Shown: positions 1-64,000 of the stretch, piece after piece
Layout: every line of letters begins with the position of its first letter
How positions within the stretch are numbered: the first letter of the stretch is position 1
IMG/VR virus record: IMGVR_UViG_3300045974_000132
Coordinates: 124,001-188,000 of that record
Source: a virus
DNA length: 64,000 nt
Reading direction: 5' to 3' (one strand)
Program-made: the position numbers and the translations under genes
The notes under the pieces: model-generated
What the model was told of the DNA's origin: nothing
The model's database searches: none
Seen by the model: only the letters and a program-made list of their open reading frames with translations

Positions 1-195
1 AATTTCCCCATCACGCATTAGAAGGGTGAAGTTATCCCCCTGTTCAACCCACTCAGATGCCTCTCTGAGGTTCATTCGATTAACGTTATTAGACTCTTCA
101 TGAGAACGTTGGCGAAAAGCAACCAAGTCTTCAGGTGTCACCTTAGACACAGGCACAATGCTCAAAGAGCCGGCCAAACTTATACTAAATTCCAT
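1..195 (-). CDS. Hypothetical protein, C-terminus beyond the window
   Basis: An open frame of 65 codons starts with ATG at 195 and runs off the left edge. A GAGG-type ribosome binding site lies about 8 nt upstream. The visible protein begins MEFSISLAGSLSIVPVSKV and continues with a charged helical stretch (EDLVAFRQRSHEESNNVNR). It is the downstream gene of the 444-833 and 200-451 pair, with only 4 nt between genes. I do not recognise a family. Confidence 0.6.
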   Translation of the reverse strand, partial: MEFSISLAGSLSIVPVSKVTPEDLVAFRQRSHEESNNVNRMNLREASEWVEQGDNFTLLMRDGEI

Positions 196-199
196 ATGC

Positions 200-451
200 C
201 TACCTCAGTAGGTTGTCGAGTTCGTCAACGTGTTTAACTACATCAGCAAACCCATAAGCAGCAGGCTGTCTGTATGCAGCAACAACAAGGCGTGCCGTTA
301 CTTTCAAGGAAATGTAGTGATTGCGATCAGCACACCCCGCGAGTTCCCATCGACTAAATCCGTGTAGCTTAAACCAGCTGCCAACCTTCTCAGCAGCTTC
401 AATAATGTCAGCGGGCACTTCAGGAATTATTACCGCAATAGGCTCAGACAT
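200..451 (-). CDS. Hypothetical protein, 83 aa
   Basis: The ATG at 451 overlaps the end of the upstream gene (stop at 444) and has AGGTG just upstream, so I prefer it over the in-frame GTG at 460. The protein is small and mixed alpha/beta with a central Trp-rich stretch (SWFKLHGFSRWELAGCADRN). No family recognised. The overlap suggests translational coupling. Confidence 0.65.
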   Translation of the reverse strand: MSEPIAVIIPEVPADIIEAAEKVGSWFKLHGFSRWELAGCADRNHYISLKVTARLVVAAYRQPAAYGFADVVKHVDELDNLLR

Positions 452-833
452 TTTTGTCACCTAGCCCTTCCTCACATTGAAACGCATCCTTGAGAGCTAG
501 TTGATACTCACTAGCAGCAACCTCTCGCATGAAGGTATCTCGTATTTCAGGTTGCACGCCTTCACAATCAGGACTAGTTAGGCGCATTGCTGCCCAGTCG
601 GTCTTGAAATTGACTGTAGTAAGATGCTCTGACAGAGTAGGGTGTTCTGCCCGAGACTTGATAATACGCATCGTCACAACACCGTTAGGCTCAATTTTAG
701 TTGCACCTAAGGATTTCAGTAGCTCTGAGTAGGGCCGATCAACAGGCTTTGTACTAAGGATATACGGAGGATACCTTTTAGAGATATCCTGTAGTTCTTG
801 AAACAGCTTTTCAATATCTTCATTCTCAGACAT
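444..833 (-). CDS. Hypothetical protein, 129 aa
   Basis: Acidic N-terminal helix (MSENEDIEKLFQELQDISKRY) followed by a mixed fold. It overlaps the next gene by 8 nt. No motif recognised. A hairpin lies between this gene and the helicase gene upstream, so it may belong to a separate transcript or depend on read-through. Confidence 0.65.
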   Translation of the reverse strand: MSENEDIEKLFQELQDISKRYPPYILSTKPVDRPYSELLKSLGATKIEPNGVVTMRIIKSRAEHPTLSEHLTTVNFKTDWAAMRLTSPDCEGVQPEIRDTFMREVAASEYQLALKDAFQCEEGLGDKNV

Positions 834-876
834 GAAATCACCTCAACGTTTTGTATTATGTTATCAAACGTAGGTA

Positions 877-908
877 GAGGGTTGGCACCTACTAAGATAC
901 CAACCCTC
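877..908 (-). terminator. Hairpin after the helicase gene, terminator-like but without a U tract
   Basis: A perfect 9-bp stem (GAGGGTTGG/CCAACCCTC) around a 14-nt loop lies 8 nt past the helicase stop codon. No T run follows on the minus strand, so it may be a processing or RNA-stability element and not an intrinsic terminator. Confidence 0.45.
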
Positions 909-916
909 TGTGCCCA

Positions 917-2329
917 TTACTTTTGCCCTGCTTCGTAATCTACTTCAACTTCATCATCGTTTAGGTTTAGATCATGCTCACCTTTACTGCGTGAAGAAGT
1001 ACGCTTGCTACCATTGCTTACGTTAACTTCGCCACCTTCTTTTGATGAACCGTCTACTGCTTCTTCTCCGTCCATGTTCTCGACAGACATAACTTCAAAC
1101 AGCTCCTTCAATTCAAACGGGAACAGTTCTTGGTCACGCGCCTTCAACTGGCGAATCGGAAGTACCTTGCTCTCACGCTGTTCGGGCTTGTAGTAGTTCC
1201 AAGTCCAGGCTGCGTCAGCATGTTCAAGCATACCCTTAGAGTACCGAATGCGATCATCATCACTGTCAAGCTGGGCAAGAAGAATAACAAGACAATTATT
1301 CTCACCACTAAACAACTTGCATTGTCGCACGACAGCAGATAGTGCCTTCCACTGATCCTTTTCATCTATACCGTCCAGTAGTGAAATGTAGTCAATGCCT
1401 ATTACTTTGTAACCATAAGGCTTGACCAGCGTTAGCAACTGCGTAATGTTGACACCGCGCTTCGGGCAGATGAAAGAGTATTGAGCATCATACTTCTCAC
1501 CATACCGATGTAACTTACGCCAAGCGCGTTTAGCTTCTGCCCGTTCTTCGTCTGACAAGGCTTTCTTAACGAATTTCCAATACGGAATCTTCGTCAAGCT
1601 GGACAATAAGCGGCGTGTAATCTTACGCTCATTCATTTCAAGCGAAACATTCGCTACGCTGATCTTGTTGATCCTATACATATTGGTCAACATGTTCATC
1701 AATAGCGTGGACTTACCACCAGAAGTAGTTGCTGCTAACAGCATTACACCCTCTGAAGGAACACCACCATTCTTTTCATCAATGTCTTTGAAGCCGCACT
1801 TGAGTAGGGCTTCATCTTCCATACTTAAAGCATCATCAACTAGGTCTATAGCATTCGCGTCACGACCGATTGAATGCACAAGATTACCTAGTTCATGCCT
1901 AGATCGAGTTGTCGTAAGGACGTTTGTAACCTCGTCTAGTAAGTCATCTACTTCTACCTCCGGCTTTTTAAGTTCATCAATGATGTCCTTGGCCATGTAA
2001 TATAAGGCACGAGTCTTTCGATACTTATCGAGAGCTTCTATTAGACGATGCGCTCTATCAACTGTTCTACAAGCAGGCACTTCGGACTCACGTAGAAGAT
2101 CCCGATACTCTTCATTCAGAGCAGGATCTTCTAGGAGTTCAGTATAGCCCAAAATAACAGACCGCTTCTTAGCAACATTGTGTAGTCGCTGATAAGCTGC
2201 CTTGCAAGGTTCATATTGAAAGAAGGTATCGTCTAGCCCACCCAACAGCAAAGCCTGCACTTCCTCGCGCGAGGAAGCACAGATACTTTTGATTGCTGTC
2301 TGTTCCAGTTTTTGGCTAAACAGTTTAAT
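917..2329 (-). CDS. DnaB-like replicative helicase with probable ATT start
   Basis: RecA-fold replicative helicase of the DnaB/T4 gp41 type, expected to unwind duplex DNA at the fork. Walker A is AATTSGGKST (mid-protein), followed by a Walker B-like region (YKVIGIDYISLLDG) and a Q-rich motif (LVILLAQLDSD). The first standard start is GTG at 2260, but an in-frame sequence upstream reads KLFSQKLEQTAIKSICASSR, which fits the N-terminal helical domain of phage DnaB proteins. That extension starts at ATT (2327-2329) 7 nt after GGGAG, giving 470 aa. The C-terminal 60 residues are charged and probably disordered. Family assignment is firm; the ATT start is inference. Confidence 0.85.
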   Translation of the reverse strand: MKLFSQKLEQTAIKSICASSREEVQALLLGGLDDTFFQYEPCKAAYQRLHNVAKKRSVILGYTELLEDPALNEEYRDLLRESEVPACRTVDRAHRLIEALDKYRKTRALYYMAKDIIDELKKPEVEVDDLLDEVTNVLTTTRSRHELGNLVHSIGRDANAIDLVDDALSMEDEALLKCGFKDIDEKNGGVPSEGVMLLAATTSGGKSTLLMNMLTNMYRINKISVANVSLEMNERKITRRLLSSLTKIPYWKFVKKALSDEERAEAKRAWRKLHRYGEKYDAQYSFICPKRGVNITQLLTLVKPYGYKVIGIDYISLLDGIDEKDQWKALSAVVRQCKLFSGENNCLVILLAQLDSDDDRIRYSKGMLEHADAAWTWNYYKPEQRESKVLPIRQLKARDQELFPFELKELFEVMSVENMDGEEAVDGSSKEGGEVNVSNGSKRTSSRSKGEHDLNLNDDEVEVDYEAGQK

Positions 2330-2343
2330 TTTGGTACTCCCAC

Positions 2344-2748
2344 TTATTTCTTATGCTGATAAATAGGAGGGATGAAGATTTGCAATTCAGGCATCTTCTC
2401 TTCTGTACGTCGCAACCACTCAATGAACTCATTGGGCGGAGGCTCTGTAACAGATACCTGCATGTCTCCGATCGGGCGGCCAGGAGCCTTCCAACGTTTA
2501 ACACATGCGAACATAGACCTTGAAATCAATCCCGCGATAGCTGCATCGAGTGCTGCTTCGGAGAGCATATACTCCCCACACAATAGAGCTTTTACAGAAT
2601 TGACAGTAAGACGTTCGTTCGCCTTGATCGTGTTGTAAACCATATACACAACAATCGAATGCTTAACCGTAGAATCCTCTGACGCAAGACCACAACTGAA
2701 GCGGTGCTTCAATTCGATCTTATCTAAAACAATTGTGTCAGTGGTCAT
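2344..2748 (-). CDS. Hypothetical protein, possible winged-helix fold
   Basis: 134 aa. Its start overlaps the stop of the sigma-like gene upstream (TAATG), implying coupled translation. Residues about 40-90 form helix-helix-turn-helix-like segments (VNSVKALLCGEYMLSEAAL, DAAIAGLISRSMF) followed by a basic strand region, suggesting a winged helix. It lies between the sigma-like gene and the helicase gene. No family recognised. Confidence 0.6.
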   Translation of the reverse strand: MTTDTIVLDKIELKHRFSCGLASEDSTVKHSIVVYMVYNTIKANERLTVNSVKALLCGEYMLSEAALDAAIAGLISRSMFACVKRWKAPGRPIGDMQVSVTEPPPNEFIEWLRRTEEKMPELQIFIPPIYQHKK

Positions 2749-3848
2749 TATGCCTCCATTAACTCACGCAAGCTTCCGAGGAAGGTTTCTACCTTGCCCG
2801 GTGTCACCTTTAGAAACTCTGCTACATACCCATTGAACTCATTTGCAGAGCAACGTGCTTGTACGTCCACGTTGTCTTCACTAGGCTTACACAGTTCTTC
2901 CTGCTTCAGCCAATCGGTGAACTCTGCGTCTTCTTTACCCATGAGCAAGGATATGAAGCGATACTTTTTCTTACGATGCTTAACTGAGTTCAACACCTCA
3001 GAGACACTGAACTCCAACTCAAACTTAGTGTGCGCATCATTGGCAACGTTTAGGATGTCGACAGGGTTGCCGTCTTCATCTACGCCCGTATGAACTTGAT
3101 TCTGTGAAACACACAACAAGCTGAATTGGTTCTCATTGTTTTTATCACTACCTACATTTACCAATCGACCACGCTTTTGTGAAGTGTGACTCTTGATAAT
3201 ATTGATGGCATGATTATGTACAGCCCTCTTAAGGTAGTTGATGATGTGAAGCTCAGTTGCTTGAGCGGGAATCAACGAGTAGAAGGATTGAAGCACCTTC
3301 GTACTAAGGTCACTGTGCATATCCTCAAAAGTAATATTGTCGGATTTAACAATGAACCGAAGCTTCTTGTAACTGATAAACTTGATGTACTTCAGAATCG
3401 AAGGATAGATACGTGTGAATAATGTGTCAATCTCCTTTGGGTCTAATAGAACATTGTTCCTACCTACTTTCCTACCTGCTTGACACAGGGCGCGACGGAA
3501 CCAACCGTTTTCACTGAACAAGGTGTACACCATGAACGTGTCGTTTCGTGTGATCCCAAGAAGCGCGCCTAAGGAGAATGCGTCTTCCTTAGTAGGGCTT
3601 TTCATTCTTGCTAGGCGTAGAGAAAACAGCTTCAGGTCGAGATTCGCATAGCGTTGATCTTGAATCGACAACCTGAATAGCTTTGCACTGTACTCACTAC
3701 AATAAGGCTTGATGTACTCCTGATATTCAAACGCAGAAGAACTACCTACGAGATACAGGATACTCTCTGCATACGTATAAACAAATGCCTCACTGTCTGG
3801 TTCAACGTACAAGCCAGCTTTTACTACCCCATATAAACCTTTTGCCAT
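2748..3848 (-). CDS. Putative sigma-factor-like protein
   Basis: 366 aa. Residues about 165-225 carry a pattern typical of sigma region 2: a helix with FEDMHSDLSTKVLQSFY, a segment ending INYLKRAVHNHAINIIKSH, then a basic turn SQKRGRL. Many large phages encode diverg sigma-like proteins that recruit RNA polymerase to phage promoters. The C-terminal 60 residues (CKPSEDNVDVQ to VEAFL-like helices) could be a second DNA-binding part. It heads an operon that continues into 2344-2748 and probably the helicase. The assignment rests on weak similarity; a profile comparison with sigma-70 region 2 would decide. Confidence 0.45.
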   Translation of the reverse strand: MAKGLYGVVKAGLYVEPDSEAFVYTYAESILYLVGSSSAFEYQEYIKPYCSEYSAKLFRLSIQDQRYANLDLKLFSLRLARMKSPTKEDAFSLGALLGITRNDTFMVYTLFSENGWFRRALCQAGRKVGRNNVLLDPKEIDTLFTRIYPSILKYIKFISYKKLRFIVKSDNITFEDMHSDLSTKVLQSFYSLIPAQATELHIINYLKRAVHNHAINIIKSHTSQKRGRLVNVGSDKNNENQFSLLCVSQNQVHTGVDEDGNPVDILNVANDAHTKFELEFSVSEVLNSVKHRKKKYRFISLLMGKEDAEFTDWLKQEELCKPSEDNVDVQARCSANEFNGYVAEFLKVTPGKVETFLGSLRELMEA

Positions 3849-3886
3849 ATTTTACTCCCACTGCTGATGCTGCGCTTGTTAGACAA

Positions 3887-4609
3887 TCAATAATGGAAAG
3901 TAATTTCTGCGCCTTCCTTGACGTCCTTCTTACGCTTTGCAGTGGGTGTTCGACCGATGATACCGCGTGCCATACGTGACACTATAGATACCAAGTCGTC
4001 TTCACTTGACTTCTTCTTTGTTACTTGCTTACGCATGGGTTGTTCGCTGTTGGCTACTTCATCCAACTTAGCAATATGCCCACGAATATATTCTGGCCCG
4101 CCTTCAGGGTCGTCGCGCTTCTTGGAAGCAAGCATCGCTTCACGAATAGGCTTAAACTTTGCGACAGTGAAAAGGGTATTACCTTCCTCGTCATTCAAAA
4201 CAGACAAGAACATCTTGCCAGAATCACCTACGATACGAACATACTCCTTGTCAGCATACAAAACATAACCGATCAAGAAGTTGCTAAGGTAGTTGCGATT
4301 ACTGCTACCTGTGAAACGAACATAAACTTTCTGCATGAAACGCCAGCCTGCTTTGCGCGTGTTACGCTCCGCGTGGAGTACGGCGCCTAGCGTTTGTAAT
4401 TCATTTGCAGACATGCCATGGACGGCTTCAGCCATCTTGTGCATACGATCAATCTTTTGCCCAGAACCAACCAACGTGAACATATCAGGCTTATACGTGT
4501 TGCAAGCCTTATTAGTGGGAATCTTGCCTAGATCAGAGCAGCGGCGTTCAAAACAACGCTCACGATTTAAATACAGGCAGGAACCACAGTTCAGGTTTTG
4601 TTTGCTCAT
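3887..4609 (-). CDS. Hypothetical protein with N-terminal Cys cluster
   Basis: 240 aa. The first 40 residues contain six Cys (CGSC, ERC, ERRC, KAC), probably a zinc-binding module. The middle resembles a beta-rich domain (FLIGYVLYADKEYVRIVGD). The C-terminus is basic. The start overlaps the HNH gene by 50 nt. Function unknown; nucleic-acid binding is plausible given zinc-type spacing and basic tail. Confidence 0.65.
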   Translation of the reverse strand: MSKQNLNCGSCLYLNRERCFERRCSDLGKIPTNKACNTYKPDMFTLVGSGQKIDRMHKMAEAVHGMSANELQTLGAVLHAERNTRKAGWRFMQKVYVRFTGSSNRNYLSNFLIGYVLYADKEYVRIVGDSGKMFLSVLNDEEGNTLFTVAKFKPIREAMLASKKRDDPEGGPEYIRGHIAKLDEVANSEQPMRKQVTKKKSSEDDLVSIVSRMARGIIGRTPTAKRKKDVKEGAEITFHY

Positions 4610-5051
4610 TTTTGATACCCTTCTTCGCTAGAGTAAATTTGATGCAATACTCTAGAGCCTTATCTTGCGAGGTACCTAAATCTTTTGCCAGGATCTTAAA
4701 TAGGTGCCAATCCTGGTTACTTAATGTTGTACTTACAAGATGCTCCAGAGAGTCGGAGTTAGGAACATCTGTAAGGAAAGCTTGGACAAGCACTTCAACC
4801 CAGCGGGTTGCACGGGCCTCTTCTTCGGGTGTAGACCAGAAGCTTGTGGTACGGCGTATACGTTTTGGGTTGTTGATGCAGGAGACTAAATACATTGCGT
4901 TAGCATGGAGAATATTGTGGCAGCTACTACAAAGTATTATCTGTAAGCTGTCCCTACCGCCTCTAGCTTGTGGGACAGTGTGATGGCTGTGCATAACAGA
5001 TTCGTGAATATCACAAATCACACAGGAGTCATGGGTAATTAAACTCGGCAC
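4560..5051 (-). CDS. HNH nuclease domain protein
   Basis: 163 aa. The N-terminal 55 residues show an HNH/zinc finger nuclease core: CVICD, then HSHHTVPQARGG, then CSSCHNILHA, with paired Cys for zinc and the His-His catalytic site. The C-terminal 100 residues are a helical extension. It overlaps the next gene by 50 nt, as expected for an established resident gene. It could be a free-standing homing endonuclease or a phage nuclease; no intron or intein is visible beside it. Confidence 0.75.
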   Translation of the reverse strand: MPSLITHDSCVICDIHESVMHSHHTVPQARGGRDSLQIILCSSCHNILHANAMYLVSCINNPKRIRRTTSFWSTPEEEARATRWVEVLVQAFLTDVPNSDSLEHLVSTTLSNQDWHLFKILAKDLGTSQDKALEYCIKFTLAKKGIKNEQTKPELWFLPVFKS

Positions 5052-5097
5052 ACTACACCTCTAACTAGGAGACTATACTACAAGGTAGGACAGAGTA

Positions 5098-6063
5098 TCA
5101 GAAGGGAAGCCCCCACTTGACGGTACTGGCGTTACGACCGGAGAGCGCGATACGCATCAATGCACTCATTTTCGGCTTTGGCAAAACCCAATACATCTGG
5201 ATGTCAGCCTTACGCGGATTACCGACTGGTTGATCGGATACAAATTCGTAATCACGACCGCTCTTTTCATTCACAAGACTAACTACACTCTCAGCATAAG
5301 CTAAGGGCGTCAAACCTACGCGCTTGGCTTTTGCTTCAGAGATAGCGACCAACACTTGGTCGAGTAGTACCGCATAGCCCTCAATGAGGACATGCTCAAT
5401 ACCTAAGTCTTTGAACGTTTTGGGGTTGTTCATTTGGTAATTGGAGAAGATGGGTACGATGGGCATACGGATCAATTGAAAATCCGTTTTGAATGTTGTA
5501 GGCAATTTCTCTCGCATTTGGGCGAGGCCATGCAATTGCGTTACAGTAGCCACATCGGTGATCTCACCTGTCGGAGGCCCGGACGTTGCATCCTGGGTCT
5601 TAACGGCTTGCTTAACAACTGTCAGTGCTTCCTTCATGTCAGCGGACTTAGACAGTGCAGCCTTTAGGGACTCTTGTTCAGCAGACAGAACAACAGCTTT
5701 AGCCTTATTGGCTTCCTCTTTTTCAATTTCGACAGAGAGACTAGAACACACGTTCGGATAGAACCGAGTACGCAGAGTGTTCAGAGTGCCACGGAATTCA
5801 CTCCGCGACATATCGCCTGAAGATAAGCCTTCAAGCGTGCCGTCAATAATATTGAAGACGGCTTTTAGATTTTTTCTTACATCAATAAACTTACGTTTTT
5901 CATTGTCCGTAAGGTGCGATAGGGTAGTGCTAACAGACTCCTTCAGGTTTGTCAGTCTCTTGCTAATGACTGAGCGTTTCTTTTCGGAAGAACACGAGGT
6001 CATCGTATCTTCAAGTAAACCGGCAACTTCTTGGATAAGTTGAACGGTAGTTTTTTTGACCAT
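5098..6063 (-). CDS. Hypothetical protein, 321 aa
   Basis: I start it at the ATG at 6063, preceded by a GGTTGGA-type site, although an in-frame ATG exists at 6120 inside the leader hairpin. The N-terminal half is strongly helical and charged (likely coiled coil), and the C-terminal half is mixed. Its leader carries the phage promoter-like motif at 6136-6148 and a 10-bp hairpin. No family recognised. Confidence 0.7.
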   Translation of the reverse strand: MVKKTTVQLIQEVAGLLEDTMTSCSSEKKRSVISKRLTNLKESVSTTLSHLTDNEKRKFIDVRKNLKAVFNIIDGTLEGLSSGDMSRSEFRGTLNTLRTRFYPNVCSSLSVEIEKEEANKAKAVVLSAEQESLKAALSKSADMKEALTVVKQAVKTQDATSGPPTGEITDVATVTQLHGLAQMREKLPTTFKTDFQLIRMPIVPIFSNYQMNNPKTFKDLGIEHVLIEGYAVLLDQVLVAISEAKAKRVGLTPLAYAESVVSLVNEKSGRDYEFVSDQPVGNPRKADIQMYWVLPKPKMSALMRIALSGRNASTVKWGLPF

Positions 6064-6097
6064 GATGATTCCAACCTTTATTCTTGGTGGCAGTTTA

Positions 6098-6148
6098 AGT
6101 AGATGTATAAAGCTCCCCATTACATCTACTGGTTTGTATAAATTAGAA
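6098..6148 (-). promoter_or_regulatory. Promoter-like motif (TTCTAATTTATAC) plus leader hairpin
   Basis: On the minus strand TTCTAATTTATAC (6136-6148) is one of the recurrent phage promoter-like motifs in this window. It is followed by a perfect 10-bp hairpin (AGTAGATGTA/TACATCTACT, 6098-6130) in the leader of the 5098-6063 gene. Here both hairpin arms lie downstream of the motif, unlike the riboregulated sites at 13.1, 26.7, 41.9 and 46.0 kb. Confidence 0.5.
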
Positions 6149-6216
6149 TGCCTTCATTTCAGACGAATACGTTACGATGCGCCTCTGCATCTGTACCGCC
6201 TTAGATAAGAGCTAAA

Positions 6217-7638
6217 CTAAAATGCCTTTATATCAAGAGTTTTCAGATCCCGTACTACCCGAACTGGGAGTATCTTCAACTCTTGTTGCAGCTTTTTGAT
6301 GCTAAGTTCGGCCTCCTTAATTGCCGATTTAAGTTTAGATGCCTCAAGTGACTTTAGTTGCCTTACTTTCAGATCGAGGATTTCATTTGCTTCTTCTGGA
6401 GTTATCTTCAACTTCGTTACCAGATAAGCAGTAGAGTCTTCTACCTTCAAAGATGCAATAATCACAGCAAGATTGAGGACCGCAAGCAGAGTTACGTTCA
6501 ACCTACGTAACTTCTTTTCCTCCAATGAGATTAGATAATGAACTACCTTACGTTCCATTTCGATGCGCCAGCTGCACCATTCATGAATCAAGGTAGCTAC
6601 GTCAGAACGTCGGAACGATACGCCTTTAAGTTGTCGATCCGTAACTCCTATATCATAGGATTGTGTTCGTGTTATTTCCTTCTCAACTACTGGAAGTACA
6701 TCTTCCAGCTTTAGGTTTCTCATATAGGTTATTTCAAATCTAAAGCCCTTCTTGTCTGAAACATCTGACACCGATTGGATCATCGGTTTAGCCAAAAGGT
6801 TCTTACTGAGAGTTGCCCAACTAGCCTTTGAAATCAACCCGGGTGCTGCGGATGTTAATGCGATGATGCGCTTTGCTTCATCTACTTCCAGAATCGGTCG
6901 AAATGATATACTGCCCTTGCCGGTTTTAAAGAATGCAAGTTTTGTTTTCCGATCCGATATACACTCGCCGCCGTATGCAAAGTTAAAGTCCAAGTTATCT
7001 AAGCACAGCTTTGGTGTAATCTTGATGCCTTCTAAACACATTACAACTAGGTCCAGAACACCCTTGATACCGAACGATGGGCATTCTGCGCTCATACCGA
7101 AAGCGATTGACACGCTGCCGTTCAACAACAAAACGGGAAGCTTGACAGGTAGCACTAACGGCATTCGATCATCACCGCTGAAGTTAGGCACATAGTCTGT
7201 CACCGCCAGATACGTCGGATCGAGCATGTACTTCGTTGCAAACGTTGACAACCTTGCTTCAGTATAACGGTAAGCAGCAGGAGGGTCGATGTTATCTCCC
7301 CAATTGCCGAAACCTTCTACTAAGGGAATAGGCGTGTTGCGTGTTGCCCAATCCCCTTTCTCATTCTTCGTACCTGCGATACCAACCATCGCGTCATACG
7401 TTGAAGAGTCACCGTGTGGGTGGAACTTACCTAATACCTCACCTACAGTACGAGCAGCTTTCTTGAAAGGCCCTGAGTCTTTCAACCCTAGTCCATACAA
7501 CGCCCATAGAACACAGCGATGGACAGGCTTAAGGCCGTCACGAAAATCAGGAACTGCTCGTTGCATAACAACCTCTTGTCCATAAGACAAAAGATTACGT
7601 GCTGTTATGGAAGATAAAGATTCAGTTTGGTGTGTCAC
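6217..7638 (-). CDS. Type II DNA topoisomerase, GyrA/ParC-like medium subunit
   Basis: 473 aa, close in size to the T4 gp52 subunit. It forms the DNA-breaking and rejoining half of the enzyme, working with the large subunit encoded at 10617-12245 and 8798-9523. The start region (VPDFRDGLKPVHRCVLWALY) is the classic GyrA motif, and YRYTEARLS contains the catalytic tyrosine. A long coiled-coil segment follows, and the beta-pinwheel tail of bacterial GyrA is absent, as in T4. Translation appears to begin at GTG (7636-7638). It is separated from the large subunit by two orphan genes. Confidence 0.93.
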   Translation of the reverse strand: MTHQTESLSSITARNLLSYGQEVVMQRAVPDFRDGLKPVHRCVLWALYGLGLKDSGPFKKAARTVGEVLGKFHPHGDSSTYDAMVGIAGTKNEKGDWATRNTPIPLVEGFGNWGDNIDPPAAYRYTEARLSTFATKYMLDPTYLAVTDYVPNFSGDDRMPLVLPVKLPVLLLNGSVSIAFGMSAECPSFGIKGVLDLVVMCLEGIKITPKLCLDNLDFNFAYGGECISDRKTKLAFFKTGKGSISFRPILEVDEAKRIIALTSAAPGLISKASWATLSKNLLAKPMIQSVSDVSDKKGFRFEITYMRNLKLEDVLPVVEKEITRTQSYDIGVTDRQLKGVSFRRSDVATLIHEWCSWRIEMERKVVHYLISLEEKKLRRLNVTLLAVLNLAVIIASLKVEDSTAYLVTKLKITPEEANEILDLKVRQLKSLEASKLKSAIKEAELSIKKLQQELKILPVRVVRDLKTLDIKAF

Positions 7639-7661
7639 GGTATTTTTCTTATTTCAAGAAA

Positions 7662-7697
7662 CGACAAAAGGCCGAGGCTCAATTACGAGTCTCAGCC
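7662..7697 (-). terminator. Intrinsic terminator
   Basis: On the minus strand a GC-rich stem (GGCTGAG/CTCGGCC with one G-U pair and an inner CTC/GAG) is followed by TTTTGTC. It directly follows the stop of the 7710-8138 gene and precedes the topoisomerase GTG start. Confidence 0.7.
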
Positions 7698-7709
7698 GAC
7701 GAATTTTAC

Positions 7710-8138
7710 TTATCCGGCGCGCTGTGTAACGGCCGCCGTTATATCTGATACCTTTGGAGCAGCTTCTACTTGTGCTTTGGTAGCACAGTCTTCTGCACTT
7801 GTAGGGACTGCCAACAGGACGGGCGCTTCAACGTCCCCTATAAGCTTGATGCAAAGATCAATTTCTGCCAGACGAACCAACTTCGATTTGCCGAAGACGA
7901 TCTTCTCACCCAATGCAGCACCTAGCTCGCCCCGCGCTAGGTTGTAGTCTTGAACGCATAGAGCCGTTGTCTTCCCAACTTTCAGGAAGGTATCCTTTTG
8001 GAATACGAAGGGCGTTCCCACATGCACATACTCGAATCGCACCGACGTTGCCGACAGCTTGCCGTTCAGGAGGAGCAACTTAGGTTCAGGAACTACAACC
8101 TTACGTGCTTTGGAGGATTCCTTTTTGTTCTTTGCCAT
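7710..8138 (-). CDS. Hypothetical protein, 142 aa
   Basis: Start chosen at ATG 8138, with AGGATG 7 nt upstream. Basic N-terminal tail (MAKNKKESSKARKVV) then a beta-rich domain. It is the first gene after the strong promoter at 8268-8296 and ends at an intrinsic terminator, so it appears to be an independent highly transcribed unit. Function unknown. Confidence 0.7.
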   Translation of the reverse strand: MAKNKKESSKARKVVVPEPKLLLLNGKLSATSVRFEYVHVGTPFVFQKDTFLKVGKTTALCVQDYNLARGELGAALGEKIVFGKSKLVRLAEIDLCIKLIGDVEAPVLLAVPTSAEDCATKAQVEAAPKVSDITAAVTQRAG

Positions 8139-8267
8139 TTTGTTACATCCTAGGATGTTTTCCATTTACAAAGGAACTTGGCATTTGCGAAACGGAAAAA
8201 ATTCAAATGTCAAGTTTGCAGATCACACGCATGATTTCGCTTCTCTTCGAGACCTGTGCGTGTCGTA

Positions 8268-8296
8268 ATTATACAGTATTCTTTACAGTTTGTCAA
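8268..8296 (-). promoter_or_regulatory. Consensus sigma70 promoter
   Basis: On the minus strand: TTGACA (8291-8296), 17-nt spacer, TATAAT (8268-8273). Both boxes are perfect consensus. It would be read by unmodified host RNA polymerase, i.e. an early promoter. Transcription would begin about 125 nt upstream of the 7710-8138 start codon. Confidence 0.88.
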
Positions 8297-8317
8297 GCCC
8301 GTTGTAAGTCATTGATT

Positions 8318-8788
8318 TTAAAGACTTTTAGAAACTAGCTTTTCGTCATGCGCTATAAGGAGCAAGTCTTTGATGATCGAGCCCACGCTTTCCTTATCGG
8401 TACTGAGAACATGGCATATGAAATCCTTGCCGTATTCCTTAATCCGGGAAGCTGCCAATTCATGTGCCTTCCGATTGCTTAGTTCAACCCGTTTCTTCAA
8501 ATGGGAATACCTGGGATCACGATGGATGGACTTTATGCTAGTGGGTAGAATCTTACTCGCATCCTCATACATTTCCAAAAGGGTTTTCTGAGCATTAGCT
8601 TCGCCCCGGACTTCCTTCATACGCTTTGCATAGTCAATAAAGGCCGGTAGTACATGCTTCAGTTCATCCTCGGCGGTCTTGCTGTCCGTAAGATAGACAC
8701 GGACGAAAGACATGAATACCTGAAACAAAATAGAGGTTGCTTCTGAGGGATGTTCTTTGTCAGACGACGTAGAGATTATGATCTCCAT
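8318..8788 (-). CDS. Hypothetical helical protein, 156 aa
   Basis: Almost entirely alpha-helical by composition, with a good AAGGAAG ribosome site. It directly follows the C-terminal topoisomerase fragment (9 nt gap) and so belongs to the topoisomerase operon. No family recognised. Confidence 0.65.
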   Translation of the reverse strand: MEIIISTSSDKEHPSEATSILFQVFMSFVRVYLTDSKTAEDELKHVLPAFIDYAKRMKEVRGEANAQKTLLEMYEDASKILPTSIKSIHRDPRYSHLKKRVELSNRKAHELAASRIKEYGKDFICHVLSTDKESVGSIIKDLLLIAHDEKLVSKSL

Positions 8789-8797
8789 GATACTTCC

Positions 8798-9523
8798 TTA
8801 TAGGCCAAGTAGCTCCTTACGAGCAATAGTTTCACTACCTACAAGCCGTTCAAAGTATTGTAGTTCTTTTCCTTTTGGCGGTGTTACTTTGATGACTGTC
8901 CGTGTAGCAGGATTGAATGCTACGTGTTCCAACATCTGAGGACTGATTTCACCCCAGCCCTTAGCTCGACCAATTATGTTTGAATTGGCTCCCTTGGGTA
9001 GCTGCTTCTTTACTTCCAAGAAGGTATCCCCGAAGTAGCGTTTGTTCTTGAAGAAGGCTGAATACAGAGGCGCGTCGACAACGTAGATCATGCCCTGTTC
9101 AAACAGTCTGGGCATCAGACGCCAATACAGAGTTAGCAGCAATACGCAAATGTGACGACCGTCTTCGTCAGCATCAGGAAGCAAGAATATCTTACCTACT
9201 CGAAGCTTGCTGTACGCATCTCCTTTGGCTTCCTTACCCACATCAGCTTTGTGAATATCAAAGTTGTAGCCGGTTGCCATTAAGATGTTCTGGACCTTAT
9301 CTGATTCCAGAATCTTGTGGAGCTTCTGCTTTGCAACGTTCATAATCTTACCGTCGAGCTTCATCAACTCTTGGTATTTACTGTCACGCGCATTCTTCCC
9401 AGTGTTGTGGACATACACCCCGTTTCCTAAAGCAAAGTTATGGTACTCAGGTACAGTAGCATCATATACCGGTACAGACTTTTCTAACTTTATTCGACGA
9501 ATAGACTTAACAAAAACACCCAT
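8798..9523 (-). CDS. Topoisomerase large subunit, C-terminal part with N-terminal split-intein half (Int-C)
   Basis: Residues 1-40 are an intein C-half: block F-like VPVYDATVPEYHNF and the terminal VYVHN with catalytic Asn, followed by Thr as the +1 nucleophile. From residue 41 the protein resumes the TOPRIM domain of a GyrB-type subunit (TGKNARDSKYQELMKLDGKI, later LLPDADEDGRH with the DxD metal site). It has its own ATG and an AAGGTG ribosome site. Protein trans-splicing with the 10617-12245 product would give LVEGDSAAG joined to TGKNARD, restoring the catalytic region. Confidence 0.9.
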   Translation of the reverse strand: MGVFVKSIRRIKLEKSVPVYDATVPEYHNFALGNGVYVHNTGKNARDSKYQELMKLDGKIMNVAKQKLHKILESDKVQNILMATGYNFDIHKADVGKEAKGDAYSKLRVGKIFLLPDADEDGRHICVLLLTLYWRLMPRLFEQGMIYVVDAPLYSAFFKNKRYFGDTFLEVKKQLPKGANSNIIGRAKGWGEISPQMLEHVAFNPATRTVIKVTPPKGKELQYFERLVGSETIARKELLGL

Positions 9524-9542
9524 TAAATCACCTTCTACTAAA

Positions 9543-9552
9543 TACTAATTTA
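9543..9552 (+). promoter_or_regulatory. Promoter-like motif TACTAATTTA for the homing endonuclease
   Basis: Plus-strand TACTAATTTA lies 23 nt upstream of the ATG at 9576. It is the same motif, in the direction of transcription, found ahead of minus-strand HNH and STAS genes. A weak pairing of TCACCTT (upstream) with AAGGAGA (ribosome site) could partly mask translation. Confidence 0.55.
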
Positions 9553-9575
9553 ATTGTGTTATAAAGGAGAACATA

Positions 9576-10631
9576 ATGAAATTAGCGGATTTTAAACAAA
9601 ACCTAACTTTAATCAACCGAGAGCAAGTAGCTAATTTTCGTGAGCTATTTCCTTCTAAGTTTACAGAATTACTAAACAAACAAAATGAAGGAAGGGCCAG
9701 GAAAGAGGGTAGATTAAAAGCTCAGATTTTACATGATTTCTTATTCAAAAAACCAAAATGTTCTTGTGGAAAACAAACAAACTGGATGCCTGAAGGCAAA
9801 TATGCAAAGTTTTGTTCGCGTGAATGTGCAGATGGTTCACAAGAAACCGTAGATAAAAGAAGGGCTACTTCTAAGGAAAGATTTGGTGGTGAACCAAATC
9901 TGCATCCTACTATACAAAAGAAAAAGAAGAAGGTATTCCTTGAGAAATACGGTGTAGACAATCCTTCAAAATCAGAAAAGATCAAACGCAAAAAGCGTAA
10001 AACGTCCTTAAGTAATTTTGGAGTAACGCATTGGACTAAAACAGAAGAAGGTCGGCAGTTTATGTCTGAAGAAAATCCGATGTATCTTGCAGCTTCGCTT
10101 GAAACCTTAAAGAAGACGAATCTAAGTAAATACGGTTGCGAGTTTGCTTCTCAGCATAGATCCGTAAAAGCTAAAATGAGAAGGACTAGCTTAAAGCGAT
10201 ACGGTGTTCCTAACGCAGGCGTACTACCGAAATTTCATAGAAAAATATGCTCCGATAGATTTGGTACAACGCATACAGTTCAGGGCTATGAACCCAGAGC
10301 CATTGAATGGCTGTCTAATAGGAAAACCGTTGTAAGCATAAGTTCTTCCAGAAATAGCATACCGGTAATATACTATAAAAGCAATCGTAGCTACTATACT
10401 GACCTAGTCGTTAGTATGAAGTCTGGGTTAAAAAGAATAATAGAAGTAAAGGGCTCCTATCCTCTTAGGTGCTGCTTTGAAACAAACGTTCAGAAATTTA
10501 AAGCTGCTTCAAAGTATGCTAAATCTATAGAGCAGGAGTTTTGGCTGTTCTACTATACAGACAGAGGGCGACTTATAAAGGTTCGGTCGCCCTCAAGAAA
10601 AGACTTAACAAGGCTGCTATCGAGTCTGTAA
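9576..10631 (+). CDS. Split-intein-associated homing endonuclease, PD-(D/E)XK / Vsr-like
   Basis: 351 aa, the only convincing plus-strand gene of the window. It sits exactly between the two intein halves of the topoisomerase subunit. The N-terminus has a Cys cluster (CSCGKQTNW, FCSRECADG). The middle carries repeated units around KYGVDNPSKSEK, NFGVTHWTKTEE, KYGCEFASQ and RYGVPNAG, typical DNA-recognition repeats of phage homing nucleases. The C-terminal domain has YYTDLVV followed by IIEVKGSY, a PD-(D/E)XK-like active site. Such enzymes between split inteins were described as a distinct homing family in fractured phage genes. Its 3' end overlaps the Int-N gene by 15 nt tail to tail. Confidence 0.85.
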   Translation: MKLADFKQNLTLINREQVANFRELFPSKFTELLNKQNEGRARKEGRLKAQILHDFLFKKPKCSCGKQTNWMPEGKYAKFCSRECADGSQETVDKRRATSKERFGGEPNLHPTIQKKKKKVFLEKYGVDNPSKSEKIKRKKRKTSLSNFGVTHWTKTEEGRQFMSEENPMYLAASLETLKKTNLSKYGCEFASQHRSVKAKMRRTSLKRYGVPNAGVLPKFHRKICSDRFGTTHTVQGYEPRAIEWLSNRKTVVSISSSRNSIPVIYYKSNRSYYTDLVVSMKSGLKRIIEVKGSYPLRCCFETNVQKFKAASKYAKSIEQEFWLFYYTDRGRLIKVRSPSRKDLTRLLSSL

Positions 10632-12245
10632 CTCTATGCCTTCTTTAAGGTCCTGTGCTTCTGTATAAATACCATCTATCTGCAACCAAGGATGGTCTAT
10701 AGTACATATCCAAGTAGTCCCGTCAGACAGTTCTACTTCAATCAATTCGTCAACCCATTTAGTGAGTCGAGGTTCATCAAAAATGACCTCGACTTCTTTT
10801 TTGGTCTTTAAATTGAAAGCGAAGCCTTTAAACTGTTCTCCAGCTTCCGTACGCTTTGCCATTTCTTCAAAAAGTATAGTAGAGCCGTCAGAAAGAAGAA
10901 CTGGTGTATTTCCAATGAAACAGCCCGCAGCAGAGTCACCTTCAACTAGATACAGCTCACGGGCAGCCACAGGGCATTTCGGAGCAGCAACTAGAGAAGA
11001 AGGAAGCGAAGATTTAGCACGTCCCTTAGCATCAGCAATTGCTGACAACGTTTTCTTGAAAGCTTCCTTTGATACCTTAACAGCCATCGCACGTTTGACA
11101 ATAGCCCGTGCAAGAGGTTTGTTCTTGTCGAAGAATAGTTTCAACTGAGGAAGTAGCAAAGCTTCAACCTGCTTTGACACATTGGAAGTCAGTCGATCCT
11201 TTGTCTGACCGCTGTACTCAGCATGGTGCATCTTCCAGTCAAGAATACCTACAAGTCCCGAGTACGCATCTTTCGGAGCAAACTTCTGGGTCTTCTTCTT
11301 GAAAGGAGCAAGTGCAGCATTCAAAGAATTGCGGAAGCCAAGTTCATGCTCACCGTCATCCCGAGTACGTCCAGAACAGACATAGGTTTCAAGCGCATCA
11401 TCGTCAGAGTAGGTCGACCATTGCAGAGCAACAGACATATCATCATGGATGAAAGAGAACATACGACCTGTTGCAGTTACATCCCGTTCGGCCAACCGTT
11501 GCTTGATAATAGATTCAAGACCGCCCTTATTCAAGAAGGTCTTAGACTTTCCATTAGCACTAAACGTTACTTCCAACCCCGGATTGAGATTAGCAAACGA
11601 CTTCATCCAAGCAGCCGTATAACCAAGATCGAGAGTTGCTTTCGTCTTACCCTTGTCAGTCGATACGATTGTTTGATCTGTTGACCAAAGAACGATTGTC
11701 CCCGATACAGGCTTGTAAGGCATGATCTTAGTAACGCGCACAGGAGGCTTCTCTTTGAGCAACTCTGTTACAGGTTTGCCCTTAGAGAACTTCTGATAGT
11801 GCCAAGCTTTGTCCCGAAACGTCCATACTTCAAAAGAAGAGGATACAGCATTAACACCTGCTGCTCCTACTCCGTGAACACCGCGCGACTTCTTGTAAGC
11901 ACTGTCATTGAACTTACCACCTGTGTGCAGTTCAGTAAAGATCAATGTCAGGGTTGATGCTTTCTTGCTTCTAGGATTCTCGGGATCAACGACCTTTAGG
12001 CCAACAGGGATACCTTGAGCTTTGTCTGCTACAAGATAAACGTTGGCCTTATTGTCAGCATAGACGAAGATGGACTTATTACGACCAGCCATAAATTCGT
12101 CAGCAGAGTTGTCGAAGATTTCCTTGACGCATTGAAATACCATTGAACGACCGCGCTCACCTAGGTACATCCCAGGGTTTTCACGCACATTATCTGGAAA
12201 CTTTAATCTAACAATATTTGCTTCACTGTATGAAGACCTTGCCAT
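10617..12245 (-). CDS. Topoisomerase large subunit, N-terminal part fused to split-intein Int-N
   Basis: 542 aa. Residues 1-440 are the GHKL ATPase and transducer domains of a GyrB-type subunit: NPGMYLGERG, FDNSADEFMAG and the glycine-rich RGVHGVGAAGVNAV. The TOPRIM start LVEGDSAAG ends the host part. The last about 101 residues are an intein N-half: block A CFIGNTPVLLSDGS with Cys1, and block B CTIDHPWL with the Thr-x-x-His pair. It has no endonuclease domain. Together with 8798-9523 it encodes one functional subunit after trans-splicing. Confidence 0.92.
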   Translation of the reverse strand: MARSSYSEANIVRLKFPDNVRENPGMYLGERGRSMVFQCVKEIFDNSADEFMAGRNKSIFVYADNKANVYLVADKAQGIPVGLKVVDPENPRSKKASTLTLIFTELHTGGKFNDSAYKKSRGVHGVGAAGVNAVSSSFEVWTFRDKAWHYQKFSKGKPVTELLKEKPPVRVTKIMPYKPVSGTIVLWSTDQTIVSTDKGKTKATLDLGYTAAWMKSFANLNPGLEVTFSANGKSKTFLNKGGLESIIKQRLAERDVTATGRMFSFIHDDMSVALQWSTYSDDDALETYVCSGRTRDDGEHELGFRNSLNAALAPFKKKTQKFAPKDAYSGLVGILDWKMHHAEYSGQTKDRLTSNVSKQVEALLLPQLKLFFDKNKPLARAIVKRAMAVKVSKEAFKKTLSAIADAKGRAKSSLPSSLVAAPKCPVAARELYLVEGDSAAGCFIGNTPVLLSDGSTILFEEMAKRTEAGEQFKGFAFNLKTKKEVEVIFDEPRLTKWVDELIEVELSDGTTWICTIDHPWLQIDGIYTEAQDLKEGIELQTR

Positions 12246-13092
12246 GTTTTTTCTCGAAGTGTTTTATTTTCAAAAGGAGTTCTTCTAAAGACAGATGACT
12301 TGTACTATTTTTCTTCATATTAGTTGTACAAGGCATTAGTTTTAGATTCGCGGGATGGCATATAATGTGCAAGGGTACTATGGGTGACCGCTTCACATAT
12401 CTATTCTTTGCTTGTGAATAAATATTCCAACCGTCAAACAAACTTAACTGATGGTCAACATGGTGATCATAAGACCTTAAACTTTTAGTGTCAATAAGGT
12501 CGCCCCACACGACTAAGACGCTCTCAGTAACTTTTCGTACCGCATATTTGTAAGAAGACTGTGTAGTAAAAGTCTTCCTAAAAGCATTGCGTAAACTTTC
12601 TTGATTTCTTTTTACACAATTAGCAGTGCCTAATTCCAAGGAACGCTGAAATGCTAAGTTGACACGCTCTGAGGTAGACCTTAAAGCAATGCCCTCTTCT
12701 TGCAATACATTCTTAACATGTAGAGGGTCCCGTAAAGCCACGCATTCTGTAATTTCCTGAATACTAGCACTATCCTTAACGTACATTCTTATTATTTTTT
12801 GCCTATTTTTCTGTACAATTTGTTTATGATGCTTTATGAGGTCGGCTTTACCTTTAGATACGCCTTCTTCATTAACAATAGCTTGTACAGTAGACATAGA
12901 CAAACCTACTTCCTCTGATATATCTCGGAAGGTCTGATTTTTGTATAAACGTACTACTTTCTTTTTTAAGCGATCTGGGATTATTAAAGCCCACTTACCG
13001 TTTTTGGATTTAGTGTAACTATATCCATTTTTCCATTTAACCGTATCCCCTACGTTTCCGGGATAGGTTCTAGGTATAACATTTTGTAGCAT
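12223..13092 (-). CDS. Free-standing HNH-type homing endonuclease with HTH repeats
   Basis: 289 aa. The N-terminal half has two helix-turn-helix-like segments (VVRLYKNQTFRDISEEVGLS; IIRMYVKDSASIQEITEC) that suit DNA binding. The C-terminal half has an HNH-like core: DHHVDHQLSLFDGWN followed by HIICHPANLKLMPC. It overlaps the topoisomerase start by 23 nt, so it hits the same gene neighbourhood as the split intein. Its ribosome site is buried in the hairpin at 13100-13139. Probably a selfish gene placed next to a conserved target. Confidence 0.75.
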   Translation of the reverse strand: MLQNVIPRTYPGNVGDTVKWKNGYSYTKSKNGKWALIIPDRLKKKVVRLYKNQTFRDISEEVGLSMSTVQAIVNEEGVSKGKADLIKHHKQIVQKNRQKIIRMYVKDSASIQEITECVALRDPLHVKNVLQEEGIALRSTSERVNLAFQRSLELGTANCVKRNQESLRNAFRKTFTTQSSYKYAVRKVTESVLVVWGDLIDTKSLRSYDHHVDHQLSLFDGWNIYSQAKNRYVKRSPIVPLHIICHPANLKLMPCTTNMKKNSTSHLSLEELLLKIKHFEKKHGKVFIQ

Positions 13093-13099
13093 AGTAGAC

Positions 13100-13139
13100 T
13101 CCTAGATACATACACATCTAAATTAGTATGTATCTAGGA
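13100..13139 (-). promoter_or_regulatory. RBS-masking hairpin with internal promoter-like motif
   Basis: A perfect 14-bp stem (arms 13100-13113 and 13126-13139) covers the AGGAG ribosome site of the HNH gene. The motif TACTAATTTA (13119-13128) begins in the 5' arm and fills the loop. RNA reading through from upstream would fold and hide the ribosome site; RNA started at the motif would lack the 5' arm and be translatable. This is the logic known for T4 late genes and I-TevI. Confidence 0.7.
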
Positions 13140-13165
13140 CTTCAGTTTATTGTGTATCTTTACAG

Positions 13166-13588
13166 TTATTTGAGAAAGCGCAATTGGTATAAAGTCCCGC
13201 AGATCAGTTCTGAAATCTCAGCAACAATGTTCTGGAGAGCCGGTTGCTCAATACTAGGATATACCGCAGCCGTAAGGGACTTAAGGCTTTCAAAGTAATT
13301 CAGTAGGAAGTCATTGGCCAATTCATTTGACGGTGGGAAGGTAAAATTGAAACTACCGTATTGTAGAATCTCCCCGTAGCAACCTTGTGCGGTTTCAACC
13401 AGACGATCTACTAGATCAACAATACCGTCGTAGTACGCATTCAAAGCCTTGTGCGCTTCATACGCGCCCGGGCCAGTGACACTAAGATGTGCCAGATGTG
13501 CCCAAGTACGACTGTGCATTAGTGACATAACATAGTCACTACCTGCACAGCTAAGAGATTCTTCCTTACGAATAAAGATTTGAGCCAT
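13166..13588 (-). CDS. Hypothetical protein, 140 aa
   Basis: The ATG at 13588 has GGAG upstream and is preferred over the TTG four codons earlier. Mostly helical. It directly follows the Dda-like helicase gene, 12 nt apart. ACTGTAAA overlaps its stop codon region (13159-13166). No family recognised. Confidence 0.65.
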   Translation of the reverse strand: MAQIFIRKEESLSCAGSDYVMSLMHSRTWAHLAHLSVTGPGAYEAHKALNAYYDGIVDLVDRLVETAQGCYGEILQYGSFNFTFPPSNELANDFLLNYFESLKSLTAAVYPSIEQPALQNIVAEISELICGTLYQLRFLK

Positions 13589-13600
13589 TTGTTTCTCCAA

Positions 13601-14872
13601 TTACATAATGATTATGCCCGTTGTTGGGCGAGTCCCGCAGACATACAAGCACCGCAAAGCTTCCAGCTTATCTCGATTGCTCATAATGTCGCCCATGTCA
13701 ATAAACACATTTCTAAATGTGCTACCTTGACCCCGGTGGGCTGTTAAACCATAGCTATGACGTATCTTATGGAAGTTGTTTTTCAACGCCCAGAAGAATT
13801 TCCATTTAGTACGATCTTGCTTTGCAACACCTGCAAGTTCATTCAATTGCTTGGCTAGATCAGAAGCACTACTCTCATGGATTACACTTACTTCCAATTC
13901 GCCTTCATTGTCATCTAGCTGGATCACAATGTTGTAGCACTTTAGGTCTTTGTAGTAGGTGTTATGTGTAACGACAACAGACTTGATACTACCTTCGTCG
14001 TCGATGTTTGCTTTAATACCCTTGTCACCTGTAACAGGTTCTGCAACCATTACACGATCACCTACAATCCAAGGTTCATTGTACGCATGGCGTCCAAACG
14101 TATGGCCTCGAATCGTATCATTCAATTGATTGACAGTTGCATTACGCCAAGCTAATGCTTTAGTGTGGTCAATCTCATTGAATAATCCCTGCTTACTTGC
14201 TTTTTCCAGATAGTGAAGGAAGTCACGTTGTTTAACTCGCCAGACACCTTCTTTGTACTTATGCCTACTACGAATGTCAAGCTGCCAGTCAGGATAGTGG
14301 ATAATCTGCTCCCGTATGTTCGTAGCAAGATTCAGAATCTGGTTGTCGTAACGAACAACTTCTGTCAGTTCAACGCTGGGCATCTTGCGCTTCCAAATAA
14401 GTGATTCATCTTCACCTATAGGATTCAACTGAGCGCGGTCGGCCGAATAAACCCATTTTACTTGTGGGTATAGTTTGGAGATATACTCAATGTACGTCAC
14501 CATATCTACGCACAACATACTACCTTCGTCGATATAAACAATATCCCATCTATTCATATCAACTGGCTTGTGCGGAAACTCAAGCACTAAGCGATCTTCA
14601 TCTGCTACCATCCTAACGCCTAGGACAGAGTAAATGGTCTTACAAGAACCGTTCGGTACCTTCTTAGAAAATACCTTTGTTGCTTTGTTAGTTGGGGCGC
14701 TATTGATCTGAGCTTTGTAGCTGTACTTCTCATTGACACAACCGAGTAAGTACGTCTTGCCAGTTCCAGCATAGCCTGCAAGTCTAAAGAAGCGTTGAGT
14801 AGGATGCTCTAGGAAAGCAGCAATCTTTGTGAAGGCTTCTCTTTGCGGTTGTATTAGTGTATTGAAGTCCAA
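13601..14872 (-). CDS. dda: Dda-like SF1 DNA helicase (RecD/PIF1 group)
   Basis: About 423 aa. Walker A is LAGYAGTGKTYLL, Walker B region WDIVYIDEGSML, and the C-terminal motif LTAHRGQGSTFRNVFIDMGD is the UvrD-C/motif V-VI signature of Dda and RecD2. T4 Dda is a 5'-3' helicase active at origins and in recombination. The start is uncertain: an in-frame TTG at 14908 lies inside the upstream terminator, so I favour TTG at 14872 (AGGG about 8 nt upstream) or GTG at 14881. Followed by one orphan gene in the same operon. Confidence 0.9.
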   Translation of the reverse strand: MDFNTLIQPQREAFTKIAAFLEHPTQRFFRLAGYAGTGKTYLLGCVNEKYSYKAQINSAPTNKATKVFSKKVPNGSCKTIYSVLGVRMVADEDRLVLEFPHKPVDMNRWDIVYIDEGSMLCVDMVTYIEYISKLYPQVKWVYSADRAQLNPIGEDESLIWKRKMPSVELTEVVRYDNQILNLATNIREQIIHYPDWQLDIRSRHKYKEGVWRVKQRDFLHYLEKASKQGLFNEIDHTKALAWRNATVNQLNDTIRGHTFGRHAYNEPWIVGDRVMVAEPVTGDKGIKANIDDEGSIKSVVVTHNTYYKDLKCYNIVIQLDDNEGELEVSVIHESSASDLAKQLNELAGVAKQDRTKWKFFWALKNNFHKIRHSYGLTAHRGQGSTFRNVFIDMGDIMSNRDKLEALRCLYVCGTRPTTGIIIM

Positions 14873-14891
14873 AGCCGACACCCTAAATAGT

Positions 14892-14925
14892 AAAAGGTAG
14901 CAATTCAAAAGAAAAGCTACCTTTT
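14892..14925 (-). terminator. Intrinsic terminator after the HDOD gene
   Basis: On the minus strand AAAAGGTAGC pairs with GCTACCTTTT across a 13-nt loop, with T-rich flank. It begins 6 nt after the HDOD stop codon. It separates the c-di-GMP operon from the helicase gene. Confidence 0.75.
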
Positions 14926-14930
14926 ATTCA

Positions 14931-15710
14931 TTACTTGTATATTGATACCAAGTTGGAGAACCTATCTTTGTTACTCTTTACAATTTTGTCAAATTCATCA
15001 AAGGGAACTAAGATGTTGGCACACTCAGTTTTATCCAAGTAGCAGTGTATGTATTTTAGAATCTCACCATACATGCCCGGATCACCGTTGATAGCTTCTG
15101 CAAAACTAGAAGGGAGGCCCCATTCCTTCATCAAAGAAACTGATATAAGGGAAGCTATCTCTTCAGAAACCTTAGCATACTCTACAATAGGCGTAGAGGT
15201 TTGCTCGAAGTAATCAATGATCGGAAGGCAACCTATGCTGTGCAAGATACCAATAATCATTGCAACGTTCGGATCATAACGACGATCCTCAAGATGGGCT
15301 GTAAGCAAGTGAGACAGAGCACCTACTTCTACACTATGATGCCATGTCTCTTCGAGCAACACCTTAAGATCAAAGTTCTTAGACCTGAACATATCCCTAA
15401 TTGCGATGCTGATAGCCAAGTTCTTTACCAACACAATACCTAGAATCGACAAAGCTGTATATAGCGATGTGATGGGCTTGATGGGCTTAAGAGCGGGGCT
15501 ATTTACCACCTGAAGTAATCGAGCAGCTAAGGTTTGATGCGATTCAATAGCGGCTGAAATATCTACCAAGCCCTTAGTGTCGTCATTCATCAAAGCATTG
15601 ATCTTCAAAACTACTTCAGGTGAAGCAGGTAGCCTCAAACTCTTTGCAGAAAGGCGCTCAATAATGTCTTGAGATAATACACTTATTCCATCACTGGGCA
15701 GAGGGGACAT
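14931..15710 (-). CDS. HDOD-domain protein
   Basis: 259 aa. HDOD domains are HD-superfamily folds lacking metal-binding HD residues, common in bacterial signalling proteins. Signature parts are LRLPASPEVVLKINALMND near the N-terminus, ESHQTLAARLLQVVNSPAL, and SILGIVLVKNLAISIAIRDMF. A helical C-terminal part includes ILHSIGCLPIIDYF. The ATG at 15710 has GGGAG upstream and overlaps the GGDEF-EAL gene by 20 nt. HDOD and GGDEF/EAL genes are frequent partners in bacterial chromosomes, so this pair was probably captured together. I know of few phage examples. Confidence 0.88.
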   Translation of the reverse strand: MSPLPSDGISVLSQDIIERLSAKSLRLPASPEVVLKINALMNDDTKGLVDISAAIESHQTLAARLLQVVNSPALKPIKPITSLYTALSILGIVLVKNLAISIAIRDMFRSKNFDLKVLLEETWHHSVEVGALSHLLTAHLEDRRYDPNVAMIIGILHSIGCLPIIDYFEQTSTPIVEYAKVSEEIASLISVSLMKEWGLPSSFAEAINGDPGMYGEILKYIHCYLDKTECANILVPFDEFDKIVKSNKDRFSNLVSIYK

Positions 15711-17178
15711 CGTCAGGTACTCCCAAAAATTCATACAGTTGAGTTAGAGGTAGAGGCTTAGATATGTAGTAGCCTTGAACTAGGTCGCACTTTAAAGCGC
15801 GTAGAGCATCCTCTGTTTTTTGATCTTCTACACCTTCTGCACACACTGTACAACCTACGCTATGTGCCAACTGAATGATAGAACTTATGATATTGTAGTC
15901 CTGCTTATTCTCAAGCATCAAGGCTACGAAGGACTGGTCAATCTTAATTTCCTTAACAGGCAGACTCTTTAGATACACAAGAGAAGACTGACCAATACCA
16001 AAGTCATCAATCGAGATTGACAAGCCTAGCATGTCTAAACAAAGGAGAATCTTGATGAATTCCTCACTACCTTGATTCAGGGAAGTTTCAGTTACTTCCA
16101 ATATCAAGTTTTGTGGATCAATCGTATGTGTAGCAAGCTCTTTTGATATATGGAGTATCAAGTCACCCTGTGCTAAACTATACGGTGAGATATTGACAGA
16201 CACATTGGTAAGTACGCCTAACTCACTCAACTTAACAAAGTCGTCTAGTGCTTGATGCACAACCCAGTTTGTTAAGGTCTTAATCAGGCCAGTATGCTCG
16301 GCAATAGGTATAAACTTACTAGGAGGTATTTCACCTAGTAGAGCATGCGTCCATCTAGCTAAAGCTTCGATACCTACAATCTTACCAGTCGTAAGACTCT
16401 TCTTAGGTTGATAGTGCAGTTTGAGTTCACCTGCTTCAACTGCTTGCCTTAGATCAGCCCGCAGAGTAAGAGACTCGATTGAACTCACGTCCTGGTCCTT
16501 ATCATAGATAAAGAATCCTAGACGGCCATTCTTCGCCGTGTACATTGCAACGTCTGCACACTTAACTAGATCAACGGCTGTAACACCGTGTGCTGGGTAT
16601 AAAGCGATACCCAAGCTTGCACCTACTTCCGAGATACTCTCATTGAGTTTAAACGGAGCATCAAAAGAATGCAGCAATCGGTTGGCAATAGAGGAGAGAT
16701 TTACATCACTCTCAAAATTGGTAAAGATGAAGGCGAATTCATCACCGCCTATACGAGCTAGGTAGTCATGATTACGTAAACCTTTTGACAAACGATGGGC
16801 AACTTGCTTTAGGAGTTCATCTCCTACTAAGTGCCCCATTGTGTCATTCACGATTTTAAACTTATTCAGATCCAACAACATCACAGCTATTGTTTTATTT
16901 TCAGGAGAAGCTAATATCTTTTGTAGGATGTCATTGTATGAAGATCGGTTTAGCAAGCCTGTTAAAGGATCGTGCCTTGCTTTATACTCTAATACCTTAG
17001 TTTTCTTATATAGTTTTTTAAGGTAGAGGCCAAATAATACGGTAACGATTAAACTTGATACAGCTACAGCTATAGCAAGCTGCCTATCACCTACGGCTAA
17101 AGCGGCACTTGAAACTATTACGTTTAGTACCACAGAGCCTATAGGTAGGACTTTTCTGTATATATCTTCGGAAAGCAT
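15691..17178 (-). CDS. Membrane-anchored GGDEF-EAL protein (diguanylate cyclase / c-di-GMP phosphodiesterase)
   Basis: 495 aa. Two hydrophobic segments (about residues 12-30 and 34-53) anchor it in the inner membrane; a short helix leads to the GGDEF domain (DPLTGLLNRSSY to about 230). The active site is an intact GGDEF (ARIGGDEFAFIF), and RNHD five residues before it matches the inhibitory RxxD site. The EAL domain follows with EALARW, VNIS, LEVTETS, DDFGIGQSS, KIDQSFV and AEGVED, i.e. all usual catalytic residues. Both activities look intact. It is translationally coupled to the HDOD gene. A promoter-like motif lies 42 nt upstream. It could alter host biofilm or motility state during infection. 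Confidence 0.95.
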   Translation of the reverse strand: MLSEDIYRKVLPIGSVVLNVIVSSAALAVGDRQLAIAVAVSSLIVTVLFGLYLKKLYKKTKVLEYKARHDPLTGLLNRSSYNDILQKILASPENKTIAVMLLDLNKFKIVNDTMGHLVGDELLKQVAHRLSKGLRNHDYLARIGGDEFAFIFTNFESDVNLSSIANRLLHSFDAPFKLNESISEVGASLGIALYPAHGVTAVDLVKCADVAMYTAKNGRLGFFIYDKDQDVSSIESLTLRADLRQAVEAGELKLHYQPKKSLTTGKIVGIEALARWTHALLGEIPPSKFIPIAEHTGLIKTLTNWVVHQALDDFVKLSELGVLTNVSVNISPYSLAQGDLILHISKELATHTIDPQNLILEVTETSLNQGSEEFIKILLCLDMLGLSISIDDFGIGQSSLVYLKSLPVKEIKIDQSFVALMLENKQDYNIISSIIQLAHSVGCTVCAEGVEDQKTEDALRALKCDLVQGYYISKPLPLTQLYEFLGVPDDVPSAQ

Positions 17179-17220
17179 TGGATTACCTCAGTCGCTTATC
17201 AAGCGAAACTTGACATGCGT

Positions 17221-17230
17221 ATAAATTAGA
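17221..17230 (-). promoter_or_regulatory. Promoter-like motif TCTAATTTAT ahead of the GGDEF-EAL gene
   Basis: Minus-strand TTTCTAATTTATAC matches the phage motif family. Between it and the start codon lies a hairpin (TCGCTTGATAAGCGA). A 6-nt GCATTG upstream could also pair with CAATGC over the start codon, weaker than at other sites. Confidence 0.45.
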
Positions 17231-17259
17231 AAGTAGCACAATGCAGAAATTCATTTGTG

Positions 17260-17670
17260 TTAATAGTGTATAGGATACGCTAAAGCATTTGCGTATTTAA
17301 GCAACGACTGCTTATACGCATCAGCATACCCCGGATTGTATTTTTGTTCTGCAGGTGAACAGGGCCCATACTGACCTTTTACTACTACGACTTCCCTAGA
17401 ATTAGCTTCATCTTTTAGGATGTGTGCCCACTCATGGGATTGGGTTTCACGACTGTAGTAAGCAAAGCTACAAATAACAATACCTGTGTTAGAAGTATAT
17501 GAATACCTAGTACCAAACAGGGTATCTTCATTTTCATAGTTCAGCATAGTACCGGCAACTAGCCGTGGCCCAGTCGGTAGACCTTTTGCATCACATATAC
17601 AAGCTTCCGTGTAATCTTCAAAAGGAGTTAAACATACGCAGCATTTGAATACGTTTGTAGGAATAGGCAT
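17260..17670 (-). CDS. Hypothetical protein, 136 aa
   Basis: N-terminal Cys pairs (CCVC, CICD) suggest a small metal-binding knuckle, followed by a mixed domain rich in Tyr. Lies 27 nt downstream of the 17698-18276 gene and directly upstream of the GGDEF-EAL promoter motif. Family not recognised. Confidence 0.65.
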   Translation of the reverse strand: MPIPTNVFKCCVCLTPFEDYTEACICDAKGLPTGPRLVAGTMLNYENEDTLFGTRYSYTSNTGIVICSFAYYSRETQSHEWAHILKDEANSREVVVVKGQYGPCSPAEQKYNPGYADAYKQSLLKYANALAYPIHY

Positions 17671-17697
17671 TATATTATCTCGTATAGGTAGATTGTA

Positions 17698-18276
17698 TTA
17701 CCAACGGCCGCCTAGGAGTTTTAAGTTCTCAACTAGCACAGCAGGTACTTGAGGCTTAAACGCTTCAAGCTCTAAATCAAAATCCGCTTTTTCAATGTAG
17801 GTAATTTGTTGAATCTTAGAAGTCAACAAAGCAATAGGGTCGACTTGATTAGTCCCTGTCGGAGGGTAGGCATATGTAGCATACGGTTTATTTATAATCA
17901 GCAAACCCACAAAATAAGCTAGGCTTGTTTCTGTTGTGTATATGCTACCGCGCGTGATAAACGGTTGAACTTTTTGAGGGATGTCTTGCCCAAACATTAG
18001 GGAATAGAATATCTCAATACATACCCTATTCAAAGAGTTCTCGACCTTAACAAAACTCGGACTTCGCCAAAAGCCCGGTACATCTTTCAACAGAATCAAG
18101 TTGTCTGTCGGGGAGTTTAGCATATAGTGCTCCAGTTTGATGGGAAGGTATATTGGTAGCCCATTACTACCTAGAGGAGGCCTTAAACGTGCACCGAGCA
18201 GACCTACCCTACTCACGGTTAAGACGGGATAATTATCACCGGTCAGATATACCAGCCATACGGATCTATCCCACAT
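17698..18276 (-). CDS. Hypothetical protein, 192 aa
   Basis: Mixed alpha/beta protein beginning MWDRSVWLVYLTGDNYPVL with several Pro-rich turns. No signal peptide or motif recognised. Same orientation as its neighbours; gap of 30 nt to the next upstream gene. Confidence 0.6.
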   Translation of the reverse strand: MWDRSVWLVYLTGDNYPVLTVSRVGLLGARLRPPLGSNGLPIYLPIKLEHYMLNSPTDNLILLKDVPGFWRSPSFVKVENSLNRVCIEIFYSLMFGQDIPQKVQPFITRGSIYTTETSLAYFVGLLIINKPYATYAYPPTGTNQVDPIALLTSKIQQITYIEKADFDLELEAFKPQVPAVLVENLKLLGGRW

Positions 18277-18306
18277 GATGTGAAACGTAGGGTATATTCA
18301 GTTCTT

Positions 18307-18594
18307 TTAAATTACTATGCAGCCTACTTCTTCGACAAACTTAATGTCTTCCAGTCGGTAGACCGTAGGCTCTATAAAACTAGTCCTACGGAACTCTGCG
18401 TTGTGCAGTCTGCCCATGATTATATGTACCGTTTTTTCCGTCTTATCAACTACCTTAACAAGTGTCAAAGCACTTGAGTAAGGAAGTAGCACATAATAAG
18501 CCTTATTTACGATAGGCTCTAAAGATGCTTGATTATCAGCCACCTTATTTACGATAGGCTCTAAAGATGCTTGATTATCAGCCACCTTTTTCAT
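18307..18594 (-). CDS. Hypothetical protein with duplicated N-terminal 14-residue unit
   Basis: About 95 aa. The N-terminus contains two identical copies of KVADNQASLEPIVN, encoded by a perfect 42-bp tandem duplication (18501-18584). The start is uncertain: ATG 18594 has GAGG immediately adjacent, and the frame overlaps the HAD gene. The remaining 65 residues form a mixed domain. The exact DNA identity of the repeats points to recent duplication. Confidence 0.5.
   Translation of the reverse strand: MKKVADNQASLEPIVNKVADNQASLEPIVNKAYYVLLPYSSALTLVKVVDKTEKTVHIIMGRLHNAEFRRTSFIEPTVYRLEDIKFVEEVGCIVI
18501..18584. repeat. Perfect 42-bp tandem duplication
   Basis: Two head-to-tail copies (18501-18542 and 18543-18584) are identical, and a further 4 nt (CCTT) continue the pattern. 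The unit length is a multiple of three, so the reading frame is kept. Confidence 0.95.
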
Positions 18595-19114
18595 CCTCAA
18601 TAGGTTGTGCGTTCATCAGCAAGAAGTGAGGTTGATCGTCAATCCAGATGTGCGGTTTAATACCGAACTTCAACAGAAACGGTAGCTTTGCTTCACGCGC
18701 AGTAGGGACAATCCTATGTACAAGTTCGGTAAGTCTGTCACACATGTCATCTGTTTCTTCAAAGGTACGCATAGTTGCGATCAACACTTCATGTCCACGT
18801 GATTGTGCAAGTTTGATTACCTCAAGCCAGAAGTCAGGATCCCGCGTATAGGTGCCATCATAGTCTAGGGCAAGAGTTATGGGAGGTACTTTGGCCTTCG
18901 GTGCCGCCTTAGGCGCCTTAGCAGCTTGCCAAATTTCCCAAGCAAACTGTTTGGAGGACATTTTAGTATAGCGGCCGTTAGGGTACGTAGCACTATCAAA
19001 CAACGTATCGGCCGGATGCCAAGTAGCAATCTGGTCTCTACTATACTGAGTAACGTACCACGCTTCAAACTCCTGACGCAGAAGATCAAGATTCGACATT
19101 TGCCACCTCTTCAT
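18578..19114 (-). CDS. HAD-superfamily phosphatase-like protein
   Basis: 178 aa. After an N-terminal 75-residue extension the protein shows LALDYDGTYTRDPDFW, the DxD nucleophile motif of HAD hydrolases, then VLIATMRT (motif II Thr) and PHIWIDDQPHF (Asp-Asp motif IV). Similar short phage HAD proteins with an annotated polynucleotide 5'-phosphatase or unknown role exist. Its start overlaps the upstream gene by 29 nt. Confidence 0.75.
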   Translation of the reverse strand: MKRWQMSNLDLLRQEFEAWYVTQYSRDQIATWHPADTLFDSATYPNGRYTKMSSKQFAWEIWQAAKAPKAAPKAKVPPITLALDYDGTYTRDPDFWLEVIKLAQSRGHEVLIATMRTFEETDDMCDRLTELVHRIVPTAREAKLPFLLKFGIKPHIWIDDQPHFLLMNAQPIEDEKGG

Positions 19115-19379
19115 CCATCGGGCAAATAGAGCAGCCCTTATTAATTAACGGACAAACTTCATAGTCACCGACTGGGTTTAGCTCATTGAGCTTTTCAGCA
19201 TCGGACTCAGCATATGCATGATCTTCATACACAGGTAGAATGCCTGCTGTACTACCTGTGTGCGTCCATGAAGCAGAGTTACACTGACATACACCTTGCT
19301 TTGGGTCTTCTTGCCAGTAGTGCGTCCATGAAGGGCCAGCATGTTTTACAATCGCATACTTTAAAGAATCCTCAGCCAT
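19086..19379 (-). CDS. Hypothetical Cys-containing protein, 97 aa
   Basis: ATG 19379 overlaps the stop of the upstream gene (19372) with GGAAAAGA before it. Contains QGVCQCNSASWTH and a C-terminal CPLINKGCSICPMDEE, possible zinc or redox site. No family recognised. Confidence 0.6.
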   Translation of the reverse strand: MAEDSLKYAIVKHAGPSWTHYWQEDPKQGVCQCNSASWTHTGSTAGILPVYEDHAYAESDAEKLNELNPVGDYEVCPLINKGCSICPMDEEVANVES

Positions 19380-19566
19380 TTTCTTTTCCATCCAGGAAGC
19401 CAACTAACATAAATAACTTATTAGCAGCTTGTTGAAATTGAGTTGCAGCGGTACGCAAAGCTTGCATATCTTTTAAGGAAAGTTCAGCAGGCAGTTCATC
19501 CGTGATTTCTTTTCCACTCTTTATACACCTATGCACGTTCTTAATTCTTAGTAACGCGGGTGACAT
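19372..19566 (-). CDS. Small protein, tandem paralogue of the 19566-19772 gene
   Basis: 64 aa. Its C-terminal half (LSLKDMQALRTAATQFQQAA then GFL) matches the neighbour's LTPDDIHGLTLVATQSAQAA then GSL, so the two genes arose by duplication. Helical; function unknown. The stop and start of the pair share one base. Confidence 0.65.
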   Translation of the reverse strand: MSPALLRIKNVHRCIKSGKEITDELPAELSLKDMQALRTAATQFQQAANKLFMLVGFLDGKENG

Positions 19567-19772
19567 TACTTATCTCCGAATTTTTGCTGAGTCAAAGAAC
19601 CCAAGATTCGATTAGCTTCAGCCGCTGCTTGAGCAGATTGAGTGGCAACCAAAGTTAGTCCATGAATATCATCAGGAGTCAAAGGGCGTTTTGATAAACG
19701 GACGGCTGTTTTCTTTGCTGCAAGTATAGACGTAACAAGCTCTACCATTGCTCGATCATTACGGGTAGCCAT
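19566..19772 (-). CDS. Small protein, tandem paralogue of the 19372-19566 gene
   Basis: 68 aa from ATG 19772. Helical with the shared ATQ-x-x-QAA core described for its neighbour. The start lies one base past the stop of the small membrane peptide gene upstream, indicating a tightly coupled operon. Confidence 0.65.
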   Translation of the reverse strand: MATRNDRAMVELVTSILAAKKTAVRLSKRPLTPDDIHGLTLVATQSAQAAAEANRILGSLTQQKFGDK

Positions 19773-19773
19773 T

Positions 19774-19905
19774 TTAGTGACCCAAGACACGCATACAGTA
19801 AAAGAAAGAATTTGTCTCTCGACACTCGTTCCACATACTTACTTCATACCATATAGCGAGAGCAACTACTAAAGCAGTACCTACAATTGGGAGGACATTT
19901 TTCAT
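19774..19905 (-). CDS. Small single-pass membrane peptide, 43 aa
   Basis: ATG 19905 overlaps the upstream stop codon (ATGA). The peptide begins MKNVLPIVGTALVVALAIW, a clear hydrophobic helix, followed by a short polar tail with three Cys. Could be a spanin-like or envelope peptide, but nothing specific supports that. Confidence 0.6.
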   Translation of the reverse strand: MKNVLPIVGTALVVALAIWYEVSMWNECRETNSFFYCMRVLGH

Positions 19906-20180
19906 TTGCGATTCCTTTGTTTGGATTTCTTAGCTGCTTTACGCTTTGCCTTAGCATCAGACTTCTTTACGTGCTTACGGTTGTTACCGAAGCGAATAGG
20001 TTGGTCATCACCGTTGAAGTCATCGTCTGAAGACTGACAAGGAGCAGTCTCGTCCTCTCCAAAGTAGTCATCTTCAGGTTCTTTATAAGCAGGCTCAGAA
20101 GTGGATTGTTCTGCCTTCTGTGCTTCTTGGTATAGTCTAGCCGACTGCGAATCAAGATTAAACCACGGTTCATTGTTCAT
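19902..20180 (-). CDS. Small protein with acidic middle and basic tail
   Basis: 92 aa beginning MNNEPWFNLDSQ. Residues 30-60 are rich in Asp/Glu, and the last 28 are Lys/Arg-rich ending KKSKQRNRK. The same start (NNKPWYDPEL) and end (KQSKRRNRK) appear in the out-of-frame tail at 20177-20264, so the two regions are related by duplication. Confidence 0.65.
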   Translation of the reverse strand: MNNEPWFNLDSQSARLYQEAQKAEQSTSEPAYKEPEDDYFGEDETAPCQSSDDDFNGDDQPIRFGNNRKHVKKSDAKAKRKAAKKSKQRNRK

Positions 20181-20264
20181 TTTCTATTCCTACGCTTTGA
20201 CTGTTTCGCAATCTTTGCCTTACGACGTTTCAACTCAGGATCGTACCACGGCTTGTTGTTACCC
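20177..20264 (-). pseudogene. Out-of-frame basic tail, probable frameshifted extension of the 20259-20684 gene
   Basis: An open frame without a start codon encodes NNKPWYDPELKRRKAKIAKQ and ends RRNRK before a TGA that overlaps the next ATG. It becomes fused to the upstream gene if one G is lost from the G6 run (20262-20267). Similarity to the 19902-20180 protein shows that it is or was coding. Either a recent frameshift, slippage on the G run, or a base-calling error. Confidence 0.55.
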
Positions 20265-20684
20265 CCCTCTACGTGAAGGAGTAGGTCCAAAATTAGGTAC
20301 AATCTTGCTGGGCTCATATATCTTAGTAGCCGGAAAATCATTTTCATTCCAACCACTTAAAGCAGCAGGCATCAATGAAGAAAGAATACCTGGACCCGCA
20401 CCTATAACTAATGGGCCGTTCTCTTTATTTCTTCTGGCGAGTTCTTCATCTTCAGGTAGAACTATCGTTATACCTAAGTCACGTAGATGCGTAATCTCTT
20501 CTTCAGGCATATGGTGAAGTAAATCGTGAGGCAGCATTATCGTGAGCCCTATAGCTTCTTCAATATCTGCGGCCTCTCCATCTATCGTAGCACGAAGGTG
20601 TTTCAGTATATCAAGACTGAGTTTGCTGCCCTCTTTGGGTGCATCAAAAGCAAGTAACGGATCAGAGGAAACGTTAATCATCAT
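20259..20684 (-). CDS. Hypothetical protein, 141 aa (possibly longer through frameshift)
   Basis: ATG 20684 overlaps the upstream stop and has GAGG 8 nt before it. The protein is rich in Leu/Asp with a short repeat-like pattern (IGLTIMLPHDLLHHMPEEE, LGITIVLPEDEE). It ends SRRGG at a stop inside a G6 homopolymer; a one-base shift would add about 27 basic residues. Confidence 0.65.
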   Translation of the reverse strand: MMINVSSDPLLAFDAPKEGSKLSLDILKHLRATIDGEAADIEEAIGLTIMLPHDLLHHMPEEEITHLRDLGITIVLPEDEELARRNKENGPLVIGAGPGILSSLMPAALSGWNENDFPATKIYEPSKIVPNFGPTPSRRGG

Positions 20685-20979
20685 AGTAATCCTCAATTGT
20701 AGGAGTGCCTCGCCCTGAGCAAGGTCCAAATTCAGGCCAGCAATGAGTGCGTTTCATTTCTAACCACATTGCAGACATGCACATTTCAATAAACCAGTAT
20801 TCCCAACGGCCCCCGTACCACTTACGATACCACTTGAATCGACTAAGAGGGACACGCACTAAAGACAAACGCATCCAAGTAGGCATCGACATATTCATGC
20901 AATACAGAATCACAGCACAACACAGTTCTAGGATTACAATGGCAGCTACCGCAAGTGCGAGTGTCTTTAGCGTTTCCAC
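20674..20979 (-). CDS. Membrane protein, 101 aa
   Basis: One strong N-terminal membrane helix (LALAVAAIVILELCCAVILY) followed by a basic, Trp/Tyr-rich segment (FKWYRKWYGGRWEYWF). Type II or tail-anchored topology possible. Function unknown. Confidence 0.65.
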   Translation of the reverse strand: METLKTLALAVAAIVILELCCAVILYCMNMSMPTWMRLSLVRVPLSRFKWYRKWYGGRWEYWFIEMCMSAMWLEMKRTHCWPEFGPCSGRGTPTIEDYYDD

Positions 20980-20982
20980 GAT

Positions 20983-21378
20983 TTACACTCCGTATTTTTG
21001 CAGGTTCAGCATCACATTACTTACCATATTGGCAATGACCTTGTTGAAAATAGTATGCCCATATTTCTCACAGATTTCCTGAACAGTAGCAGAAGCGACT
21101 TGCTGACCCATACCATCCCACATACTCTGATATTCAGACTTGTTGAGTTCTGCTTTGATAAGTTCTTTAGCACGGGCTGCAATATCAGCAAGGATCAGTT
21201 CTTCCAAATCAGAAGTATAACGTTCTTCTTGGTACTGGCCGCGCTTCTTTTTCGTTGTAAATTGTTGTACTACACCATTAACTAGTTGAGTCCAATTCTC
21301 AACAGGGATTAAGGAGACAAAGTCCTTTTGAATACGGTCACGAACGAGTTCATTGATAGTTGCGGGCATGTCAGCCAT
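20983..21378 (-). CDS. Hypothetical helical protein, 131 aa
   Basis: Soluble, largely alpha-helical, with a basic patch TTKKKRGQYQEERY in the middle. Overall arrangement resembles phage structural-accessory proteins only in composition. No family recognised. Confidence 0.6.
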   Translation of the reverse strand: MADMPATINELVRDRIQKDFVSLIPVENWTQLVNGVVQQFTTKKKRGQYQEERYTSDLEELILADIAARAKELIKAELNKSEYQSMWDGMGQQVASATVQEICEKYGHTIFNKVIANMVSNVMLNLQKYGV

Positions 21379-21408
21379 TTCATACTCCTTGTATTATTTA
21401 AGATAGAA

Positions 21409-21430
21409 TAGGAGGCCCGAAGACCTCCTA
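21409..21430. terminator. Hairpin between the beta-barrel gene and the next gene
   Basis: Stem TAGGAGG/CCTCCTA with an 8-nt loop lies 10 nt after the stop of the 21440-22075 gene. A T run (CGTTTTAC) follows only on the plus strand; on the minus strand it may act as a 3' stability hairpin. Confidence 0.45.
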
Positions 21431-21439
21431 CGTTTTACT

Positions 21440-22075
21440 TTAGAACTTGTAAGTGTATTCGACGATCAAAGCTGTCGAATGCAACTCGTTGGTACCAAGA
21501 TCAATGAAACTCTTGTTTGCATCCCACGCAGGAACATAGCGCAACTCAAACCCATTATGCTTGTCCAGATCGAAGTTTGGGCCAATGCGAAGTTTGTTCA
21601 CGTTGTGTCCTTCACTTCCATCAATGCTGCGAACAACACGGTAGGCAGTAGTGAAACTCCACTGATCGTTAAACGAGTATTTGATACCCGGTTCCCAATA
21701 CAGATAGTTGAAGTTCTTTTCACTGTTTGCTGAATGCCCGATCAATACACGAAAGTAACCACTGAAGCTATCGCTGATCTTGAAGTCCTTGCGAACTCGA
21801 ACACCGACTTTAGTTTCAGTTGCCGTGCTACCGTGACTGTCTTGGTTGCCCTCAAGATACAGTTCATAGCGGTTGATGAAACACTCTTTGCACTGGATGC
21901 CAGGAATAATAGAGAAGGCGTCATTGACAACAGTGCTACCGTGTGACTTCTCATGTTCATACTCGAAACCAACGCGCGGGGTGTATTCCGCTGCGCCTGC
22001 CGGAGAAGCAAAGCTCCAGAGAAAGGCGATTATGAAGAGGATGGTGAGAAGTAAACCTTGTAAAAATTTAATCAT
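21440..22075 (-). CDS. Secreted outer-membrane beta-barrel (porin-like) protein
   Basis: 211 aa. A signal peptide (hydrophobic LLLTILFIIAFLWSFASPAGAA) is followed by alternating strands such as YTPRVGFEYEHEKSH, KVGVRVRKDFKISD, WEPGIKYSFND and FELRYVPAWD, ending in VEYTYKF with a terminal Phe as in BAM-assembled barrels. Two Cys (IQCKECF) may form a loop disulfide. Its start overlaps the transporter gene by 4 nt (ATGA). A phage-encoded outer-membrane protein could alter nutrient entry or block superinfection; the coupling to a transporter favours uptake. Confidence 0.8.
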   Translation of the reverse strand: MIKFLQGLLLTILFIIAFLWSFASPAGAAEYTPRVGFEYEHEKSHGSTVVNDAFSIIPGIQCKECFINRYELYLEGNQDSHGSTATETKVGVRVRKDFKISDSFSGYFRVLIGHSANSEKNFNYLYWEPGIKYSFNDQWSFTTAYRVVRSIDGSEGHNVNKLRIGPNFDLDKHNGFELRYVPAWDANKSFIDLGTNELHSTALIVEYTYKF

Positions 22076-23103
22076 AGTGACACCTTGACGAAAGTAACAC
22101 AGAAAGCTATCAGTGTAATGAACAGTCCCCAGCTAGTTAAAACAGCCATGTAAGTCTTAACAGGAGTACCGAAGTAGCGATTACCGATTGCTACACACTT
22201 ATGAGTAGGACTAATCAAATACCCAGCAAAGTCCACTGCGAAAAACCATAGGAAGTATTCAATGCCAAACACTTGACTGAGCATTACTGCAATGGCTGCA
22301 AACTTACCGCTGCTGCCCATTGCGAATGAAGCCCAGAAGCTCAAGAGTGATACCCATGCGATAGCTTTAAAACTGCTACCGTCTGTTGAAGCAGACCTCA
22401 CCAATGTTTCAACCTCTGCACTATGTGCCTTCACGAAGTTACCGAAGATCATAACGCAAGCAACTACAAGAAGAACTTGGAAGTTTACATAGGTGAAGAG
22501 CTTTGAATGGGCCCACTGCTGTGTCAAGAACATGTAGTACAGAGCTAACGTCCCGAAGCACCATACATGATCTACACCGTATATGTAAGCCCCGATAGCA
22601 GCAACCATTGGGAATACATTACGGATGACATTCGACAAGTTTACCTTCATTGGCGTGATTGCTATCTGCTCATCCTTGATCGTCGTCCAGATATAGACAA
22701 AGATGAAGAAAAAGCTTGCAATCAATAACGGCCAAATAACTCCCAGCCATTGCCAATACGACAACCCAAATGCAGCGATTGGTAGAATGACAGTCTTCTC
22801 AAGCGGCGACCACATGTAGTAGTGGTGAGTCGCAAGATAATCGACAATGCCAAACTTAGCACGATGTTCACCATCTTTGGGAGCAACCGTATCAAGCAAA
22901 CCTGCTGACACAGTTACACGACCTTCGATAGGTAGAACACCACCGATTGCACTGAGTAGAACAACTACAAATTTGTTACTGCGGAATACACTCTTAACAT
23001 AGGCGTAAGCAGGGGCGAAGAGTGCGTACTCTTTTGCTAGTCCGGCAACGATCATAATGAAGAAGATCATCCACAAGTAGGACAAGTCTTTCAGTAAATA
23101 CAT
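22072..23103 (-). CDS. Multi-pass inner-membrane transporter-like protein
   Basis: 343 aa with about 10 hydrophobic helices. The segment LLSAIGGVLPIEGRVTVSAG with a later HHYYMWSPLEKTVILPIAAF is reminiscent of ion-transporter-superfamily proteins of the DUF401 type, but I cannot confirm this. The later repeat-like segment with LISPTHKCVAIGNRYF mirrors the first half, consistent with an inverted-repeat transporter fold. Good AAGGAA ribosome site. Co-transcribed with the beta-barrel gene, so the pair may form an envelope-spanning uptake route. Substrate unknown. Confidence 0.75.
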   Translation of the reverse strand: MYLLKDLSYLWMIFFIMIVAGLAKEYALFAPAYAYVKSVFRSNKFVVVLLSAIGGVLPIEGRVTVSAGLLDTVAPKDGEHRAKFGIVDYLATHHYYMWSPLEKTVILPIAAFGLSYWQWLGVIWPLLIASFFFIFVYIWTTIKDEQIAITPMKVNLSNVIRNVFPMVAAIGAYIYGVDHVWCFGTLALYYMFLTQQWAHSKLFTYVNFQVLLVVACVMIFGNFVKAHSAEVETLVRSASTDGSSFKAIAWVSLLSFWASFAMGSSGKFAAIAVMLSQVFGIEYFLWFFAVDFAGYLISPTHKCVAIGNRYFGTPVKTYMAVLTSWGLFITLIAFCVTFVKVSL

Positions 23104-23178
23104 TTTGTTTCCTTGAGAGTTGAAACGGTTATTTGTTCATGCTAGTTTTTCCTTTGAGTCCTTTGGTTGAGTTGAGAA

Positions 23179-23529
23179 TTAGGTAGTCAAGTCTCGGTCT
23201 ATAGCTGCACGGTCGGCGGCGGTAAGCGGACTGACTTTGCAATGATCGTAGTCAACAGACCAACCTTGGTAGTGCTGAACTACTTGCGATAGCAATCGTT
23301 GCCAGTTACCGTCAGTGCAGCCGTACGCTTTCGCTAGTTGCGTAACAGCAGATTGGCTTGAGTAGTTTGGTGCAGAGTCTTTAGCCCACTCGTTGAGTGT
23401 TCCAGTTCTCCACATGCCACGAATTTCATCTTCGTTGTACGAGCAAGCCAAGAAGTCCTGCGATATGTCACCAAGGAGTTCGCACAGGTGAATTTCCTCA
23501 CCAGACTCGGAAATGTAAGGCGTTAGCAT
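23179..23529 (-). CDS. Hypothetical protein, 116 aa
   Basis: Acidic N-terminus, then helical segments. No motif recognised. Separated by 75 nt from the transporter gene downstream; that gap holds no clear signal. Confidence 0.6.
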   Translation of the reverse strand: MLTPYISESGEEIHLCELLGDISQDFLACSYNEDEIRGMWRTGTLNEWAKDSAPNYSSQSAVTQLAKAYGCTDGNWQRLLSQVVQHYQGWSVDYDHCKVSPLTAADRAAIDRDLTT

Positions 23530-23542
23530 ACTTCAACTCCAG

Positions 23543-24049
23543 TTAAGCAGAAACGTATTTAACTACGTCGCCTGAAATGCAATCATGTTCAATGCAGGTA
23601 TTGACCAATGTATATCCGTGACGCTGCAAGAGTTCCTGAATGTCGTAATACGTCGATTCATTTTCCTTAGTTGTGTTGTCATCTGTATCGTAACGGAGAT
23701 ACATTGTACCGTCTAGGATGCACACGTGGCCTTCGAGATAGGTACCTGCAACTCGTTCGCGGATGTCAGCGAAAGACTTTTCCAATGAATCTACAAGAAA
23801 AGCCGCGATGTGTGTTACTTTGCGTTTTTTAATCATCTTTGACCAACATGGAAGTTTGTATTTCAGAAATCGGGAGTAGCAACCAGTAGGCTCGGGATTC
23901 ATATTCATATTGGGCTCTTCCCAATACTTTGCCATCTGACGCGGAGACATGCACAGTTCTTTTTTCTGTTGAATGCAAGCGGCCACATAGTGAAACTGGT
24001 AGCCACGTGCAGCAGAGAAATCACGCTTGCTTCGTTTGTTTCGGTGCAT
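23543..24049 (-). CDS. Hypothetical protein, 168 aa
   Basis: Start at ATG 24049 with GGAG upstream, overlapping the preceding gene by 29 nt. Basic N-terminus (MHRNKRSKRDFSAARGY), then a region with GRCYS-like Cys and an acidic beta-rich C-terminal half. Family unknown. Confidence 0.6.
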   Translation of the reverse strand: MHRNKRSKRDFSAARGYQFHYVAACIQQKKELCMSPRQMAKYWEEPNMNMNPEPTGCYSRFLKYKLPCWSKMIKKRKVTHIAAFLVDSLEKSFADIRERVAGTYLEGHVCILDGTMYLRYDTDDNTTKENESTYYDIQELLQRHGYTLVNTCIEHDCISGDVVKYVSA

Positions 24050-24278
24050 TAAGACTCTCCAAGAAAGACATTGCTTCATGAACTTCGTGAAGGTTGTTTG
24101 GATTTACATCGCGCCAAGCTTCCATACCACAGACTTTCCAGTCTTTATCAAGCCCATGGACTGTAAGCTGCTCTCTACGGATCTGTATAACAGCAAAGGC
24201 TTTAAACAACCAACGTTTCCGAGTGAGGCGTACTTTTACAATAGCCCCTGACTTATAGTAGTTTGGTATTTGAGCCAT
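24021..24278 (-). CDS. Hypothetical protein, 85 aa
   Basis: Small basic beta-rich N-terminal part (AIVKVRLTRKRWLFKAFAVI) resembling an SH3-like or OB-like barrel, then a helical tail. Shares one base with the stop/start of its neighbour. Function unknown. Confidence 0.6.
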   Translation of the reverse strand: MAQIPNYYKSGAIVKVRLTRKRWLFKAFAVIQIRREQLTVHGLDKDWKVCGMEAWRDVNPNNLHEVHEAMSFLESLNAPKQTKQA

Positions 24279-24832
24279 TATTTCTTTTCTTTCAACAACT
24301 TCAAAGCTTCGTGGATTGAATCATCCGACCAGTCCTTAAGACAGTCGTTCAAAATGACTTCGAGTTTCTTTTCACGTTCTTCTGCTTCAACAAGGCGACG
24401 AGACAGCCAACGAATACGATCTTTGACAGCCGTCATCCAAGCGATTGGCGAAAAAGCTTTACCGTCAATGATTGATTGAATCGGTGGGCGTACATCATAG
24501 TTCATGAAGGCGCCATTAGCTAGTTCATCGTCTGTAAGCTTACCCATGCAGAGCTTGGCACGTTCGCAATCATATGATGAACCATGTGGATCAGGCTCGC
24601 CATTCAAACGCCATTCAGCAGCAGGTGTAGATTCAATACAATTTGCATCGGGTTGTTCAGCGTGTGCTGCTTCCGCTTCCAACCGTTTACGCATGTTGTG
24701 GCTCAGACCGTCAGCGTTTGGTAAAGCACAGTCATCAACGATCTTGCAATACTTGCAGTTCCACGTATCGGAAGCTGGGCAATCTTTAGGTGGCTGGGCA
24801 TGTACATCGACAGCTATTTTAGGTTGTGTCAT
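24278..24832 (-). CDS. Hypothetical protein with Cys cluster and C-terminal coiled coil
   Basis: 184 aa. CKYCKIVDDC near the N-terminus and further Cys (CIES, DCERAKLC) suggest metal binding. The C-terminal 50 residues (KDRIRWLSRRLVEAEEREKK) are a likely coiled coil. No family recognised. Confidence 0.6.
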   Translation of the reverse strand: MTQPKIAVDVHAQPPKDCPASDTWNCKYCKIVDDCALPNADGLSHNMRKRLEAEAAHAEQPDANCIESTPAAEWRLNGEPDPHGSSYDCERAKLCMGKLTDDELANGAFMNYDVRPPIQSIIDGKAFSPIAWMTAVKDRIRWLSRRLVEAEEREKKLEVILNDCLKDWSDDSIHEALKLLKEKK

Positions 24833-24841
24833 TTTAGGTTG

Positions 24842-25021
24842 TCAATCATCATTGGGTTGTGGGAGTCGGCATTCACAAAATTTAGTAAGGGGTTCACCGT
24901 CTGGCCAAGTCTTTCCAGAAGATTCAAGTAAGCCACCGTAGTCTAAACAAATATTGCACTTGTATTCTTTTCCTTCTTCACGCGCAATAAAAGGAACATA
25001 TTCAGCTTCAGAGTCAGGCAT
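24842..25021 (-). CDS. Small zinc-ribbon-like protein, 59 aa
   Basis: ATG 25021 with AAGGAG ribosome site. Contains CNIC and CEC pairs (YKCNICLDYGG, KFCECRLP), a compact zinc ribbon. Acidic overall. Ends 10 nt before the next start. Confidence 0.65.
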   Translation of the reverse strand: MPDSEAEYVPFIAREEGKEYKCNICLDYGGLLESSGKTWPDGEPLTKFCECRLPQPNDD

Positions 25022-25074
25022 AGAAAACTCCTTATTGTATAATGTATATTTACATTTTTAAAAAGCAAAAGGGA

Positions 25075-25104
25075 AAGGGCCACGAGAATAAACCCGCAGC
25101 CCTT
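25075..25104 (-). terminator. Terminator after the 25108-25353 gene
   Basis: Minus-strand stem AAGGGC/GCCCTT (18-nt loop that can form extra CG pairs) followed by TCCCTTTTGCTTTTT. It lies 3 nt after the stop codon. Confidence 0.65.
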
Positions 25105-25107
25105 GTT

Positions 25108-25353
25108 TTAGTACAACCCGTCTTCTATCTGTTTCTCAATTGCTATCGCGGCATTCTTATTTACCTGCCGTCGCAAAAACCTGACTTCTTCAATCCAGCC
25201 GTCACTACTGTTATCACGACGATAGTTTTTATACGCGTCTTCCAGTTCGTGATACTTAGCTTTCCAGTAGGTTGCCCGAATCGTATTAACTCCAAACAGG
25301 GCAAGCACTATAAGGAAGACCAAAGAAAGCATGTCAGGTTCTATTACTAGCAT
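25108..25353 (-). CDS. Small membrane protein with coiled coil, 81 aa
   Basis: N-terminal membrane helix (MLSLVFLIVLALFGVNTI) followed by a charged helix of about 55 residues. This topology resembles inner-membrane spanins, but no partner outer-membrane lipoprotein is seen next to it. GGAG ribosome site; own terminator downstream. Confidence 0.6.
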   Translation of the reverse strand: MLVIEPDMLSLVFLIVLALFGVNTIRATYWKAKYHELEDAYKNYRRDNSSDGWIEEVRFLRRQVNKNAAIAIEKQIEDGLY

Positions 25354-25371
25354 TTAAATCTCCAGATAAGG

Positions 25372-26319
25372 TTAGTCAGTGTATTTCCAATAGTACGGCA
25401 GCCAAGAACGATCCCTAGTGTATAGGTTTAAACGAGAACTATCTTCAAGCACCAGCTTTGGATACTTGTAGTCATTCTTGATGTTGGCGACAAAGTCATC
25501 ATCGACTTCTCGTATAAAAGTACCGAGGTGCTGCTCACCTTCTAGGGTATCAAAGCGTACTTCCAACTTACGACCTTCGTCTGGATAACGATCACTACTC
25601 CAATTCCACTCAGGGATGTCTGCTAATGATATGCGGACATACACTTGAGCACCTGGTTGCAACCAAGAAGCTTTCGATGCAGGTGCTGTCTTGCTAATAT
25701 CCATTGAGAAGAAAGCACTCGGCGTTGAATCCGAGAAGCACTTATTCTCACTATCTGGGCGTGAAGAATATACTGCACCCATTTCAACACGAACAGAGCT
25801 ACCGACATCCTTGATAGCATTGATGTTCATCTTGCAACGAAGGGTACCAATGTCCATGCTATCTTTTAGTGAGCCTTTCTCATGGAAGGGCCCAACCATT
25901 CCTTTATCTTTCAGGTCATCTATGATCTTTGTGACAACCTTACTAGTTTCTGCTTCCTGCTCTTGGTCTTTCCTATATTGGCGTTTCGCTTCATCCAAGT
26001 TAGATTCGCAGTTATAGCACCACAGTTTGTTCAGACAGCTTATTACACCTTTAGTGCAGGGCTTACCGCAGTTTGAACATAAAGGGAAAGCTAAAGGTTT
26101 ACTGCTAACGGCGGCCCGGAACTCGTCTAAAGACCATTGCTTTTGCCATTTAAGCAAAAGCTTGGCTACTTGAATACCTAAGTCATATTCGTCTTGAGAC
26201 TCAAGGCTTTCCAATTCAAGGTTTTCATATATAATTCTGGCAGTATGCACATCAGAACTGCCGTAGCCTTTAATAGTACCATGAACAACTTGAATCAAGG
26301 GATTGAAAATAGATTCCAT
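25372..26319 (-). CDS. Hypothetical protein with zinc-finger pairs, 315 aa
   Basis: Start ATG 26319 follows AGGAG by 8 nt; an in-frame TTG at 26436 would add 39 residues with another CDSC pair but has no ribosome site. CSNCGKPC and CYNCESN form a four-Cys zinc site near residue 90. The C-terminal half contains beta-rich segments with several Trp (WNWSSDRYPDE, WLPYYWKY). Function unknown. Confidence 0.65.
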   Translation of the reverse strand: MESIFNPLIQVVHGTIKGYGSSDVHTARIIYENLELESLESQDEYDLGIQVAKLLLKWQKQWSLDEFRAAVSSKPLAFPLCSNCGKPCTKGVISCLNKLWCYNCESNLDEAKRQYRKDQEQEAETSKVVTKIIDDLKDKGMVGPFHEKGSLKDSMDIGTLRCKMNINAIKDVGSSVRVEMGAVYSSRPDSENKCFSDSTPSAFFSMDISKTAPASKASWLQPGAQVYVRISLADIPEWNWSSDRYPDEGRKLEVRFDTLEGEQHLGTFIREVDDDFVANIKNDYKYPKLVLEDSSRLNLYTRDRSWLPYYWKYTD

Positions 26320-26437
26320 TTTTACTACTCCTATGTCGATTAAAAGGCATAGGCTTTTGTGTTTCAGTGTTACGGCCTTGCAACTGTCGCAAAGTACAAC
26401 AGTTTGAGCGACTTCCTTGCTCAAGAAGTCCGACAAA

Positions 26438-26728
26438 CTATTTTATATAGAACAGCTTACCGAAGTTGGCAATGTTCAAAGCTTTAAGAACGTCGCCTTT
26501 AGCATTAATCAACCTGATATTAACTCCAGGGAATCGGTCACGCGCTATTAAGATCATTCCTAAAGCGGAACTATCTAAATAGGTACATTCTGTTAGGTCT
26601 AAGTCTAAGGTAGTGCAACCAATTAATTTTAAAAGATTGGTTCTAAAATCATTATGGCAATTAAAGGTAAATCTACCTTCAGTGTATAAGGTAGCTGATC
26701 TACCCTCAAAACGAGTACGAAATTGCAT
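26438..26728 (-). CDS. STAS-domain protein (anti-sigma-antagonist-like)
   Basis: 96 aa, a single STAS domain: beta strands then LDLDLTECTYLDSSALGMIL, the signature around the phosphorylatable Ser (DSSALG), and LINAKGDVLKALNIANFGKL. In bacteria such proteins bind anti-sigma factors or regulate signalling. No cognate kinase/phosphatase is seen nearby. A hairpin covers its start codon and holds a promoter-like motif (26725-26772), so it should be expressed late. Together with GGDEF-EAL and HDOD genes it adds to a host-signalling toolkit. Confidence 0.88.
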   Translation of the reverse strand: MQFRTRFEGRSATLYTEGRFTFNCHNDFRTNLLKLIGCTTLDLDLTECTYLDSSALGMILIARDRFPGVNIRLINAKGDVLKALNIANFGKLFYIK

Positions 26729-26772
26729 GATACTTCCCCTTTATTGTTCTTAAGGCTAAATTAGTATCATGC
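26725..26772 (-). promoter_or_regulatory. Start-codon-masking hairpin with promoter-like motif
   Basis: Minus-strand GCATGATAC (26764-26772) pairs with GTATCATGC (26725-26733), which contains the ATG of the STAS gene. The motif TACTAATTTA (26757-26766) begins at the end of the 5' arm. RNA started at the motif loses the 5' arm, freeing GGGGAAG and the ATG. Confidence 0.7.
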
Positions 26773-26793
26773 AAATGTCGCGGTCTTGTACGT

Positions 26794-27186
26794 TTAGGAA
26801 GCTACATGGATTACCAGGTAGTTAATCACATCCTGGCAGGTCTTCCAACCCATTGCTGTGTCATCGTCAACTTCAATATCGAAAGTCTCTTCAATGTCCA
26901 TCAGCATTTCAATCTGATCTAAAGAGTCGGCACCTAGTGAATCAAAGGTCGCATCCAGCTTTAAGTCAGTAGTGCCCATCCATTCCTTTGCACAACGTTT
27001 GAGTTCAGTAAAGAGGCGCTCCTTCTTTATTTCAAACTCTTCAATACCTACGGGTGCAACAGAAGGGTCTTCAGCAACTTCGTATTTGGGTTTTTGTTCT
27101 TCTTTCTTGCCCCAAATACGTTCATAGCCCTCGCGGGAGGCATCATTAGCAGCTTTGGAATGTATTGTCATTTCTGGTTGTACCAT
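26794..27186 (-). CDS. Acyl carrier protein with N-terminal extension
   Basis: 130 aa. The last 75 residues are an ACP four-helix bundle: FDSLGADSLDQIEMLMDIEE carries the Ser that takes phosphopantetheine, followed by FDIEVDDDTAMGWKTCQDVI. The N-terminal 55 residues are charged and not part of the ACP fold. The start is either ATG 27186 or ATG 27171, which overlaps the upstream stop. A second phage ACP is at 46224-46496. ACP needs a host transferase for activation; substrate unknown. Confidence 0.88.
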   Translation of the reverse strand: MVQPEMTIHSKAANDASREGYERIWGKKEEQKPKYEVAEDPSVAPVGIEEFEIKKERLFTELKRCAKEWMGTTDLKLDATFDSLGADSLDQIEMLMDIEETFDIEVDDDTAMGWKTCQDVINYLVIHVAS

Positions 27187-27392
27187 TTAGAACGAAGTAA
27201 AACGGCTGCATTGAAATTGCTAAGGCAGTTGGCCATGTAGTCAGCAAGAATGAAGTCAGGAGTATTGCTACCGTTCTCTTTAGAGTAACGGTTTATCAAA
27301 CTTTGAAGTTCCTTTTCAAAGCCGGGTCTTTCATCTTGCGTTACAAGTTGGAGATCAAGATTTTCATCATTTGCGTCAGCAGGTACACTCAT
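27168..27392 (-). CDS. Hypothetical protein, 74 aa
   Basis: Acidic helical protein (AAGGAG ribosome site) ahead of the ACP gene, overlapping it by up to 19 nt. Segment DFILADYMANCLSNFNAAVL resembles the C-terminal helix of many small phage proteins of unknown role. No family recognised. Confidence 0.65.
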   Translation of the reverse strand: MSVPADANDENLDLQLVTQDERPGFEKELQSLINRYSKENGSNTPDFILADYMANCLSNFNAAVLLRSKWYNQK

Positions 27393-27403
27393 GTAATACT
27401 CCT

Positions 27404-27856
27404 TTATTTCCTACCTATTAAAGTAAGATCCATATCGTCAGAGAGGTATTGGTAGGCACTTTTGTGAGCAACTACTGCAACCCGCTTGCGCTTCTTAGAA
27501 ATCTCTATCTGGGCAATCCGTTCGCGCTCTTCCATTTCAGCAGACATACGCTTTGCTACACGCAGTTCCGTCCTAGTGAAGCCTACGTCCATTGTAATGA
27601 GACTTTTAATCTCACGAGTTTCACGGACATAATGTTTTAGATTCAAAACACACCCGGGAGAGGGCTTTGCGGATTCATTAGATTTAGATGCAGAGACTCT
27701 ACCTGTTACGGTGCCTTCAATTGAGAAGCCACCTACTAAAGACTTCAACCTCAAAGCGTTTGCTTTCAACCGTTCTGCTTCGCGTTCAGCGTATGCTTGG
27801 TTTTCAATTCGTTGTCTATCAGCCCGCAACTGGCGTTTCGATTTGATTTTCGACAT
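27404..27856 (-). CDS. Hypothetical charged helical protein, 150 aa
   Basis: Start ATG 27856 chosen inside the end of the upstream gene; longer alternatives lack support. The N-terminal 55 residues are Arg/Lys/Glu-rich (SKIKSKRQLRADRQRIENQ), probably coiled coil, and a second basic helix lies near the C-terminus. Function unknown. Confidence 0.55.
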   Translation of the reverse strand: MSKIKSKRQLRADRQRIENQAYAEREAERLKANALRLKSLVGGFSIEGTVTGRVSASKSNESAKPSPGCVLNLKHYVRETREIKSLITMDVGFTRTELRVAKRMSAEMEERERIAQIEISKKRKRVAVVAHKSAYQYLSDDMDLTLIGRK

Positions 27857-28079
27857 CAGAGCAATGTACCTGTAGAATACCATCTGACATAAAAGGAAGT
27901 GAGTCAGCCTTAAACATATATCGGCCGTCTGTTGTTGTATATAGCGCCTCATTATCGTACAGCTTAAATACATCCCCGATATGGATTGCTTCAAACGAAC
28001 AGGGAAACCATTTATCCCCTATTAGCTTTTTAACGCGACGACCACTACTTGTTTTTACGGCTTTCTCACTTGTAAACAT
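27819..28079 (-). CDS. Hypothetical protein, 86 aa
   Basis: Beta-rich small protein: basic start, then FPCSFEAIHIGDVFKLYDNE and TTDGRYMFKADSLPF, a pattern seen in many phage early-region small proteins. Overlaps the next gene by 38 nt. No family name can be given. Confidence 0.6.
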   Translation of the reverse strand: MFTSEKAVKTSSGRRVKKLIGDKWFPCSFEAIHIGDVFKLYDNEALYTTTDGRYMFKADSLPFMSDGILQVHCSDVENQIETPVAG

Positions 28080-28090
28080 GTTGCTGTCCT

Positions 28091-28492
28091 TTAGACTACA
28101 AAACCGTTTTCAAATACAGCCTTCAGCTTTTCGCTGATACACTCTTGACCAGGAAGCAGCTTAAACAGGACTGTATGGCCGTTAACAAAGTATTGTGCTG
28201 CACGAAAACGACCCTCAATCTTGTCAAAGCGTTCATTGTCATGACACCAAGCGATGGACACTTCAAGCATTCGAGCATAGGGCTTCTCCGGCATTTGCCA
28301 GCAGACAACAGCCCCACCGAATTGATACGGTTGCTCCGAGTCTTCATCAAAATTTCGGATGTACGTGAATTCAAGGGCATGATCTGCAACCATTGTCTTC
28401 AGTTCATCATGGCGTTGCTTGCGCTCACGCCGAGCTTGTTCCTTTTTGGCAATCTTTTCAGTCAAAACAGCATTATCCAGCATCAAAGACAT
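28091..28492 (-). CDS. Hypothetical protein, 133 aa
   Basis: N-terminal charged helix (EKIAKKEQARRERKQRHDEL) followed by a beta-rich domain with the segment GGAVVCWQMPEKPYARMLEV. AAGGAG ribosome site. Function unknown. Confidence 0.65.
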   Translation of the reverse strand: MSLMLDNAVLTEKIAKKEQARRERKQRHDELKTMVADHALEFTYIRNFDEDSEQPYQFGGAVVCWQMPEKPYARMLEVSIAWCHDNERFDKIEGRFRAAQYFVNGHTVLFKLLPGQECISEKLKAVFENGFVV

Positions 28493-28522
28493 GTGATACT
28501 CCTTGGTTGATCGTCGTTTGTG

Positions 28523-28774
28523 TTATTTAGTTTTTACAGTTTCTTCATCAAGCATCCCCAACCAGCGTAGCGTTTTCAGATGCTGATTCCATAGAGCGGC
28601 CATCGGAGGGTTAACATACGTTCCCCGCATGTGATGCTGTGTCAAGTTACGACCACTCTGCATTTCTTCAAAAGCAATTCGTGCAGTTGCAATTGTTATC
28701 TTCGTAGGAAGAGTACGAAGGGAATTGTCATTGTGACAAACTGGACAACTACCTTGTATAGATGAATAGGTCAT
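28523..28774 (-). CDS. Hypothetical protein, 83 aa
   Basis: Begins MTYSSIQGSCPVCHNDNS with a CPVC pair, then a helical segment with two His. Start overlaps the upstream gene by 26 nt; an alternative ATG lies 21 nt earlier. Could be a DNA-binding adaptor but no motif is decisive. Confidence 0.55.
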   Translation of the reverse strand: MTYSSIQGSCPVCHNDNSLRTLPTKITIATARIAFEEMQSGRNLTQHHMRGTYVNPPMAALWNQHLKTLRWLGMLDEETVKTK

Positions 28775-29003
28775 CCTCCTCCTCGTCATCATCAATATCA
28801 GGGAGCTCGATCTTGCTGTAAGGGCCGCAGTTGCTCTCGTACATCACCCCATTGATTTCTACCTTCAAACCCATTTCAACAAGCAAGTCCCGCAATAGCG
28901 TATTGATAGTACCGTCGGGCTTACGAAGCTTCTCCATGTAATTAGGATATAGCTCCTGAGCTTGGTCTATTATAATAATATTACCTTGAACTGAAATACG
29001 CAT
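28749..29003 (-). CDS. Hypothetical protein with acidic tail, 84 aa
   Basis: ATG 29003 follows AAGGAG. Mixed domain then an acidic C-terminal tail (DIDDDEEEDDLF). Function unknown. Confidence 0.6.
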   Translation of the reverse strand: MRISVQGNIIIIDQAQELYPNYMEKLRKPDGTINTLLRDLLVEMGLKVEINGVMYESNCGPYSKIELPDIDDDEEEDDLFIYTR

Positions 29004-29015
29004 AATCAAAGCTCC

Positions 29016-29282
29016 TTATAGACTGGCACACTCATTGAGCATTGTATTAAAGCCTAGCTCTGTTATGTGCCATAACTTAGGTCTTACCTTACCTTTAGCA
29101 GGGCCACGTATATGATAGCAGAAACCTTTACATTCAAGTTGCTGCAACATACTACCTATCACATGAGCAGGTGTAAAAACAGAAGCGTGTCTAAACCCAG
29201 ATACAACACCAGGCACAAGCTTGTTAGCTAGGTTTGGGCCCTCTGCTAAATTCGAGAGTAGCTTAATTTGCTTTGGTGTCAT
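29016..29282 (-). CDS. Possible winged-helix protein, 88 aa
   Basis: MTPKQIKLLSNLAEGPNLAN, FTPAHVIGSMLQQLECKGF and WHITELGFNTML together look like a MarR/PadR-type winged helix (helix-turn-helix, wing, then TELG). Start overlaps the upstream gene by 20 nt. It may be a small transcriptional regulator. Confidence 0.55.
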   Translation of the reverse strand: MTPKQIKLLSNLAEGPNLANKLVPGVVSGFRHASVFTPAHVIGSMLQQLECKGFCYHIRGPAKGKVRPKLWHITELGFNTMLNECASL

Positions 29283-29529
29283 TAGGAGGAACCTCACCAC
29301 ATACAACTATACCATCAACGATAACAGTAAGCTTGATTGTGCCGTATTCGCTGGCTAGAAGTTCATCCTTACCATCCCAGCGATTCCAAAGTTCCCAGCC
29401 ACCCATACGAGTGCAAGTAAGCATAAGGCCATAACTAACATCGAACAGTCGATAGCGATTACCGCCAAACTCCACTTCCACATCATGGTAGCTGCGTACT
29501 TGAGGAATAACTTTAGGGACATCCGACAT
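29263..29529 (-). CDS. Hypothetical protein, 88 aa
   Basis: ATG 29529 with GGAG upstream. Beta-rich with GGNRYRLFDVSYGLMLTC and three Trp in GGWELWNRWDG. No family recognised. First gene downstream of the tRNA-Leu(TAG). Confidence 0.6.
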   Translation of the reverse strand: MSDVPKVIPQVRSYHDVEVEFGGNRYRLFDVSYGLMLTCTRMGGWELWNRWDGKDELLASEYGTIKLTVIVDGIVVCGEVPPNDTKAN

Positions 29530-29550
29530 GCTAGTCTCCGAACGTGACAA

Positions 29551-29568
29551 TAGGCGCTTCGGCGCCTA
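29551..29568. other. Stable 7-bp hairpin downstream of tRNA-Leu
   Basis: TAGGCGC/GCGCCTA with a 4-nt loop (UUCG on plus, CGAA on minus) lies 25 nt past the tRNA 3' end. There is no U tract on the minus strand; likely a processing or termination aid. Confidence 0.45.
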
Positions 29569-29592
29569 CTAAGTTTTAAATACTTCAGTAAT

Positions 29593-29677
29593 TGGTGCCC
29601 AGGAAGGGACTCGAACCCTTACACCTTTCGATACCAGAACCTAAATCTGGCGCTTCTACCAATTTAGCCACCTGGGC
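29593..29677 (-). tRNA. tRNA-Leu(TAG)
   Basis: Full cloverleaf: acceptor GCCCAGG/CCTGGGC, 3-bp D stem, anticodon stem CCAGA/TCTGG with loop TTTAGGT (anticodon TAG), a long variable arm, T arm AAGGG/CCCTT, A73 and encoded CCA. The long variable arm and A73 fit leucine. Confidence 0.93.
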
Positions 29678-29688
29678 ATTGATGCTGA

Positions 29689-29853
29689 TGTTGGGCGCTA
29701 CTCCAACTCCGGTACTCCACGTCAGTTACAGTGTCCTTCGGGTGTTCGACGCTTCGCCAACACATACGTGCCGCTACTGGTGGTCTACAATGTGCCCTTC
29801 GCTGCTTACTGCTCCGGCCTTGTTCTCTGACAGGTCTGCTTTCCCTGTAGATC
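29689..29853 (-). ncRNA. Two small stem-closed RNA elements upstream of tRNA-Leu
   Basis: The 190-nt gap upstream of tRNA-Leu has no gene. Two elements stand out: 29689-29762 closed by TGTTG-GCG/CGC-CAACA (one bulge) and 29782-29853 closed by an 8-bp stem (GGTCTACA/TGTAGATC). They sit beside the tRNA like the more convincing elements at 34 and 37 kb. Strand is inferred from the tRNA. Confidence 0.35.
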
Positions 29854-29865
29854 AGCTAAACTATT

Positions 29866-30120
29866 TTACTTTCCAAACAAACGATCATGCAGCTTTATAG
29901 AGATATACATACCTATAGCAGCACCCGTGCCACAGTAGGGTATCAGTACCCATCCGTCTCGCACAATCAAACCTACTAGCCAAACATCAGCACAAGCCAT
30001 AAAGTAGGATGTAATAACAATAGAAGCCATCTTGTTTGCTATTACGTTTTTGTGCTGAAAGCCTTTGAGGAAGACAGAAGCAAATGTCGCCAATGCTGCC
30101 AGCAAATAACTTGTACTCAT
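29866..30120 (-). CDS. Small multi-pass membrane protein, 84 aa
   Basis: ATG 30120 overlaps the upstream stop (ATGA). About three hydrophobic segments (YLLAALATFASVFL, ASIVITSYFMACADVWLVGL, IPYCGTGAAIGMYISI). Similar small membrane proteins are common in phages and uncharacterised. Confidence 0.65.
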   Translation of the reverse strand: MSTSYLLAALATFASVFLKGFQHKNVIANKMASIVITSYFMACADVWLVGLIVRDGWVLIPYCGTGAAIGMYISIKLHDRLFGK

Positions 30121-30383
30121 ATTAAACACAGATGATCGTAAGATTGCCGACGATCATACTTTCGGAATTCTAAATTGAAGCCGTCTGTTACAGGAGTAGG
30201 TGTTTTAGGGTACTCGGCATCCGGTGACAAAATCCGTCGCATTAAACCAGGCATGTTCATATGCACCTTCATACACTCTGCAAATATATCAACAGCTGGG
30301 TACTTTTTGTACAGACGATCAACGAAAGCACGATAGCTTTTACTTTTGTACCGTTTCTTGTTCCGGGTCTTGTGCGTTTTCAT
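30117..30383 (-). CDS. Hypothetical basic protein, 88 aa
   Basis: Starts at ATG 30383; a longer frame exists upstream but lacks a ribosome site. N-terminus is strongly basic (MKTHKTRNKKRYKSKSYR). Translationally coupled to the membrane protein gene downstream. Confidence 0.6.
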   Translation of the reverse strand: MKTHKTRNKKRYKSKSYRAFVDRLYKKYPAVDIFAECMKVHMNMPGLMRRILSPDAEYPKTPTPVTDGFNLEFRKYDRRQSYDHLCLI

Positions 30384-30395
30384 TATATTCTCATT

Positions 30396-30534
30396 AGTGA
30401 AAGGGATACACGATTCCCCTAAGTCCCTGCTTTCCATCGTGCTACCTCGCAGCGATACCGAGGAGGTTATGCAGGGTGCTTTGCGTTTAGGATTTAACCC
30501 TACTTCCACCGACTTATCTGAGCAGAATTTCACT
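30396..30534 (-). ncRNA. Possible stem-closed RNA in a 210-nt non-coding gap
   Basis: The stretch 30384-30593 has no plausible gene. AGTGAAA (30396-30402) and TTTCACT (30528-30534) could close a structure of 139 nt. The stem is short, so this is weaker than similar elements elsewhere. Confidence 0.25.
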
Positions 30535-30593
30535 GCATTGTTTCAGCGTTACGGTGCGATGTGGCGTCTACGGCCCTAAACTTATTGCATTGG

Positions 30594-30974
30594 TCAATCA
30601 ATGATCTGCCAAATCTTACCTTGTGCACGGATTTCAGATACCGTGTCCAGCGAGACTGTACGATATTGAGCCAACTTAATATCGAACACTGTCAAGTACG
30701 GACGTTCGTCTTTCTCAACATTGTTTTGACCGCCCTTTAAGAAAGCCTTGACTCCAAGGCGACCTGTGAGGGTGCGCTTCTCTCCACTAAGCTTGATATA
30801 GTCCACAGAAACGAACAAGCCGTTCTGACGAACAATGAAAGTGCGAAGATTGACACGATTAAGCTGTTTGACCTCTTTCGGCATCTTCTTGGAAGCTTTA
30901 GGCTTGTGGCTGTTAGCGACTGAAGTGGACACCGAAAGATTTTGAGCAGTAGTAAAAGCAGATTGAACTTGCAT
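30594..30974 (-). CDS. Hypothetical protein, 126 aa
   Basis: ATG 30974 with GGAG 6 nt upstream. N-terminal Ser/Lys-rich disordered part, then a beta-rich domain (LRTFIVRQNGLFVSVDYIKL, RTLTGRLGVKAFLKGGQN). Could be a structural or DNA-associated protein; unknown. Confidence 0.65.
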   Translation of the reverse strand: MQVQSAFTTAQNLSVSTSVANSHKPKASKKMPKEVKQLNRVNLRTFIVRQNGLFVSVDYIKLSGEKRTLTGRLGVKAFLKGGQNNVEKDERPYLTVFDIKLAQYRTVSLDTVSEIRAQGKIWQIID

Positions 30975-31128
30975 GATATTTCTCCGAAAAGTAGTTGCAT
31001 GTGAAAGTAATCGGGACACCCCAACTACTAGCGATCAACCTGCTACAGTTGACCCGCCGTAAGCCTCGTCACACATAACAACCTATCTAGCAAATCTCTA
31101 CTACTGGCTACAAAACTTGTTTACAGTT

Positions 31129-31317
31129 TTACTTAATCATTACATTGCAGGAACAGATTCCTGTATCACCTTTAGGGCCTATTAAACCCTGAGGCCCAGT
31201 AGGACCCGGAGGACCCGGCTGGCTAGGGGGCAGTTTACGAAGTGCTTTCTTCACTGCCTTAGCAACCAATTTCTTGATCTGCTTTTTACTAAAATGAGTG
31301 CATCCGCAGGGAGTCAT
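31129..31317 (-). CDS. Small collagen-like protein, 62 aa
   Basis: N-terminal Cys/His and Lys-rich helix, then five to six Gly-X-Y triplets (GPPGPTGPQGLIGPKGDTG) and a short Cys-containing tail (ICSCNVMIK). Collagen-like triplets occur in phage tail fibres as trimer stalks; here the protein is tiny and stands alone. ACTGTAAA follows its stop codon directly. Confidence 0.75.
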   Translation of the reverse strand: MTPCGCTHFSKKQIKKLVAKAVKKALRKLPPSQPGPPGPTGPQGLIGPKGDTGICSCNVMIK

Positions 31318-31319
31318 GC

Positions 31320-31520
31320 TTACACCTTCTCAGTAACGGAAACTACATTTGCACTCTTCCCAGGGACATGCGTAACAGTTGCCTGGGTATAAGACTTACC
31401 TACCGCTTTGAGTGCAGCGTTCTTGATTGTATCTTTGCTTGAGTCTTCCCGAACGGTAATCTTCTTTACGAATACTCCGTCCAGTGTTACATCAAGACTT
31501 GTATGGCCACCGTCATACAT
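31320..31520 (-). CDS. Hypothetical protein, 66 aa
   Basis: ATG 31520 follows GGGGAG, which is inside the end of the upstream gene. Pattern TLDGVFVKKITVREDSSKDT then ALKAVGKSY suggests a small alpha/beta protein. Function unknown. Confidence 0.6.
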   Translation of the reverse strand: MYDGGHTSLDVTLDGVFVKKITVREDSSKDTIKNAALKAVGKSYTQATVTHVPGKSANVVSVTEKV

Positions 31521-31521
31521 G

Positions 31522-32007
31522 TTAGCTGTACTCCCCTGTTGATTGAGCTTCTGAGGTAAGCTGGTCGAGAACTTCTTTCTGATAGACAACCGGATCAAAA
31601 GCAGCAATACGCTCGCCCAAGACTTTGGAGTATTCAGTCATATGGATACGCTGTTTCACCAAACGGGCACGTTCACCGTCTGTGATAAAAGAAGCGTGGA
31701 ACGTAGGATTGTACTCGATAAAGTTATTGATCGCTTCAACCTTCTTATCGAGTTCGGCTTTCTCGTTAACAACCCGTTGTTGGTGCGGTTCAAGCTTTTG
31801 GGCAGATTGTTCCGCAGCACGTTCTTCTTCAAGCCTAGCGAGTTCCATATTGTTTCCTTGAGGGATTGTATAAACAGCATCGCTACCCTTGAAAGAAGCG
31901 GCAGCTTTCTTCAAAGCTTCAGAAGGTTCAGGCGGGCTATCAATAAGGGCCGAAAGATGGGCAGCAGCTTTCTCAGGGAGATTAACCGATTCACTGTCTT
32001 GACTCAT
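31522..32007 (-). CDS. Hypothetical charged helical protein, 161 aa
   Basis: ATG 32007 follows AAGGGAAG. Long charged helices (MELARLEEERAAEQSAQK; VVNEKAELDKKVEAINNF) predict coiled coil. It overlaps the preceding small gene by 17 nt. Confidence 0.65.
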   Translation of the reverse strand: MSQDSESVNLPEKAAAHLSALIDSPPEPSEALKKAAASFKGSDAVYTIPQGNNMELARLEEERAAEQSAQKLEPHQQRVVNEKAELDKKVEAINNFIEYNPTFHASFITDGERARLVKQRIHMTEYSKVLGERIAAFDPVVYQKEVLDQLTSEAQSTGEYS

Positions 32008-32167
32008 TTTGCTTCCCTTGTGTAAGTAGTTTGTCTTTAGCGTCAAGTTCCTTCATAAGCTTTTCAAGCTGTTGACGCGCTTTAGGATCTTTACTGTGGT
32101 ACAACTCAAAGCATTGACTGCCTGGAGCCAACCAAGAATCTTTGAATTTTACAGCGTTGCGATACAT
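31991..32167 (-). CDS. Small protein, 58 aa
   Basis: ATG 32167 shares one base with the upstream TGA stop. It encodes MYRNAVKFKDSWLAPGSQC followed by a charged helix (KDPKARQQLEKLMKEL). The overlap on both sides supports a real gene in a coupled operon. Confidence 0.6.
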   Translation of the reverse strand: MYRNAVKFKDSWLAPGSQCFELYHSKDPKARQQLEKLMKELDAKDKLLTQGKQNESRQ

Positions 32168-32436
32168 CAGTGAGCTTTCTTAGAAAGGTATTCTTTACAA
32201 ATATGGAGTTTCTTCTTTTTCTTAGACATAAGACGCCAACCCGCTGAAGTATTTACCCAACGCAACTTTTTCTTACCGCAATACTGACATGTTACCTTTT
32301 TTGGTTTGTGAAAGTTTGTAGAGTTTTCACAACCAGGGTAACTTGAATAGAGAGGGCGTTCATCCTGTCCGTCAGCGCTTCTCCCGCACATCAAATCATC
32401 CCAAGCATCTGCTTCATGGTCAAAACAATCACTCAC
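32167..32436 (-). CDS. Zinc-ribbon-like protein with GTG start, 89 aa
   Basis: AGGAGAAC precedes GTG 32436 at ideal spacing. The protein has acidic N-terminus and a CQYCGKKKLRW zinc knuckle with later Cys and a Lys-rich segment (MSKKKKKLHICKEY), so nucleic-acid binding is likely. Confidence 0.65.
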   Translation of the reverse strand: MSDCFDHEADAWDDLMCGRSADGQDERPLYSSYPGCENSTNFHKPKKVTCQYCGKKKLRWVNTSAGWRLMSKKKKKLHICKEYLSKKAH

Positions 32437-32446
32437 AGAAGTTCTC

Positions 32447-32686
32447 CTAACCAGACCCCATTGCAAAGCTACCCACTACACGTAGCTCTTTTGTCTCAAC
32501 AAGCTCTGTGCAGGTTGTACGGGATTTATCGTCCCAGATACCCGGATAGTCACTGCTCGGGAATTGAATATCTGCCCAACCGCAGGCACCACTTTCATTA
32601 CCTGCTTCGACTAGCACCATATGAGTACGGTCATACGGCATTTCGTTGAACTCTTTATCTGTTATCTGCAACAAGAAGAAAGGCAT
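32447..32686 (-). CDS. Hypothetical protein, 79 aa
   Basis: ATG 32686 with GGAG, overlapping the hemerythrin gene by 32 nt. Pattern MPFFLLQITDKEFNEMPYDR suggests a small beta-sheet protein. Its overlap with the hemerythrin gene suggests joint expression. Confidence 0.6.
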   Translation of the reverse strand: MPFFLLQITDKEFNEMPYDRTHMVLVEAGNESGACGWADIQFPSSDYPGIWDDKSRTTCTELVETKELRVVGSFAMGSG

Positions 32687-33107
32687 TTTGATGCTCCGAC
32701 GTTTGGGTAGAGTGGCTCTTAAGCCAAGGTATAAATTGTGCGTCATCTACTAGGATGTGCTTTGTCAGCCAGTCAACAACAAGAGTACGCAACTCTTCTA
32801 GGATGCACGTACTAGCATCAATGAACAAAGGTCGAGAAATCTGCTCGAACAGGTTGTCAAGCTGATACGTCAAGGCACGATGTTGCATTACATGACTAGC
32901 GTATCCTTCCCACCCTTTAATTAGTTCTTCTTCATGTTTAAGATGCGTCCATACGTATTCGTACAACTCTGCGGCAATATCAAAAGAACTTAGCAAAGAA
33001 GTTCCGTTTAAGATAGCTTCCAGCCTATTACTAAGGTAGAACAACTTGATATGTTCTTCGTCAATAACAGGAACACCTAAAAGGTAGCTTTCGACAGAGA
33101 TAGTCAT
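32655..33107 (-). CDS. Bacteriohemerythrin-like oxygen-binding protein
   Basis: 150 aa. Hemerythrin di-iron ligands are present in order: VPVIDEEHIKLF (His in helix A), YVWTHLKHEEELI (His and Glu), HVMQHRALTY (His), and WLTKHILVDDAQFIPWL (HxxxD). Length matches single-domain bacteriohemerythrins that bind O2 or NO. Such genes are rare in phages. Possible roles are oxygen or redox sensing and supply under microaerobic conditions; it is not fused to a signalling domain. AAGGAC ribosome site. Confidence 0.9.
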   Translation of the reverse strand: MTISVESYLLGVPVIDEEHIKLFYLSNRLEAILNGTSLLSSFDIAAELYEYVWTHLKHEEELIKGWEGYASHVMQHRALTYQLDNLFEQISRPLFIDASTCILEELRTLVVDWLTKHILVDDAQFIPWLKSHSTQTSEHQNAFLLVADNR

Positions 33108-33124
33108 TTTATTATGTCCTTAAA

Positions 33125-33206
33125 CACACTTACAGTAGCACACTATCTTAGTTTGAATGTCGGCTCTTATAACAATCTATATAGATAATGTGCTTTCGTA
33201 AGTGTG
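33125..33206 (-). ncRNA. Stem-closed element upstream of the hemerythrin gene
   Basis: CACACTTAC (33125-33133) pairs with GTAAGTGTG (33198-33206), with additional inner helices AGCACA/TGTGCT-like and TATCT/AGATA. It ends 18 nt before the hemerythrin ATG, so it may be a leader structure or the 3' end of the tmRNA region. Confidence 0.45.
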
Positions 33207-33431
33207 CCGCTCACCTATTTTGGTAATAAGGACTCCGTCATTATCAGGAGAGTGAGCGGCTTAACAAACCAAAGTCTGTTAGTGACCCCATCCGTTTAGG
33301 TGCTGTTAGGCAGCCTTCCGGAAAGACGCATCATTCGCGGCAATTACAAGTTTAGCCCGGTTTAACGAGAGTACAATGCTCGGATCGTTCTTTATCAACT
33401 ACTCATGCCCAATCGAAACCAGGTCAGGCCC
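33206..33431 (-). ncRNA. ssrA: Permuted tmRNA, coding piece
   Basis: The 5' end GGGCCTG (33425-33431) is followed by a tRNA-like D region ACCTGGTTTCGAT, the signature of tmRNA 5' ends. A resume GCG (33336-33338) opens a tag frame reading ANDASFRKAA then TAA (33306-33308). GGGCCTG pairs with CAGGTCC of the acceptor piece, with the G3-U70 wobble needed for alanylation. The 3' limit is uncertain; a 9-bp stem (GCCGCTCAC/GTGAGCGGC, 33206-33260) may be its last pseudoknot or a separate terminator hairpin. Confidence 0.82.
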
Positions 33432-33508
33432 ATCAGGATCGTTCTATGTATCACCCACCCCGGTGACCTCAGCCTTGCGGTAGGACCTTTCGGCACACAG
33501 AACGATTT

Positions 33509-33600
33509 TGGTGGACCTGGGGAGAATCGAACTCCCGTCTTGAACACTTTTATTTCAAAAGTCTCATAAGCAAAGTTGTTCCGGTAGCTAATCGGCTTTA
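33509..33600 (-). ncRNA. ssrA: Permuted tmRNA, acceptor piece
   Basis: The 3' end has a perfect T arm (GGGAG TTCGATT CTCCC), acceptor strand CAGGTCC, A73 and encoded CCA (33509-33511). No matching 5' acceptor strand lies upstream, where the PEP-CTERM gene ends at 33647; the match is downstream at 33425-33431. This acceptor-before-coding order defines circularly permuted tmRNA, processed to two pieces. The 77-nt spacer would be removed. The 5' limit is approximate. Confidence 0.8.
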
Positions 33601-33646
33601 CTTACATACGATCATATTCCTTAACACGCCAATGATTACGTGTTAG

Positions 33647-34180
33647 TTAAGACCTACGCTTGATTGACATAAAGCCGATCATACCAAGGCCGGCAAACAT
33701 CATAGCGTAGTTCTCAGGTTCGGGCACAGAAGAAATGACGCTTGCTGCGATAGGAGCAACAAGTGACGCATCAATGTGACCGCCCAAAGCTTGGAAGGCA
33801 CCTACTTGATTACCATATAGTGTCAGCACAAACGGTGACTTGGTATTAACAGAGATAACACCAAAGTCAAAGCCCGGACCAGTAAGGATAGGGGCGCCGA
33901 AAGCACCATTCAGATTAGTCTTAGACCAATCAATGTTCAAGCCAGAACCACCGAAAGAGGATACAACATGATACGTACCCAGAACAGCAGTAGTCGGTAG
34001 CGTAAACGTAAATACGTCAGAGCCACCATCAAGAACAGAAGGTCCAAAGTTGGCGAAGTCAGCAACGTAACTCTTGGAAGCTGTGTCAAAAGACAAGCCA
34101 GAAGAACTATCCGATGCCCAAGCGCCTTGCAAACCCATTGACAGAACAAGGGCAACAAGCAGAGTTTTAAACCACTTCAT
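33647..34180 (-). CDS. PEP-CTERM domain secreted protein
   Basis: 177 aa from ATG 34180 (GGGAG upstream). A signal peptide (MKWFKTLLVALVLSMGLQ, cleavage after AWA) leads to a beta-rich exported domain with SDVFTFTLPTTAVLGTY, resembling FxDxF-type PEP-CTERM proteins. The C-terminus VPEPENYAMMFAGLGMIGF then KRRS is the canonical PEP-CTERM sorting signal: Pro-Glu-Pro, hydrophobic helix, basic end. Host exosortase would process it in exopolysaccharide-producing bacteria. Highly unusual in a phage; likely acquired from the host. Two homologous RNA elements and a tRNA-Ala lie upstream. Confidence 0.9.
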   Translation of the reverse strand: MKWFKTLLVALVLSMGLQGAWASDSSSGLSFDTASKSYVADFANFGPSVLDGGSDVFTFTLPTTAVLGTYHVVSSFGGSGLNIDWSKTNLNGAFGAPILTGPGFDFGVISVNTKSPFVLTLYGNQVGAFQALGGHIDASLVAPIAASVISSVPEPENYAMMFAGLGMIGFMSIKRRS

Positions 34181-34237
34181 TAAGAAATACTCCCTAGGTG
34201 AGTTGAAAAGAAATTTTATTATGTAAGTAAAATTGGG

Positions 34238-34345
34238 GAGAAGTGCTTGCCCTACTACTAAGAGGCTCGAAATGGACGATGAAACCAAAGCGAGATACAG
34301 GCTATTTTGAAAGTCGCCGAGACGACTTGTTAGCAAGCACTTCTC
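34238..34345 (-). ncRNA. Structured RNA element, copy 1
   Basis: Closed by a perfect 13-bp stem (34238-34250 with 34333-34345). The minus strand contains a hairpin AGTCG-TCTCGG-CGACT, then AAATAGCCTGTA and TTTGGTTT. The same order and sequence occur in copy 2, so this is a conserved motif. It lies 57 nt upstream of the PEP-CTERM start codon. No known RNA family recognised. Confidence 0.6.
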
Positions 34346-34355
34346 TTACACGGGT

Positions 34356-34450
34356 GAGAGGTATTGAACGTTTTCCACCGAAAGGAAAACCAACGAGGCA
34401 CAACGTACAGGCTATTTATCGTCGCCGAGACGACTAGTCCAATACCTCTC
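34356..34450 (-). ncRNA. Structured RNA element, copy 2
   Basis: Closed by a perfect 11-bp stem (34356-34366 with 34440-34450). It shares the AGTCGTCTCGGCGAC hairpin and AAATAGCCTGTA with copy 1 although the closing stems have different sequences, indicating covariation of the stem and conservation of the core. It starts 5 nt after the tRNA-Ala CCA. Confidence 0.6.
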
Positions 34451-34455
34451 AAAAC

Positions 34456-34530
34456 TGGTTGAGGATGACGGGATCGAACCGACGACCCTCTGCTTGCAAG
34501 CAGAGGCTCTCCCAACTGAGCTAATCCCCA
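34456..34530 (-). tRNA. tRNA-Ala(TGC)-like with 6-nt anticodon loop
   Basis: Acceptor TGGGGAT/ATCCTCA with G3-U70, the alanine identity pair; D arm GCTC/GAGC; T arm with TTCGATC; encoded CCA. The anticodon arm TCTGC-TTGCAA-GCAGA has a 6-nt loop, one T short of a normal TGC loop. Anticodon could be read TGC (Ala) or GCA (Cys), but G3-U70 supports Ala. T stem has one mismatch. Function may be impaired. Confidence 0.75.
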
Positions 34531-34632
34531 AACACTTGCAGTCTACTGCCGGACTTCAGGACTTAGTATAAGTCGTCCTCGGCTCCGCATCTTTTTAACA
34601 CAAGTCCTGCGGTTGCTTGTGAGCAAGTGTTT
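34531..34632 (-). ncRNA. Stem-closed RNA element immediately upstream of tRNA-Ala
   Basis: AACACTTGC (34531-34539) pairs with GCAAGTGTT (34623-34631). The interior holds hairpin-forming GC-rich stretches. It abuts the tRNA 5' end with no spacer, so both are probably cut from one precursor. Confidence 0.5.
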
Positions 34633-34638
34633 TAAACT

Positions 34639-35028
34639 TTATTTCGTAGGTAGAGGAGGCAACACAATAGTTATTGCCGCGTAGTGGCCGTGATGTACGG
34701 CGTTATAAGCTTTTTGCAATTCAGGCTCTTTCAGAAGTCTGTCAGTGGCAGAACGCAGCTTCTCAAGCTTTCTGCCTCTAGGCTTCCTACCATAAATTGA
34801 AATGTCGGTAAGATGCGGGTGCAAATCTGTAAACGTAATTGGGCACTTTGCTGGTGAACCTACAAAATCAATATTTACCGAACTAGTTCTACCGTAATCA
34901 CACTTGTTAAATGTTATTACAAGCTCCCGCTGTGCAAGCCCAGGTGATAGGTGGTTGGATACGTCTAAGATACTATCAACAAACTCAGCATGTGCGGTCA
35001 AACTGACGGGACTGCTCTTTTTTGACAT
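34639..35028 (-). CDS. Hypothetical protein, 129 aa
   Basis: AAAGGT ribosome site. Mixed fold with basic helix (YGRKPRGRKLEKLRSATDRL) and a C-terminal AAITIVLPPLPTK. No family recognised. Confidence 0.65.
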   Translation of the reverse strand: MSKKSSPVSLTAHAEFVDSILDVSNHLSPGLAQRELVITFNKCDYGRTSSVNIDFVGSPAKCPITFTDLHPHLTDISIYGRKPRGRKLEKLRSATDRLLKEPELQKAYNAVHHGHYAAITIVLPPLPTK

Positions 35029-35102
35029 TTTAGTTTACCTTTGACTTGAGAAACTTGATGGGTTGTGACAAGCTAGTGCCGACTGAGCTAAAACCCGAAA
35101 CT

Positions 35103-35426
35103 TTATGACGCACCCTTTGCAATCTTCTCAAAGTGACGAGTCAAACTTACAGTGAGCGATTTTTCTATCTGCTGCACAGGCTCAAGTAAAGGATCATTAG
35201 AAGCATAATAAAAAGAACCTCGAAGCCTGTAAGCATGTATAAGGGAAGCGATTAACTTTAGAGCCTCTGCATCACCTTTACAGTACGCACGAATTTCCTT
35301 AATAGCTTTTTTCTCTTTTACTATGTTATCCTTAGACAGTATAGTACCGCGAAAGCGGCAAGCATACATCAAAGTTCGGAGCAGTTCGTACTGCTCCCGC
35401 GTCATCTTATTTCGCTTAGGTATCAT
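35103..35426 (-). CDS. Hypothetical helical protein, 107 aa
   Basis: Two related helical segments (LLRTLMYACRFRGTILS and LIASLIHAYRLRGSFYY) suggest an internal duplication. Basic and soluble. Function unknown. Confidence 0.65.
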   Translation of the reverse strand: MIPKRNKMTREQYELLRTLMYACRFRGTILSKDNIVKEKKAIKEIRAYCKGDAEALKLIASLIHAYRLRGSFYYASNDPLLEPVQQIEKSLTVSLTRHFEKIAKGAS

Positions 35427-35433
35427 AATAGCT

Positions 35434-35748
35434 CTAGCACCACTCTATCTTATTGTTTCGGATGAAGTAATGACTCTTGCAAGGAAACTGCATGTTGCCG
35501 ACAGAAGGGCTAAACGTAACACTGACTGAATCAGTAGCTACCCAAGTATAGTCCCAGCCGAACGTAGTCATTGTGCCGTCTTCTTGCTTGTAGTTTATAG
35601 GCATCACAGTCTTAACACGACACCCACAAGCACACATATGGATTGCACAACTATACTTTTCAGATATGTAGATCACGCCGTCTTTCAGTTCGTCATCAGG
35701 CGGTACAGTATCTACAAACTCAGGTGTTATCGTTGTCAGTCTTGGCAT
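35434..35748 (-). CDS. DUF6527-like small protein
   Basis: 104 aa from ATG 35748. Order of motifs FVDTVPPDDELKDGVIYISE, CAIHMCACGCRVKTVMP, VSVTFSPSVGN and FPCKSHYFIRNNKIEW matches the DUF6527 family as I remember it, with Cys/His metal site. Family members occur in phages and in ubiquitin-like conjugation loci; here no E1/E2-like gene is adjacent, so no such role is claimed. Confidence 0.7.
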   Translation of the reverse strand: MPRLTTITPEFVDTVPPDDELKDGVIYISEKYSCAIHMCACGCRVKTVMPINYKQEDGTMTTFGWDYTWVATDSVSVTFSPSVGNMQFPCKSHYFIRNNKIEWC

Positions 35749-35801
35749 AGCACATACCCTTAAATATTTAGAACAACACCCTGACCTCCAGTGTAACTGC
35801 C

Positions 35802-35887
35802 GGGTGAGAGAAGGGTTTACCGTCTGCTGGTCGGGCACTTGGCGTTGAAGACTAATCAACAACGTTGAGTCCAAGTGTCTCACTCCC
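35802..35887. ncRNA. Possible stem-closed RNA in the 35749-36081 gap
   Basis: GGGTGAGA pairs with TCTCAC-T-CCC (one bulge) and an inner CACTTGG/CCAAGTG hairpin is perfect. The rest of the 330-nt gap holds small hairpins (e.g. CGACGG/CCGTC near 36040) but no gene. Confidence 0.35.
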
Positions 35888-36081
35888 GTTAATCGTCGCC
35901 AAGGGCGTTGATCTAAATATTCGTAAGGGTCTTGTACAGGCATTACTCACCATATGTCAGTCAGGCCGTACTCATAGAGTGACGCTGGTCCAACCCATGT
36001 ATGTTGTTTGGTCCCTGCTTCGGAGAATGACTTTTTCGACGGTATGCATTCCGTCCCGAAATACAAGACTTTAAACTTAAA

Positions 36082-36546
36082 CTACTCCATCAATTCAGCA
36101 GTAGCAATTACTGAACTTACATCAAGGTCGTAATACTCATGAGACTCCTTACCCAGTGGCCCATAACAAGCACTACTTTCAGGATACATCAAGTACAAAC
36201 CGGCTCTACTAGAAGACAAGGTTCGTGTCTTTATAATACCTTCGTCTTCAGGATCCAAAGAATCGTCAGCTTCTAAAACATAATTAAGCTTATGGCCTTC
36301 GGGGAGCCGTTCAAAATACATTTCAGTATCGGCAATGTATTCAGCAATACTTTTATGAAACCAAAACTGCGAAATAGCTCCAGTCACACCTAAGCTGAGA
36401 ATTTCATCCCCTCCTTCAGGTTGTTCAGAGATTTCTCCAGCTTCATCAGTATCAAGCGCAAGCTCATGTAAGTAACTAACAAGATCAAAAGCTTCTGCAA
36501 CAGAAAGAGCAACTTCCGAAAACTTTAAAGGTGTATTTGTGGTCAT
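36082..36546 (-). CDS. Hypothetical acidic protein, 154 aa
   Basis: Acidic, mixed alpha/beta with LEADDSLDPEDEGIIKTR in the middle. Ribosome site AGGAC. No motif recognised. Confidence 0.65.
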   Translation of the reverse strand: MTTNTPLKFSEVALSVAEAFDLVSYLHELALDTDEAGEISEQPEGGDEILSLGVTGAISQFWFHKSIAEYIADTEMYFERLPEGHKLNYVLEADDSLDPEDEGIIKTRTLSSSRAGLYLMYPESSACYGPLGKESHEYYDLDVSSVIATAELME

Positions 36547-36723
36547 GTTATATCAGTCCTCGAATAGAAATTGTAATAGACGCGATTACCTAGTATTAGT
36601 CTATTTGCACTTCACTTCACTTCATCCTAGTATGGGTAGTGTTACGTTCTCGCTACCAACGCCTGAAGATCACACTCTACAGGTAGTGTTTTATATACAT
36701 CTACTTCTATTGACTTTCAATAA

Positions 36724-36831
36724 GTGAAGGTTCTACATTCGCTACACCCTAACGCTCTCGTGTCATAGCCTCCGCGCATTCGGGCAGGCCGTCTGGTTGC
36801 AAGAGTAGGTGGTTAAATACAGAACCTTCAC
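36724..36831. ncRNA. Stem-closed RNA element (11-bp closing stem)
   Basis: GTGAAGGTTCT (36724-36734) pairs perfectly with AGAACCTTCAC (36821-36831), enclosing 86 nt. Part of a 700-nt non-coding region (36547-37242) that also holds two further such elements and ends at tRNA-Thr. Likely minus strand by its neighbours. Confidence 0.5.
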
Positions 36832-36862
36832 GTATTTAAAGTACATGCTACTTATTTACACT

Positions 36863-37128
36863 TTTGTTTAAGGGTGCCCAGGCTTGATTAGGGCTCAGCA
36901 ACACACTGGCAGTTGCCTCCGGTGAGTCGTGCGTCCACGTTGCTCACACCATTTCCTATCAATGCCTTCGCAGCACAAGCTAGTGTATTTCCCGCAAAGA
37001 TGAATGGTTAGACCAAGCAGAGCTTTTACCCTATAGACCATGTGAAAGCGTGAACGGGGTTAACGGACTTGTGTTTCATGTTTCTGCATCACATCTAGCG
37101 TGTCCATCCACGCCGACCCTTAAACAAA
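36863..37128. ncRNA. Large stem-closed RNA element (13-bp closing stem, 266 nt)
   Basis: TTTGTTTAAGGGT (36863-36875) pairs perfectly with ACCCTTAAACAAA (37116-37128). The interior is GC-richer than coding neighbours and contains nested pairing such as TGAGT/GCTCA. No open frame with a ribosome site. No known large phage RNA class recognised. Confidence 0.5.
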
Positions 37129-37142
37129 AGAAGTATATATTG

Positions 37143-37231
37143 CCACACTCACTAACGGCAGCTATGATTTTCTTGCTTACATTGACGCAGCCTAGGCTTT
37201 TGAGGCATCTGCGGGTCATCAGTGAGTGTGG
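37143..37231. ncRNA. Stem-closed RNA element downstream of tRNA-Thr
   Basis: CCACACTCACT (37143-37153) pairs perfectly with AGTGAGTGTGG (37221-37231), 11 bp. It lies 11 nt past the tRNA-Thr CCA, the same position copy 2 has relative to tRNA-Ala. Confidence 0.5.
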
Positions 37232-37242
37232 GAATATAAACT

Positions 37243-37318
37243 TGGTGCCCTGTGTCTGAATCGAACAGACGACCTCTCGCTTACTAGGCGAGTGCTGCTA
37301 CCTCTGAGCTAACAGGGC
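37243..37318 (-). tRNA. tRNA-Thr(AGT)
   Basis: Acceptor GCCCTGT/ACAGGGC, D arm GCTC-type, anticodon stem CTCGC/GCGAG with loop CTAGTAA (anticodon AGT), T arm GTCTG/CAGAC, encoded CCA. A34 in a threonine tRNA is rare in bacteria. Confidence 0.9.
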
Positions 37319-37345
37319 TTTTGTTACTTGAAACTTTTTACAGTT

Positions 37346-37585
37346 TTACTTTCGACCGTAGTATTTTAGCTTACGCTGGGTAAACCGATAGTTGTACCGA
37401 TAAGCAGAAGCTAGATCCTTCAATAAGAAACTAAACCTACGTTGCACTATACGTTGCTGCGTTCGGACTGTACGAAGTTTGCTCCTGATCGAAGTTGTCG
37501 AACGATTGTAGTACAACCTCTTCGACCAAAACTTACGAACATAAGGAGACCAATATTCACCAGCACGAATTACATAGGTGGCCAT
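37346..37585 (-). CDS. Hypothetical very basic protein, 79 aa
   Basis: Start overlaps the upstream stop (TAATG). Rich in Arg, Tyr and Lys (VRKFWSKRLYYNRSTTS; RFTQRKLKYYGRK), so probably RNA- or DNA-binding. ACTGTAAA directly follows the stop codon. Confidence 0.65.
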   Translation of the reverse strand: MATYVIRAGEYWSPYVRKFWSKRLYYNRSTTSIRSKLRTVRTQQRIVQRRFSFLLKDLASAYRYNYRFTQRKLKYYGRK

Positions 37586-38085
37586 TATGTTTTCACCCAT
37601 TGGGCTAAGAGAGGGCCGTTCGTTGAGTTGTCCAAATAACGCTGATACTGAAACAGAAGATTATCCAGCCAGCTATTACGACTTCGCAGGTTTATCTTTT
37701 TCATAAGCCTCTGCATGTCATCACTCTCTGGCGCAAGCTCTAAGAGTTTTGCAATTGCGGGTGCATATCGAGTATAGTCCGTACGCAGCGGCATAGGAAA
37801 CTCGGGCATTTCGTATATGCGATCATCTTGCACTGCCGAAAGAAAAACCTTAGCAGTATGGACGAAGCCGTTGTACACGTTTGCAAAGCACGGGAAGGTA
37901 ACTATGTAGCAGTCAGTGTCAAGCATCTTTCCTGTATGCTTTACCCAAACATTAGCATAACGCAAGGCAGATTCTTGATTACGCAAATTGGACTTCAGAT
38001 GAAAGTCTTTGCAGTTGTGAATACCCATGTCCATAGAACGGACTTGGTAGCCACCTGCTCCCGCAACGAAATAAACAAGAATCAT
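37585..38085 (-). CDS. Hypothetical protein, 166 aa
   Basis: Begins MILVYFVAGAGGYQVRSMDM, a beta-strand/Gly-rich turn that looks like the start of a nucleotide-binding fold, but no P-loop is complete. Cys in HNCKDF, DCYIVTFPCF. Coupled to the next gene. Confidence 0.6.
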   Translation of the reverse strand: MILVYFVAGAGGYQVRSMDMGIHNCKDFHLKSNLRNQESALRYANVWVKHTGKMLDTDCYIVTFPCFANVYNGFVHTAKVFLSAVQDDRIYEMPEFPMPLRTDYTRYAPAIAKLLELAPESDDMQRLMKKINLRSRNSWLDNLLFQYQRYLDNSTNGPLLAQWVKT

Positions 38086-38109
38086 TTTAGCCTACCTTGA
38101 TACAAAAGT

Positions 38110-38146
38110 TGGTGCCCCCGGTCGGAATCGAACTGTTAACTGAGCT
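38110..38146 (-). pseudogene. 3' remnant of a disrupted tRNA (cassette A)
   Basis: Minus strand reads AGCTCAGTTAAC, a D-arm piece, joined to CAGTTCGATTCC, GACC, acceptor CGGGGGC, A and CCA. The anticodon arm is missing. The acceptor strand matches the 5' remnant GCCCCCG at 38882-38888, 740 bp upstream. Confidence 0.75.
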
Positions 38147-38154
38147 TGTGTATA

Positions 38155-38239
38155 TGGTGCTGAGGGCGGGACTCGAACCCGCGTGTCCTTTCGGAGCCGG
38201 ATTACAAATCCGGTGCTGTCGCCACTGAGCCACCTCAGC
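38155..38239 (-). tRNA. Class II tRNA with anticodon TGT
   Basis: Acceptor GCTGAGG/CCTCAGC, 3-bp D stem, anticodon stem CCGGA/TCCGG with loop TTTGTAA (anticodon TGT, Thr), 14-nt variable arm with TCC/GGA stem, T arm GCGGG/CCCGC, A73 and encoded CCA. Threonine tRNAs normally lack a long variable arm, so the charged amino acid is uncertain. It lies 3 nt after the HNH stop codon. Confidence 0.85.
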
Positions 38240-38242
38240 AAT

Positions 38243-38839
38243 TTAAACTTTCCTACCTCTAAAATAATCGAATGGGTTTATACCATAAGCTATAGCCCAT
38301 TTACGCACTGCGTTATCACTAACGCCGTAATGCTCACCCACCGCTACCCATGATTGCCTACTTAGGCGTTTCATAAGGTTTGCTTTACTTGGTTTTTTCT
38401 GAGTGCTACCCGCAATGAAACATTCTCGGTGAGAACTCTGACATACCGATCCGCAGTAGCTACTGTTGTCCGTAGGCATTTGACAGACTTTACAGCGGGT
38501 ACATTTTGCAAGAACTTTATCAATACAGCCGTTGTGTCGATACGAATAAATGCGGTGCTCAGAAAAGTACCCAATCGAATCAAGCCACCCATGAAGTTTG
38601 GCATGACTAGCACGGCTAAGAACTAGCAGGTTTGAAGGTGCATTATTTACCTTGTTAAGATCAAGATGGTGTACGTGTTCCGTGCGCTTTAGAGGTCGTC
38701 CTAGCGCCCGCTCTGCCACCAAGATATGCTCATAGACATACCCTTCATAAGCACCTGACTTATCGGCCCGGTCGTGAGTCGGCTGCCAAACTAGCAAGTA
38801 GCCCACATTATTTACGATCCGAACACGGTTGCGTATCAC
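38243..38839 (-). CDS. HNH homing endonuclease of tRNA cassette A
   Basis: 198 aa with GTG start (38837-38839) after AGAGG. HNH core: YEHILVAERALGRPL, HVHHLDLNKVNNAPSNLLVL; then Cys-rich zinc module (CTRCKVC, CGSVC) and C-terminal HTH (SWVAVGEHYGVSDNAVRKW). A 13-codon leader frame from ATG 38877 ends on a TGA overlapping the GTG, possible coupling. It sits between the 5' remnant of a tRNA and an intact tRNA, and is probably the mobility enzyme of this cassette. Confidence 0.88.
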   Translation of the reverse strand: MIRNRVRIVNNVGYLLVWQPTHDRADKSGAYEGYVYEHILVAERALGRPLKRTEHVHHLDLNKVNNAPSNLLVLSRASHAKLHGWLDSIGYFSEHRIYSYRHNGCIDKVLAKCTRCKVCQMPTDNSSYCGSVCQSSHRECFIAGSTQKKPSKANLMKRLSRQSWVAVGEHYGVSDNAVRKWAIAYGINPFDYFRGRKV

Positions 38840-38877
38840 AGCGTTTCCTCTTCAAAATCAACTGCACGAATCTTCAT

Positions 38878-38888
38878 GCTACGGGGGC
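38878..38888 (-). pseudogene. 5' remnant of a disrupted tRNA (cassette A)
   Basis: GCCCCCGTAGC is the acceptor 5' strand plus the start of a D arm. Its seven acceptor bases pair perfectly with the 3' remnant at 38113-38119, and its final AGC recurs at the start of the 3' remnant, like a short target duplication. Confidence 0.7.
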
Positions 38889-38925
38889 AAATCGTTGACT
38901 ATATGTATTATTTTTACAGTTTGTA

Positions 38926-39231
38926 TCAGCTTGCCTTCGAGGATTTACTATAGTTATTCAAGGAAGTAAGCATATCATGCCACATACCCGAACCACCGCT
39001 TGTCGCCAGCGCCACGACTACAATCAGTACGTACTCGTTAAGCTTCAGGAATGTAAACTCAGGAGGACTAGCATAACAAAGTAATCCGCCTACAATGCCA
39101 GCGATGATCTGATACACAACACCGGGAACTTCGATCTTGGCTAGATGGACGCGCTTTAGAATATCGGTTACGCGCTCGGCTGCTACGCTTGTAACTGCAA
39201 AGTATGTTATAAGCTGAATAAGATGATCCAT
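38926..39231 (-). CDS. Small phage membrane protein, holin-like
   Basis: 101 aa from ATG 39231. Two to three membrane segments: LIQLITYFAVTSVAAERVTD, VVYQIIAGIVGGLLCYA and YVLIVVVALATSGGSGMWHD. The SGGSGxWHD ending is common in small phage membrane proteins near lysis genes, but no endolysin is in this window. Holin function is speculative. Confidence 0.65.
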   Translation of the reverse strand: MDHLIQLITYFAVTSVAAERVTDILKRVHLAKIEVPGVVYQIIAGIVGGLLCYASPPEFTFLKLNEYVLIVVVALATSGGSGMWHDMLTSLNNYSKSSKAS

Positions 39232-39241
39232 AGTTCCACCT

Positions 39242-39673
39242 TTAGGGCATATCAAAGAAAGTATCTGACAACCCAATTGCTTTTGCTTTAGCTCTTAGTT
39301 CATCACTAATGCCCGGTTCGAGCGTCCAAAAATCTTCAGGAGACTTAACTACTAGATCAGCCTTAGCAAAGCAAGGTTGTCCATAGATAGCAGTAAGCTG
39401 CTTTTCAGAGCTTACATACAAGGGCTTAGAAAAGAACTTCTTGGCACCACGACGGGTCTTAAACAACAATGAGTTAGGAACGCATGTTGCATCTACCTGC
39501 TCACTTGTGTAATATCGGCCTACGAGCTTAATACGAAGTTTAGGTTTGTATCGTGCATCACCCTTAGTGATACGAATGTTGCTTATAGTGCCTATGCTGC
39601 ATGTGAGGAATTTAGTATCGGCACCTGGTATCATAACGCTATGGTCAATTTCACGAACGTAGATTACACTCAT
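39242..39673 (-). CDS. Hypothetical protein, 143 aa
   Basis: Beta-rich N-terminal half and a C-terminal helix. Basic patch FKTRRGAKKFFSK. The start overlaps the upstream stop by 4 nt (ATGA). No family. Confidence 0.6.
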   Translation of the reverse strand: MSVIYVREIDHSVMIPGADTKFLTCSIGTISNIRITKGDARYKPKLRIKLVGRYYTSEQVDATCVPNSLLFKTRRGAKKFFSKPLYVSSEKQLTAIYGQPCFAKADLVVKSPEDFWTLEPGISDELRAKAKAIGLSDTFFDMP

Positions 39674-39933
39674 TTGAAGCCTGCATCAAAGAAGGTGTTT
39701 AGCAGCCAGCGTTGAAACCAAGACTTGGCCTGAACTAACTTCCACCCTTCTTGCTGGGCACGCCAGGACGGATGAAACACGCCGGTGTTGCACTCAATCA
39801 CAGCAGATCGTATGTCGGCACCCGAGTGATAAACACAACAAGCTTGATTGTGTTCGACAACGATACCTAGGTCGAGAAACTCAGGCTTGCGAGGTTGTAG
39901 ATTGCCGTAAGCTAGTTTTAAATTGTTAGTCAT
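39670..39933 (-). CDS. Hypothetical protein, 87 aa
   Basis: Aromatic-rich small protein (SWFQRWLLNTFFDAGFK at the end), with Cys and His mid-protein. Coupled to both neighbours by 4-nt overlaps. Unknown. Confidence 0.6.
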   Translation of the reverse strand: MTNNLKLAYGNLQPRKPEFLDLGIVVEHNQACCVYHSGADIRSAVIECNTGVFHPSWRAQQEGWKLVQAKSWFQRWLLNTFFDAGFK

Positions 39934-40196
39934 GACAACCTCTGAACGTTGTATAAAGTATGCCCATCATACTTGTAATAGTAAGGACCATAGTCAGGCA
40001 GAAGAGAGGGCACCCAGATTTTAACAACTGTCTCACCGTCATCATCGGAATACCCAAGTAAAGCTAAAGCTGCTGCCGCTGCTAGATAGTAGTTACCTGT
40101 TTTAACTGAGACCTGTTGTTCAGCACCCTCATTAATCCTAACATGAAAGGTGTTGAGTTTTAGTTTGAGTTTTTCTTCGTCATCATCAGAAGCCAT
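39930..40196 (-). CDS. Hypothetical protein, 88 aa
   Basis: ATG 40196 with GAGG. Acidic start (MASDDDEEKLKLKL), an alanine-rich helix AAAAALALLGY, and a Tyr/Pro-rich end. Probably soluble. Confidence 0.6.
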   Translation of the reverse strand: MASDDDEEKLKLKLNTFHVRINEGAEQQVSVKTGNYYLAAAAALALLGYSDDDGETVVKIWVPSLLPDYGPYYYKYDGHTLYNVQRLS

Positions 40197-40226
40197 CTTG
40201 AGCCTCACGTTCACGTTTATAGTATG

Positions 40227-40475
40227 TTAGTACCGCATACTCTTTCGATTACCCGGTAGATTCTTTAAGCCTTCACGCAACTGTTTAGCTCTAAGCTTCG
40301 GCTTCTCAGTAGGCTCAATAACTTCAGATTTAGGCAAATAGAAAGTTTGAATTCGATTGTCACGGTGGTGTGGACAATTGTAGCAACTACCTGTGATAGT
40401 TAGACTCTCGCTTTGCTTAAAGCAAGGTCCTGTGTATGCGCACCCAGTAACAGATATAGGAGAAGAACAAAACAT
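40227..40475 (-). CDS. Cys-rich protein, 82 aa
   Basis: Six Cys in the first 35 residues (CSSP, GCAY, PCFK, SCYNCPHH) look like a zinc or iron-sulfur binding knot; the rest is a basic tail. Follows tRNA-Ser. Confidence 0.6.
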   Translation of the reverse strand: MFCSSPISVTGCAYTGPCFKQSESLTITGSCYNCPHHRDNRIQTFYLPKSEVIEPTEKPKLRAKQLREGLKNLPGNRKSMRY

Positions 40476-40491
40476 ACACTACCTCATGTGT

Positions 40492-40581
40492 TGGCGGGAG
40501 CGGTGGGATTCAAACCCACGAATGTGTTTCCACATTGCCGGTTTTCAAGACCGGTGTATTCAATCGCTCTACCACACTCCC
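40492..40581 (-). tRNA. tRNA-Ser(TGA)
   Basis: Acceptor GGGAGTG/CGCTCCC, anticodon stem CCGGT/ACCGG with loop CTTGAAA (anticodon TGA), long variable arm ATGTG/CACAT, T arm GTGGG/CCCAC, G73 and encoded CCA. All features fit serine. Confidence 0.94.
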
Positions 40582-40588
40582 TAAAACT

Positions 40589-41713
40589 TTATGCCACTAG
40601 AACATCCCGCAATTTTGTTAGCATTTCAACCTGATGCTTGTAATGAGCTATCTCGAAGTCCAGTTGTTGAACAGCGAGTGTTATCTTGTTGCCTGCGATA
40701 GAACTAGGCGGAAAGTATTCGCTATTTTCAAACATCGTAACGCCAGGACTTTTAAGTACAGGACGTTCAAGAGTAGCATGACCCGCAACACAGCAACCTG
40801 ATGCTTCACCGATGGGACCTAAACTAGAAAGAGTCGTTTGTTGCCACTTAGGATCAGCTGCGATCATTGCATCATCAGCGGCAGTGAAGTCTTTATGTAC
40901 AACGGGCTCAATCTCTACCTTAGGCCGCTTTGAATCATAGTAAGCAGCAACAGTAGGGTACGGAAGCAACTCAGTGTCAGTAGCGAGTGTCTTATCAAAG
41001 GGATACGCAAACTTGTTAGACCACTTGAAGTAGGGCTTACGGAAGTCTGTATCGTTCTTGTCAGCATACCCTTGCTCTACAAGCTTGGTCATAACCGAGT
41101 ACAAAGAAGTCTTTGGACATTGCGTAATGGCAACCATATCGTCAAGTGTAAGAGCAGGCTCAGCACGGAACTTGAACAGAGCAAGAGCAGCAGCCCCCAG
41201 GCTCTTAGAGCGATGCAGATCACCGAATGGGAGACGCTTGTCACCTTGCACAACCTGTGTAGAGGCTTGAACTTGCTGGGTAGACATAGTTGCAATCTCC
41301 TTCAGAACGTCAGTAGGGCTTTCTACAACAAGAGCTACTTTAGTATTTGGGCCACTATCCGCAGGAACTTCATCATGCTTACCCGGAACTACTTTGAAAG
41401 AGGTTTCAGGAAAGGTCTCACGCAAACTCTTCGGTTCAAACTTAGCTTTGGATGCAGCCCAAGGGTCTTCTTTGCTACTAGTAGGAGTGGGCTGAATAGT
41501 GTCAGCATAATCCTTAGAGGTAGTGACAAGGAAGTGTAAGCCACTCTTGTTATACATCCAGCCTTGATGCTTGGCTGCATGAAGACCTAGAGACAGTTCT
41601 TGCTTCTCCCCAAAGGTCTTACACTTGGCCCAAAGAGCTTCGGTACTAATACCGATAGGATGTTGAGCTAAGACACTACGGAGTTCATCTTCTTGATCGG
41701 TAGAAAGTTCCAT
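40589..41713 (-). CDS. DNA-binding protein with two winged-helix-like regions
   Basis: 374 aa. The N-terminus (LRSVLAQHPIGISTEALWAK) and the middle (GAAALALFKFRAEPALTLDD, TQCPKTSLYSVMTKLVEQGY) look like winged-helix modules; a Pro/Ser-rich linker separates them. The C-terminal helix EIAHYKHQVEMLTKLRDVL may oligomerise. Possible transcription regulator. Confidence 0.6.
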   Translation of the reverse strand: MELSTDQEDELRSVLAQHPIGISTEALWAKCKTFGEKQELSLGLHAAKHQGWMYNKSGLHFLVTTSKDYADTIQPTPTSSKEDPWAASKAKFEPKSLRETFPETSFKVVPGKHDEVPADSGPNTKVALVVESPTDVLKEIATMSTQQVQASTQVVQGDKRLPFGDLHRSKSLGAAALALFKFRAEPALTLDDMVAITQCPKTSLYSVMTKLVEQGYADKNDTDFRKPYFKWSNKFAYPFDKTLATDTELLPYPTVAAYYDSKRPKVEIEPVVHKDFTAADDAMIAADPKWQQTTLSSLGPIGEASGCCVAGHATLERPVLKSPGVTMFENSEYFPPSSIAGNKITLAVQQLDFEIAHYKHQVEMLTKLRDVLVA

Positions 41714-41728
41714 AACAACCCCTGTTTA

Positions 41729-41917
41729 TTATTTTTTTGAGTATTGACGACGCTGATTAGGGCGCGTTAACACCCGTACAGCTACCTCCAGCGGAACACC
41801 CAAACAGCCACAAACTAAGGCAGCATCTTGAACAAAGCCCATTTCAGCTATTCGGATCGCTTTTTCAACTTCCCGTGCAGTTTCAAAATCAGTACGTTTC
41901 ACTTTAGCAGATTTCAT
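41729..41917 (-). CDS. Small helical protein under riboregulation, 62 aa
   Basis: Helical (RTDFETAREVEKAIRIAEM) with basic end. Its leader has a 9-bp hairpin with a promoter-like motif in the loop (41924-41970), a design shared with homing endonucleases and the STAS gene. Function unknown. Confidence 0.65.
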   Translation of the reverse strand: MKSAKVKRTDFETAREVEKAIRIAEMGFVQDAALVCGCLGVPLEVAVRVLTRPNQRRQYSKK

Positions 41918-41923
41918 AGTTAT

Positions 41924-41970
41924 ACCACATAAATTTTCTATAGAGCCTTAAATTAGAAAGCTTATGTGGT
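41924..41970 (-). promoter_or_regulatory. Leader hairpin with promoter-like motif in its loop
   Basis: ACCACATAA (minus, 41962-41970) pairs with TTATGTGGT (41924-41932), 9 bp, ending 6 nt before the ATG. TTCTAATTTA (41949-41958) lies between the arms. The remaining non-coding stretch to 42303 contains other hairpins (e.g. GTTCTATAT/ATATAGAAC near 42140) but no gene. Confidence 0.6.
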
Positions 41971-42303
41971 AAGACTCAGAAGTGCTTAACACCGTCTGAG
42001 TCAAACCGGTGTAGCTTGCGTTGTGCCAAGCAGCAATTCTCGATGGGATAGTATTGAGAAAAGCCGCATTGACTGCACCTTGCAAACTACTGATTATTCT
42101 CGCCTAAAGCGCATGGTCATCACCCTTATATAATGTTCTATATGTATGCTTGTATATAGAACCCTACTTAGATTTAAGAACTATATTAGACGTAACATTA
42201 AGTTACCCTCCAAAAGAGTTCGCTATGAGCGTAGCGGGAGCTTCTGTTCACAAGCTTGCCGGCCCGACTCTCACGGGCAGTACCTAGGGCGAAGAGTTAA
42301 AGA

Positions 42304-42738
42304 CTACTTCTTCTTTTTGCTACCGAACGTCATCTTCTTGTAGTCAGAAGGAACGACCAGAGCTTCGGGTTTGATACCACGCAACGAAGGCAGAGGCATC
42401 ACGATACCAGCCAGAGGCAAGTAGTTGGACGACTCGTTACCGTAGTCAATAGCAGTGTCAATATGAGCAAGCATACGCTGGGCTTCAGCGATAGAAGCAC
42501 GGGCATTACGAATCGCCACAACTTGCTGAAACTTGACCGTCTCTGCCTGGTCGATGATAGCGATGATCGAATCAGCAGCACGTTCTGCCTTTTCAACGTC
42601 ACGCTGCTCCAGACGCTTCTTCATAACCGCTTGCAAATGCTCAGGAAGCTTCTCGCTGACTTTGGCTTCCTTCGACAAGTCGGTGTCAGCCAGCATTGCC
42701 AAAGCTTCGAGATTGATTTGGTTGGTACAACACGACAT
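42304..42738 (-). CDS. Hypothetical helical protein, 144 aa
   Basis: Long helices (DVEKAERAADSIIAIIDQAE; RNARASIAEAQRMLAHIDTA) with a basic C-terminal tail. N-terminus MSCCTNQ has a Cys pair. Unknown role. Confidence 0.65.
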   Translation of the reverse strand: MSCCTNQINLEALAMLADTDLSKEAKVSEKLPEHLQAVMKKRLEQRDVEKAERAADSIIAIIDQAETVKFQQVVAIRNARASIAEAQRMLAHIDTAIDYGNESSNYLPLAGIVMPLPSLRGIKPEALVVPSDYKKMTFGSKKKK

Positions 42739-42757
42739 ACGTTTTCTCCTTGGAAAG

Positions 42758-42973
42758 TTATGTTTGCATTTCAGTTAAGATTACCTTAACGCCTTTAAGA
42801 CGTTCAGCAATCTCAGGATCAGACTTAGCCAATTTCTTAGCATTGTGAGTCTCACCTAGCTGGACTACAACTTCGCAGCCTAGAGACTCTAAATAATGAG
42901 CTATAGCAGCCATTGCATAGCCTTTACCGGACTTATCAGGCCCTTCAATACTCACTCTTAGAGTATCGGGCAT
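42758..42973 (-). CDS. Minimal P-loop protein, 71 aa
   Basis: RVSIEGPDKSGKGYAMAAIA is a clear Walker A (GPDKSGKG) as in nucleotide kinases, followed by a strand (CEVVVQLGE) and a strand ending VKVILTE. Only half the size of the smallest kinases; may be a remnant or a nucleotide-binding regulator. It overlaps no neighbour and precedes the PhoH gene's downstream end by 10 nt. Confidence 0.7.
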   Translation of the reverse strand: MPDTLRVSIEGPDKSGKGYAMAAIAHYLESLGCEVVVQLGETHNAKKLAKSDPEIAERLKGVKVILTEMQT

Positions 42974-42983
42974 ATTAAACTCC

Positions 42984-43802
42984 TTATGAAGTAGCTGCCA
43001 CTATATGAATAGAAGGAGCAGCAAGTTTTGCATACAACTCAGTCACACCGTTTTCTTTATACAAGTGCGACAAGAAGGAACGAACAAAGCCTGAACGAAC
43101 AATGTCTTCTAACTGAAAGACTGTTATTGGGATGTCAAAGCCATTACGTTGGGCAAAGGCATGCAACCACAAAAGCCCACTTTCTCCCTTTAGATCGTTT
43201 TGGAAGGGATCTCCAAGAAGTACAATACGACCTGACTCATAGCGAGTAATGATTGCGATCATGTCCTCTTCGTCAAGGTTTTGAGCTTCGTCAATGATTA
43301 CAAACTTGTTGATGAATGAACGCCCACGTACATACTCAAAGGGAAGCATTTCAATCTGCCCTTTGTTAAGCATGTAATCTACTTTAGGACCAAGATGGCG
43401 ACGTAAGCTATCAAGAATAGGCATTAGCAAAGGAGTCATCTTATCTTCTTTGCTGCCTGGCAAGAAACCTACTGTTTCACCGCGCAACACATTAGCGCGT
43501 GTTAGAACAAACCCATCAACAAGGTCTGCTAAAAACATCTGAGCAGCAACCCCTGCTGCACAGTATGTCTTACCTACGCCCGCTGGCCCAATTGCCGCAC
43601 ATACTTCACTGTCCTTAAGAGCATTGATAAAATGACGCTGATTAACAGTCTTGGGAAGGAGTTCAACACGCCACGATTCGCGCTCACGAAACTTTTTATG
43701 CTTCTCACTTTCGGCTATACGCTCAAGATCCCGCTGCGTGTCACGGAGTCGACTCTTATTAGAGGACTTAGGGATACTCTTGACCTTATTGCTGCGCGCC
43801 AT
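42984..43802 (-). CDS. phoH: PhoH-like ATPase
   Basis: 272 aa. Walker A IGPAGVGKTYCAAGVA, Walker B VIIDEAQNLDEEDM, and GRIVLLGDPFQND are diagnostic for PhoH. N-terminal 55 residues are a basic extension. Common in marine and freshwater phages; precise role unknown (RNA metabolism suggested). Confidence 0.93.
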   Translation of the reverse strand: MARSNKVKSIPKSSNKSRLRDTQRDLERIAESEKHKKFRERESWRVELLPKTVNQRHFINALKDSEVCAAIGPAGVGKTYCAAGVAAQMFLADLVDGFVLTRANVLRGETVGFLPGSKEDKMTPLLMPILDSLRRHLGPKVDYMLNKGQIEMLPFEYVRGRSFINKFVIIDEAQNLDEEDMIAIITRYESGRIVLLGDPFQNDLKGESGLLWLHAFAQRNGFDIPITVFQLEDIVRSGFVRSFLSHLYKENGVTELYAKLAAPSIHIVAATS

Positions 43803-43861
43803 ATTGAACCTTTGATGATATGGGAGGAAGAAACTTTAAACTCTGTACGACTCTCAGGTGG

Positions 43862-44141
43862 GGTCTAGCTTGCAAGGCCAAACCACACGAGGCAGTCGTG
43901 CACAACTACTTCTATTCACTAGAGCAAGGTAATAGCTTACCTATTAATCTATGCTAGGTTGCTCTAGCTAACCGTCCGACCTTTGGCTGTCGTCCCCGCT
44001 CAAGCTGGCTTCACTGAGTTTCCTCTCCACTGTCTCGATCTGCTGCTCCGAAGAGCTTCAACAAGGACACGCTTGACCCACTGTGCAATCTAAATACTCA
44101 GCTAGACACCTAAGGGGATAGGTACCGGCTTATGCTAGACC
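43862..44141. ncRNA. Possible large structured RNA in a 558-nt non-coding region
   Basis: The region 43803-44360 has no gene. GGTCTAGC (43862-43869) can pair with GCTAGACC (44134-44141), enclosing 264 nt with an inner CTAGAGCAA/TTGCTCTAG stem at 43919-43968. The rest of the gap ends in a hairpin near 44340-44370 (CGCC/GGCG). Evidence is structural only. Confidence 0.35.
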
Positions 44142-44360
44142 GTTACAAGTATTCGATAAGATTAACAACTTTCCATCGACGTACCCTAGCGCGTATAACG
44201 AAATCACGGCTCCAACATTGTAAGACTTTCCAATCATTGCTTAAACCGCTGTACCCTGGCCGGGGCCTTCAATTCTGCTATACTCGGGCTATTCGGTAAC
44301 TGACTACACAGACTACTCTTGCATTTTTCGGTGGTGGCCTTTAATGTGCGCCTCACGGCG

Positions 44361-44600
44361 TTAAGGTTTCTGCAATTTTTGTATTTCTTCAAATCTACCT
44401 AAAGCTGTGGCCAGTTCAGCGCGAGCTTTACCCACTTGCTTTTCAGCAACACCGTATAGGTGCGCATGAGCAGCATCCCAAGTGTCGAAGCGTAAAATTT
44501 CGCGCATCGCAGGAGGATTAAAGTCAGACGCAACCTCTTCACGACTTATATTAGTTGATATACCTGGGTAGCGTAAAACAAATTGAATTTTAGTATCCAT
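44361..44600 (-). CDS. Hypothetical protein, 79 aa
   Basis: ATG 44600 lies one base past the NTase stop with AGGT before it. C-terminal helix VGKARAELATALGRFEEIQK. Possibly the partner of the nucleotidyltransferase-like gene, to which it is coupled. Confidence 0.6.
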   Translation of the reverse strand: MDTKIQFVLRYPGISTNISREEVASDFNPPAMREILRFDTWDAAHAHLYGVAEKQVGKARAELATALGRFEEIQKLQKP

Positions 44601-44601
44601 G

Positions 44602-45180
44602 TTAACTACCTGCGCGTCGTTTTGCATCGTTAAACTTAGATAACTGATCTTCAGTTAAGAACTGTTCCCAGCCCTCTAAGATTAGATCCGGATGAGAAGA
44701 CAAGATTGAAACAATGTCATTCAAGTCTTTGAACTCGCGCTTCAACGTGTTAGCACCAAACAACTTTAGAACAACCATTGCCTCCTTAGAAGCAACAAGT
44801 ATCCCGTCATGGTTTACTGCGGTGTGTATCACCTTCTTAGCAACGGGTATAGGTAGTTCAATTGAAGCAGGTGTTGTAAGCTCAATATCAACCTGCGTTT
44901 TGTTTTCTTGAAAGGCACCTGGCCTATAACGCTTGAAGCCCTTGACTTCAGTAGGTACTAAAGCTTTACTAAGAAACAGAAGGTCTACGTCTTCAGTGTA
45001 ACGAGGCTTTGCATAGAAAGACATTGCAAGTCCGCCGATTAAAACACCGGGAGCTTCTGTACCTACTTTAGATTTAATCCAAGCAAGTAAAGCATGTTGC
45101 ACTTCAGGAACTAAGGCTACATGCTTTACCTCAGATACTGCCGACGCATACACAGACATGTTACGAAGTATCAGTTCCAT
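44602..45180 (-). CDS. Nucleotidyltransferase-fold protein (AbiEii/DUF6036-like)
   Basis: 192 aa. VLIGGLAMSFYAKPRYTEDVDLLFL has the GG...DxD pattern of minimal nucleotidyltransferases, with a third acidic residue in KTQVDIELT. Related proteins act as toxins (AbiEii type) or tRNA-modifying enzymes. Here it lies beside a tRNA cassette and a small coupled gene, so a tRNA-related or defence-related role is possible but unproven. Confidence 0.75.
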   Translation of the reverse strand: MELILRNMSVYASAVSEVKHVALVPEVQHALLAWIKSKVGTEAPGVLIGGLAMSFYAKPRYTEDVDLLFLSKALVPTEVKGFKRYRPGAFQENKTQVDIELTTPASIELPIPVAKKVIHTAVNHDGILVASKEAMVVLKLFGANTLKREFKDLNDIVSILSSHPDLILEGWEQFLTEDQLSKFNDAKRRAGS

Positions 45181-45274
45181 CGTTGCTCCTAAAGAAAGAA
45201 GACCGGGCTTCCACCGGCAGCAAGATTAAGCCGAAGCAACCTCTCTGCGTCAGATTTGGTATCCGACGACTTTC

Positions 45275-45311
45275 TGGTAGGCCCGGTCAGACTTGAACTG
45301 ACGACCAAATA
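45275..45311 (-). pseudogene. 3' remnant of a disrupted tRNA (cassette B)
   Basis: Minus strand has T arm GTCAG TTCAAGT CTGAC, acceptor strand CGGGCCT, A73 and CCA, with no 5' half. Acceptor matches the AGGCCTG remnant at 46059-46065 (one G-U). It starts 16 nt after tRNA(CAT). Confidence 0.8.
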
Positions 45312-45326
45312 CTTAAACTAACTTAG

Positions 45327-45401
45327 TGGGCCCAACTGGATTTGAACCAGTGACCCTCCGGTTATGAGCCGGGCGCTGCTAACCAACTGAGCTATAGGCC
45401 C
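45327..45401 (-). tRNA. tRNA(CAT), Met or Ile2
   Basis: Acceptor GGGCCTA/TGGGCCC, D arm GCTC, anticodon loop CTCATAA (CAT), T arm ACTGG/CCAGT, A73; the 3' end reads CTA, so CCA must be added. Elongator Met and lysidine-modified Ile2 cannot be told apart by eye. It begins 1 nt after the HNH stop codon. Confidence 0.9.
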
Positions 45402-45402
45402 T

Positions 45403-45993
45403 CTAAGTAAGCTTTCGTCCTCTACCTAGCTTAGGCAATAGAGTACGGCAAATTTTGGTATAGCTGCTTTTAACATGACTATAAGTATCACCGCGCAACA
45501 TTGAGAACAGGGTAAGAGGATGCACATCTAACTCTTCTGCTAGTTCATGATGGGACAATTCATACTCAGAAAAGTATTTCCTAAGGCGTTTAACTTCACT
45601 ATCTAAAAACTTTGAATTAGGTCTAAGCTCACCTCGAGGATCAACGCGCAAACCTGTTGCCAGTGCGTGTTTCACATTACCGGAATTAGTTGTCAATTCA
45701 AGATTTGTTAATCGACAGTTAGCTTTAATCCCATCACGATGGTTTAACTGTAGTTCAGAGTCCTCTGGTATCCCCTTAAAGTGCGCCCATACAAGCCGGT
45801 GCAATTGTATCTGACGAATCTTTTTAGAGTTAGGATCTTGCCAAGATAGCTTTCGATATCCTTTTGAAGAAGGAGTCTTAGCTACTTCCTTACCTGAAAT
45901 CAAATTAAAAGCTTTACCAGACTTCGTAACTTTTAACTTACCTGAGTTTATCAGGCTAAGAAAGAAGCGTTCATTTCTAAGGTTTGCCGCCAT
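45403..45993 (-). CDS. HNH homing endonuclease of tRNA cassette B
   Basis: 196 aa. Core IQLHRLVWAHFKGIPEDSEL, QLNHRDGIKANCRLTNLEL is a typical HNH_3 motif; an HTH follows (YELSHHELAEELDVHPLTLF). Expression is likely late through the motif at 46024-46033, whose hairpin arm is part of the upstream tRNA remnant. Ends next to tRNA(CAT). Confidence 0.88.
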   Translation of the reverse strand: MAANLRNERFFLSLINSGKLKVTKSGKAFNLISGKEVAKTPSSKGYRKLSWQDPNSKKIRQIQLHRLVWAHFKGIPEDSELQLNHRDGIKANCRLTNLELTTNSGNVKHALATGLRVDPRGELRPNSKFLDSEVKRLRKYFSEYELSHHELAEELDVHPLTLFSMLRGDTYSHVKSSYTKICRTLLPKLGRGRKLT

Positions 45994-45999
45994 GAGGTT

Positions 46000-46044
46000 A
46001 GAGCAGAGTAGTGGTATAGCTCATAAATTAGTATCCTCTGCTCT
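46000..46044 (-). promoter_or_regulatory. Hairpin with promoter-like motif upstream of HNH gene (cassette B)
   Basis: AGAGCAGAG (minus, 46036-46044, inside the tRNA remnant) pairs with CTCTGCTCT (46000-46008) just before the ATG. TACTAATTTA occupies 46024-46033 between them. The cassette uses tRNA sequence as half of its own riboregulator. Confidence 0.6.
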
Positions 46045-46065
46045 GACCAACTGAGCTACAGGCCT
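46034..46065 (-). pseudogene. 5' remnant of a disrupted tRNA (cassette B)
   Basis: AGGCCTG TA GCTC AGTTGGTCA GAGC A GAGGA: acceptor, complete D arm and 5' anticodon strand of a tRNA, then the sequence switches to the promoter-like motif. No 3' half follows until 45311. Confidence 0.8.
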
Positions 46066-46075
46066 AAAACTTTAT

Positions 46076-46225
46076 AAGGTTGCTTACATTCTCGATCACC
46101 TACCACCAGTAAGTCAGTGTCGATAGTTGTGATACGCTCAACGTGCAGCCCACAACTCCTATGCACGTTAAAGCTCAACTTCATCTGGACTATACATCGA
46201 CCAGTCTAGGTGTTAAGCAAACCTT
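46076..46225. ncRNA. Stem-closed RNA element upstream of cassette B
   Basis: AAGGTTGCTTA (46076-46086) pairs with TAAGCAAACCTT (46214-46225, one bulge), enclosing 127 nt with a further CGTGCA/TGCACG hairpin. It lies between the second ACP stop and the tRNA remnant. Confidence 0.5.
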
Positions 46226-46496
46226 ATTGGGTAGCAGCAGCTTCGTAATAATATTCCTTGAAGTGCTTTAAGAAATCTGACAGCGTAGATTTGATAGTCA
46301 CCTTAGGGCGGAAGCTATCGTCAAGCATCGTATTAAAGGTTTCTTCAACAAGAAGGATTAACTCAAACATGTCCATCGAGTCTAAATCTAAGCCTTCTAA
46401 AGTATCAGACAGACTTGCTTTGCAGGAACGATCATCTGAAAACAGTTTCAGGAATTGCTCTTGCAAAACATCTTCTTTCAGTTTTAAATTAGTCAT
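46224..46496 (-). CDS. Second acyl carrier protein-like gene
   Basis: 90 aa, a bare ACP fold: TLEGLDLDSMDMFELILLVE holds the pantetheine Ser (DSMD) and EETFNTMLDDSF and TLSDFLKHF complete the bundle. Distinct from the ACP at 26794-27186 and without an extension. Phages with ACPs are known but two copies are unusual. Confidence 0.85.
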   Translation of the reverse strand: MTNLKLKEDVLQEQFLKLFSDDRSCKASLSDTLEGLDLDSMDMFELILLVEETFNTMLDDSFRPKVTIKSTLSDFLKHFKEYYYEAAATQ

Positions 46497-46553
46497 AGCA
46501 CAAATGAAGAAACAGGATGACCGAAGCCACCCTGTTTATCAATACCTCGAAGG

Positions 46554-46928
46554 TTACTGACGGGACTTGCGTGAAGACTTCTTGCCATCCTTGGAACCGC
46601 GCGAAGACTTTTCGGCCTTCTTCGGTTCAGCAGCAGCGGCCGCTTTCTTAGCAGCACGGGTAGAAGTCTTGGCCGGAGCAGCAGCCTTAGCAGGAGCAGC
46701 TTTGGCAGCAGCAGCAGCAGCTTTGGCCGGGGCAGCTTTGGCGGTTGCCGCAGCAGCACGGGTAGAGCGAGCCGGAGTCTTTTCGCCAGCGGTGCCGATT
46801 GCCGAAGATTGAGCAATAGTTTGATTGACAGCTTCGACAGCATCAGCAACAGCCTTCTTGGCAGCGTCGATAGCTTTGTTGGCAGCAACCAGAGAAGAAA
46901 TAGCCTTCTTGAGAGTACGAGAATTCAT
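46554..46928 (-). CDS. Histone H1/HctB-like Ala-Lys-Pro-rich protein
   Basis: 124 aa. An N-terminal helix (LKKAISSLVAANKAIDAAKK) is followed by repeats of AAPAKAA and SSRGSKDG-type basic sequence, like bacterial H1-type DNA-condensing proteins. pI is very high. A GC-rich hairpin lies between it and the next gene. It probably binds phage DNA. Confidence 0.75.
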   Translation of the reverse strand: MNSRTLKKAISSLVAANKAIDAAKKAVADAVEAVNQTIAQSSAIGTAGEKTPARSTRAAAATAKAAPAKAAAAAAKAAPAKAAAPAKTSTRAAKKAAAAAEPKKAEKSSRGSKDGKKSSRKSRQ

Positions 46929-47016
46929 TGTTGTATTCCTTATATATGTAAAGTTGGGGAGAACATTACGCCCTCCCCTTTAAAACAGACTACTTGGTTA
47001 GTGCAATGAGACGGAA

Positions 47017-48111
47017 TTACTCGTCGTCATCACCCCAATCTTCGTCATCTTCTTCATCATCTTCTTCATCATCTTCTTCGTCGTCGGAGTCTTCATCATC
47101 CTCGTCATCTTCTTCGTCGTCGTCGGAGTCTTCATCATCCTCGTCATCACCTTCTTCGTCATCTTCTTCATCATCTTCTTCGTCGTCGTCGGAGTCTTCA
47201 TCATCCTCGTCATCACCTTCTTCGTCGTCGGCATCTTCATCATCGCCGTCTTCGTCGTCATCACCTTCTTCTTCGTCGTCCTCGTCTTCTTCCTCAGCAG
47301 CCTTACGACCTCGCTTGGCTTTCGGAGCAGCGACTTCAGCAGCAGACGCATCTTCTTGGGAGAAGACTTGAACTTCGACGCCTGCATCATTGTTGGTGTT
47401 GATGATAACGGTTTCGCCATCAGTCGTCGTAACCTGAATCAGGCCGCCTTCCAGTTGCGAAACTTCGCCTTGATACTCGGCCAGCGTGACCGTCTTGTAA
47501 ACGTACAGCGTTGCGTCTTCACCTTCGTTGCCCTTGATAGAGACAACATCCTTCAGCGGGAAGGTAGAGACTTGGACACGCTTGCTGCGTTCCTTAGCAT
47601 GACGGAACACGACATTCTCGGTAGAGAACGAAACGAGTTGACCTTCAAGCTGAACAACCAGGCGGCTGACAAGAGCGATTTGCTGACCTTCGTCAACGCC
47701 CTTGGAAGCCTTGGAACCGCGACGCGGAGCCTTGGTAGCTTTTTCGGTTGCAGCAGCGCCTCGACGCGAAGACTTCGCCGGAGCAGCTTTTGCAGTACGT
47801 GTAGTCTTGGCAGGAGCTGCCTTTGCAGCAGCGGCACCACGACGGCCACGAGCCGGCTTTTCTTCAACTTCTTTTGCAGCACGACGACCACGTGCCGGCT
47901 TTTCAGCGGCAGCAGCCTTGCTTGAGCGAGTAGAGCGTGCCGGCTTTTCAGCAGCGGCAGCAGCGCCACGACGACCACGAGCCGGTTTTTCTTCAACTTC
48001 CTTTGGTGCGCGACGACCGCGAGTAGAGGTCTTTTCAGCGGCAGCAGCGCCACGACGGGTTGAGGTCTTTGCCGGGGCAGCCTTGGAACTACGGGTTGAT
48101 GCACGAGCCAT
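47017..48111 (-). CDS. Tripartite basic-globular-acidic chromatin-like protein
   Basis: 364 aa. Residues 1-150 are repeats of EKPARGRR, SSKAAPAK and similar, strongly basic. Residues about 155-270 form a beta-rich globular domain (VSRLVVQLEGQLVSFSTENV; TLYVYKTVTLAEYQGEV). The last about 90 residues are almost only Asp and Glu, with repeated DEDDEDSDDDEE units. A basic end plus acidic tail resembles histone chaperones or HMG-like proteins, here in one chain. Shares EKPARGRR repeats with 50734-51789. Confidence 0.7.
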   Translation of the reverse strand: MARASTRSSKAAPAKTSTRRGAAAAEKTSTRGRRAPKEVEEKPARGRRGAAAAAEKPARSTRSSKAAAAEKPARGRRAAKEVEEKPARGRRGAAAAKAAPAKTTRTAKAAPAKSSRRGAAATEKATKAPRRGSKASKGVDEGQQIALVSRLVVQLEGQLVSFSTENVVFRHAKERSKRVQVSTFPLKDVVSIKGNEGEDATLYVYKTVTLAEYQGEVSQLEGGLIQVTTTDGETVIINTNNDAGVEVQVFSQEDASAAEVAAPKAKRGRKAAEEEDEDDEEEGDDDEDGDDEDADDEEGDDEDDEDSDDDEEDDEEDDEEGDDEDDEDSDDDEEDDEDDEDSDDEEDDEEDDEEDDEDWGDDDE

Positions 48112-48219
48112 TTGTTACTCCTTGTTGATAAAGGTTTGTTGTATTACGTTTGTTACAACTGTTATTTACAGTTTTCGGGAAAACCCAAATTGTACTTCGG
48201 GTAGAACTACATCGGACAA

Positions 48220-49290
48220 TTATTCGTTGTCGTCTTCTTCACCGGCAGCTTCTTCTTCCTCGTCCCCTTCGTCTTCATCTGCAAAGACATGAGAGAACAG
48301 AAGAATATCAGTACCGTTGACGAACAAGCTGTCAGCGTCCTTCGGACTGATCCACGGTTCCTTGCCAAGAGACACAGAATTACGTGACACCAGAGCAAAG
48401 CCTTCTTCCGGAGAAAGAAGGATGTCAAGCAATTCACGATTTTCAGGTTCTTGCAAAGAGTCGCTAGAGATAGCAACACCGACGTATGGGTTTAGAACTT
48501 CTTCGCCCATCTTTTCCAGGATACCGCGAACGAACGAGATAGCACGGATGATGAACTTGTGCGGTTCAGGCGAATCGTACAGCGCCGCTGCATTGATGAC
48601 CAAGTTGAGATTGATAACCGAATTGACAACGCTGGTCTCTTCGTCGAGAGCAACAACTGTCCAGGTCTTCAACGTGAACAGGTCTCCGAACTTGAGGTCG
48701 AAGTCAGTGCCGTCCACGACCAGTTCAAGAAGTGTTTCATCTTGAGAAAGCGGGAACTTGCGAAGAATATCACGTACCAGGCCTTCAGCGACTTGCTGCA
48801 CGATAGGTTGCAGATCGACGGGCTTGCCGATATACGAGACTTCACGATTTTGTGCAGCACGAACGATATTGACGATCTTGCCGAAGACACGACGCAGAAC
48901 GCCTTCGCTCAGATTCTTGGCGCCGTTTGCCTTCAAGAACGGATTGTGAAAGTTGAAAGTTTCTTCGGTGCCCGGTGTTACTTCCAGCGTAACAGACTTC
49001 AGTTCTTTCAAACCCTTCATGTACGGAGTACCGTAGCTGAGGGTAACGAACGGAAGAACCGTGATCGTATTGATCGAAGGAGCATTGAGAAACTTCAGCT
49101 CCTGCGCGATTTCTGCGTCGAGCGGATCGACAACAACAACGGGTACGGGAGTAGCAGCACTGATACCGCCGATAGTAGCAATCGGCTTTTCAGGAGCAGC
49201 ATCAGCAGCTTGAGCAGCCAGCTGTGCGTCAACCTTCACGAGACCCGCGTCAAAATTCACGGCACCTTGATGATGTTCAGTTTGAGACAT
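48220..49290 (-). CDS. Hypothetical protein, 356 aa, acidic tail
   Basis: Ala/Val-rich N-terminus, then a mixed domain of about 280 residues (FVTLSYGTPYMKGLKELKSV; LLELVVDGTDFDLKFGDLFT) and an acidic tail (DEGDEEEEAAGEEDD). Possibly an abundant internal or structural protein, given its position in the chromatin-like cluster. Unknown family. Confidence 0.65.
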   Translation of the reverse strand: MSQTEHHQGAVNFDAGLVKVDAQLAAQAADAAPEKPIATIGGISAATPVPVVVVDPLDAEIAQELKFLNAPSINTITVLPFVTLSYGTPYMKGLKELKSVTLEVTPGTEETFNFHNPFLKANGAKNLSEGVLRRVFGKIVNIVRAAQNREVSYIGKPVDLQPIVQQVAEGLVRDILRKFPLSQDETLLELVVDGTDFDLKFGDLFTLKTWTVVALDEETSVVNSVINLNLVINAAALYDSPEPHKFIIRAISFVRGILEKMGEEVLNPYVGVAISSDSLQEPENRELLDILLSPEEGFALVSRNSVSLGKEPWISPKDADSLFVNGTDILLFSHVFADEDEGDEEEEAAGEEDDNE

Positions 49291-49360
49291 TTAAAACTCC
49301 TTGTCGGTAAGGATAAACAAAATGTTACTAGACGATATTTACAGATTTTACTACCTGCCG

Positions 49361-49999
49361 TTATTCAATAAGAAAACGGTAATAATGCCCACTATAGTTT
49401 TCGCCGGTAGTGTAGTATTGACCCATATCAGCGATAGACTTCACAGAGGTTACAGCTAAAACTTTTATTACAAAACCTACTTCGTCGACTTCAATAGCAG
49501 ATACGGTTTTTCCTTTCTGCAAAGCTTCACCTATTCGACGAACCCAAAAGCCACGACCCCGTGTAGATTGCGTGTTGTCGCTAATAATCTTAGAATACTT
49601 CGGATAGAGTCGATTGGTAAACAACCATTCAGGCAGGTTGGTAGTAAGATCGTAAGCTCCGTTTCGCCACACACTAACTTGGCCACACGCTTTGCTATGA
49701 AGCTTCCCTGTAAGATCGTAGTGTCGAACTCGTGCACCGTATTGAATCATGTCGGGGTCGTCACCTATATTAGCATGAACAAAATAGAAATCGGCTCCAC
49801 CATCCTCCACCAGCAACACAGGTACCTTGCCACCTGTTGCAGTATAGGTTGCAACTACTTCGGCACGTTTAAGCAAAGACTTCAACTTTGCTGCGTTCTT
49901 TGCCTTGGACCTAGACCATTCTGGCTTGTACGTTCCTTCAAGCAAGTACGGCATAGAAAGAGATATGTGAGGAGTAGCAACAGTGAGAGATAGTTCCAT
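49361..49999 (-). CDS. Hypothetical protein, 212 aa
   Basis: Mixed domain with basic segment WSRSKAKNAAKLKSLLKRAE and the sequence SDNTQSTRGRGFWVRRIGEA, reminiscent of conserved phage proteins of unknown role. Followed by the tRNA-Leu cassette C upstream on the genome map. Confidence 0.6.
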   Translation of the reverse strand: MELSLTVATPHISLSMPYLLEGTYKPEWSRSKAKNAAKLKSLLKRAEVVATYTATGGKVPVLLVEDGGADFYFVHANIGDDPDMIQYGARVRHYDLTGKLHSKACGQVSVWRNGAYDLTTNLPEWLFTNRLYPKYSKIISDNTQSTRGRGFWVRRIGEALQKGKTVSAIEVDEVGFVIKVLAVTSVKSIADMGQYYTTGENYSGHYYRFLIE

Positions 50000-50018
50000 A
50001 TTGCATCCTTTAAATAAG

Positions 50019-50027
50019 TGGTGCCCG
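50019..50027 (-). pseudogene. 3' remnant of a disrupted tRNA (cassette C)
   Basis: CGGGC A CCA: five acceptor bases, discriminator and CCA remain. They pair with GCCCG of the 5' remnant at 50625-50629. Short, so weaker alone than cassettes A and B. Confidence 0.5.
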
Positions 50028-50038
50028 TAGCACTTTAT

Positions 50039-50123
50039 TGGTGGGCGGAAAGGGACTCGAACCCTTACACCTTGCGGCTGCGGGTTTTAAGCCCGCTGCG
50101 TCTACCGATTTCGCCACCCGCCC
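50039..50123 (-). tRNA. tRNA-Leu(TAA)
   Basis: Acceptor GGGCGGG/TCCGCCC, anticodon stem GCGGG/CCCGC with loop CTTAAAA (TAA), long variable arm GCCGCAAGGTGT, T arm AAGGG/CCCTT, A73 and CCA. Begins directly after the HNH stop codon (0 nt). Confidence 0.94.
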
Positions 50124-50595
50124 TTAACATCTATAGCCAGTTAGAGCATTACCGTACTGGTTTGCTTTGAAGTACCTAGAGCGGCATGAGTGGGAGCAGA
50201 ATGCAACCTTAACACGCTTCTTAGAATAAACTTCTCGAACAAACCCAGAACACTTTGCACAATAAAGCTTTACTGGTTTTCCGTAAAGCTGGACTTGCTG
50301 CTTTTTACGATTCTTAGTTCCAGATAGCAACTGAAGATTACGAAACTTATCATTTCTAAAGTTGCCGTCTTTGTGATCTACTTCTTCAGCGGAAGTTAAA
50401 AACCGACCAAGCTTTATTTCCAACTCTAGCATATTGCCTAGCTGTCCGTTTCACGCTATCGTACAGGATAACGATCTTTCGTCCATCTTTTCTTTTATAC
50501 GGGCCGTACACCTTAAACGCATTTCCGTACAAAGCAACAAAGTCAGTGTAAAAAGTTGAGTACGGCTTACACTTTGTTTTAGACTTTGCTGGCAT
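50124..50595 (-). pseudogene. Frameshifted HNH homing endonuclease of tRNA cassette C
   Basis: Two overlapping frames join near 50427. The first (50386-50595) gives YGPYKRKDGRKIVILYDSVK then TARQYAR; the second (50124-50432) continues with LELEIKLGRFL, VDHKDGNFRNDKFRNLQLL and a Cys zinc module (CAKCS, CSHSC). Together they make one typical HNH homing nuclease. One indel breaks it, by decay, programmed slippage or sequencing error. Confidence 0.8.
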
Positions 50596-50605
50596 TTTGG
50601 TCCTT

Positions 50606-50629
50606 TGTTACCAATTTCCCCACCCGGGC
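50606..50629 (-). pseudogene. 5' remnant of a disrupted tRNA-Leu-like gene (cassette C)
   Basis: GCCCGGG TG GGGAAATTGGTAAC is an acceptor strand and class II D arm like tRNA-Leu, then the sequence turns into the HNH ribosome site AAAGGA. No continuation as tRNA. Confidence 0.7.
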
Positions 50630-50672
50630 AGTCAAGGAAGCTCTAACTCTTTTCATCTAAATCAGATGTAAC

Positions 50673-50682
50673 GAATTAGTAT
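50673..50682 (-). promoter_or_regulatory. Weak promoter-like motif TACTAATTCG
   Basis: Variant of the phage motif 43 nt upstream of the 5' tRNA remnant. Two of ten bases differ; a CATCT/AGATG hairpin follows. Confidence 0.3.
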
Positions 50683-50733
50683 TTACAAGTTGAAAGAAAC
50701 TACCTTGTATTTCATTCCCTTTGTTTACAGTTT

Positions 50734-51789
50734 TTAAACGCGGGGACGACGAACCGTTTGAGCAGCAGCCCGTACCTTAGTAGCGTCCATGCGGTCTTCA
50801 ACTTGAACGCGACGGACGGTAGTTTTGGCAGGACCTACAACCTTACGAATCTTGGCAATAGCCCCTTCTACTTTATGTCCCTTATTTACAGTTTTTCCGG
50901 GAACACCGGGGCGGTTGGATTTGGCCTTTGCGGTCGGCTTTTCGTCATCCTCGAAGTCCATTTCTGCCGGGACGGCCTTGATACGCGGTTTGACGACAGT
51001 GGAGGCCCCGGTACGACCGCGGCGGGTCGGCTTCGATTCAACCAGCTTACGACTGCCGCGACGGGTTGGCTTTTCGTCGGCTTCGTCTGCATCTTCGACA
51101 ACGGGTTGGGCACCGCGGCGGCCACGGGTAGAGGGCTTTGCATCAGCTTCAGTAGCACGACGGCCACGGGCAGGCTTTTCTTCGTCGTCTTCACGGCGGC
51201 CGCGTTTGGCTTTTTCCGCAGCTTCAAGACGCCGCTGGGCACGTGCGCTCAAAGGCTTGTCTGCGCTACGACGGGTTGGGGCAGCTGTAGAAGCAGCGGA
51301 AGCACGGCGCGAAGTGCGCGTAGGCTTTTCTTCAATGTCAGCCCCGAATTCTTTCACGAACTTTGCCGGAGCATCTTCACGTTCAGACAAGTCCTTCAGA
51401 GTACGGGCAGACAAGCTTTCGCTGTACGCAACGATCATCGTCCAAAGACGATTGGAGATTTCAGTGTAGTTGATTGCCCGTTTGACCAACAGATGAATGT
51501 CATCTTCATCCTTGAGCTTGATGATTGCATCTTGGGCAGCGACAACGGGATCGACAAGAACAGAGGCCGACTTTTCATCGAGCTTGGCGTACGCTGCAAT
51601 AAGGCCAGCATGACGGGCTTGGTTGCCGTTTGCTTTCATCCAGGTACGAACCTGACGTTCAAGCTTGCTGGGAAACTCTTCGTTGTCCCAATGATCGACA
51701 GCAAGTTGCACGTTGGCCGAAGTGAGGGTTGCTTTTGCAGTAAGAGCATGAAGCTTGGTGAGGGTAGAATTTTGACGCGAGATTGCCAT
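50734..51789 (-). CDS. Basic repeat protein, chromatin-like, 351 aa
   Basis: Residues 1-150 form a helical domain (AVDHWDNEEFPSKLERQVRT; NRLWTMIVAYSESLSARTLK). Residues 155-330 are repeats of EKPTRRGR, EKPARGRR and TRRSADKP type, shared with 47017-48111. The end holds RRVQVEDRMDATKV. Probable DNA-binding or DNA-condensing protein. ACTGTAAA directly follows its stop. Confidence 0.7.
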   Translation of the reverse strand: MAISRQNSTLTKLHALTAKATLTSANVQLAVDHWDNEEFPSKLERQVRTWMKANGNQARHAGLIAAYAKLDEKSASVLVDPVVAAQDAIIKLKDEDDIHLLVKRAINYTEISNRLWTMIVAYSESLSARTLKDLSEREDAPAKFVKEFGADIEEKPTRTSRRASAASTAAPTRRSADKPLSARAQRRLEAAEKAKRGRREDDEEKPARGRRATEADAKPSTRGRRGAQPVVEDADEADEKPTRRGSRKLVESKPTRRGRTGASTVVKPRIKAVPAEMDFEDDEKPTAKAKSNRPGVPGKTVNKGHKVEGAIAKIRKVVGPAKTTVRRVQVEDRMDATKVRAAAQTVRRPRV

Positions 51790-51855
51790 GACGTTTCTCC
51801 GAGAGAAAGAATTTGGATACTGAAGATTGAAAGTTTCAAACTTTGAGAAGGCTTG

Positions 51856-52278
51856 TTAGCCGCCGACAGCGGGCACCGGAATGCGCTTCGGGTGTAACGA
51901 ATAGACCTGGTTTTCTGTATGAAACTCGATTTCAGCCCAGTCTGTCATATCGCGCTGAATACCGTAAGTCATCAAAGCTGACTCAAAGGAATCGAGCTTG
52001 TCTGAGGTGAAAGTAGTAGTGCTTTCTTCACCAACGACATGATCGCCAGCTTTGACAATGAAGTACGAGGCAGGACGTACATCGCTGCCGCGCAGTTCAT
52101 TGAATCGACGGAGAGCTTCTGCTTTGGGAGCAAATGCCATTGTCAGAAGTTTTTGTACGGGCTTGGGTACGTTACGGCCTGCTTCATAGCGAGAGCCGCC
52201 GCTTTGAGTAACACCAAGACGCGACCAGAAAGCCACTTGATTGAGGCCGAGTTTTTTGCGGAGTTCAGTTGCGTTCAT
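51856..52278 (-). CDS. Xre-family HTH regulator
   Basis: 140 aa. N-terminal HTH: LRKKLGLNQVAFWSRLGVTQ, SGGSRYEAGRNVP, a Cro/C1-type domain. The C-terminal 80 residues are a ligand- or dimerisation-type domain. Lies between the chromatin-like and PC4-like genes; target unknown. Confidence 0.8.
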   Translation of the reverse strand: MNATELRKKLGLNQVAFWSRLGVTQSGGSRYEAGRNVPKPVQKLLTMAFAPKAEALRRFNELRGSDVRPASYFIVKAGDHVVGEESTTTFTSDKLDSFESALMTYGIQRDMTDWAEIEFHTENQVYSLHPKRIPVPAVGG

Positions 52279-52293
52279 TTTGAAAGTGTCCTT

Positions 52294-52782
52294 TTACAGA
52301 GAGGTTTGCTTGACCCAAACAGCATCATTGAAGGTTGCGACACGGCGTTTCTTGACATTCTTGCTGAAGACGTAGAACTTATCGACCAGTTCATAGTCCC
52401 CAAGGAAGGCAAAGATAACATCACCTTCAGCCTTCTTGCGGTACTTCTTGGCTTCCACGTAGCTTTCAAAGATGCGGTATTCTGCAATCTTCAATTCACG
52501 ATTCAGCGGGCGATCAGCTTTGTCAGCCGGCAGCAGAACGTAGAGCTTGGGCGTGTTCATGTCGTCACGCACTTTGCCGAAGACTTCAAGCTGCTTTAGC
52601 ATTGCCGCAGCAACAGCTTCAACCTGATCGACGGGCACCATAATGCCCTTCGGCGTCGGCTTGAACTCTTCGCCGGCCAGATAGAAGTTGCGAACGTCGA
52701 TGTAGTCCACGTTTTTGAAACGAGTACCCACGACTTGAATGCAAGCTTTGCCACCGGGCTTTTTCAGAACGAGTGGTTTCAT
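52294..52782 (-). CDS. PC4/YdbC-like ssDNA-binding protein
   Basis: 162 aa from ATG 52782 (AAGGAG). Residues 25-60 read DYIDVRNFYLAGEEFKPTPK then GIMVPVDQVEAVAAAMLKQL, matching the PC4 fold (DIR...KPTKKGI). PC4-like proteins bind single-stranded DNA and promote recombination or transcription. The C-terminal 90 residues are an extension that may dimerise. Confidence 0.75.
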   Translation of the reverse strand: MKPLVLKKPGGKACIQVVGTRFKNVDYIDVRNFYLAGEEFKPTPKGIMVPVDQVEAVAAAMLKQLEVFGKVRDDMNTPKLYVLLPADKADRPLNRELKIAEYRIFESYVEAKKYRKKAEGDVIFAFLGDYELVDKFYVFSKNVKKRRVATFNDAVWVKQTSL

Positions 52783-52795
52783 GTTGTGAATCTCC

Positions 52796-53296
52796 TTAAG
52801 GCCGTATGCCTGCGTTGCTGTGGAATTTCTCCACTGCGTCAAGAACGATCTTTTCAAGAACGTCCTTGTGTAAAACAGGTTGCAGGATACAGTCGATTAT
52901 CTGAGCGTAAAGATGCTCAAGTGTATGCTTGATTGTCGGATACGAATACATGAAGGTGCTCTCTGTCACCAAAGGTTTGTACTCGGGCTTACCGATAACG
53001 TTGGTCATCCAATTACCCAAGCAAGAGTGGTACTCGCCGAAGTAATTCCTGTGCAGAGTTTTTAACAACCAGTCCTTCTTGATGCGCTTGTTTCCCTTGA
53101 TAAGGGAGAATTGATAAACACGCGCAAGAGGAGCAAGAACACCGTTGTTTAGCCAGTGATGACTATCAACACAGGGAGGCAGTCCGAGCAGTAGGCATAT
53201 ATGCTCCTGAATAACAGGAGTGAGGGCTTCGATTTTGTTTTCAGCATCTTTCTTGGGAAGAGACATGCCCAAAGAAATCAGAACATGCTTTACCAT
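52796..53296 (-). CDS. Hypothetical protein, 166 aa
   Basis: Mostly helical, with ICLLLGLPPCVDSHHWL near the N-terminus (a His-Cys cluster) and a long C-terminal helix. The stop and start of the next gene upstream share one base (53296). Unknown. Confidence 0.65.
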   Translation of the reverse strand: MVKHVLISLGMSLPKKDAENKIEALTPVIQEHICLLLGLPPCVDSHHWLNNGVLAPLARVYQFSLIKGNKRIKKDWLLKTLHRNYFGEYHSCLGNWMTNVIGKPEYKPLVTESTFMYSYPTIKHTLEHLYAQIIDCILQPVLHKDVLEKIVLDAVEKFHSNAGIRP

Positions 53297-53547
53297 TATT
53301 TAAACCTTTCACACAGGGCCGCAATATCAAAGAACGGTTTGCGGCGAATTTCTTCAGAATCAGGTAGTGCTGCGCGGAAGTCCTTCCACATCAAGATAAG
53401 CTGACGCTCACGAAATTCGTGCTGGTCAATAGACGCAGTGGACATGTTGTGCTTACCGAGAATGGGCAGAAACAGGTTTTCGTAATACTTCTTCTCAAAA
53501 ACCTGATTCATAACTTCTGCCGACTTTGATTTTATATCAAGCGGCAT
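53296..53547 (-). CDS. Hypothetical protein, 83 aa
   Basis: Charged helical small protein (HEFRERQLILMWKDFRAALP). Coupled to the next gene by a one-base overlap. Unknown family. Confidence 0.65.
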   Translation of the reverse strand: MPLDIKSKSAEVMNQVFEKKYYENLFLPILGKHNMSTASIDQHEFRERQLILMWKDFRAALPDSEEIRRKPFFDIAALCERFK

Positions 53548-53553
53548 GGTCGT

Positions 53554-53919
53554 CTACCCCAATGAAGCAAACATCGTACGGAGCAGCGTCACAGCACTGT
53601 TGGCCGCAGCAAACGCTTCAATACGAGAGGCAGGCAGAGCGATGGCAAACAGTTCAAGTGCTTGCCCTTCAACCTGCATGTTGAGAAACAGACGGCTTTC
53701 AACCTTCTGCGTTTCATCGACGATCAGAACATTGACGTCCTTGATTTCGCAGCCTTCTGTGACCATGTCGTAGTCAGCAACAACCCCGTCGGCCAATTTC
53801 TTGGACGAGAAGAAGGTTGCTTCTTCCAACTTCTCGACGAAGCCTATGCTGTTTGGGTATTGAACAACGAAACCCTGATTCGGGATGAAGATAGAGTGAA
53901 ACAGTTTCAGCTTGGGCAT
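53554..53919 (-). CDS. Hypothetical protein, 121 aa
   Basis: ATG 53919 with GGAGG. Alpha/beta protein with VNVLIVDETQKVESRLFL in the middle. No family recognised. Confidence 0.65.
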   Translation of the reverse strand: MPKLKLFHSIFIPNQGFVVQYPNSIGFVEKLEEATFFSSKKLADGVVADYDMVTEGCEIKDVNVLIVDETQKVESRLFLNMQVEGQALELFAIALPASRIEAFAAANSAVTLLRTMFASLG

Positions 53920-53975
53920 GATGTGCCTCCAACGTTTATTTAAGGTGTAGAGCTTAGAGCCTTTGAGCAAGACTC

Positions 53976-54470
53976 TTAATGAGCAAACTTGGCTTGAAGG
54001 GCAACAAGCTTGTTATCAGAAACAGTCCTGCTGTGTAAGCGGTTTAAGGATTCCGAAAGAAACTCACGAAAACCTTCGCTTGCTTGAACGGCGCGATTGA
54101 TGACACACGGAACACGATGCCCTCTAATCGTTTGATACTGAACCTTCAGAACACGCGTGGCTTTCAGAATAGCGGGATTCAAAAAGCCTTCCTCAAAGGC
54201 AAACAGCTTCGGCTCGACCTGTTCGATCTTGCGAAGAGCCATGTTCTTTATACGGACAGCAAGGAAGTTGACCGTGGACAACAGATCACTACCCTTGCTC
54301 GACAATTCGCCATAAATGCGATACCAGCCAAAGCCGCTAGGATAGACAGTCATACCTCGAACACGGAAAGCACCGGACTTCTTCCCACCGCGAAGATGGG
54401 TAGCGATTGCCTTGTTGATTTGCAGGACTGCATACGAAACGGTTTTGTGAACGTGCATAAAATAGCGCAT
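53976..54470 (-). CDS. Hypothetical protein, 164 aa
   Basis: ATG 54470 with GAGGA. First gene after the strong promoter at 54539-54567, so likely expressed early. Mixed fold with several basic patches. Unknown function. Confidence 0.7.
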   Translation of the reverse strand: MRYFMHVHKTVSYAVLQINKAIATHLRGGKKSGAFRVRGMTVYPSGFGWYRIYGELSSKGSDLLSTVNFLAVRIKNMALRKIEQVEPKLFAFEEGFLNPAILKATRVLKVQYQTIRGHRVPCVINRAVQASEGFREFLSESLNRLHSRTVSDNKLVALQAKFAH

Positions 54471-54538
54471 TTTGTTTTCCTCACGAATTGTCATTAATCA
54501 AGTTGTCGATCATAGAGGTGTGACTTCTACGTGTACGT

Positions 54539-54567
54539 ATTATAGCACAAAAATCAAAACTTGTCAA
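54539..54567 (-). promoter_or_regulatory. Consensus sigma70 promoter
   Basis: Minus strand TTGACA (54562-54567), 17-nt spacer with TGTGC before the -10, TATAAT (54539-54544). Perfect consensus. It would start RNA about 60 nt upstream of the 53976-54470 gene. Confidence 0.9.
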
Positions 54568-54574
54568 GCCTGCT

Positions 54575-54799
54575 CTAGGTCTTCAGATTAGGCCGCTTTT
54601 CGTAAAAATGTTGAAACACGAGTTTTCGAGGATTGCAGAAACGCCCTGCTTTTGAAGACTTTTCTGATATGACAGGTATGTGCAAAAACTTGATCCCTTC
54701 TATATGCACAACACGTATAGAATCGTCATAAGGGGCGTGCCCTCTAACACGCCACCCTTCTTTCTTATCAAACGTTACGAGCAGGCTAGTAAAGGCCAT
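54575..54799 (-). CDS. Hypothetical protein, 74 aa
   Basis: Small protein MAFTSLLVTFDKKEGWRVRG with beta-rich start and basic end. Overlaps the upstream gene by 14 nt; the promoter for the following operon overlaps the region just past its stop. Confidence 0.6.
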   Translation of the reverse strand: MAFTSLLVTFDKKEGWRVRGHAPYDDSIRVVHIEGIKFLHIPVISEKSSKAGRFCNPRKLVFQHFYEKRPNLKT

Positions 54800-55559
54800 T
54801 TTCGATTATCACTGGTTTCACAGTGAGCACCCAAATGTCAGGGTTTTCTTCATCCGCATCAGACACACCCCATTTGTAAGCATCAATGACAACAGCCCGG
54901 AATGACTTTGAAGAAATCAGTTTTTCGGTTTGAACGACAAGCGGAACACGAAACCCTTTCTTGAAACTTTCGACAATCGAGTTCAGTTCATCGACAAGCC
55001 CTTTCGGTACGGCACCGAGGTCGTCAACAGGCCATTCAAATTTGGCTTTCTCAGGGCTTTGCTGCCAAACGAACTTGCGATTCTCAGATTCCGGCGCTGC
55101 TTGAGCTACCGAGTAGCGAGTGACATTCAGTAGCCCGTGCATTGCAGTCAGCCACTCATTCAGGGAAGTAGCGGACTTGCACTTAGCTTGAAGCTCCTTC
55201 CATTCTGCACGAATACGTTTGCTGCCGACTTGAATCTTGCGTGTGTTGGTCGTATCATCGACGGGCACTTCAAGAGTAGTGACTTTCGGAGGAAGCGGTA
55301 CTACTTTGCAGTTATGGGTATGCGGAAGATCAGCCATGCCTTCATGCGTAAAGAAAGCATAGCTAGAAGGTAGTTGAATGTCGTCAGACCCAAGAAGTAC
55401 ATTGATGCCTTCAAGGGCAGTAGAAGCAGTAATGCCCCCGCGATCAATGAAAGGTAGGCTGTATTTCAAGCACAATTGCGTGACAGTATATTCTGCATCA
55501 GCAGACCAGCGATCACCTACAACGCGAATTTTCAGAGAGCTTTCAGTTGTTGTGTTCAT
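54786..55559 (-). CDS. Hypothetical protein, paralogue of 58795-59388
   Basis: 257 aa. Central part (VGSKRIRAEWKELQAKCKSA; NEWLTAMHGLLNVTRYSVAQ) corresponds to IGTRRVRKEWKALADQIKKS and EVLALLHDLIETPKYATAKA in the paralogue. The N-terminal 110 residues are extra. Function unknown. Confidence 0.65.
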   Translation of the reverse strand: MNTTTESSLKIRVVGDRWSADAEYTVTQLCLKYSLPFIDRGGITASTALEGINVLLGSDDIQLPSSYAFFTHEGMADLPHTHNCKVVPLPPKVTTLEVPVDDTTNTRKIQVGSKRIRAEWKELQAKCKSATSLNEWLTAMHGLLNVTRYSVAQAAPESENRKFVWQQSPEKAKFEWPVDDLGAVPKGLVDELNSIVESFKKGFRVPLVVQTEKLISSKSFRAVVIDAYKWGVSDADEENPDIWVLTVKPVIIENGLY

Positions 55560-55893
55560 GTTTGTTTTCGATAGGTAGTTTGGAGGACTTGATAAGAGGG
55601 AAGGCTATCTTGTTTGCTTTGTGTTCAAGAGCTTTAAGAACAGCTTCTTCAAGGATGCGATCCCAGTTTGCTTCAACGATCTTGCTGATTTTGGTAACGG
55701 CAGCATCGGAGCAGATCAATGCGGTTACCGTTTCTTCAACGGCCCCATAAGCAATGCCCTTAGTACCGCTGTACTTACCGTCATTGAATTGCGAGTTGAT
55801 TATTTGGATAGCTGTCGTCCGAGCTTCTTGCTCAATCTTTGCCTGAAGGTCTTTCTCGTTGATAGAGATAGCGATTGGGATCTTAACTTCCAT
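55543..55893 (-). CDS. Hypothetical protein, 116 aa
   Basis: ATG 55893 with AAGGA. Helical with an acidic start and basic tail; ends HEHNN. Overlaps both neighbours by 11-17 nt. Unknown. Confidence 0.6.
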   Translation of the reverse strand: MEVKIPIAISINEKDLQAKIEQEARTTAIQIINSQFNDGKYSGTKGIAYGAVEETVTALICSDAAVTKISKIVEANWDRILEEAVLKALEHKANKIAFPLIKSSKLPIENKHEHNN

Positions 55894-56644
55894 TTTCGTC
55901 ATCCTTGTTATAAGGGCCGGCATTACGCAAGCAGCTATTAATTTTGAAACCGATTACCCTAGTGTCTTCTTGAGCGAAGAGGTCTTCACGCAAAGATACA
56001 ATGTTATTGGTAATCTTCAGCAGGTTCTTGATCCAGCGAGACATGATAGCTGTATGGCTTGAAGACACCATTGCATCTTCTGGGAAACCAAGCAGCGGCT
56101 CAGAATGACGATTGGTAAAAGCTTCTTGCGTCCATTCTGTCTCAGCGCAGATTTCACCCAGGCGCTTACTACAGTCATGGGCCTTGTACATCAAGCAAGC
56201 AAGTTCTTCGGCTGACACAGATACCGTCATGTTCTTGATCTTACGGATTTCTTGCAGCTTGGCAGCACTGTCTTCAAAGTGTTCATCTGCAAGACTGAGG
56301 ACTCCAATGTACTCGCCTGGATTATCAGACCAGTCAGAGCAGTCATCGACAAGAACGCGCATGTCGTAACCAGTGTCACGATCAAAATCTTTTGTGATCC
56401 AAACGTCACCCATGCGAGAAGCGCCGGTCATGCGAAAACGTTTACCTTCATACGTGCAAAACAACTTGTGTTTTTTAATCCACTCAGGCCAATCCATTTG
56501 AAAGACAGCGGCCAGCCTGTATAAGAACAGACAGAAACGAGCATACTTTTGTCCAACAGATTGTTTGCCCGTATCAAAAGCATCCACCCAGTCATCTACA
56601 TGAGTAGGATCTTTCTTTTCTGCACTACTTTTGTTCTTTGTCAT
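55883..56644 (-). CDS. Hypothetical protein, 253 aa
   Basis: Soluble, mixed. Central beta-rich segment (YEGKRFRMTGASRMGDVWIT) and a helical C-terminal half. No motif recognised; overlaps both neighbours. Confidence 0.6.
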   Translation of the reverse strand: MTKNKSSAEKKDPTHVDDWVDAFDTGKQSVGQKYARFCLFLYRLAAVFQMDWPEWIKKHKLFCTYEGKRFRMTGASRMGDVWITKDFDRDTGYDMRVLVDDCSDWSDNPGEYIGVLSLADEHFEDSAAKLQEIRKIKNMTVSVSAEELACLMYKAHDCSKRLGEICAETEWTQEAFTNRHSEPLLGFPEDAMVSSSHTAIMSRWIKNLLKITNNIVSLREDLFAQEDTRVIGFKINSCLRNAGPYNKDDENGS

Positions 56645-57161
56645 TTTGTTCTTTCAAGTTCACGTTTGAAGTAAAGTTAGGTTTGAGCTTTTCCAGAAGT
56701 TCTGGTGTAAACTCAATAATTTCAACAGGCTTACGTATGCAAGTACGAAAAATCCGTGACTGAGATTGAAACTCCTCGAGCGAAGAACCGTAGCCTGTTT
56801 TATAAAACTTTTCGCCAGGTGCAGTTTTTAGTATCTGCTCAATAGACTTTGAAAGGTCTACCTTCGCACGACTATTAACAATGCCTAGACCGTAACGCTT
56901 GTTCCACTTTTTTTGAATACGCTTGTGGTACGTTTCAGACATCCAGCGTTTCTTTTTGTGTTGCCTGCCGTACATTGAATAGTACGCATTCTTCATTGAC
57001 TGGTCACGTATAGAATGACCGTGCAACCGCTTTACAACTGAAGCTTTCCCAGCTTGATTGGGAATATGGAATACTGCTTTTCCTCCCATTGCACGAAGAT
57101 CAGCAAGCATCTTTTCTTGATAAGGATGAAGAGGGAATGAAGTACCTATGTCAGCAATCAT
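56625..57161 (-). CDS. Hypothetical protein with Q-motif-like start, 178 aa
   Basis: ATG 57161. HPYQEKMLADLRAMGGKAVF then HIPNQAGKASVVKRL recalls the Q motif and Walker A of terminases or helicases, but the P-loop Lys/Ser and later motifs do not follow; the rest is basic (GRQHKKKRWMSETYHKR). May be a degenerate or unrelated DNA-binding protein. Confidence 0.5.
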   Translation of the reverse strand: MIADIGTSFPLHPYQEKMLADLRAMGGKAVFHIPNQAGKASVVKRLHGHSIRDQSMKNAYYSMYGRQHKKKRWMSETYHKRIQKKWNKRYGLGIVNSRAKVDLSKSIEQILKTAPGEKFYKTGYGSSLEEFQSQSRIFRTCIRKPVEIIEFTPELLEKLKPNFTSNVNLKEQNDKEQK

Positions 57162-57456
57162 CTTCGTCATCGTCATCATCCTCGATTTCAATCTCTTCAT
57201 CGTTTTCATCTTCTTCGGATTGAAGCATGTCTGTTACGAACTGAAGAGTTTCAGGTGTTGCACGACTAACTAGTTCAAGGTGTTCTGGATCATACCAAGA
57301 ACAACCGTTAACGGCATACTGCAAGCAACCGCCGTCAAGGGAAGCATCTGACACAACAAAAAAGTCACCACTAGGTGTAAACTTCCTGTCAGTAGTTGAT
57401 TGCTCAGTGAAGTTGACAACGTCACCGATTGCAAGAGATACACAAACTTCAGGCAT
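57151..57456 (-). CDS. Hypothetical protein with acidic tail, 101 aa
   Basis: ATG 57456 follows GGGAG. Beta-rich domain with two Cys and an acidic C-terminal run (EIEIEDDDDDEDDC). Overlaps the next gene by 11 nt. Confidence 0.6.
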   Translation of the reverse strand: MPEVCVSLAIGDVVNFTEQSTTDRKFTPSGDFFVVSDASLDGGCLQYAVNGCSWYDPEHLELVSRATPETLQFVTDMLQSEEDENDEEIEIEDDDDDEDDC

Positions 57457-57457
57457 T

Positions 57458-57706
57458 TTAATTACTCCCAATATAGGAATTCAGAAGAGTACGTGCATGT
57501 AAAACAGATGTATTCCACTCACCTGCAATGGATACATACAGTAAGTCTTTAGCACACTCACGGAGGCGCGTTTCAGACAGATCATACGCCAGACACCAAT
57601 ACAAACGAGCAGGTGTCTTTGTCCAGTATTCGCCAAATTGATGTTCAAGTGTTACAGCATTCCACTTTGCAAGAAACTCTTCAGGCGTCTTTACTTCACC
57701 GGCCAT
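57458..57706 (-). CDS. Hypothetical protein, 82 aa
   Basis: ATG 57706 with AGGAG. Helical, with LYWCLAYDLSETRLRECAKD. Unknown. Confidence 0.6.
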   Translation of the reverse strand: MAGEVKTPEEFLAKWNAVTLEHQFGEYWTKTPARLYWCLAYDLSETRLRECAKDLLYVSIAGEWNTSVLHARTLLNSYIGSN

Positions 57707-57707
57707 A

Positions 57708-58250
57708 CTAGTCTCCTGTGATGAAAGCGATTTCGTGAATGATAGGATGAACGATACGCACAGGCCATACGTCAGAGTCACCGTCGATGTATCGAATAGC
57801 ATCTTCCACCGTATTGAAATCACCTACGTGATTCTCGTAATAGCCTTCGCCGTCAGGTTGTGAGAAGATAGCGATAGGTGAGCGACAAGCACCTTCGCTT
57901 ACGCCTATCGTACTCATTGAAACTTGATACCCTTTGTAAGCAAACTGGGCACACGCATCAATGGGATTGTTCTTGTCGAGAATGACAAAGTCCTGAACAG
58001 GTCGATAACGTGCAAGCCAACGATCTTGCAATTCATTGTAGTTATATCGTTCATTCAAAAATTTGAAGTGAGGAGTGTCATCATCAGCCCAAGTATAAGT
58101 AGCAAAGGGCTCCTTGGAGTAATGAATCGTTACACCGTCACCTGCAAACATAACGGTTTCAACAATATGAAGAGGGATGCCGATTTTGCTGAGTTGATAC
58201 AAAAGCTTGCCTGCACAGCGACCAGCACTGCGATATTCACCATAAGCCAT
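57708..58250 (-). CDS. Hypothetical protein, 180 aa
   Basis: ATG 58250, with GGAAG upstream. Mixed fold with FATYTWADDDTPHFKFLNER, two Cys and a C-terminal VWPVRIVHPIIHEIAFITGD. Unknown family. Confidence 0.6.
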   Translation of the reverse strand: MAYGEYRSAGRCAGKLLYQLSKIGIPLHIVETVMFAGDGVTIHYSKEPFATYTWADDDTPHFKFLNERYNYNELQDRWLARYRPVQDFVILDKNNPIDACAQFAYKGYQVSMSTIGVSEGACRSPIAIFSQPDGEGYYENHVGDFNTVEDAIRYIDGDSDVWPVRIVHPIIHEIAFITGD

Positions 58251-58479
58251 TTTGTTTTCTTCCAAAATTGTTTTGTTGACCTTTGAGGCGCCGGGCGTCA
58301 GATTCGAGTTTGAGGATACGCTTTTCCAACGCTTCTTTATCTTCCTTGAAACTCGCTTCTGCTTTATCGACAGATGAACCTGTCCCGCAGTCTTGTTGCC
58401 ATCCATACTGCTTTGCAGATTCTTCAAAAGAGTCAACAAGCTTTTGTGAAGTCTTACTGAGTTTGATTTTCGCAGCCAT
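58237..58479 (-). CDS. Hypothetical coiled-coil protein, 80 aa
   Basis: ATG 58479 with GAGGAG. Charged helix (KEDKEALEKRILKLESDARR) predicts coiled coil; basic end. Overlaps the next gene by 14 nt. Confidence 0.6.
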   Translation of the reverse strand: MAAKIKLSKTSQKLVDSFEESAKQYGWQQDCGTGSSVDKAEASFKEDKEALEKRILKLESDARRLKGQQNNFGRKQNGLW

Positions 58480-58492
58480 TTTGTTTCTCCTC

Positions 58493-58798
58493 TTAGTAGT
58501 CGATGCTTTCGCCAAGGCCAGAAAGAGCGCAGGCCAAGGTCATGTAGTTGCTACCAAGCTTTGATATAGCTGCCGACAGCTTGATTGCAGAGTGAGCAAT
58601 GTCACTACCTGAAAGAGGCACCTGAAACCCTTCATGGCCTGCAAGAGCTTTACTCATGGTATTCAAGTAGATTGACGTAGTTTGGTGTGCGCAGGCTGCT
58701 TCACCCTGTGCTTCCTTGATTGCAGTAACGATTGCTTGCACTGTTGTATCCTTATCGTGCCAACTAGCAATTGTAAGGAGTTCAGCTTGAGTGGTCAT
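58493..58798 (-). CDS. Hypothetical helical protein, 101 aa
   Basis: Small-residue-rich helices (AHSAIKLSAAISKLGSNYMT). Start overlaps the upstream stop (ATGA). No family. Confidence 0.6.
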   Translation of the reverse strand: MTTQAELLTIASWHDKDTTVQAIVTAIKEAQGEAACAHQTTSIYLNTMSKALAGHEGFQVPLSGSDIAHSAIKLSAAISKLGSNYMTLACALSGLGESIDY

Positions 58799-59388
58799 AA
58801 GAAAGCATTCCCAGGAAGAGTTTCAAGAATAAGAATTACGGGAGTGATAACAACAGCCGTCGCATACGATATTGAATCGTTGTGCCCACCACCCGTCGAT
58901 ACTTCCTTGAAAGAGACAGTCAAGCATCTGGGCACTTCTACTGTACCCTTAGTCATATAAAGAGAAGCTTGAACAATCCCCATTTCATAGTCTTCAAGGA
59001 AGTCGCGCATCCGCTCTTTGAATAATTCAGGGAACTTAATTTCAGAAGTTTGCCCATCGACAAAAGCAAATGTACCCATGCCTGCTTTGTCACGTACCCA
59101 CTTAACTTCAGTAGGCTTACCGGAAGCTGGATCGAAAGCAGAAGCTTTTGCAGTTGCGTACTTGGGAGTTTCAATAAGATCGTGCAACAGCGCAAGAACT
59201 TCATCGAAGTTGGAAGACTTCTTAATCTGGTCAGCAAGAGCTTTCCACTCCTTGCGAACCCTCCTCGTACCGATAGTGGGAAGAAGAGTCTTCACTTCTT
59301 CAACAGACGGTTTGATCTTTGGAGCGGGCACAGCTTTCAGAATTTTAAAAGCGTCAACCAGAACATTGGGTTTCTTAGTAACAGGCAT
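58795..59388 (-). CDS. Hypothetical protein, paralogue of 54786-55559
   Basis: 197 aa. Shares the RRVRKEWKALADQ core and following LHDLIE segment with its paralogue and the order of later elements. Basic Pro-rich N-terminus. Unknown function. Confidence 0.65.
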   Translation of the reverse strand: MPVTKKPNVLVDAFKILKAVPAPKIKPSVEEVKTLLPTIGTRRVRKEWKALADQIKKSSNFDEVLALLHDLIETPKYATAKASAFDPASGKPTEVKWVRDKAGMGTFAFVDGQTSEIKFPELFKERMRDFLEDYEMGIVQASLYMTKGTVEVPRCLTVSFKEVSTGGGHNDSISYATAVVITPVILILETLPGNAFL

Positions 59389-59406
59389 GGTAAATCTCCA
59401 GACGTT

Positions 59407-60276
59407 TTATTGTTGCAGTTTGCGACGCAGATAAGGATACTCAAGGGCTAAGATTTCGCGCAACTCGCGGTCATCATTCAGCCTAAACCAATTCGCTTGT
59501 TTCAAAATCATTTCTTCAGAGCCGCTCTTGATAAACATCGCAACAGCAAGCACCTGATCTAACATAGGCGTGTCTTTCATATACACGCACAGGTTTGCTA
59601 CATGCACATCAGACTTAGTGTGCAGAGACAAAGCATAGGGTGTGCTATGCCCAGGCCGCTCTGTTCTGTCCATTACGCTATGATACGCTTTCTTGATTAC
59701 AAACTTGAACAGACTTTCAGGGTGTGCAACTTCTACAGTGTCACCCTTCAAGAATATTCTTGCTTCTTCCTCAAAGCCTACGTTCAGCATAAGCTTCAAG
59801 GCACGCTTGATCGAACTCTTTGTTCTACGCTCTCTCGCAAGTGCAACCTTCTTTGCAATCTGGAAGCCAGCCCTGTTAATCGGCGGACTAACTCCTGCAT
59901 TGTATATGAAATAGTTTGTACCATTGATTGCAATACTACCTTGAACAATTGCAGTGCTGCTAGTAGTGGTGGGTACGAATATCCCACTACCACCTGAAAC
60001 ATAAAAGCCGTTAGTCGTAGCAGCAGTTGAAGTAGTGCTTACAAGGATGTTAGTCGAAGTGGCTGTCTGATAAAAGCGAATGTCAGTACCGTTTGAGGGA
60101 ACTAGCATATAGCCATTTACAACCAAGTTGCTGCCTGGAGTAGTTACACAAGCTGCTTCTATCTCAGGTGGAATCCTACTCGATACTATCTGAAGTGAAT
60201 TCGCTTCAATAGCAGCATTAAACAACCCAGCAGCTACTGGCGGATTTTGATAGGTTGTTTGTGCTTGAACAGGCAT
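59407..60276 (-). CDS. Hypothetical protein, two-part, 289 aa
   Basis: Residues 1-140 are Ser/Thr/Gly-rich beta sequence (STSTNILVSTTST-like, FYVSGGSGIFVPTTTSSTAI) resembling phage structural repeats; residues 150-289 are charged alpha/beta (EEARIFLKGDTVEVAHPESL). Possibly a fusion of two genes or a virion protein. No family recognised. Confidence 0.6.
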   Translation of the reverse strand: MPVQAQTTYQNPPVAAGLFNAAIEANSLQIVSSRIPPEIEAACVTTPGSNLVVNGYMLVPSNGTDIRFYQTATSTNILVSTTSTAATTNGFYVSGGSGIFVPTTTSSTAIVQGSIAINGTNYFIYNAGVSPPINRAGFQIAKKVALARERRTKSSIKRALKLMLNVGFEEEARIFLKGDTVEVAHPESLFKFVIKKAYHSVMDRTERPGHSTPYALSLHTKSDVHVANLCVYMKDTPMLDQVLAVAMFIKSGSEEMILKQANWFRLNDDRELREILALEYPYLRRKLQQ

Positions 60277-60277
60277 A

Positions 60278-60766
60278 CTAGCCTCCTGCGAGTGGCCTTA
60301 CTGCAAGGCTTTGCTCTTCCATAACATCTTCTGCTTTGCTGAGGCGCTTGATAGCGTCCATCGTGCGATTCTTGGACTGACGTTTGCTCAAATGCGCGTG
60401 GCCGTCACGAACGGCAGACGCAACATCAACGTCGTCCATTGCTTTGGTGAAGCGTTCAAAATCTTCGTCGGAGATGATAAGCGATTCGAGCTTATCCAGA
60501 TTCTTCTCAGTGACCTTGACTTCACGGTACATACGAAGAAGCGGAATCTTTCTCGTAGTGAAGAACGTAAAACCCTCAGCCATTTTCTTGCGAACCATTT
60601 CGAGAATCTTTTCACGGTTCTGTTCGTCCCAGGTGAGCGTAATGTCACCGGACATATTCATAAACGTGATACACGGAATGTCCTTCAGATGCTCTTGAGC
60701 AACCTGCTCGGCATCACAATCAGGGCAGACAACATTGTTAGTACGACCATGCTTTTCACAAGACAT
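60278..60766 (-). CDS. Hypothetical protein with N-terminal zinc knuckle, 162 aa
   Basis: ATG 60766 with AAGGAG. Begins MSCEKHGRTNNVVCPDCDAE (C-H-C-C zinc site). Remainder charged and helical, with ITLTWDEQNREKILEMVRKK. Possibly nucleic-acid-binding. Confidence 0.65.
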   Translation of the reverse strand: MSCEKHGRTNNVVCPDCDAEQVAQEHLKDIPCITFMNMSGDITLTWDEQNREKILEMVRKKMAEGFTFFTTRKIPLLRMYREVKVTEKNLDKLESLIISDEDFERFTKAMDDVDVASAVRDGHAHLSKRQSKNRTMDAIKRLSKAEDVMEEQSLAVRPLAGG

Positions 60767-60851
60767 TTGGAACTCCTTCAAGGACAATGAATAATGCCCA
60801 GCTAAAATGAACTCTAGCTGGGCAATTTTACTACACTATCTATTTACAGTA

Positions 60852-61115
60852 TTAGCGGTCTTCCGCTGCAATCAAGTCCTTGTGGATTTCAATTGACAGC
60901 TTACCCGTCACACTGAGCTTGCAGGTTGCAATCAGAAAGCCGAAATTGGAATTGCTGAACTCCACAACGTCCCCCGGCTGGCCTTCCAGAATTGCCAGTC
61001 CTACTGCGCGAGGGATTGCTGTGGAGATTTTCACGTAGTAACGTGACCAGACAAGTTCTTTACCGCGATGCAGTTGTGCCAAAATGGGACGCTTGTGATG
61101 CTTAACAGCAGGCAT
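60852..61115 (-). CDS. Hypothetical protein, 87 aa
   Basis: Basic beta-rich small protein; FGFLIATCKLSVTGKLSIEI. ACTGTAAA directly follows its stop codon. The next upstream gap (61116-61209) contains TTGACA but no matching -10 box. Confidence 0.65.
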   Translation of the reverse strand: MPAVKHHKRPILAQLHRGKELVWSRYYVKISTAIPRAVGLAILEGQPGDVVEFSNSNFGFLIATCKLSVTGKLSIEIHKDLIAAEDR

Positions 61116-61209
61116 TTTATTCTTCCTTGACGTTGTGGGAGTGAAAGTGAAAGTTTCAACAAAATGATGTAGGATACTCGATACTGACTTGAATACCCTA
61201 CCGCGTTTG

Positions 61210-61545
61210 TCAACTACCTGATCGACTCAACGTTACGTGATACGGTTCTTTGGGATGATTCTCAAAGCAGGTAGCACAGAATAACACGCGCCATTCAAGC
61301 TGCACTTCAATAACAGCAGCAGACTCCGCACTGACCAGCCACGCAAGGAGCAACTTGCTATCAAGACTGCTTCCATCTGTATAGAAAGCGGGATCAAAAG
61401 CCCCATTCATTTCCAGATACAGTGCAGTTTGCTCCTTCAGCTTGGTTTGAAATGCTGCAAGCTTAGGTGAGCGTAAGATCGCTTTGTCTGCAATTTTTCT
61501 AGCACCTGCTACAATCTCATCCCAATTCATCGGGGGCTTTTCCAT
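61210..61545 (-). CDS. Hypothetical protein, 111 aa
   Basis: ATG 61545 with AAAAGGAG, overlapping the previous gene end. Contains CATCFENHPKEPYHV near the C-terminus, a possible Cys/His site. Unknown. Confidence 0.65.
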   Translation of the reverse strand: MEKPPMNWDEIVAGARKIADKAILRSPKLAAFQTKLKEQTALYLEMNGAFDPAFYTDGSSLDSKLLLAWLVSAESAAVIEVQLEWRVLFCATCFENHPKEPYHVTLSRSGS

Positions 61546-61546
61546 T

Positions 61547-61798
61547 TCAAAACTCCTTTTTAGGGTTACGATACACCACTTGTTCCAGAAGCGGTGCAAT
61601 GTCTGCATCAAGAGCAACTTCGCGCATTTCAAGTTCGTCGCGCTTGGCCAACAACGGCGCAATTTGCTCAACCATGATTATTCGGATTTGAAGATCAACT
61701 GCTCTACGTGCAGCAGCAACCCTTTGACGCTCAGAATCCAGGATTGCAATCTTCAGCCCTTCTGCACTAACTTTTGATTCCTGGATAACATAATTCAC
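61547..61798 (-). CDS. Hypothetical coiled-coil protein with GTG start, 83 aa
   Basis: GTG 61798 follows AAGGAC, which is part of the upstream gene end. Long amphipathic helix (ERQRVAAARRAVDLQIRI). Unknown. Confidence 0.6.
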   Translation of the reverse strand: MNYVIQESKVSAEGLKIAILDSERQRVAAARRAVDLQIRIIMVEQIAPLLAKRDELEMREVALDADIAPLLEQVVYRNPKKEF

Positions 61799-61800
61799 AG

Positions 61801-62256
61801 TTAGTCCTTCCACTTATTGTTAACAGCATCCACCTGACGTTCACCCCACTGCAATTCAATGGCACCTTCTTTCACAGCAGGGAGTTCAGACATAGGCACA
61901 ACATAAACGGGATACATAGTAATACCCATTTTGTAAAACTTCACCATACGATGATGGCCGTCTATTGGGCACATACCACCACCGCGTTCTTCTGATAAGG
62001 GTGTAACAAACCCAGGTAGCTTATAATGATCTATGTTAAGCTGCTCAACCCGAGCTTCGTCGATTTCACGCTTCTCATACAAGAAGTCAATTACCTCTTT
62101 AGACAAGAAGATATTTGTTTGTGTCCACTTATCAGGGTTTGCACTCACAGCTTCCCGCAAACTGCTAACATCAACGACAAAGGGAATGTCAGAGGATGTG
62201 AATGTCTCTCTTGCCAGCCCAGCTTCGATCAAAGCCATTGCTTCACTTTTAGTCAT
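61801..62256 (-). CDS. ParB/Srx-like domain protein
   Basis: 151 aa. GGGMCPIDGHHRMVKFYKMG then YPVYVV matches the ParB/sulfiredoxin nuclease-like core (DGHHR). Upstream helices SLREAVSANPDKWTQTNIFL frame the domain. Phage ParB-like proteins may act as nucleases or CTPases; no partner ParA is nearby. Confidence 0.75.
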   Translation of the reverse strand: MTKSEAMALIEAGLARETFTSSDIPFVVDVSSLREAVSANPDKWTQTNIFLSKEVIDFLYEKREIDEARVEQLNIDHYKLPGFVTPLSEERGGGMCPIDGHHRMVKFYKMGITMYPVYVVPMSELPAVKEGAIELQWGERQVDAVNNKWKD

Positions 62257-62319
62257 TATGCCACCTCTTAGAAAGACTTAATCAAGTAGCCTGTTTCCAA
62301 GCTACTCTGTTAAATAGTT

Positions 62320-62802
62320 CTACGGCTTTTGGTCAGATCGGAGTACTACCATTTGTTCTGACATACCATAGTTATGAAGAATAACACGGCATTGCGATTG
62401 AGCATAGTGAGATTGTAAAAACTCACATGTAACATCCCGCGTATCGAGCCATCTTGGGCCTTCTTTACTAAACCACTTCTTGCGCGAACTGGAATAGATA
62501 GCGTAGGTGAAGGGCTGTTCAGCGGCTTCATAAAGATCGTCAGCAGGGCCACCTTCTGCATCAGTTTCATTCAATGCGAGTTCGGCTGCACAGTCTTCAG
62601 CAACCTCACGACCGAATTCTTCGCAATACAGAATACCGACGCGCTCATACGAGTCAGGCAGGCCTTCTGCTTCTTTCACAACAAGGCAGCCTTTGTGGTC
62701 GGGCGTATCGTAGTGAATCTCGAAAGCGCCGTCTGTTTCAAACAACTCGACGCGCAAAGCTTGCCCAGGCTTCAGAGTAACGACAACAGGTTCAAGTTTC
62801 AT
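62320..62802 (-). CDS. Hypothetical protein, 160 aa
   Basis: Acidic, mixed alpha/beta protein; likely transcribed from the promoter at 62971-62999. GGGGAAG ribosome site. No motif recognised. Confidence 0.65.
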   Translation of the reverse strand: MKLEPVVVTLKPGQALRVELFETDGAFEIHYDTPDHKGCLVVKEAEGLPDSYERVGILYCEEFGREVAEDCAAELALNETDAEGGPADDLYEAAEQPFTYAIYSSSRKKWFSKEGPRWLDTRDVTCEFLQSHYAQSQCRVILHNYGMSEQMVVLRSDQKP

Positions 62803-62970
62803 TTACTTCCCCTTATTAAGTAATGGACTTATGTCCAATGTACCGCCTGCTTCAACTACGGCACGCATTAAAGTCAACCAACTAGGAACTACCCAGCCTT
62901 CGGGTGTAAATTTTGCAAACACACATTCGAGTCTGTCTACCTGCTCTATGGTACAGTGCAATGTAATCAT
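62803..62970 (-). CDS. Possible small protein, 55 aa
   Basis: Open frame from ATG 62970 with protein-like sequence (FAKFTPEGWVVPSWLTLMRA). No ribosome site; the -10 box of a strong promoter touches the ATG, so the promoter transcript would begin inside the frame. It could only be translated from read-through RNA or from an inner start. Confidence 0.35.
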   Translation of the reverse strand: MITLHCTIEQVDRLECVFAKFTPEGWVVPSWLTLMRAVVEAGGTLDISPLLNKGK

Positions 62971-62999
62971 AGTATATCATATTTCGTCAGAAATGTCAA
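62971..62999 (-). promoter_or_regulatory. Near-consensus sigma70 promoter
   Basis: Minus strand TTGACA (62994-62999), 17-nt spacer, TATACT (62971-62976). It overlaps the last codons of the 62977-63264 gene and drives the genes below it. Confidence 0.8.
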
Positions 63000-63264
63000 G
63001 CCCTTCAATATCGCACTCATAGACGACGTAATGCCCAGCATTCTTGTAGTCAATAGACATGAAGACCACAACATGGTTGAAGTTGTAGAACAGCATATCG
63101 CAGGGAATCAGGTCTGTAAAGACAACCTGAAAAGGAAGCTTAGGAATTACTTCCTTTATCTTTGCCAGAAATTCTTTACGCCCTTGATGCGGATCACTAT
63201 GAACGAGTTGCTCAACCAACTCCGAAAGTTCGCGTGCTTTTACTTCAATCCAAGAGGCTGCCAT
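62977..63264 (-). CDS. Hypothetical protein, 95 aa
   Basis: ATG 63264 with GAGGA. Helical N-terminus and beta-rich C-terminus (FYNFNHVVVFMSIDYKNAGH). Its last codons double as a promoter. Unknown. Confidence 0.65.
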   Translation of the reverse strand: MAASWIEVKARELSELVEQLVHSDPHQGRKEFLAKIKEVIPKLPFQVVFTDLIPCDMLFYNFNHVVVFMSIDYKNAGHYVVYECDIEGLDISDEI

Positions 63265-63274
63265 GATAAAGTCC

Positions 63275-63376
63275 TCAGAAAACCAACGTTGCAAGCAAAG
63301 CAATACCGGGCAAAGGTTTGCCGGCAACAATAAGGTATATAGCAATTATAAGTTGTACTACGACACGAAGTGTCAT
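63275..63376 (-). CDS. Small hydrophobic peptide, 33 aa
   Basis: ATG 63376 follows AGGAGAAAC. MTLRVVVQLIIAIYLIVAG then KPLPGIALLATLVF: two short membrane segments. Strong ribosome site supports it as a real gene. Confidence 0.6.
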   Translation of the reverse strand: MTLRVVVQLIIAIYLIVAGKPLPGIALLATLVF

Positions 63377-63442
63377 TTTGTTTCTCCTAGAAAACTTAAT
63401 CAGGTGCTCGATAAAGAACACCCTGTTAAGCCTACTAGAACT

Positions 63443-63838
63443 CTAGTCAAACAGCTTGCCCAAAGAAGGGAAGTCTTCATTGCTGCGAAGCATGCGGTGC
63501 ATCAAACGCTGATGGTGCAGAGCAATACGCAGGCCGTTAAGCATCTTGAGTTCTTCGACAGAGACTTTACCGTCCTTGCCGTCAGCAGAATAACTGTAGA
63601 TGTAGAACGTCCCCTTCGTTTGCCCGATCTTGAGTTTGGCACAAGAAGTCAGGCAGTATTCAAAGAACGATTCTTTACCAGAGCGGTAAGCACGGAACTG
63701 CTGTTCCAGACGTTCTGCTTCCCACTTCGGAAAGCGATGGGTGACGCTCAGAATTTCGGCCATCATCTTGTCAGTGCAGTCGATCTTGATAGCACCAAAC
63801 TGCTCGACACGCTGGCCCTTCTTGTAATGAATTTTCAT
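63443..63838 (-). CDS. Hypothetical protein, 131 aa
   Basis: ATG 63838 overlaps the upstream stop (ATGA). Mixed fold, basic, with YCLTSCAKLKIGQ and a C-terminal helix containing HHQRLMHRML. Unknown. Confidence 0.6.
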   Translation of the reverse strand: MKIHYKKGQRVEQFGAIKIDCTDKMMAEILSVTHRFPKWEAERLEQQFRAYRSGKESFFEYCLTSCAKLKIGQTKGTFYIYSYSADGKDGKVSVEELKMLNGLRIALHHQRLMHRMLRSNEDFPSLGKLFD

Positions 63839-64000
63839 TTTATCCAAAATCCTTGAGGAGTTAAGTGGTCGTCATTCAGAAAGTGATCGCTACCTGCGAC
63901 TAACGGAAAAGAACCGATCACGTATTGCTTACGGCGAGCAGGCCCATAGCGTGCTTGTTCATGGCAGTTATGAATCGTCACAACATTCGTCCAACGATTG
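63835..64000 (-). CDS. Hypothetical protein, C-terminal part only
   Basis: Open frame entering from the right edge, 54 residues, ending GSDHFLNDDHLTPQGFWIK. TGA overlaps the next ATG. Start lies outside the window. Confidence 0.6.
   Translation of the reverse strand, partial: NRWTNVVTIHNCHEQARYGPARRKQYVIGSFPLVAGSDHFLNDDHLTPQGFWIK

What the first reader, a model, noticed from the sequence alone, without database searches (positions are those of the whole stretch)
33206..33600. Phage-encoded circularly permuted tmRNA with tag ANDASFRKAA
The acceptor T arm and CCA come first, the tRNA-like 5' end with the tag frame comes second, and the acceptor strands pair (GGGCCTG/CAGGTCC with G3-U70). Permuted tmRNA is known from a few bacterial lineages including some betaproteobacteria; in a phage it is exceptional. 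It could support ribosome rescue during takeover or mark host proteins with a phage-specific tag.
Basis: partly seen in the sequence, partly recalled or inferred. Interest (0 to 1): 0.9.

Follow-up and report, generated by a model that had tools for sequence, protein, structure and literature searches.

The report
Jumbo phage two-piece ribosome-rescue RNA gene
A giant bacteriophage carries its own intact gene for a two-piece ribosome-rescue RNA (tmRNA), a kind of phage gene already described in 2022; the unusual detail is that the tag it would add to unfinished proteins ends in Lys-Ala-Ala rather than the usual Leu-Ala-Ala.

Summary
On the minus strand at about 33206-33601, ARAGORN and Rfam RF04321 (89.3 bits, E 8e-16) both call a circularly permuted tmRNA: T arm and CCA first, 77-nt spacer, then the tRNA-like 5' end and tag (A)ANDASFRKAA. 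The acceptor stem pairs fully, with G3:U70. The record is a complete 286-kb jumbo phage, distantly related to Lu11, PaBG, HRDY3 and NCTB. It has no SmpB, SspB or ClpP match, so the RNA would need host SmpB and proteases. 'Exceptional in a phage' does not hold: two-piece phage tmRNAs were described in 2022 (PMC9004378), and one pattern scan found 70 more viral contigs. I also found unannotated ones in Achromobacter, Xanthomonas and Tunturiibacter phages. New here: (1) the tag has Lys at -3; of 41 distinct viral permuted tags 31 end LAA, 4 MAA, 3 KAA. In 84,980 prokaryote genomes the same pattern found one permuted KAA gene, in a prophage, and three one-piece ones. (2) The ends of the removed spacer pair in 69 of 75 permuted genes, extending the acceptor stem. 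Function is inferred. Verdict: new member of a known kind, with an unusual tag.

The parts
33206..33601 (-). permuted tmRNA gene (ssrA), whole; the outer ends are approximate
   Evidence: ARAGORN tmRNA* 33215-33601; RF04321 33306-33571, 89.3 bits; 3' end extended to the closing inverted repeat at 33206 (sequence)
33509..33601 (-). acceptor piece (comes first in the transcript): 5' extension, T arm, 3' acceptor strand CAGGTCC, ACCA
   Evidence: ARAGORN 3' tRNA domain at gene positions 55-93; T loop TTCGATT; CCA encoded
33432..33508 (-). 77-nt spacer between CCA and mature 5' G, expected to be removed in the two-piece RNA
   Evidence: between the two ARAGORN tRNA domains
33495..33506 (-). spacer helix, 5' arm ATCGTTCTGTGT
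   Evidence: pairs with 33438-33449 (12 pairs, one G-U); 0 of 200 shuffles as good; the same kind of helix in 69 of 75 permuted genes
33438..33449 (-). spacer helix, 3' arm ACATAGAACGAT
   Evidence: as above; also in the MFE fold
33405..33431 (-). 5' tRNA-like domain of the coding piece (GGGCCTG acceptor strand, TGGTTTCGA D-loop-like segment, start of the long helix that joins the two pieces)
   Evidence: ARAGORN 5' tRNA domain; RF04321 alignment
33306..33341 (-). tag reading frame GCC GCG AAT GAT GCG TCT TTC CGG AAG GCT GCC TAA = (A)ANDASFRKAA*
   Evidence: ARAGORN; pattern match 33306-33420, none in 100 shuffles
33206..33260 (-). inverted repeat GCCGCTCAC / GTGAGCGGC closing the 3' end of the coding piece
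   Evidence: sequence; paired in the MFE fold, whole region z = -2.8

Best explanation
It is a complete, probably functional phage-encoded permuted ssrA gene. Shown: the gene anatomy, the paired acceptor stem with G3:U70 and CCA, the intact tag frame, and a spacer whose ends pair. Inferred: the transcript folds with the acceptor stem continued, across an internal loop, into the spacer helix. Host tRNA-processing enzymes cut at both edges of the spacer, giving an acceptor piece and a coding piece held together by base pairing. Host alanyl-tRNA synthetase charges it. Host SmpB delivers it to ribosomes stalled on broken messages, expected to be common during infection. Ribosomes are freed and unfinished proteins get a tag ending ASFRKAA. 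The tag most likely still leads to degradation by host ClpXP, perhaps with altered efficiency: the ClpX degron of MuA, RRKKAI, also has Lys at -3. The phage thus keeps rescue capacity high with an RNA of its own lineage.
For: RF04321 over full length, 89.3 bits; ARAGORN, none in 500 shuffles. G3:U70 and seven acceptor pairs. Across 73 viral permuted genes, acceptor pairs 4:69 (GC, CG, TA) and 5:68 (CG, AT, GC, TG), which the search pattern left free, always pair. Spacer-end helix in 69 of 75 genes with 51 distinct arm pairs. The tag keeps the conserved AND start and AA end. Genome complete and without SmpB, SspB or ClpP matches; 23 other viral records with permuted tmRNA lack SmpB too. ClpX degrons: MuA RRKKAI, ssrA AANDENYALAA (PMC8138137).
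Against: No RNA or protein data. The closest relatives found by terminase (HRDY3, NCTB, Lu11, PaBG and related contigs) have no permuted tmRNA, so conservation within its own phage group could not be shown. Two outer pairs of the long helix are mismatched in the Rfam alignment. No convincing promoter was found: one weak site against 2.2 expected.
Confidence: 0.8

Rival explanations
1. Working tmRNA with a remodelled tag: the phage keeps ribosome rescue but the tag (K at -3) escapes or slows ClpXP, so that unfinished phage proteins are spared or host proteolysis is not overloaded.
For: KAA is rare: 3 of 41 distinct viral permuted tags, against 31 LAA. Among Burkholderiales, the LAA-type pattern matched 118 of 200 genomes and KAA 1 of 399, that one a prophage gene. 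In the species genomes scanned only one permuted KAA gene (the prophage) and three one-piece ones. The KAA tags of the window and L084 lie on separate branches of the viral tree, and any Leu codon needs at least two base changes to become AAG.
Against: The MuA degron RRKKAI shows that Lys at -3 is compatible with ClpX. Only three distinct KAA phage tags are known here. The pattern covers only TAA-ending tags with an AN(D/E)-like start.
Confidence: 0.25
2. Relic or passenger: an ssrA gene picked up from a host, decaying or neutral.
For: Phage relatives examined lack it; core identity to any other permuted gene is at most 62%.
Against: All functional parts intact; both pattern-free acceptor pairs and the spacer helix preserved despite about 40% divergence. 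The tree places it with phage genes, nearest Achromobacter phage JWDelta (support 0.79), not with the two bacterial permuted genes.
Confidence: 0.1
3. Chance or software artefact (a tRNA-like T arm next to an unrelated frame).
For: None found.
Against: E 7.7e-16 and no call in 500 shuffles.
Confidence: 0.01

Closest known systems
Two-piece tmRNA of methylophage Melnitz and other marine phages (PMC9004378)
   Same: phage-encoded permuted ssrA
   Different: Melnitz's is of alphaproteobacterial type and has a glutamine riboswitch (paper). Here the spacer is 77 nt and the tag ends KAA; the Rfam scan of the window reports no riboswitch.
Permuted tmRNA of Achromobacter phage JWDelta (unannotated in KF787094.1, 19736-20120)
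   Same: nearest in the core tree (support 0.79); long spacer with a helix at its ends; 10-aa tag ANDDYIRLAA
   Different: 207-nt spacer; LAA end; a 73-kb phage of Schitoviridae rather than a jumbo phage
Bacterial permuted tmRNA of Burkholderiales (L116, L117)
   Same: same gene order; match the same Rfam model
   Different: spacers 43 and 30 nt, tags ANDERFALAA and ANDENFALAA
Prophage permuted tmRNA in Hydrogenophaga aromaticivorans (L085/L092)
   Same: permuted; tag ends KAA (ANESTFLKAA); small terminase gene nearby
   Different: 3-nt spacer; its host has a separate one-piece tmRNA (200.6 bits)

Membership tests
permuted (two-piece) tmRNA, Rfam RF04321 | full-length match to the covariance model above the curated cut-off | tested here: met
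   89.3 bits against 47, positions 1-213 of 213
permuted (two-piece) tmRNA, Rfam RF04321 | acceptor/T-arm part precedes the tRNA-like 5' end and tag in the gene | tested here: met
   ARAGORN permuted call and segment map
permuted (two-piece) tmRNA, Rfam RF04321 | acceptor stem with G3:U70 (alanine identity) and CCA | tested here: met
   GGGCCTG/CAGGTCC, ACCA
permuted (two-piece) tmRNA, Rfam RF04321 | tag frame with resume codon and stop | tested here: met
   GCC GCG AAT ... GCC TAA
permuted (two-piece) tmRNA, Rfam RF04321 | processing into two pieces | not testable with these tools
   needs RNA-seq or northern blot
canonical ssrA degron | C-terminal Leu-Ala-Ala (or a similar hydrophobic residue at -3) | tested here: not met
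   ends Arg-Lys-Ala-Ala; function as a degron not tested
self-contained trans-translation system | SmpB partner encoded with it | tested here: not met
   no PF01668 match at E <= 1 in the complete genome; host SmpB must be used

The most novel reading that the evidence does not exclude
Some phages carry permuted tmRNAs of their own lineage whose tag end has been remodelled (KAA) so that rescued proteins are handled differently from host-tagged ones, separating ribosome rescue from the host's degradation route.
Probability: 0.2. Interest if true: 0.6.

Novelty: new member of a known kind. Interest (0 to 1): 0.36.

Why it matters
Phage-borne permuted tmRNAs turn out to be common in viral contigs and often unannotated, including in isolated phages. 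At least one occurs in a host with a one-piece tmRNA (a Hydrogenophaga prophage, shown here). That gives isolates in which the role of a phage tmRNA can be tested. If the KAA end alters degradation, it would show a phage tuning the fate of rescued proteins rather than only adding rescue capacity.

Tried and rejected
Artefact or chance: rejected. 'First permuted tmRNA in a phage': rejected by literature and scans. 'The phage brings its own SmpB or protease': SmpB, SspB and ClpP not found. 'KAA unique to this phage': rejected; also in L084/L086 and a Hydrogenophaga prophage, plus three one-piece bacterial genes. A single sequencing error behind the Lys: unlikely, since every Leu codon needs at least two changes to become AAG. 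Conservation within its own phage group: not testable, as the relatives found lack the gene. ARAGORN's tags for JWDelta (a 27-residue frame) and L015 look wrong; JWDelta was re-read by hand as ANDDYIRLAA. L003 and L045 were left out of the stem counts because their segment maps were garbled near contig ends. Promoter and terminator scans gave nothing above chance. No held paper uses the phrase 'phage-encoded tmRNA'. A 2025 jumbo-phage paper with many mentions of tmRNA concerns islands integrating at host tmRNA, not phage tmRNA.

Full report
CHECK OF THE OBSERVATION. ARAGORN calls a permuted tmRNA at window 33215-33601 on the minus strand with tag AANDASFRKAA, and Rfam's RF04321 tmRNA_permuted matches 33306-33571 over all 213 model positions at 89.3 bits, E 7.7e-16. 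ARAGORN makes no tmRNA call in 500 shuffles of the same 600 bases. The acceptor strands GGGCCTG and CAGGTCC pair at all seven positions with G3:U70, followed by ACCA. The tag frame is GCC GCG AAT GAT GCG TCT TTC CGG AAG GCT GCC TAA.

THE CARRIER. The window is bases 124001-188000 of a 286,393-base virus record with a 127-base terminal overlap, hence a complete genome, 43.7% G+C. It has large terminase, portal, baseplate wedge, tail fibre, DNA ligase, UvsX-like recombinase, topoisomerase and ribonucleotide reductase genes. Its terminase is 40-45% identical to those of Pseudomonas phages HRDY3, Lu11 and PaBG and of Phage NCTB. Those four records and the related contigs have no RF04321 match. The host is not known. 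A PEP-CTERM protein just upstream and the nearness of the tmRNA to that of an Achromobacter phage suggest a betaproteobacterium (inference).

HOW COMMON IT IS. The claim that a permuted tmRNA is exceptional in a phage does not hold. PMC9004378 described the two-piece tmRNA of phage Melnitz in 2022 and counted 53 two-piece among 133 distinct phage tmRNA structures; PMC11915505 lists 79 bacteriophage tmRNA sequences of all forms. One pattern scan of IMG/VR returned 70 more contigs, nearly all called permuted by ARAGORN. Unannotated permuted tmRNAs were also found in Achromobacter phage JWDelta (tag ANDDYIRLAA), Xanthomonas phages Rb1 (ANDDNFRPALRLAA) and X1 (ANDADYSVARYA), and Tunturiibacter jumbo phage Tunturi_5, whose likely tag is a long one ending RAFAMAA.

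STRUCTURE UNDER SELECTION. In 73 viral permuted genes, acceptor pairs 4:69 and 5:68, which the search pattern left free, occur as GC, CG, TA and as CG, AT, GC, TG, and always pair. G3:U70 was fixed by the pattern in most of them and so is not independent evidence there. The two ends of the spacer between CCA and the mature 5' G pair with each other in 69 of 75 genes (p <= 0.05 against base shuffles), with 51 different arm pairs; in most the helix starts right after CCA and ends 4 nt before the 5' G. In the window the helix is ATCGTTCTGTGT / ACATAGAACGAT, at 33495-33506 and 33438-33449. The acceptor stem and spacer helix would thus be joined by an internal loop made of ACCA and a short leader. 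Many of these sequences are related, so the 51 arm pairs are not 51 independent events. One of two bacterial permuted genes examined shows a similar helix, so this is not a phage invention.

THE TAG. Of 41 distinct tags in viral permuted genes, 31 end LAA, 4 MAA and 3 KAA (a few of the rest are doubtful ARAGORN frames). The KAA tags are this one, ANDELFLKAA on two phage contigs (one with endolysin and nucleotidase genes), and ANESTFLKAA in a Hydrogenophaga prophage with a small terminase gene. A scan of 84,980 species genomes with the KAA pattern gave four real KAA tmRNAs: that prophage gene and three one-piece genes (Rhizobacter, a Syntrophaceae and an unnamed proteobacterium). In Burkholderiales the same pattern with a Leu-type codon at -3 (YTN, which also admits Phe) matched 118 of 200 genomes, and with K 1 of 399, the prophage again. 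The pattern demands an AN(D/E)-like start and a TAA stop, so counts are lower bounds. The two sets are sampled differently, so the contrast is suggestive, not a measured rate. The ClpX degron of MuA is RRKKAI, with Lys at -3 (PMC8138137), so KAA need not block degradation.

MECHANISM. Shown: gene order, stems, tag frame, absence of SmpB, SspB and ClpP matches in the complete genome. Inferred: processing at the spacer edges by host tRNA enzymes, charging by host alanyl-tRNA synthetase, delivery by host SmpB, release of stalled ribosomes, and addition of a tag handled by host ClpXP. None of 23 other viral records with permuted tmRNA carries SmpB either. The Hydrogenophaga host has its own one-piece tmRNA alongside the prophage's permuted one, and only 4 of 100 Burkholderiales genomes pass the RF04321 cut-off, one of them through this prophage. 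So at least that phage-borne permuted gene is not a recent copy of its host's gene. The short-alignment tree places the window's gene with phage genes, nearest JWDelta (support 0.79); that support is modest.

VERDICT. The finding is real, correctly described, and an ordinary member of a known kind (phage-encoded permuted tmRNA), with one unusual trait, Lys at -3 of the tag, whose meaning is open.

Noticed in passing
window 33647-34336 (-): A secreted-type protein with a C-terminal PEP-CTERM sorting signal (PF07589, 21.4 bits; VPEPENYAMMFAGLGMIGFMSIKRR) encoded by the phage immediately upstream of the tmRNA; it would need a host exosortase.
   Followed up: partly
window 32655-33107 (-): A hemerythrin-domain protein (PF01814, E 7e-10) encoded immediately downstream of the tmRNA.
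   Followed up: partly
window 26438-27186 (-): A STAS-domain protein and an acyl-carrier-type protein (phosphopantetheine attachment site) next to each other.
   Followed up: no
window 34456-34530 (-): A tRNA-Ala(UGC)-like gene with G3:U70 whose anticodon arm is one base short (6-nt or 8-nt loop; ARAGORN gives a four-base anticodon tgca); possibly frameshifting or defective.
   Followed up: partly
window 37243-37318 (-): tRNA-Thr with anticodon AGT (A34), unusual for a bacterial or phage threonine tRNA.
   Followed up: no
Tunturiibacter phage Tunturi_5 (PP885688.1), 157899-158195 (-): Unannotated permuted tmRNA in a jumbo phage of an acidobacterium, with a likely tag of up to 34 residues ending RAFAMAA.
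   Followed up: partly
Xanthomonas phages Rb1 (PQ569993.1, 16300-16605) and X1 (OQ427096.1, 121009-121337): Unannotated permuted tmRNAs with tags ANDDNFRPALRLAA and ANDADYSVARYA; the latter does not end in AA.
   Followed up: partly
Achromobacter phage JWDelta (KF787094.1), 19736-20120: Permuted tmRNA not annotated as such, with a 207-nt spacer closed by a 13-bp helix.
   Followed up: partly
L085 / L092 (Hydrogenophaga aromaticivorans prophage): Permuted tmRNA with almost no spacer (3 nt between CCA and the 5' G) and tag ANESTFLKAA, in a host with its own one-piece tmRNA.
   Followed up: partly

Follow-up and report, generated by a model that had tools for sequence, protein, structure and literature searches.

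Three loci, at 38, 45 and 50 kb of the analyzed window (the whole 64-kb stretch of DNA under study, belonging to a contig of 286,393 bp), contain an HNH gene and a complete tRNA gene flanked by two pieces of another tRNA. Such an arrangement is very probably the product of free-standing homing endonucleases that invaded tRNA genes and carried along a dissimilar replacement tRNA with the same anticodon, a strategy that may be described as 'home and rescue'. The first-pass annotation had recognized the repeated order of a 5' tRNA piece, an HNH gene, a complete tRNA and a 3' piece, and this order proved real at all three loci, with a 3' piece of 9 nt and a frameshifted HNH gene in the third. All features described below lie on the minus strand and their coordinates are positions in the window.

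Locus 1 starts with a 5' remnant of the broken tRNA of just 11 nt, GCCCCCGTAGC (38878..38888), followed by an HNH gene (38243..38839) encoding a 198-aa protein with HNH_3, zinc-ribbon and C-terminal HTH domains, which belongs to phrog_15471 and was aligned with the PHIKZ296-type proteins of phiKZ. The complete cargo tRNA, a tRNA-Thr(tgt) of 85 nt with a long variable arm (38155..38239), was predicted by ARAGORN and scored 62.4 bits with the Rfam tRNA model. The 3' remnant, TTCGATTCCGACCGGGGGCACCA (38110..38132), ends the locus and its acceptor strand CGGGGGC is paired at 7/7 positions with GCCCCCG of the 5' remnant, the T stem being left without its 5' strand. Taken together, the 5' and 3' remnants matched Thr(tgt) best among complete tRNAs (30/34, with 22 for the runner-up).

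Locus 2 comprises the 5' remnant AGGCCTGTAGCTCAGTTGGTCAGAGCAGAGGA (46034..46065), whose best matches were to tRNA-Met(cat), an HNH gene of the phrog_59 group encoding 196 aa (45403..45993), a complete cargo tRNA with a CAU anticodon, either Met or Ile2 (45326..45401, ARAGORN; Rfam 59.4 bits), and the 3' remnant GGTCGTCAGTTCAAGTCTGACCGGGCCTACCA (45275..45306). The acceptor strands of the two pieces are paired at 7/7 positions, one of them a G-U pair. A hairpin upstream of the HNH start, formed by an inverted copy of the D arm, was weakly stable relative to shuffled sequences (z -1.9) and was given no weight.

Locus 3 is the weakest of the three. Its 5' remnant of a tRNA-Leu, GCCCGGGTGGGGAAATTGGTA (50609..50629), matched Leu(taa) best and the HNH gene is split by a frameshift into an N-terminal part (50386..50595) and, in another reading frame, a C-terminal part of phrog_14913 (50124..50432). 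The complete cargo tRNA-Leu(taa) (50039..50123, ARAGORN; Rfam 59.5 bits) is followed by a 3' remnant reduced to the acceptor end, the 9-nt CGGGCACCA (50019..50027), and the acceptor strands are paired at 5/7 positions. The earlier observation that the complete tRNA begins within 3 nt of the HNH stop held, the gaps being 3, 1 and 0 nt in loci 1, 2 and 3, respectively, and so did the pairing of the acceptor strands of the two pieces. All three cargo tRNAs have an intact predicted structure according to ARAGORN and Rfam. The HNH proteins, previously described as not being close copies of one another, fall into three different phrog groups, and all three genes matched Pfam HNH_3, the third, frameshifted one below the cut-off. 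The contig also has a fourth HNH_3 gene, which is not close to any tRNA.

When the whole contig was scanned for tRNA 3' halves with a terminal NCCA, eight matches emerged, of which five were complete tRNAs, one was the tmRNA and just two were remnants, namely those belonging to loci 1 and 2. All remnant motifs but one, five out of six and including the 11-nt one of locus 1, were present in a single copy in the 286 kb; CGGGCACCA was present in two. Scans with single proteins turned out to be too narrow (two loci for the HNH protein of locus 1 and none for that of locus 2) and profiles were needed. Among 185 non-redundant HNH genes, 13 loci with an HNH gene flanked by a split tRNA in the right order were identified at a score of at least 14, a prevalence within the family that is biased upwards because tRNA-associated members were used to seed the HNH profile; decoys with a permuted order gave 0. 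Half-tRNAs therefore co-occur with HNH genes elsewhere, as had been anticipated, although some of the tRNA-splitting HNH genes are not accompanied by a cargo tRNA.

The cargo carried the anticodon of the broken tRNA in all 11 cassettes in which both could be named, so that the idea of a replacement gained more strength than the first-pass annotation could have known. In the window, the matching pairs were Thr UGU, CAU and Leu UAA (loci 1, 2 and 3) and in other phages Asn (phiKZ and L177), Arg (YF01 and PA11), Thr (L035), CAU (L034 and L112) and Pro (L060). Several of these isotype calls were based on remnants of 30-64 nt, and some of them (PA11 and L112) were read by eye with the cargo already known; L114, with a cargo Ile UAU, stays outside the count as its broken tRNA was not nameable. 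The p-value of such an agreement obtained by label permutation was about 1e-6; among random pairs of phage tRNAs, 3.5% have the same anticodon. The complete tRNA might instead be simply a passenger, acquired from a donor tRNA cluster by an ordinary homing endonuclease targeting tRNA genes, with no role in rescue. In line with this, three HNH genes split a tRNA and bring no cargo (L103, L247 and L276), which indicates that rescue is not obligatory, and in phage T5, hegC, hegD and T5.069 terminate within or next to a tRNA, with no split tRNA in their surroundings. A random passenger, however, would match in about 3.5% of cases rather than in 11 of 11, and the cargo is retained while the nuclease decays (see below), which makes this explanation rather unlikely.

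In their bodies, the resident and cargo tRNAs resemble each other no more than unrelated tRNAs do, the identity between them being 62% and 68% compared with an average of 60% for tRNAs of different anticodons. The elements bring a divergent equivalent of the part that they displace, with the same anticodon and an unrelated body. Transfer RNA genes are conserved and clustered, and recombination would be expected to occur most easily between isoacceptors. The neighboring HNH gene could accordingly have been brought in by homologous recombination between two tRNA genes, with the split as a by-product and the nuclease uninvolved. The low identity of resident and cargo speaks against such an event, and so does the survival in phiKZ of both halves of the resident tRNA around a complete cargo; together with the behavior of the HNH lineages presented at the end, these data render it very unlikely.

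Searches for close relatives of the window phage yielded a single tRNA match in megablast against phages, no viral contig with PhoH and nothing with the phrog_2 terminase, and none of the fetched HNH loci was syntenic with the window phage. Empty sites were present for two homologous cassettes, in phiKZ-like phages and in Kuravirus, where the intact tRNA expected at uninvaded sites was indeed found. In phiKZ, the anticodon loop of a tRNA-Asn(GUU) is interrupted by a tRNA-Asn and an HNH gene, and empty relatives such as KEN51, SL2 and fMGyn have this tRNA-Asn(GUU) in an intact form. The comparison of phiKZ with KEN51 placed the break at tRNA positions 36/37, with an insert of ~770 bp and flanks that are 98-99.8% identical, and about 10 records with an occupied site and about 24 with an empty one, the latter with flanks of 98-99% identity, were identified. 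In Kuravirus YF01, a resident tRNA-Arg(UCU) is interrupted after position 30 and its 3' part is replaced by an HNH gene of a different family together with a cargo tRNA-Arg(UCU); the resident gene is intact at the equivalent site in ShigP1, MN03 and SU10. The cassettes are thus sporadically present, with uninterrupted alleles in close relatives.

Two further types of element were considered and rejected. An integrase-type island does not fit, since the inserts consist of an HNH gene and a tRNA only, with no tyrosine or serine recombinase, and no target 3' end restored between att direct repeats was found; the phiKZ/KEN51 junction has merely a 2-bp overlap and the cargo is complete and dissimilar. 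A SegB-like element was discarded as no GIY-YIG nuclease was found, only HNH_3. The halves of phiKZ and PA1C are nearly intact and have paired acceptors, as would be expected if they acted in trans as a split tRNA of the kind present in some archaea. The probability of this is close to nil, given that the window, YF01 and L060 have decayed halves or lack one of them and that a complete tRNA with the same anticodon is always there for the cargo type.

In both groups, and at locus 3 of the window with its frameshifted HNH gene, the nuclease was seen to decay while the cargo was retained. The phiKZ-type HNH gene carries an N-terminal frameshift in all four strains checked, and CHD5UKE1 retains the cargo tRNA-Arg alone. 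Most occupied phiKZ strains have a second intact tRNA-Asn ~2 kb away that carries the presumed target sequence, a coexistence explicable by the truncation of their HNH protein; PA1C, BRkr and phiHQ, in which this protein is full-length, have no such second copy. The second intact gene nevertheless indicates that the target may involve more than the sequence of the tRNA.

From these patterns we infer DNA cleavage, the target site, homing and functional rescue. In the home-and-rescue model, the HNH endonuclease would recognize one particular tRNA gene in the region of its anticodon arm and cut alleles that lack the element, and during co-infection the repair from an element-bearing copy would insert the HNH gene with its cargo, splitting the resident tRNA. 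The cargo, having the same anticodon and an otherwise unrelated body, would presumably escape the nuclease and restore the lost decoding, which would make the insertion nearly neutral. The nuclease and half-tRNAs would later decay with the cargo being kept, and the phage's own tRNA would end up replaced by a foreign isoacceptor. The earlier proposal, in which a mobile module cuts a resident tRNA and brings its replacement, is supported in this form, the cutting itself being the presumed step.

Homing elements persist by sparing the invaded gene, which introns and inteins achieve by splicing. A third solution appears here, namely a complete substitute gene carried along, in unrelated HNH groups and against at least six kinds of tRNA. 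The cassettes occur in the large window phage and in unrelated Pseudomonas and E. coli phages, including the model phage phiKZ. They provide an explanation for phage tRNA genes that are duplicated, fragmentary or odd in shape and caution against interpreting phage tRNAs solely in terms of codon need or defense evasion.

The closest parallels come from several known systems. The HNH homing endonucleases F-TflI, F-TflII and F-TflIV of the T5 tRNA region (Akulenko 2004, cited in PMC3326045) are encoded among tRNAs, and hegC, hegD and T5.069 extend into a complete tRNA (Ser, Gln and Asn) at its 5' end, much as in the window. The T5 genes were not accepted as cassettes since no split tRNA was found around them, and no replacement role is described in the literature covered. 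SegB of T4/T6, also a free-standing homing endonuclease beside tRNA genes, cuts within them and thereby favors their being inherited or amplified (PMC13096335, PMC2988022), but it belongs to the GIY-YIG family and lies between tRNA genes, and neither a split resident nor an isoacceptor replacement is reported. Mobile ORFs of fungal mitochondria (Allomyces atp6; Glomus atp6, atp9, cox2 and nad3) carry a substitute gene end (PMC3630166); there, an endonuclease element within a gene likewise brings a divergent copy of the displaced part and leaves the native end as a remnant, although the targets are mitochondrial protein genes and the substitute is a C-terminus fused in frame, whereas the phage cassette supplies a tRNA gene that is complete and separate. 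The literature searched, which took in few subscription papers, yielded no account of split-tRNA/replacement cassettes, so an earlier description is possible.

In engineered home-and-rescue or cleave-and-rescue drives, a nuclease is combined with a recoded, cut-resistant copy of its target (PMC7968924). Those are synthetic CRISPR constructs in insects, whereas the cassette would be their natural counterpart in phages, an element that appears to destroy a gene and, at the same time, to bring the replacement for it. It seems on balance probable that such natural drives arose when several HNH families independently paired a nuclease against one tRNA gene with a tRNA that has the same anticodon, is unrelated in sequence and resists cutting, that they spread through phage populations, that their decay leaves the foreign tRNA as the sole supplier, and that this selfish replacement helps to account for the unusual tRNA repertoires found in large phages.

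Further HNH genes were found next to tRNAs. In BRkr, a second one (L022) follows a tRNA-Thr where the relative PS119XW has a tRNA-Asp; it has no remnants and was not counted, and neither were L039, L042, L100, L101 and L107, in which the HNH gene adjoins a tRNA with no detectable split. The HNH family of the cassettes was also found within group I introns at the anticodon loops of tRNA(CAU) genes (L099, L111, L178 and L179). Such introns share with the cassettes a target at the anticodon and differ in that function is kept through RNA splicing instead of by a second gene. If the inserts described here were themselves group I introns, the split tRNA would be spliced and the cargo irrelevant. 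No RF00028 match was found in phiKZ, L034, L035, L177 or the window between 29 and 52 kb, only about 100-150 nt remain outside the HNH gene and cargo, and the halves at loci 1 and 3 of the window are eroded beyond repair, all of which makes an intron origin extremely improbable. The HNH lineage tracked the target tRNA, as supported by the pairs L035/L103 (Thr) and L100/L177 (Asn).

The window (bases 124001-188000) belongs to a viral contig of 286,393 bp, and all seven tRNA genes of this contig, together with a tmRNA gene, fall inside it. Three of the four HNH_3 genes, located at 38, 45 and 50 kb of the window on the minus strand (loci 1, 2 and 3), were followed after 0-3 nt by a complete tRNA and flanked on both sides by pieces of another tRNA, so the arrangement described in the first-pass annotation was confirmed in its coordinates and gaps. 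The proteins are not close copies, as had also been claimed, and were assigned to three separate groups (phrog_15471, phrog_59 and phrog_14913). Locus 3 was the most eroded, with 21 nt of the tRNA-Leu 5' end, 9 nt of the 3' end and an HNH gene split over two frames. A scan of the whole contig for tRNA 3' halves with NCCA returned the complete tRNAs, the tmRNA and otherwise only the remnants of loci 1 and 2, and five of six remnant motifs occurred once in the contig. A lone tRNA 5' half, CGGGTTTTAGCTCAGTCGG, was present at 35079-35097 (minus strand), perhaps as a trace of an older event; its partner 3' half was not found in the contig-wide scan. Just ahead of the HNH start at locus 2, a partial inverted copy of a tRNA D-arm was noticed (46000-46060, minus), which could fold back on the 5' remnant of this locus as a hairpin (z -1.9), and an AbiEii-like nucleotidyltransferase gene lies immediately downstream of the cassette (44602-45180, minus).

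To identify the broken (resident) tRNAs, the remnants were scored against 175 complete tRNAs. The best match for locus 1 was Thr(tgt) (30/34, runner-up 22), for locus 2 tRNA(cat) (42/64, next other 33.5; tRNA(cat) again in a phage-wide search) and for locus 3 Leu(taa) (26/30), in each case the anticodon of the complete tRNA beside the HNH gene (the cargo). The complete tRNAs had previously been noted only to differ from one another, which holds; their anticodon match to the broken tRNA is added here. Among the HNH loci retrieved in a wider survey, the same was observed for L034 (CAU/CAU, supported by a separate search), L035 (Thr/Thr), L060 (Pro/Pro, 3' half absent), L112 (CAU/CAU, HNH antisense), L177 (Asn/Asn) and PA11 (Arg/Arg). 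With phages phiKZ and YF01 and the three window loci, the anticodon was shared in 11 of 11 resolvable cassettes (label permutation, p about 1e-6); L114, with an Ile cargo, was outside the resolvable set.

Resident and cargo could be compared in full for two cassettes and were 62% and 68% identical, random tRNA pairs giving a mean of 60% (sd 5) for different anticodons and 67% for the same anticodon. Several cargo tRNAs (phiKZ Asn, window Thr, L177, L114) possess a long variable arm, which standard Asn, Thr and Ile tRNAs lack. Cargo and resident have the anticodon loop in common but differ in the body, as would be required of a substitute that resists cutting.

An intact tRNA had been predicted at sites without the insert, and such sites were found for homologous cassettes. 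PHIKZ296 is a homologue of the locus 1 HNH, and in phiKZ the order is tRNA-Asn 5' half, complete tRNA-Asn(gtt), HNH and 3' half, whereas tRNA-Asn(gtt) is intact at the same site in KEN51, SL2 and fMGyn. The phiKZ insert breakpoints lie immediately 3' of the anticodon and overlap by 2 bp. This cassette is also found in PA1C, BRkr and phiHQ, where the interrupted tRNA-Asn shows compensatory changes in its acceptor. The locus 3 HNH has a homologue in Kuravirus phages: in YF01, tRNA-Arg(tct) breaks off after its first 30 nt, HNH and a different complete tRNA-Arg(tct) come next, and the resident tRNA-Arg(tct) is intact in ShigP1, MN03 and SU10. These empty alleles come from other phage groups; no close relative of the window phage, in which its own three sites might be seen empty, was found in the collections searched.

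Because most phiKZ strains possess a second, intact tRNA-Asn, the target may comprise more than the tRNA sequence, or the nuclease of those strains may be dead. A frameshift at the HNH start was detected in all four phiKZ-type strains with the insert that were checked, and the PA1C-type copies were intact. In CHD5UKE1, the HNH region is truncated and the cargo is the only tRNA-Arg there; phage 124.01 has no tRNA-Asn left in the region apart from the cargo; in L054, a truncated HNH adjoins an intact tRNA(cat). Homing genes are known to pass through invasion, fixation and decay. The decay pattern observed here is that of homing genes, and what is new is that the substitute tRNA persists. We infer that the HNH/cargo elements would act by cleavage, homing and rescue.

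The survey used phrog_15471-group profiles, with loci taken from viral contigs and prokaryote assemblies. Half-tRNAs were expected to co-occur with HNH genes elsewhere, and a half-tRNA pair was scored at a strict threshold around 13 of 185 non-redundant HNH genes versus none in permuted order. Among 27 strong family members, a complete tRNA lay no more than 150 bp away in 19 and a split tRNA was detected in 14, both fractions being biased because the profile was seeded with tRNA-associated members. The tree supported the HNH pairs L035 with L103 (Thr-splitting) and L100 with L177 (Asn-linked), as well as a phiKZ-like Asn group, one member of which is Thr-adjacent. Such grouping of HNH lineages by target fits a sequence-specific invasion of particular tRNA genes.

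The same HNH family also occurs in tRNA(cat) genes broken at the anticodon, where it lies inside group I introns identified with Rfam (L099, L111, L178 and L179). The Rfam search revealed no group I intron in the cargo-type loci (phiKZ, L034, L035 and L177) or in the window (29-52 kb), and L103, L247 and L276 had neither intron nor cargo. Since intron and cargo forms occur in the same family, there would be two ways of keeping the target working: one family of anticodon-region nucleases may preserve target function by splicing or by a substitute, with some copies doing neither. On the Bacteroidales MAG contig of L178, three clustered group I introns, at least one containing an HNH gene of this family, lie near a tRNA cluster (L178:2500-4300).

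A description of split phage tRNAs with isoacceptor replacement was not found in the literature searched, the coverage of which was incomplete. In phage T5, HNH endonuclease genes (PMC3326045) run into tRNA genes as in the window, but no split tRNAs were found around them. The T5 genes hegC, hegD and T5.069 (L281:7345-9607 and 11953-12525) terminate within tRNAs or right at their 5' ends (tRNA-Ser(GGA), tRNA-Gln(CTG), annotated as pseudo, and tRNA-Asn(GTT)), a junction equal to that of the window with the split tRNA absent. SegB also cuts in tRNA genes; unlike the window enzymes, it is a GIY-YIG protein located between genes (PMC13096335, PMC2988022). The closest working parallel is provided by fungal mitochondrial mobile ORFs, which supply a substitute C-terminus for the gene entered (PMC3630166), and engineered home-and-rescue drives follow the same logic (PMC7968924).

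Other features of the window included a permuted tmRNA gene (33215-33601, minus; Rfam RF04321, 89.3 bits) with the tag AANDASFRKAA; the gene also matched a betaproteobacterial tmRNA and suggests a betaproteobacterial host. A tRNA-Thr at 37243-37318 (minus) reads AGT, an anticodon that bacteria and phages seldom use, and a tRNA-like gene at 34456-34530 (minus) has an ambiguous anticodon loop (tgca, Ala or Cys). A GyrB-like coding sequence (8800-12254, minus) falls into two blocks, the gap between them (10.6-9.5 kb) measuring about 1.1 kb, and at 7.6-6.6 kb a GyrA-like block was found; the gene names are our interpretation of the bacterial loci matched, and the blocks are possibly split genes or the result of an insertion. 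A Twister-sister ribozyme-like match at 42215-42295 (minus) scored 30 bits in Rfam, just below the threshold of 34.
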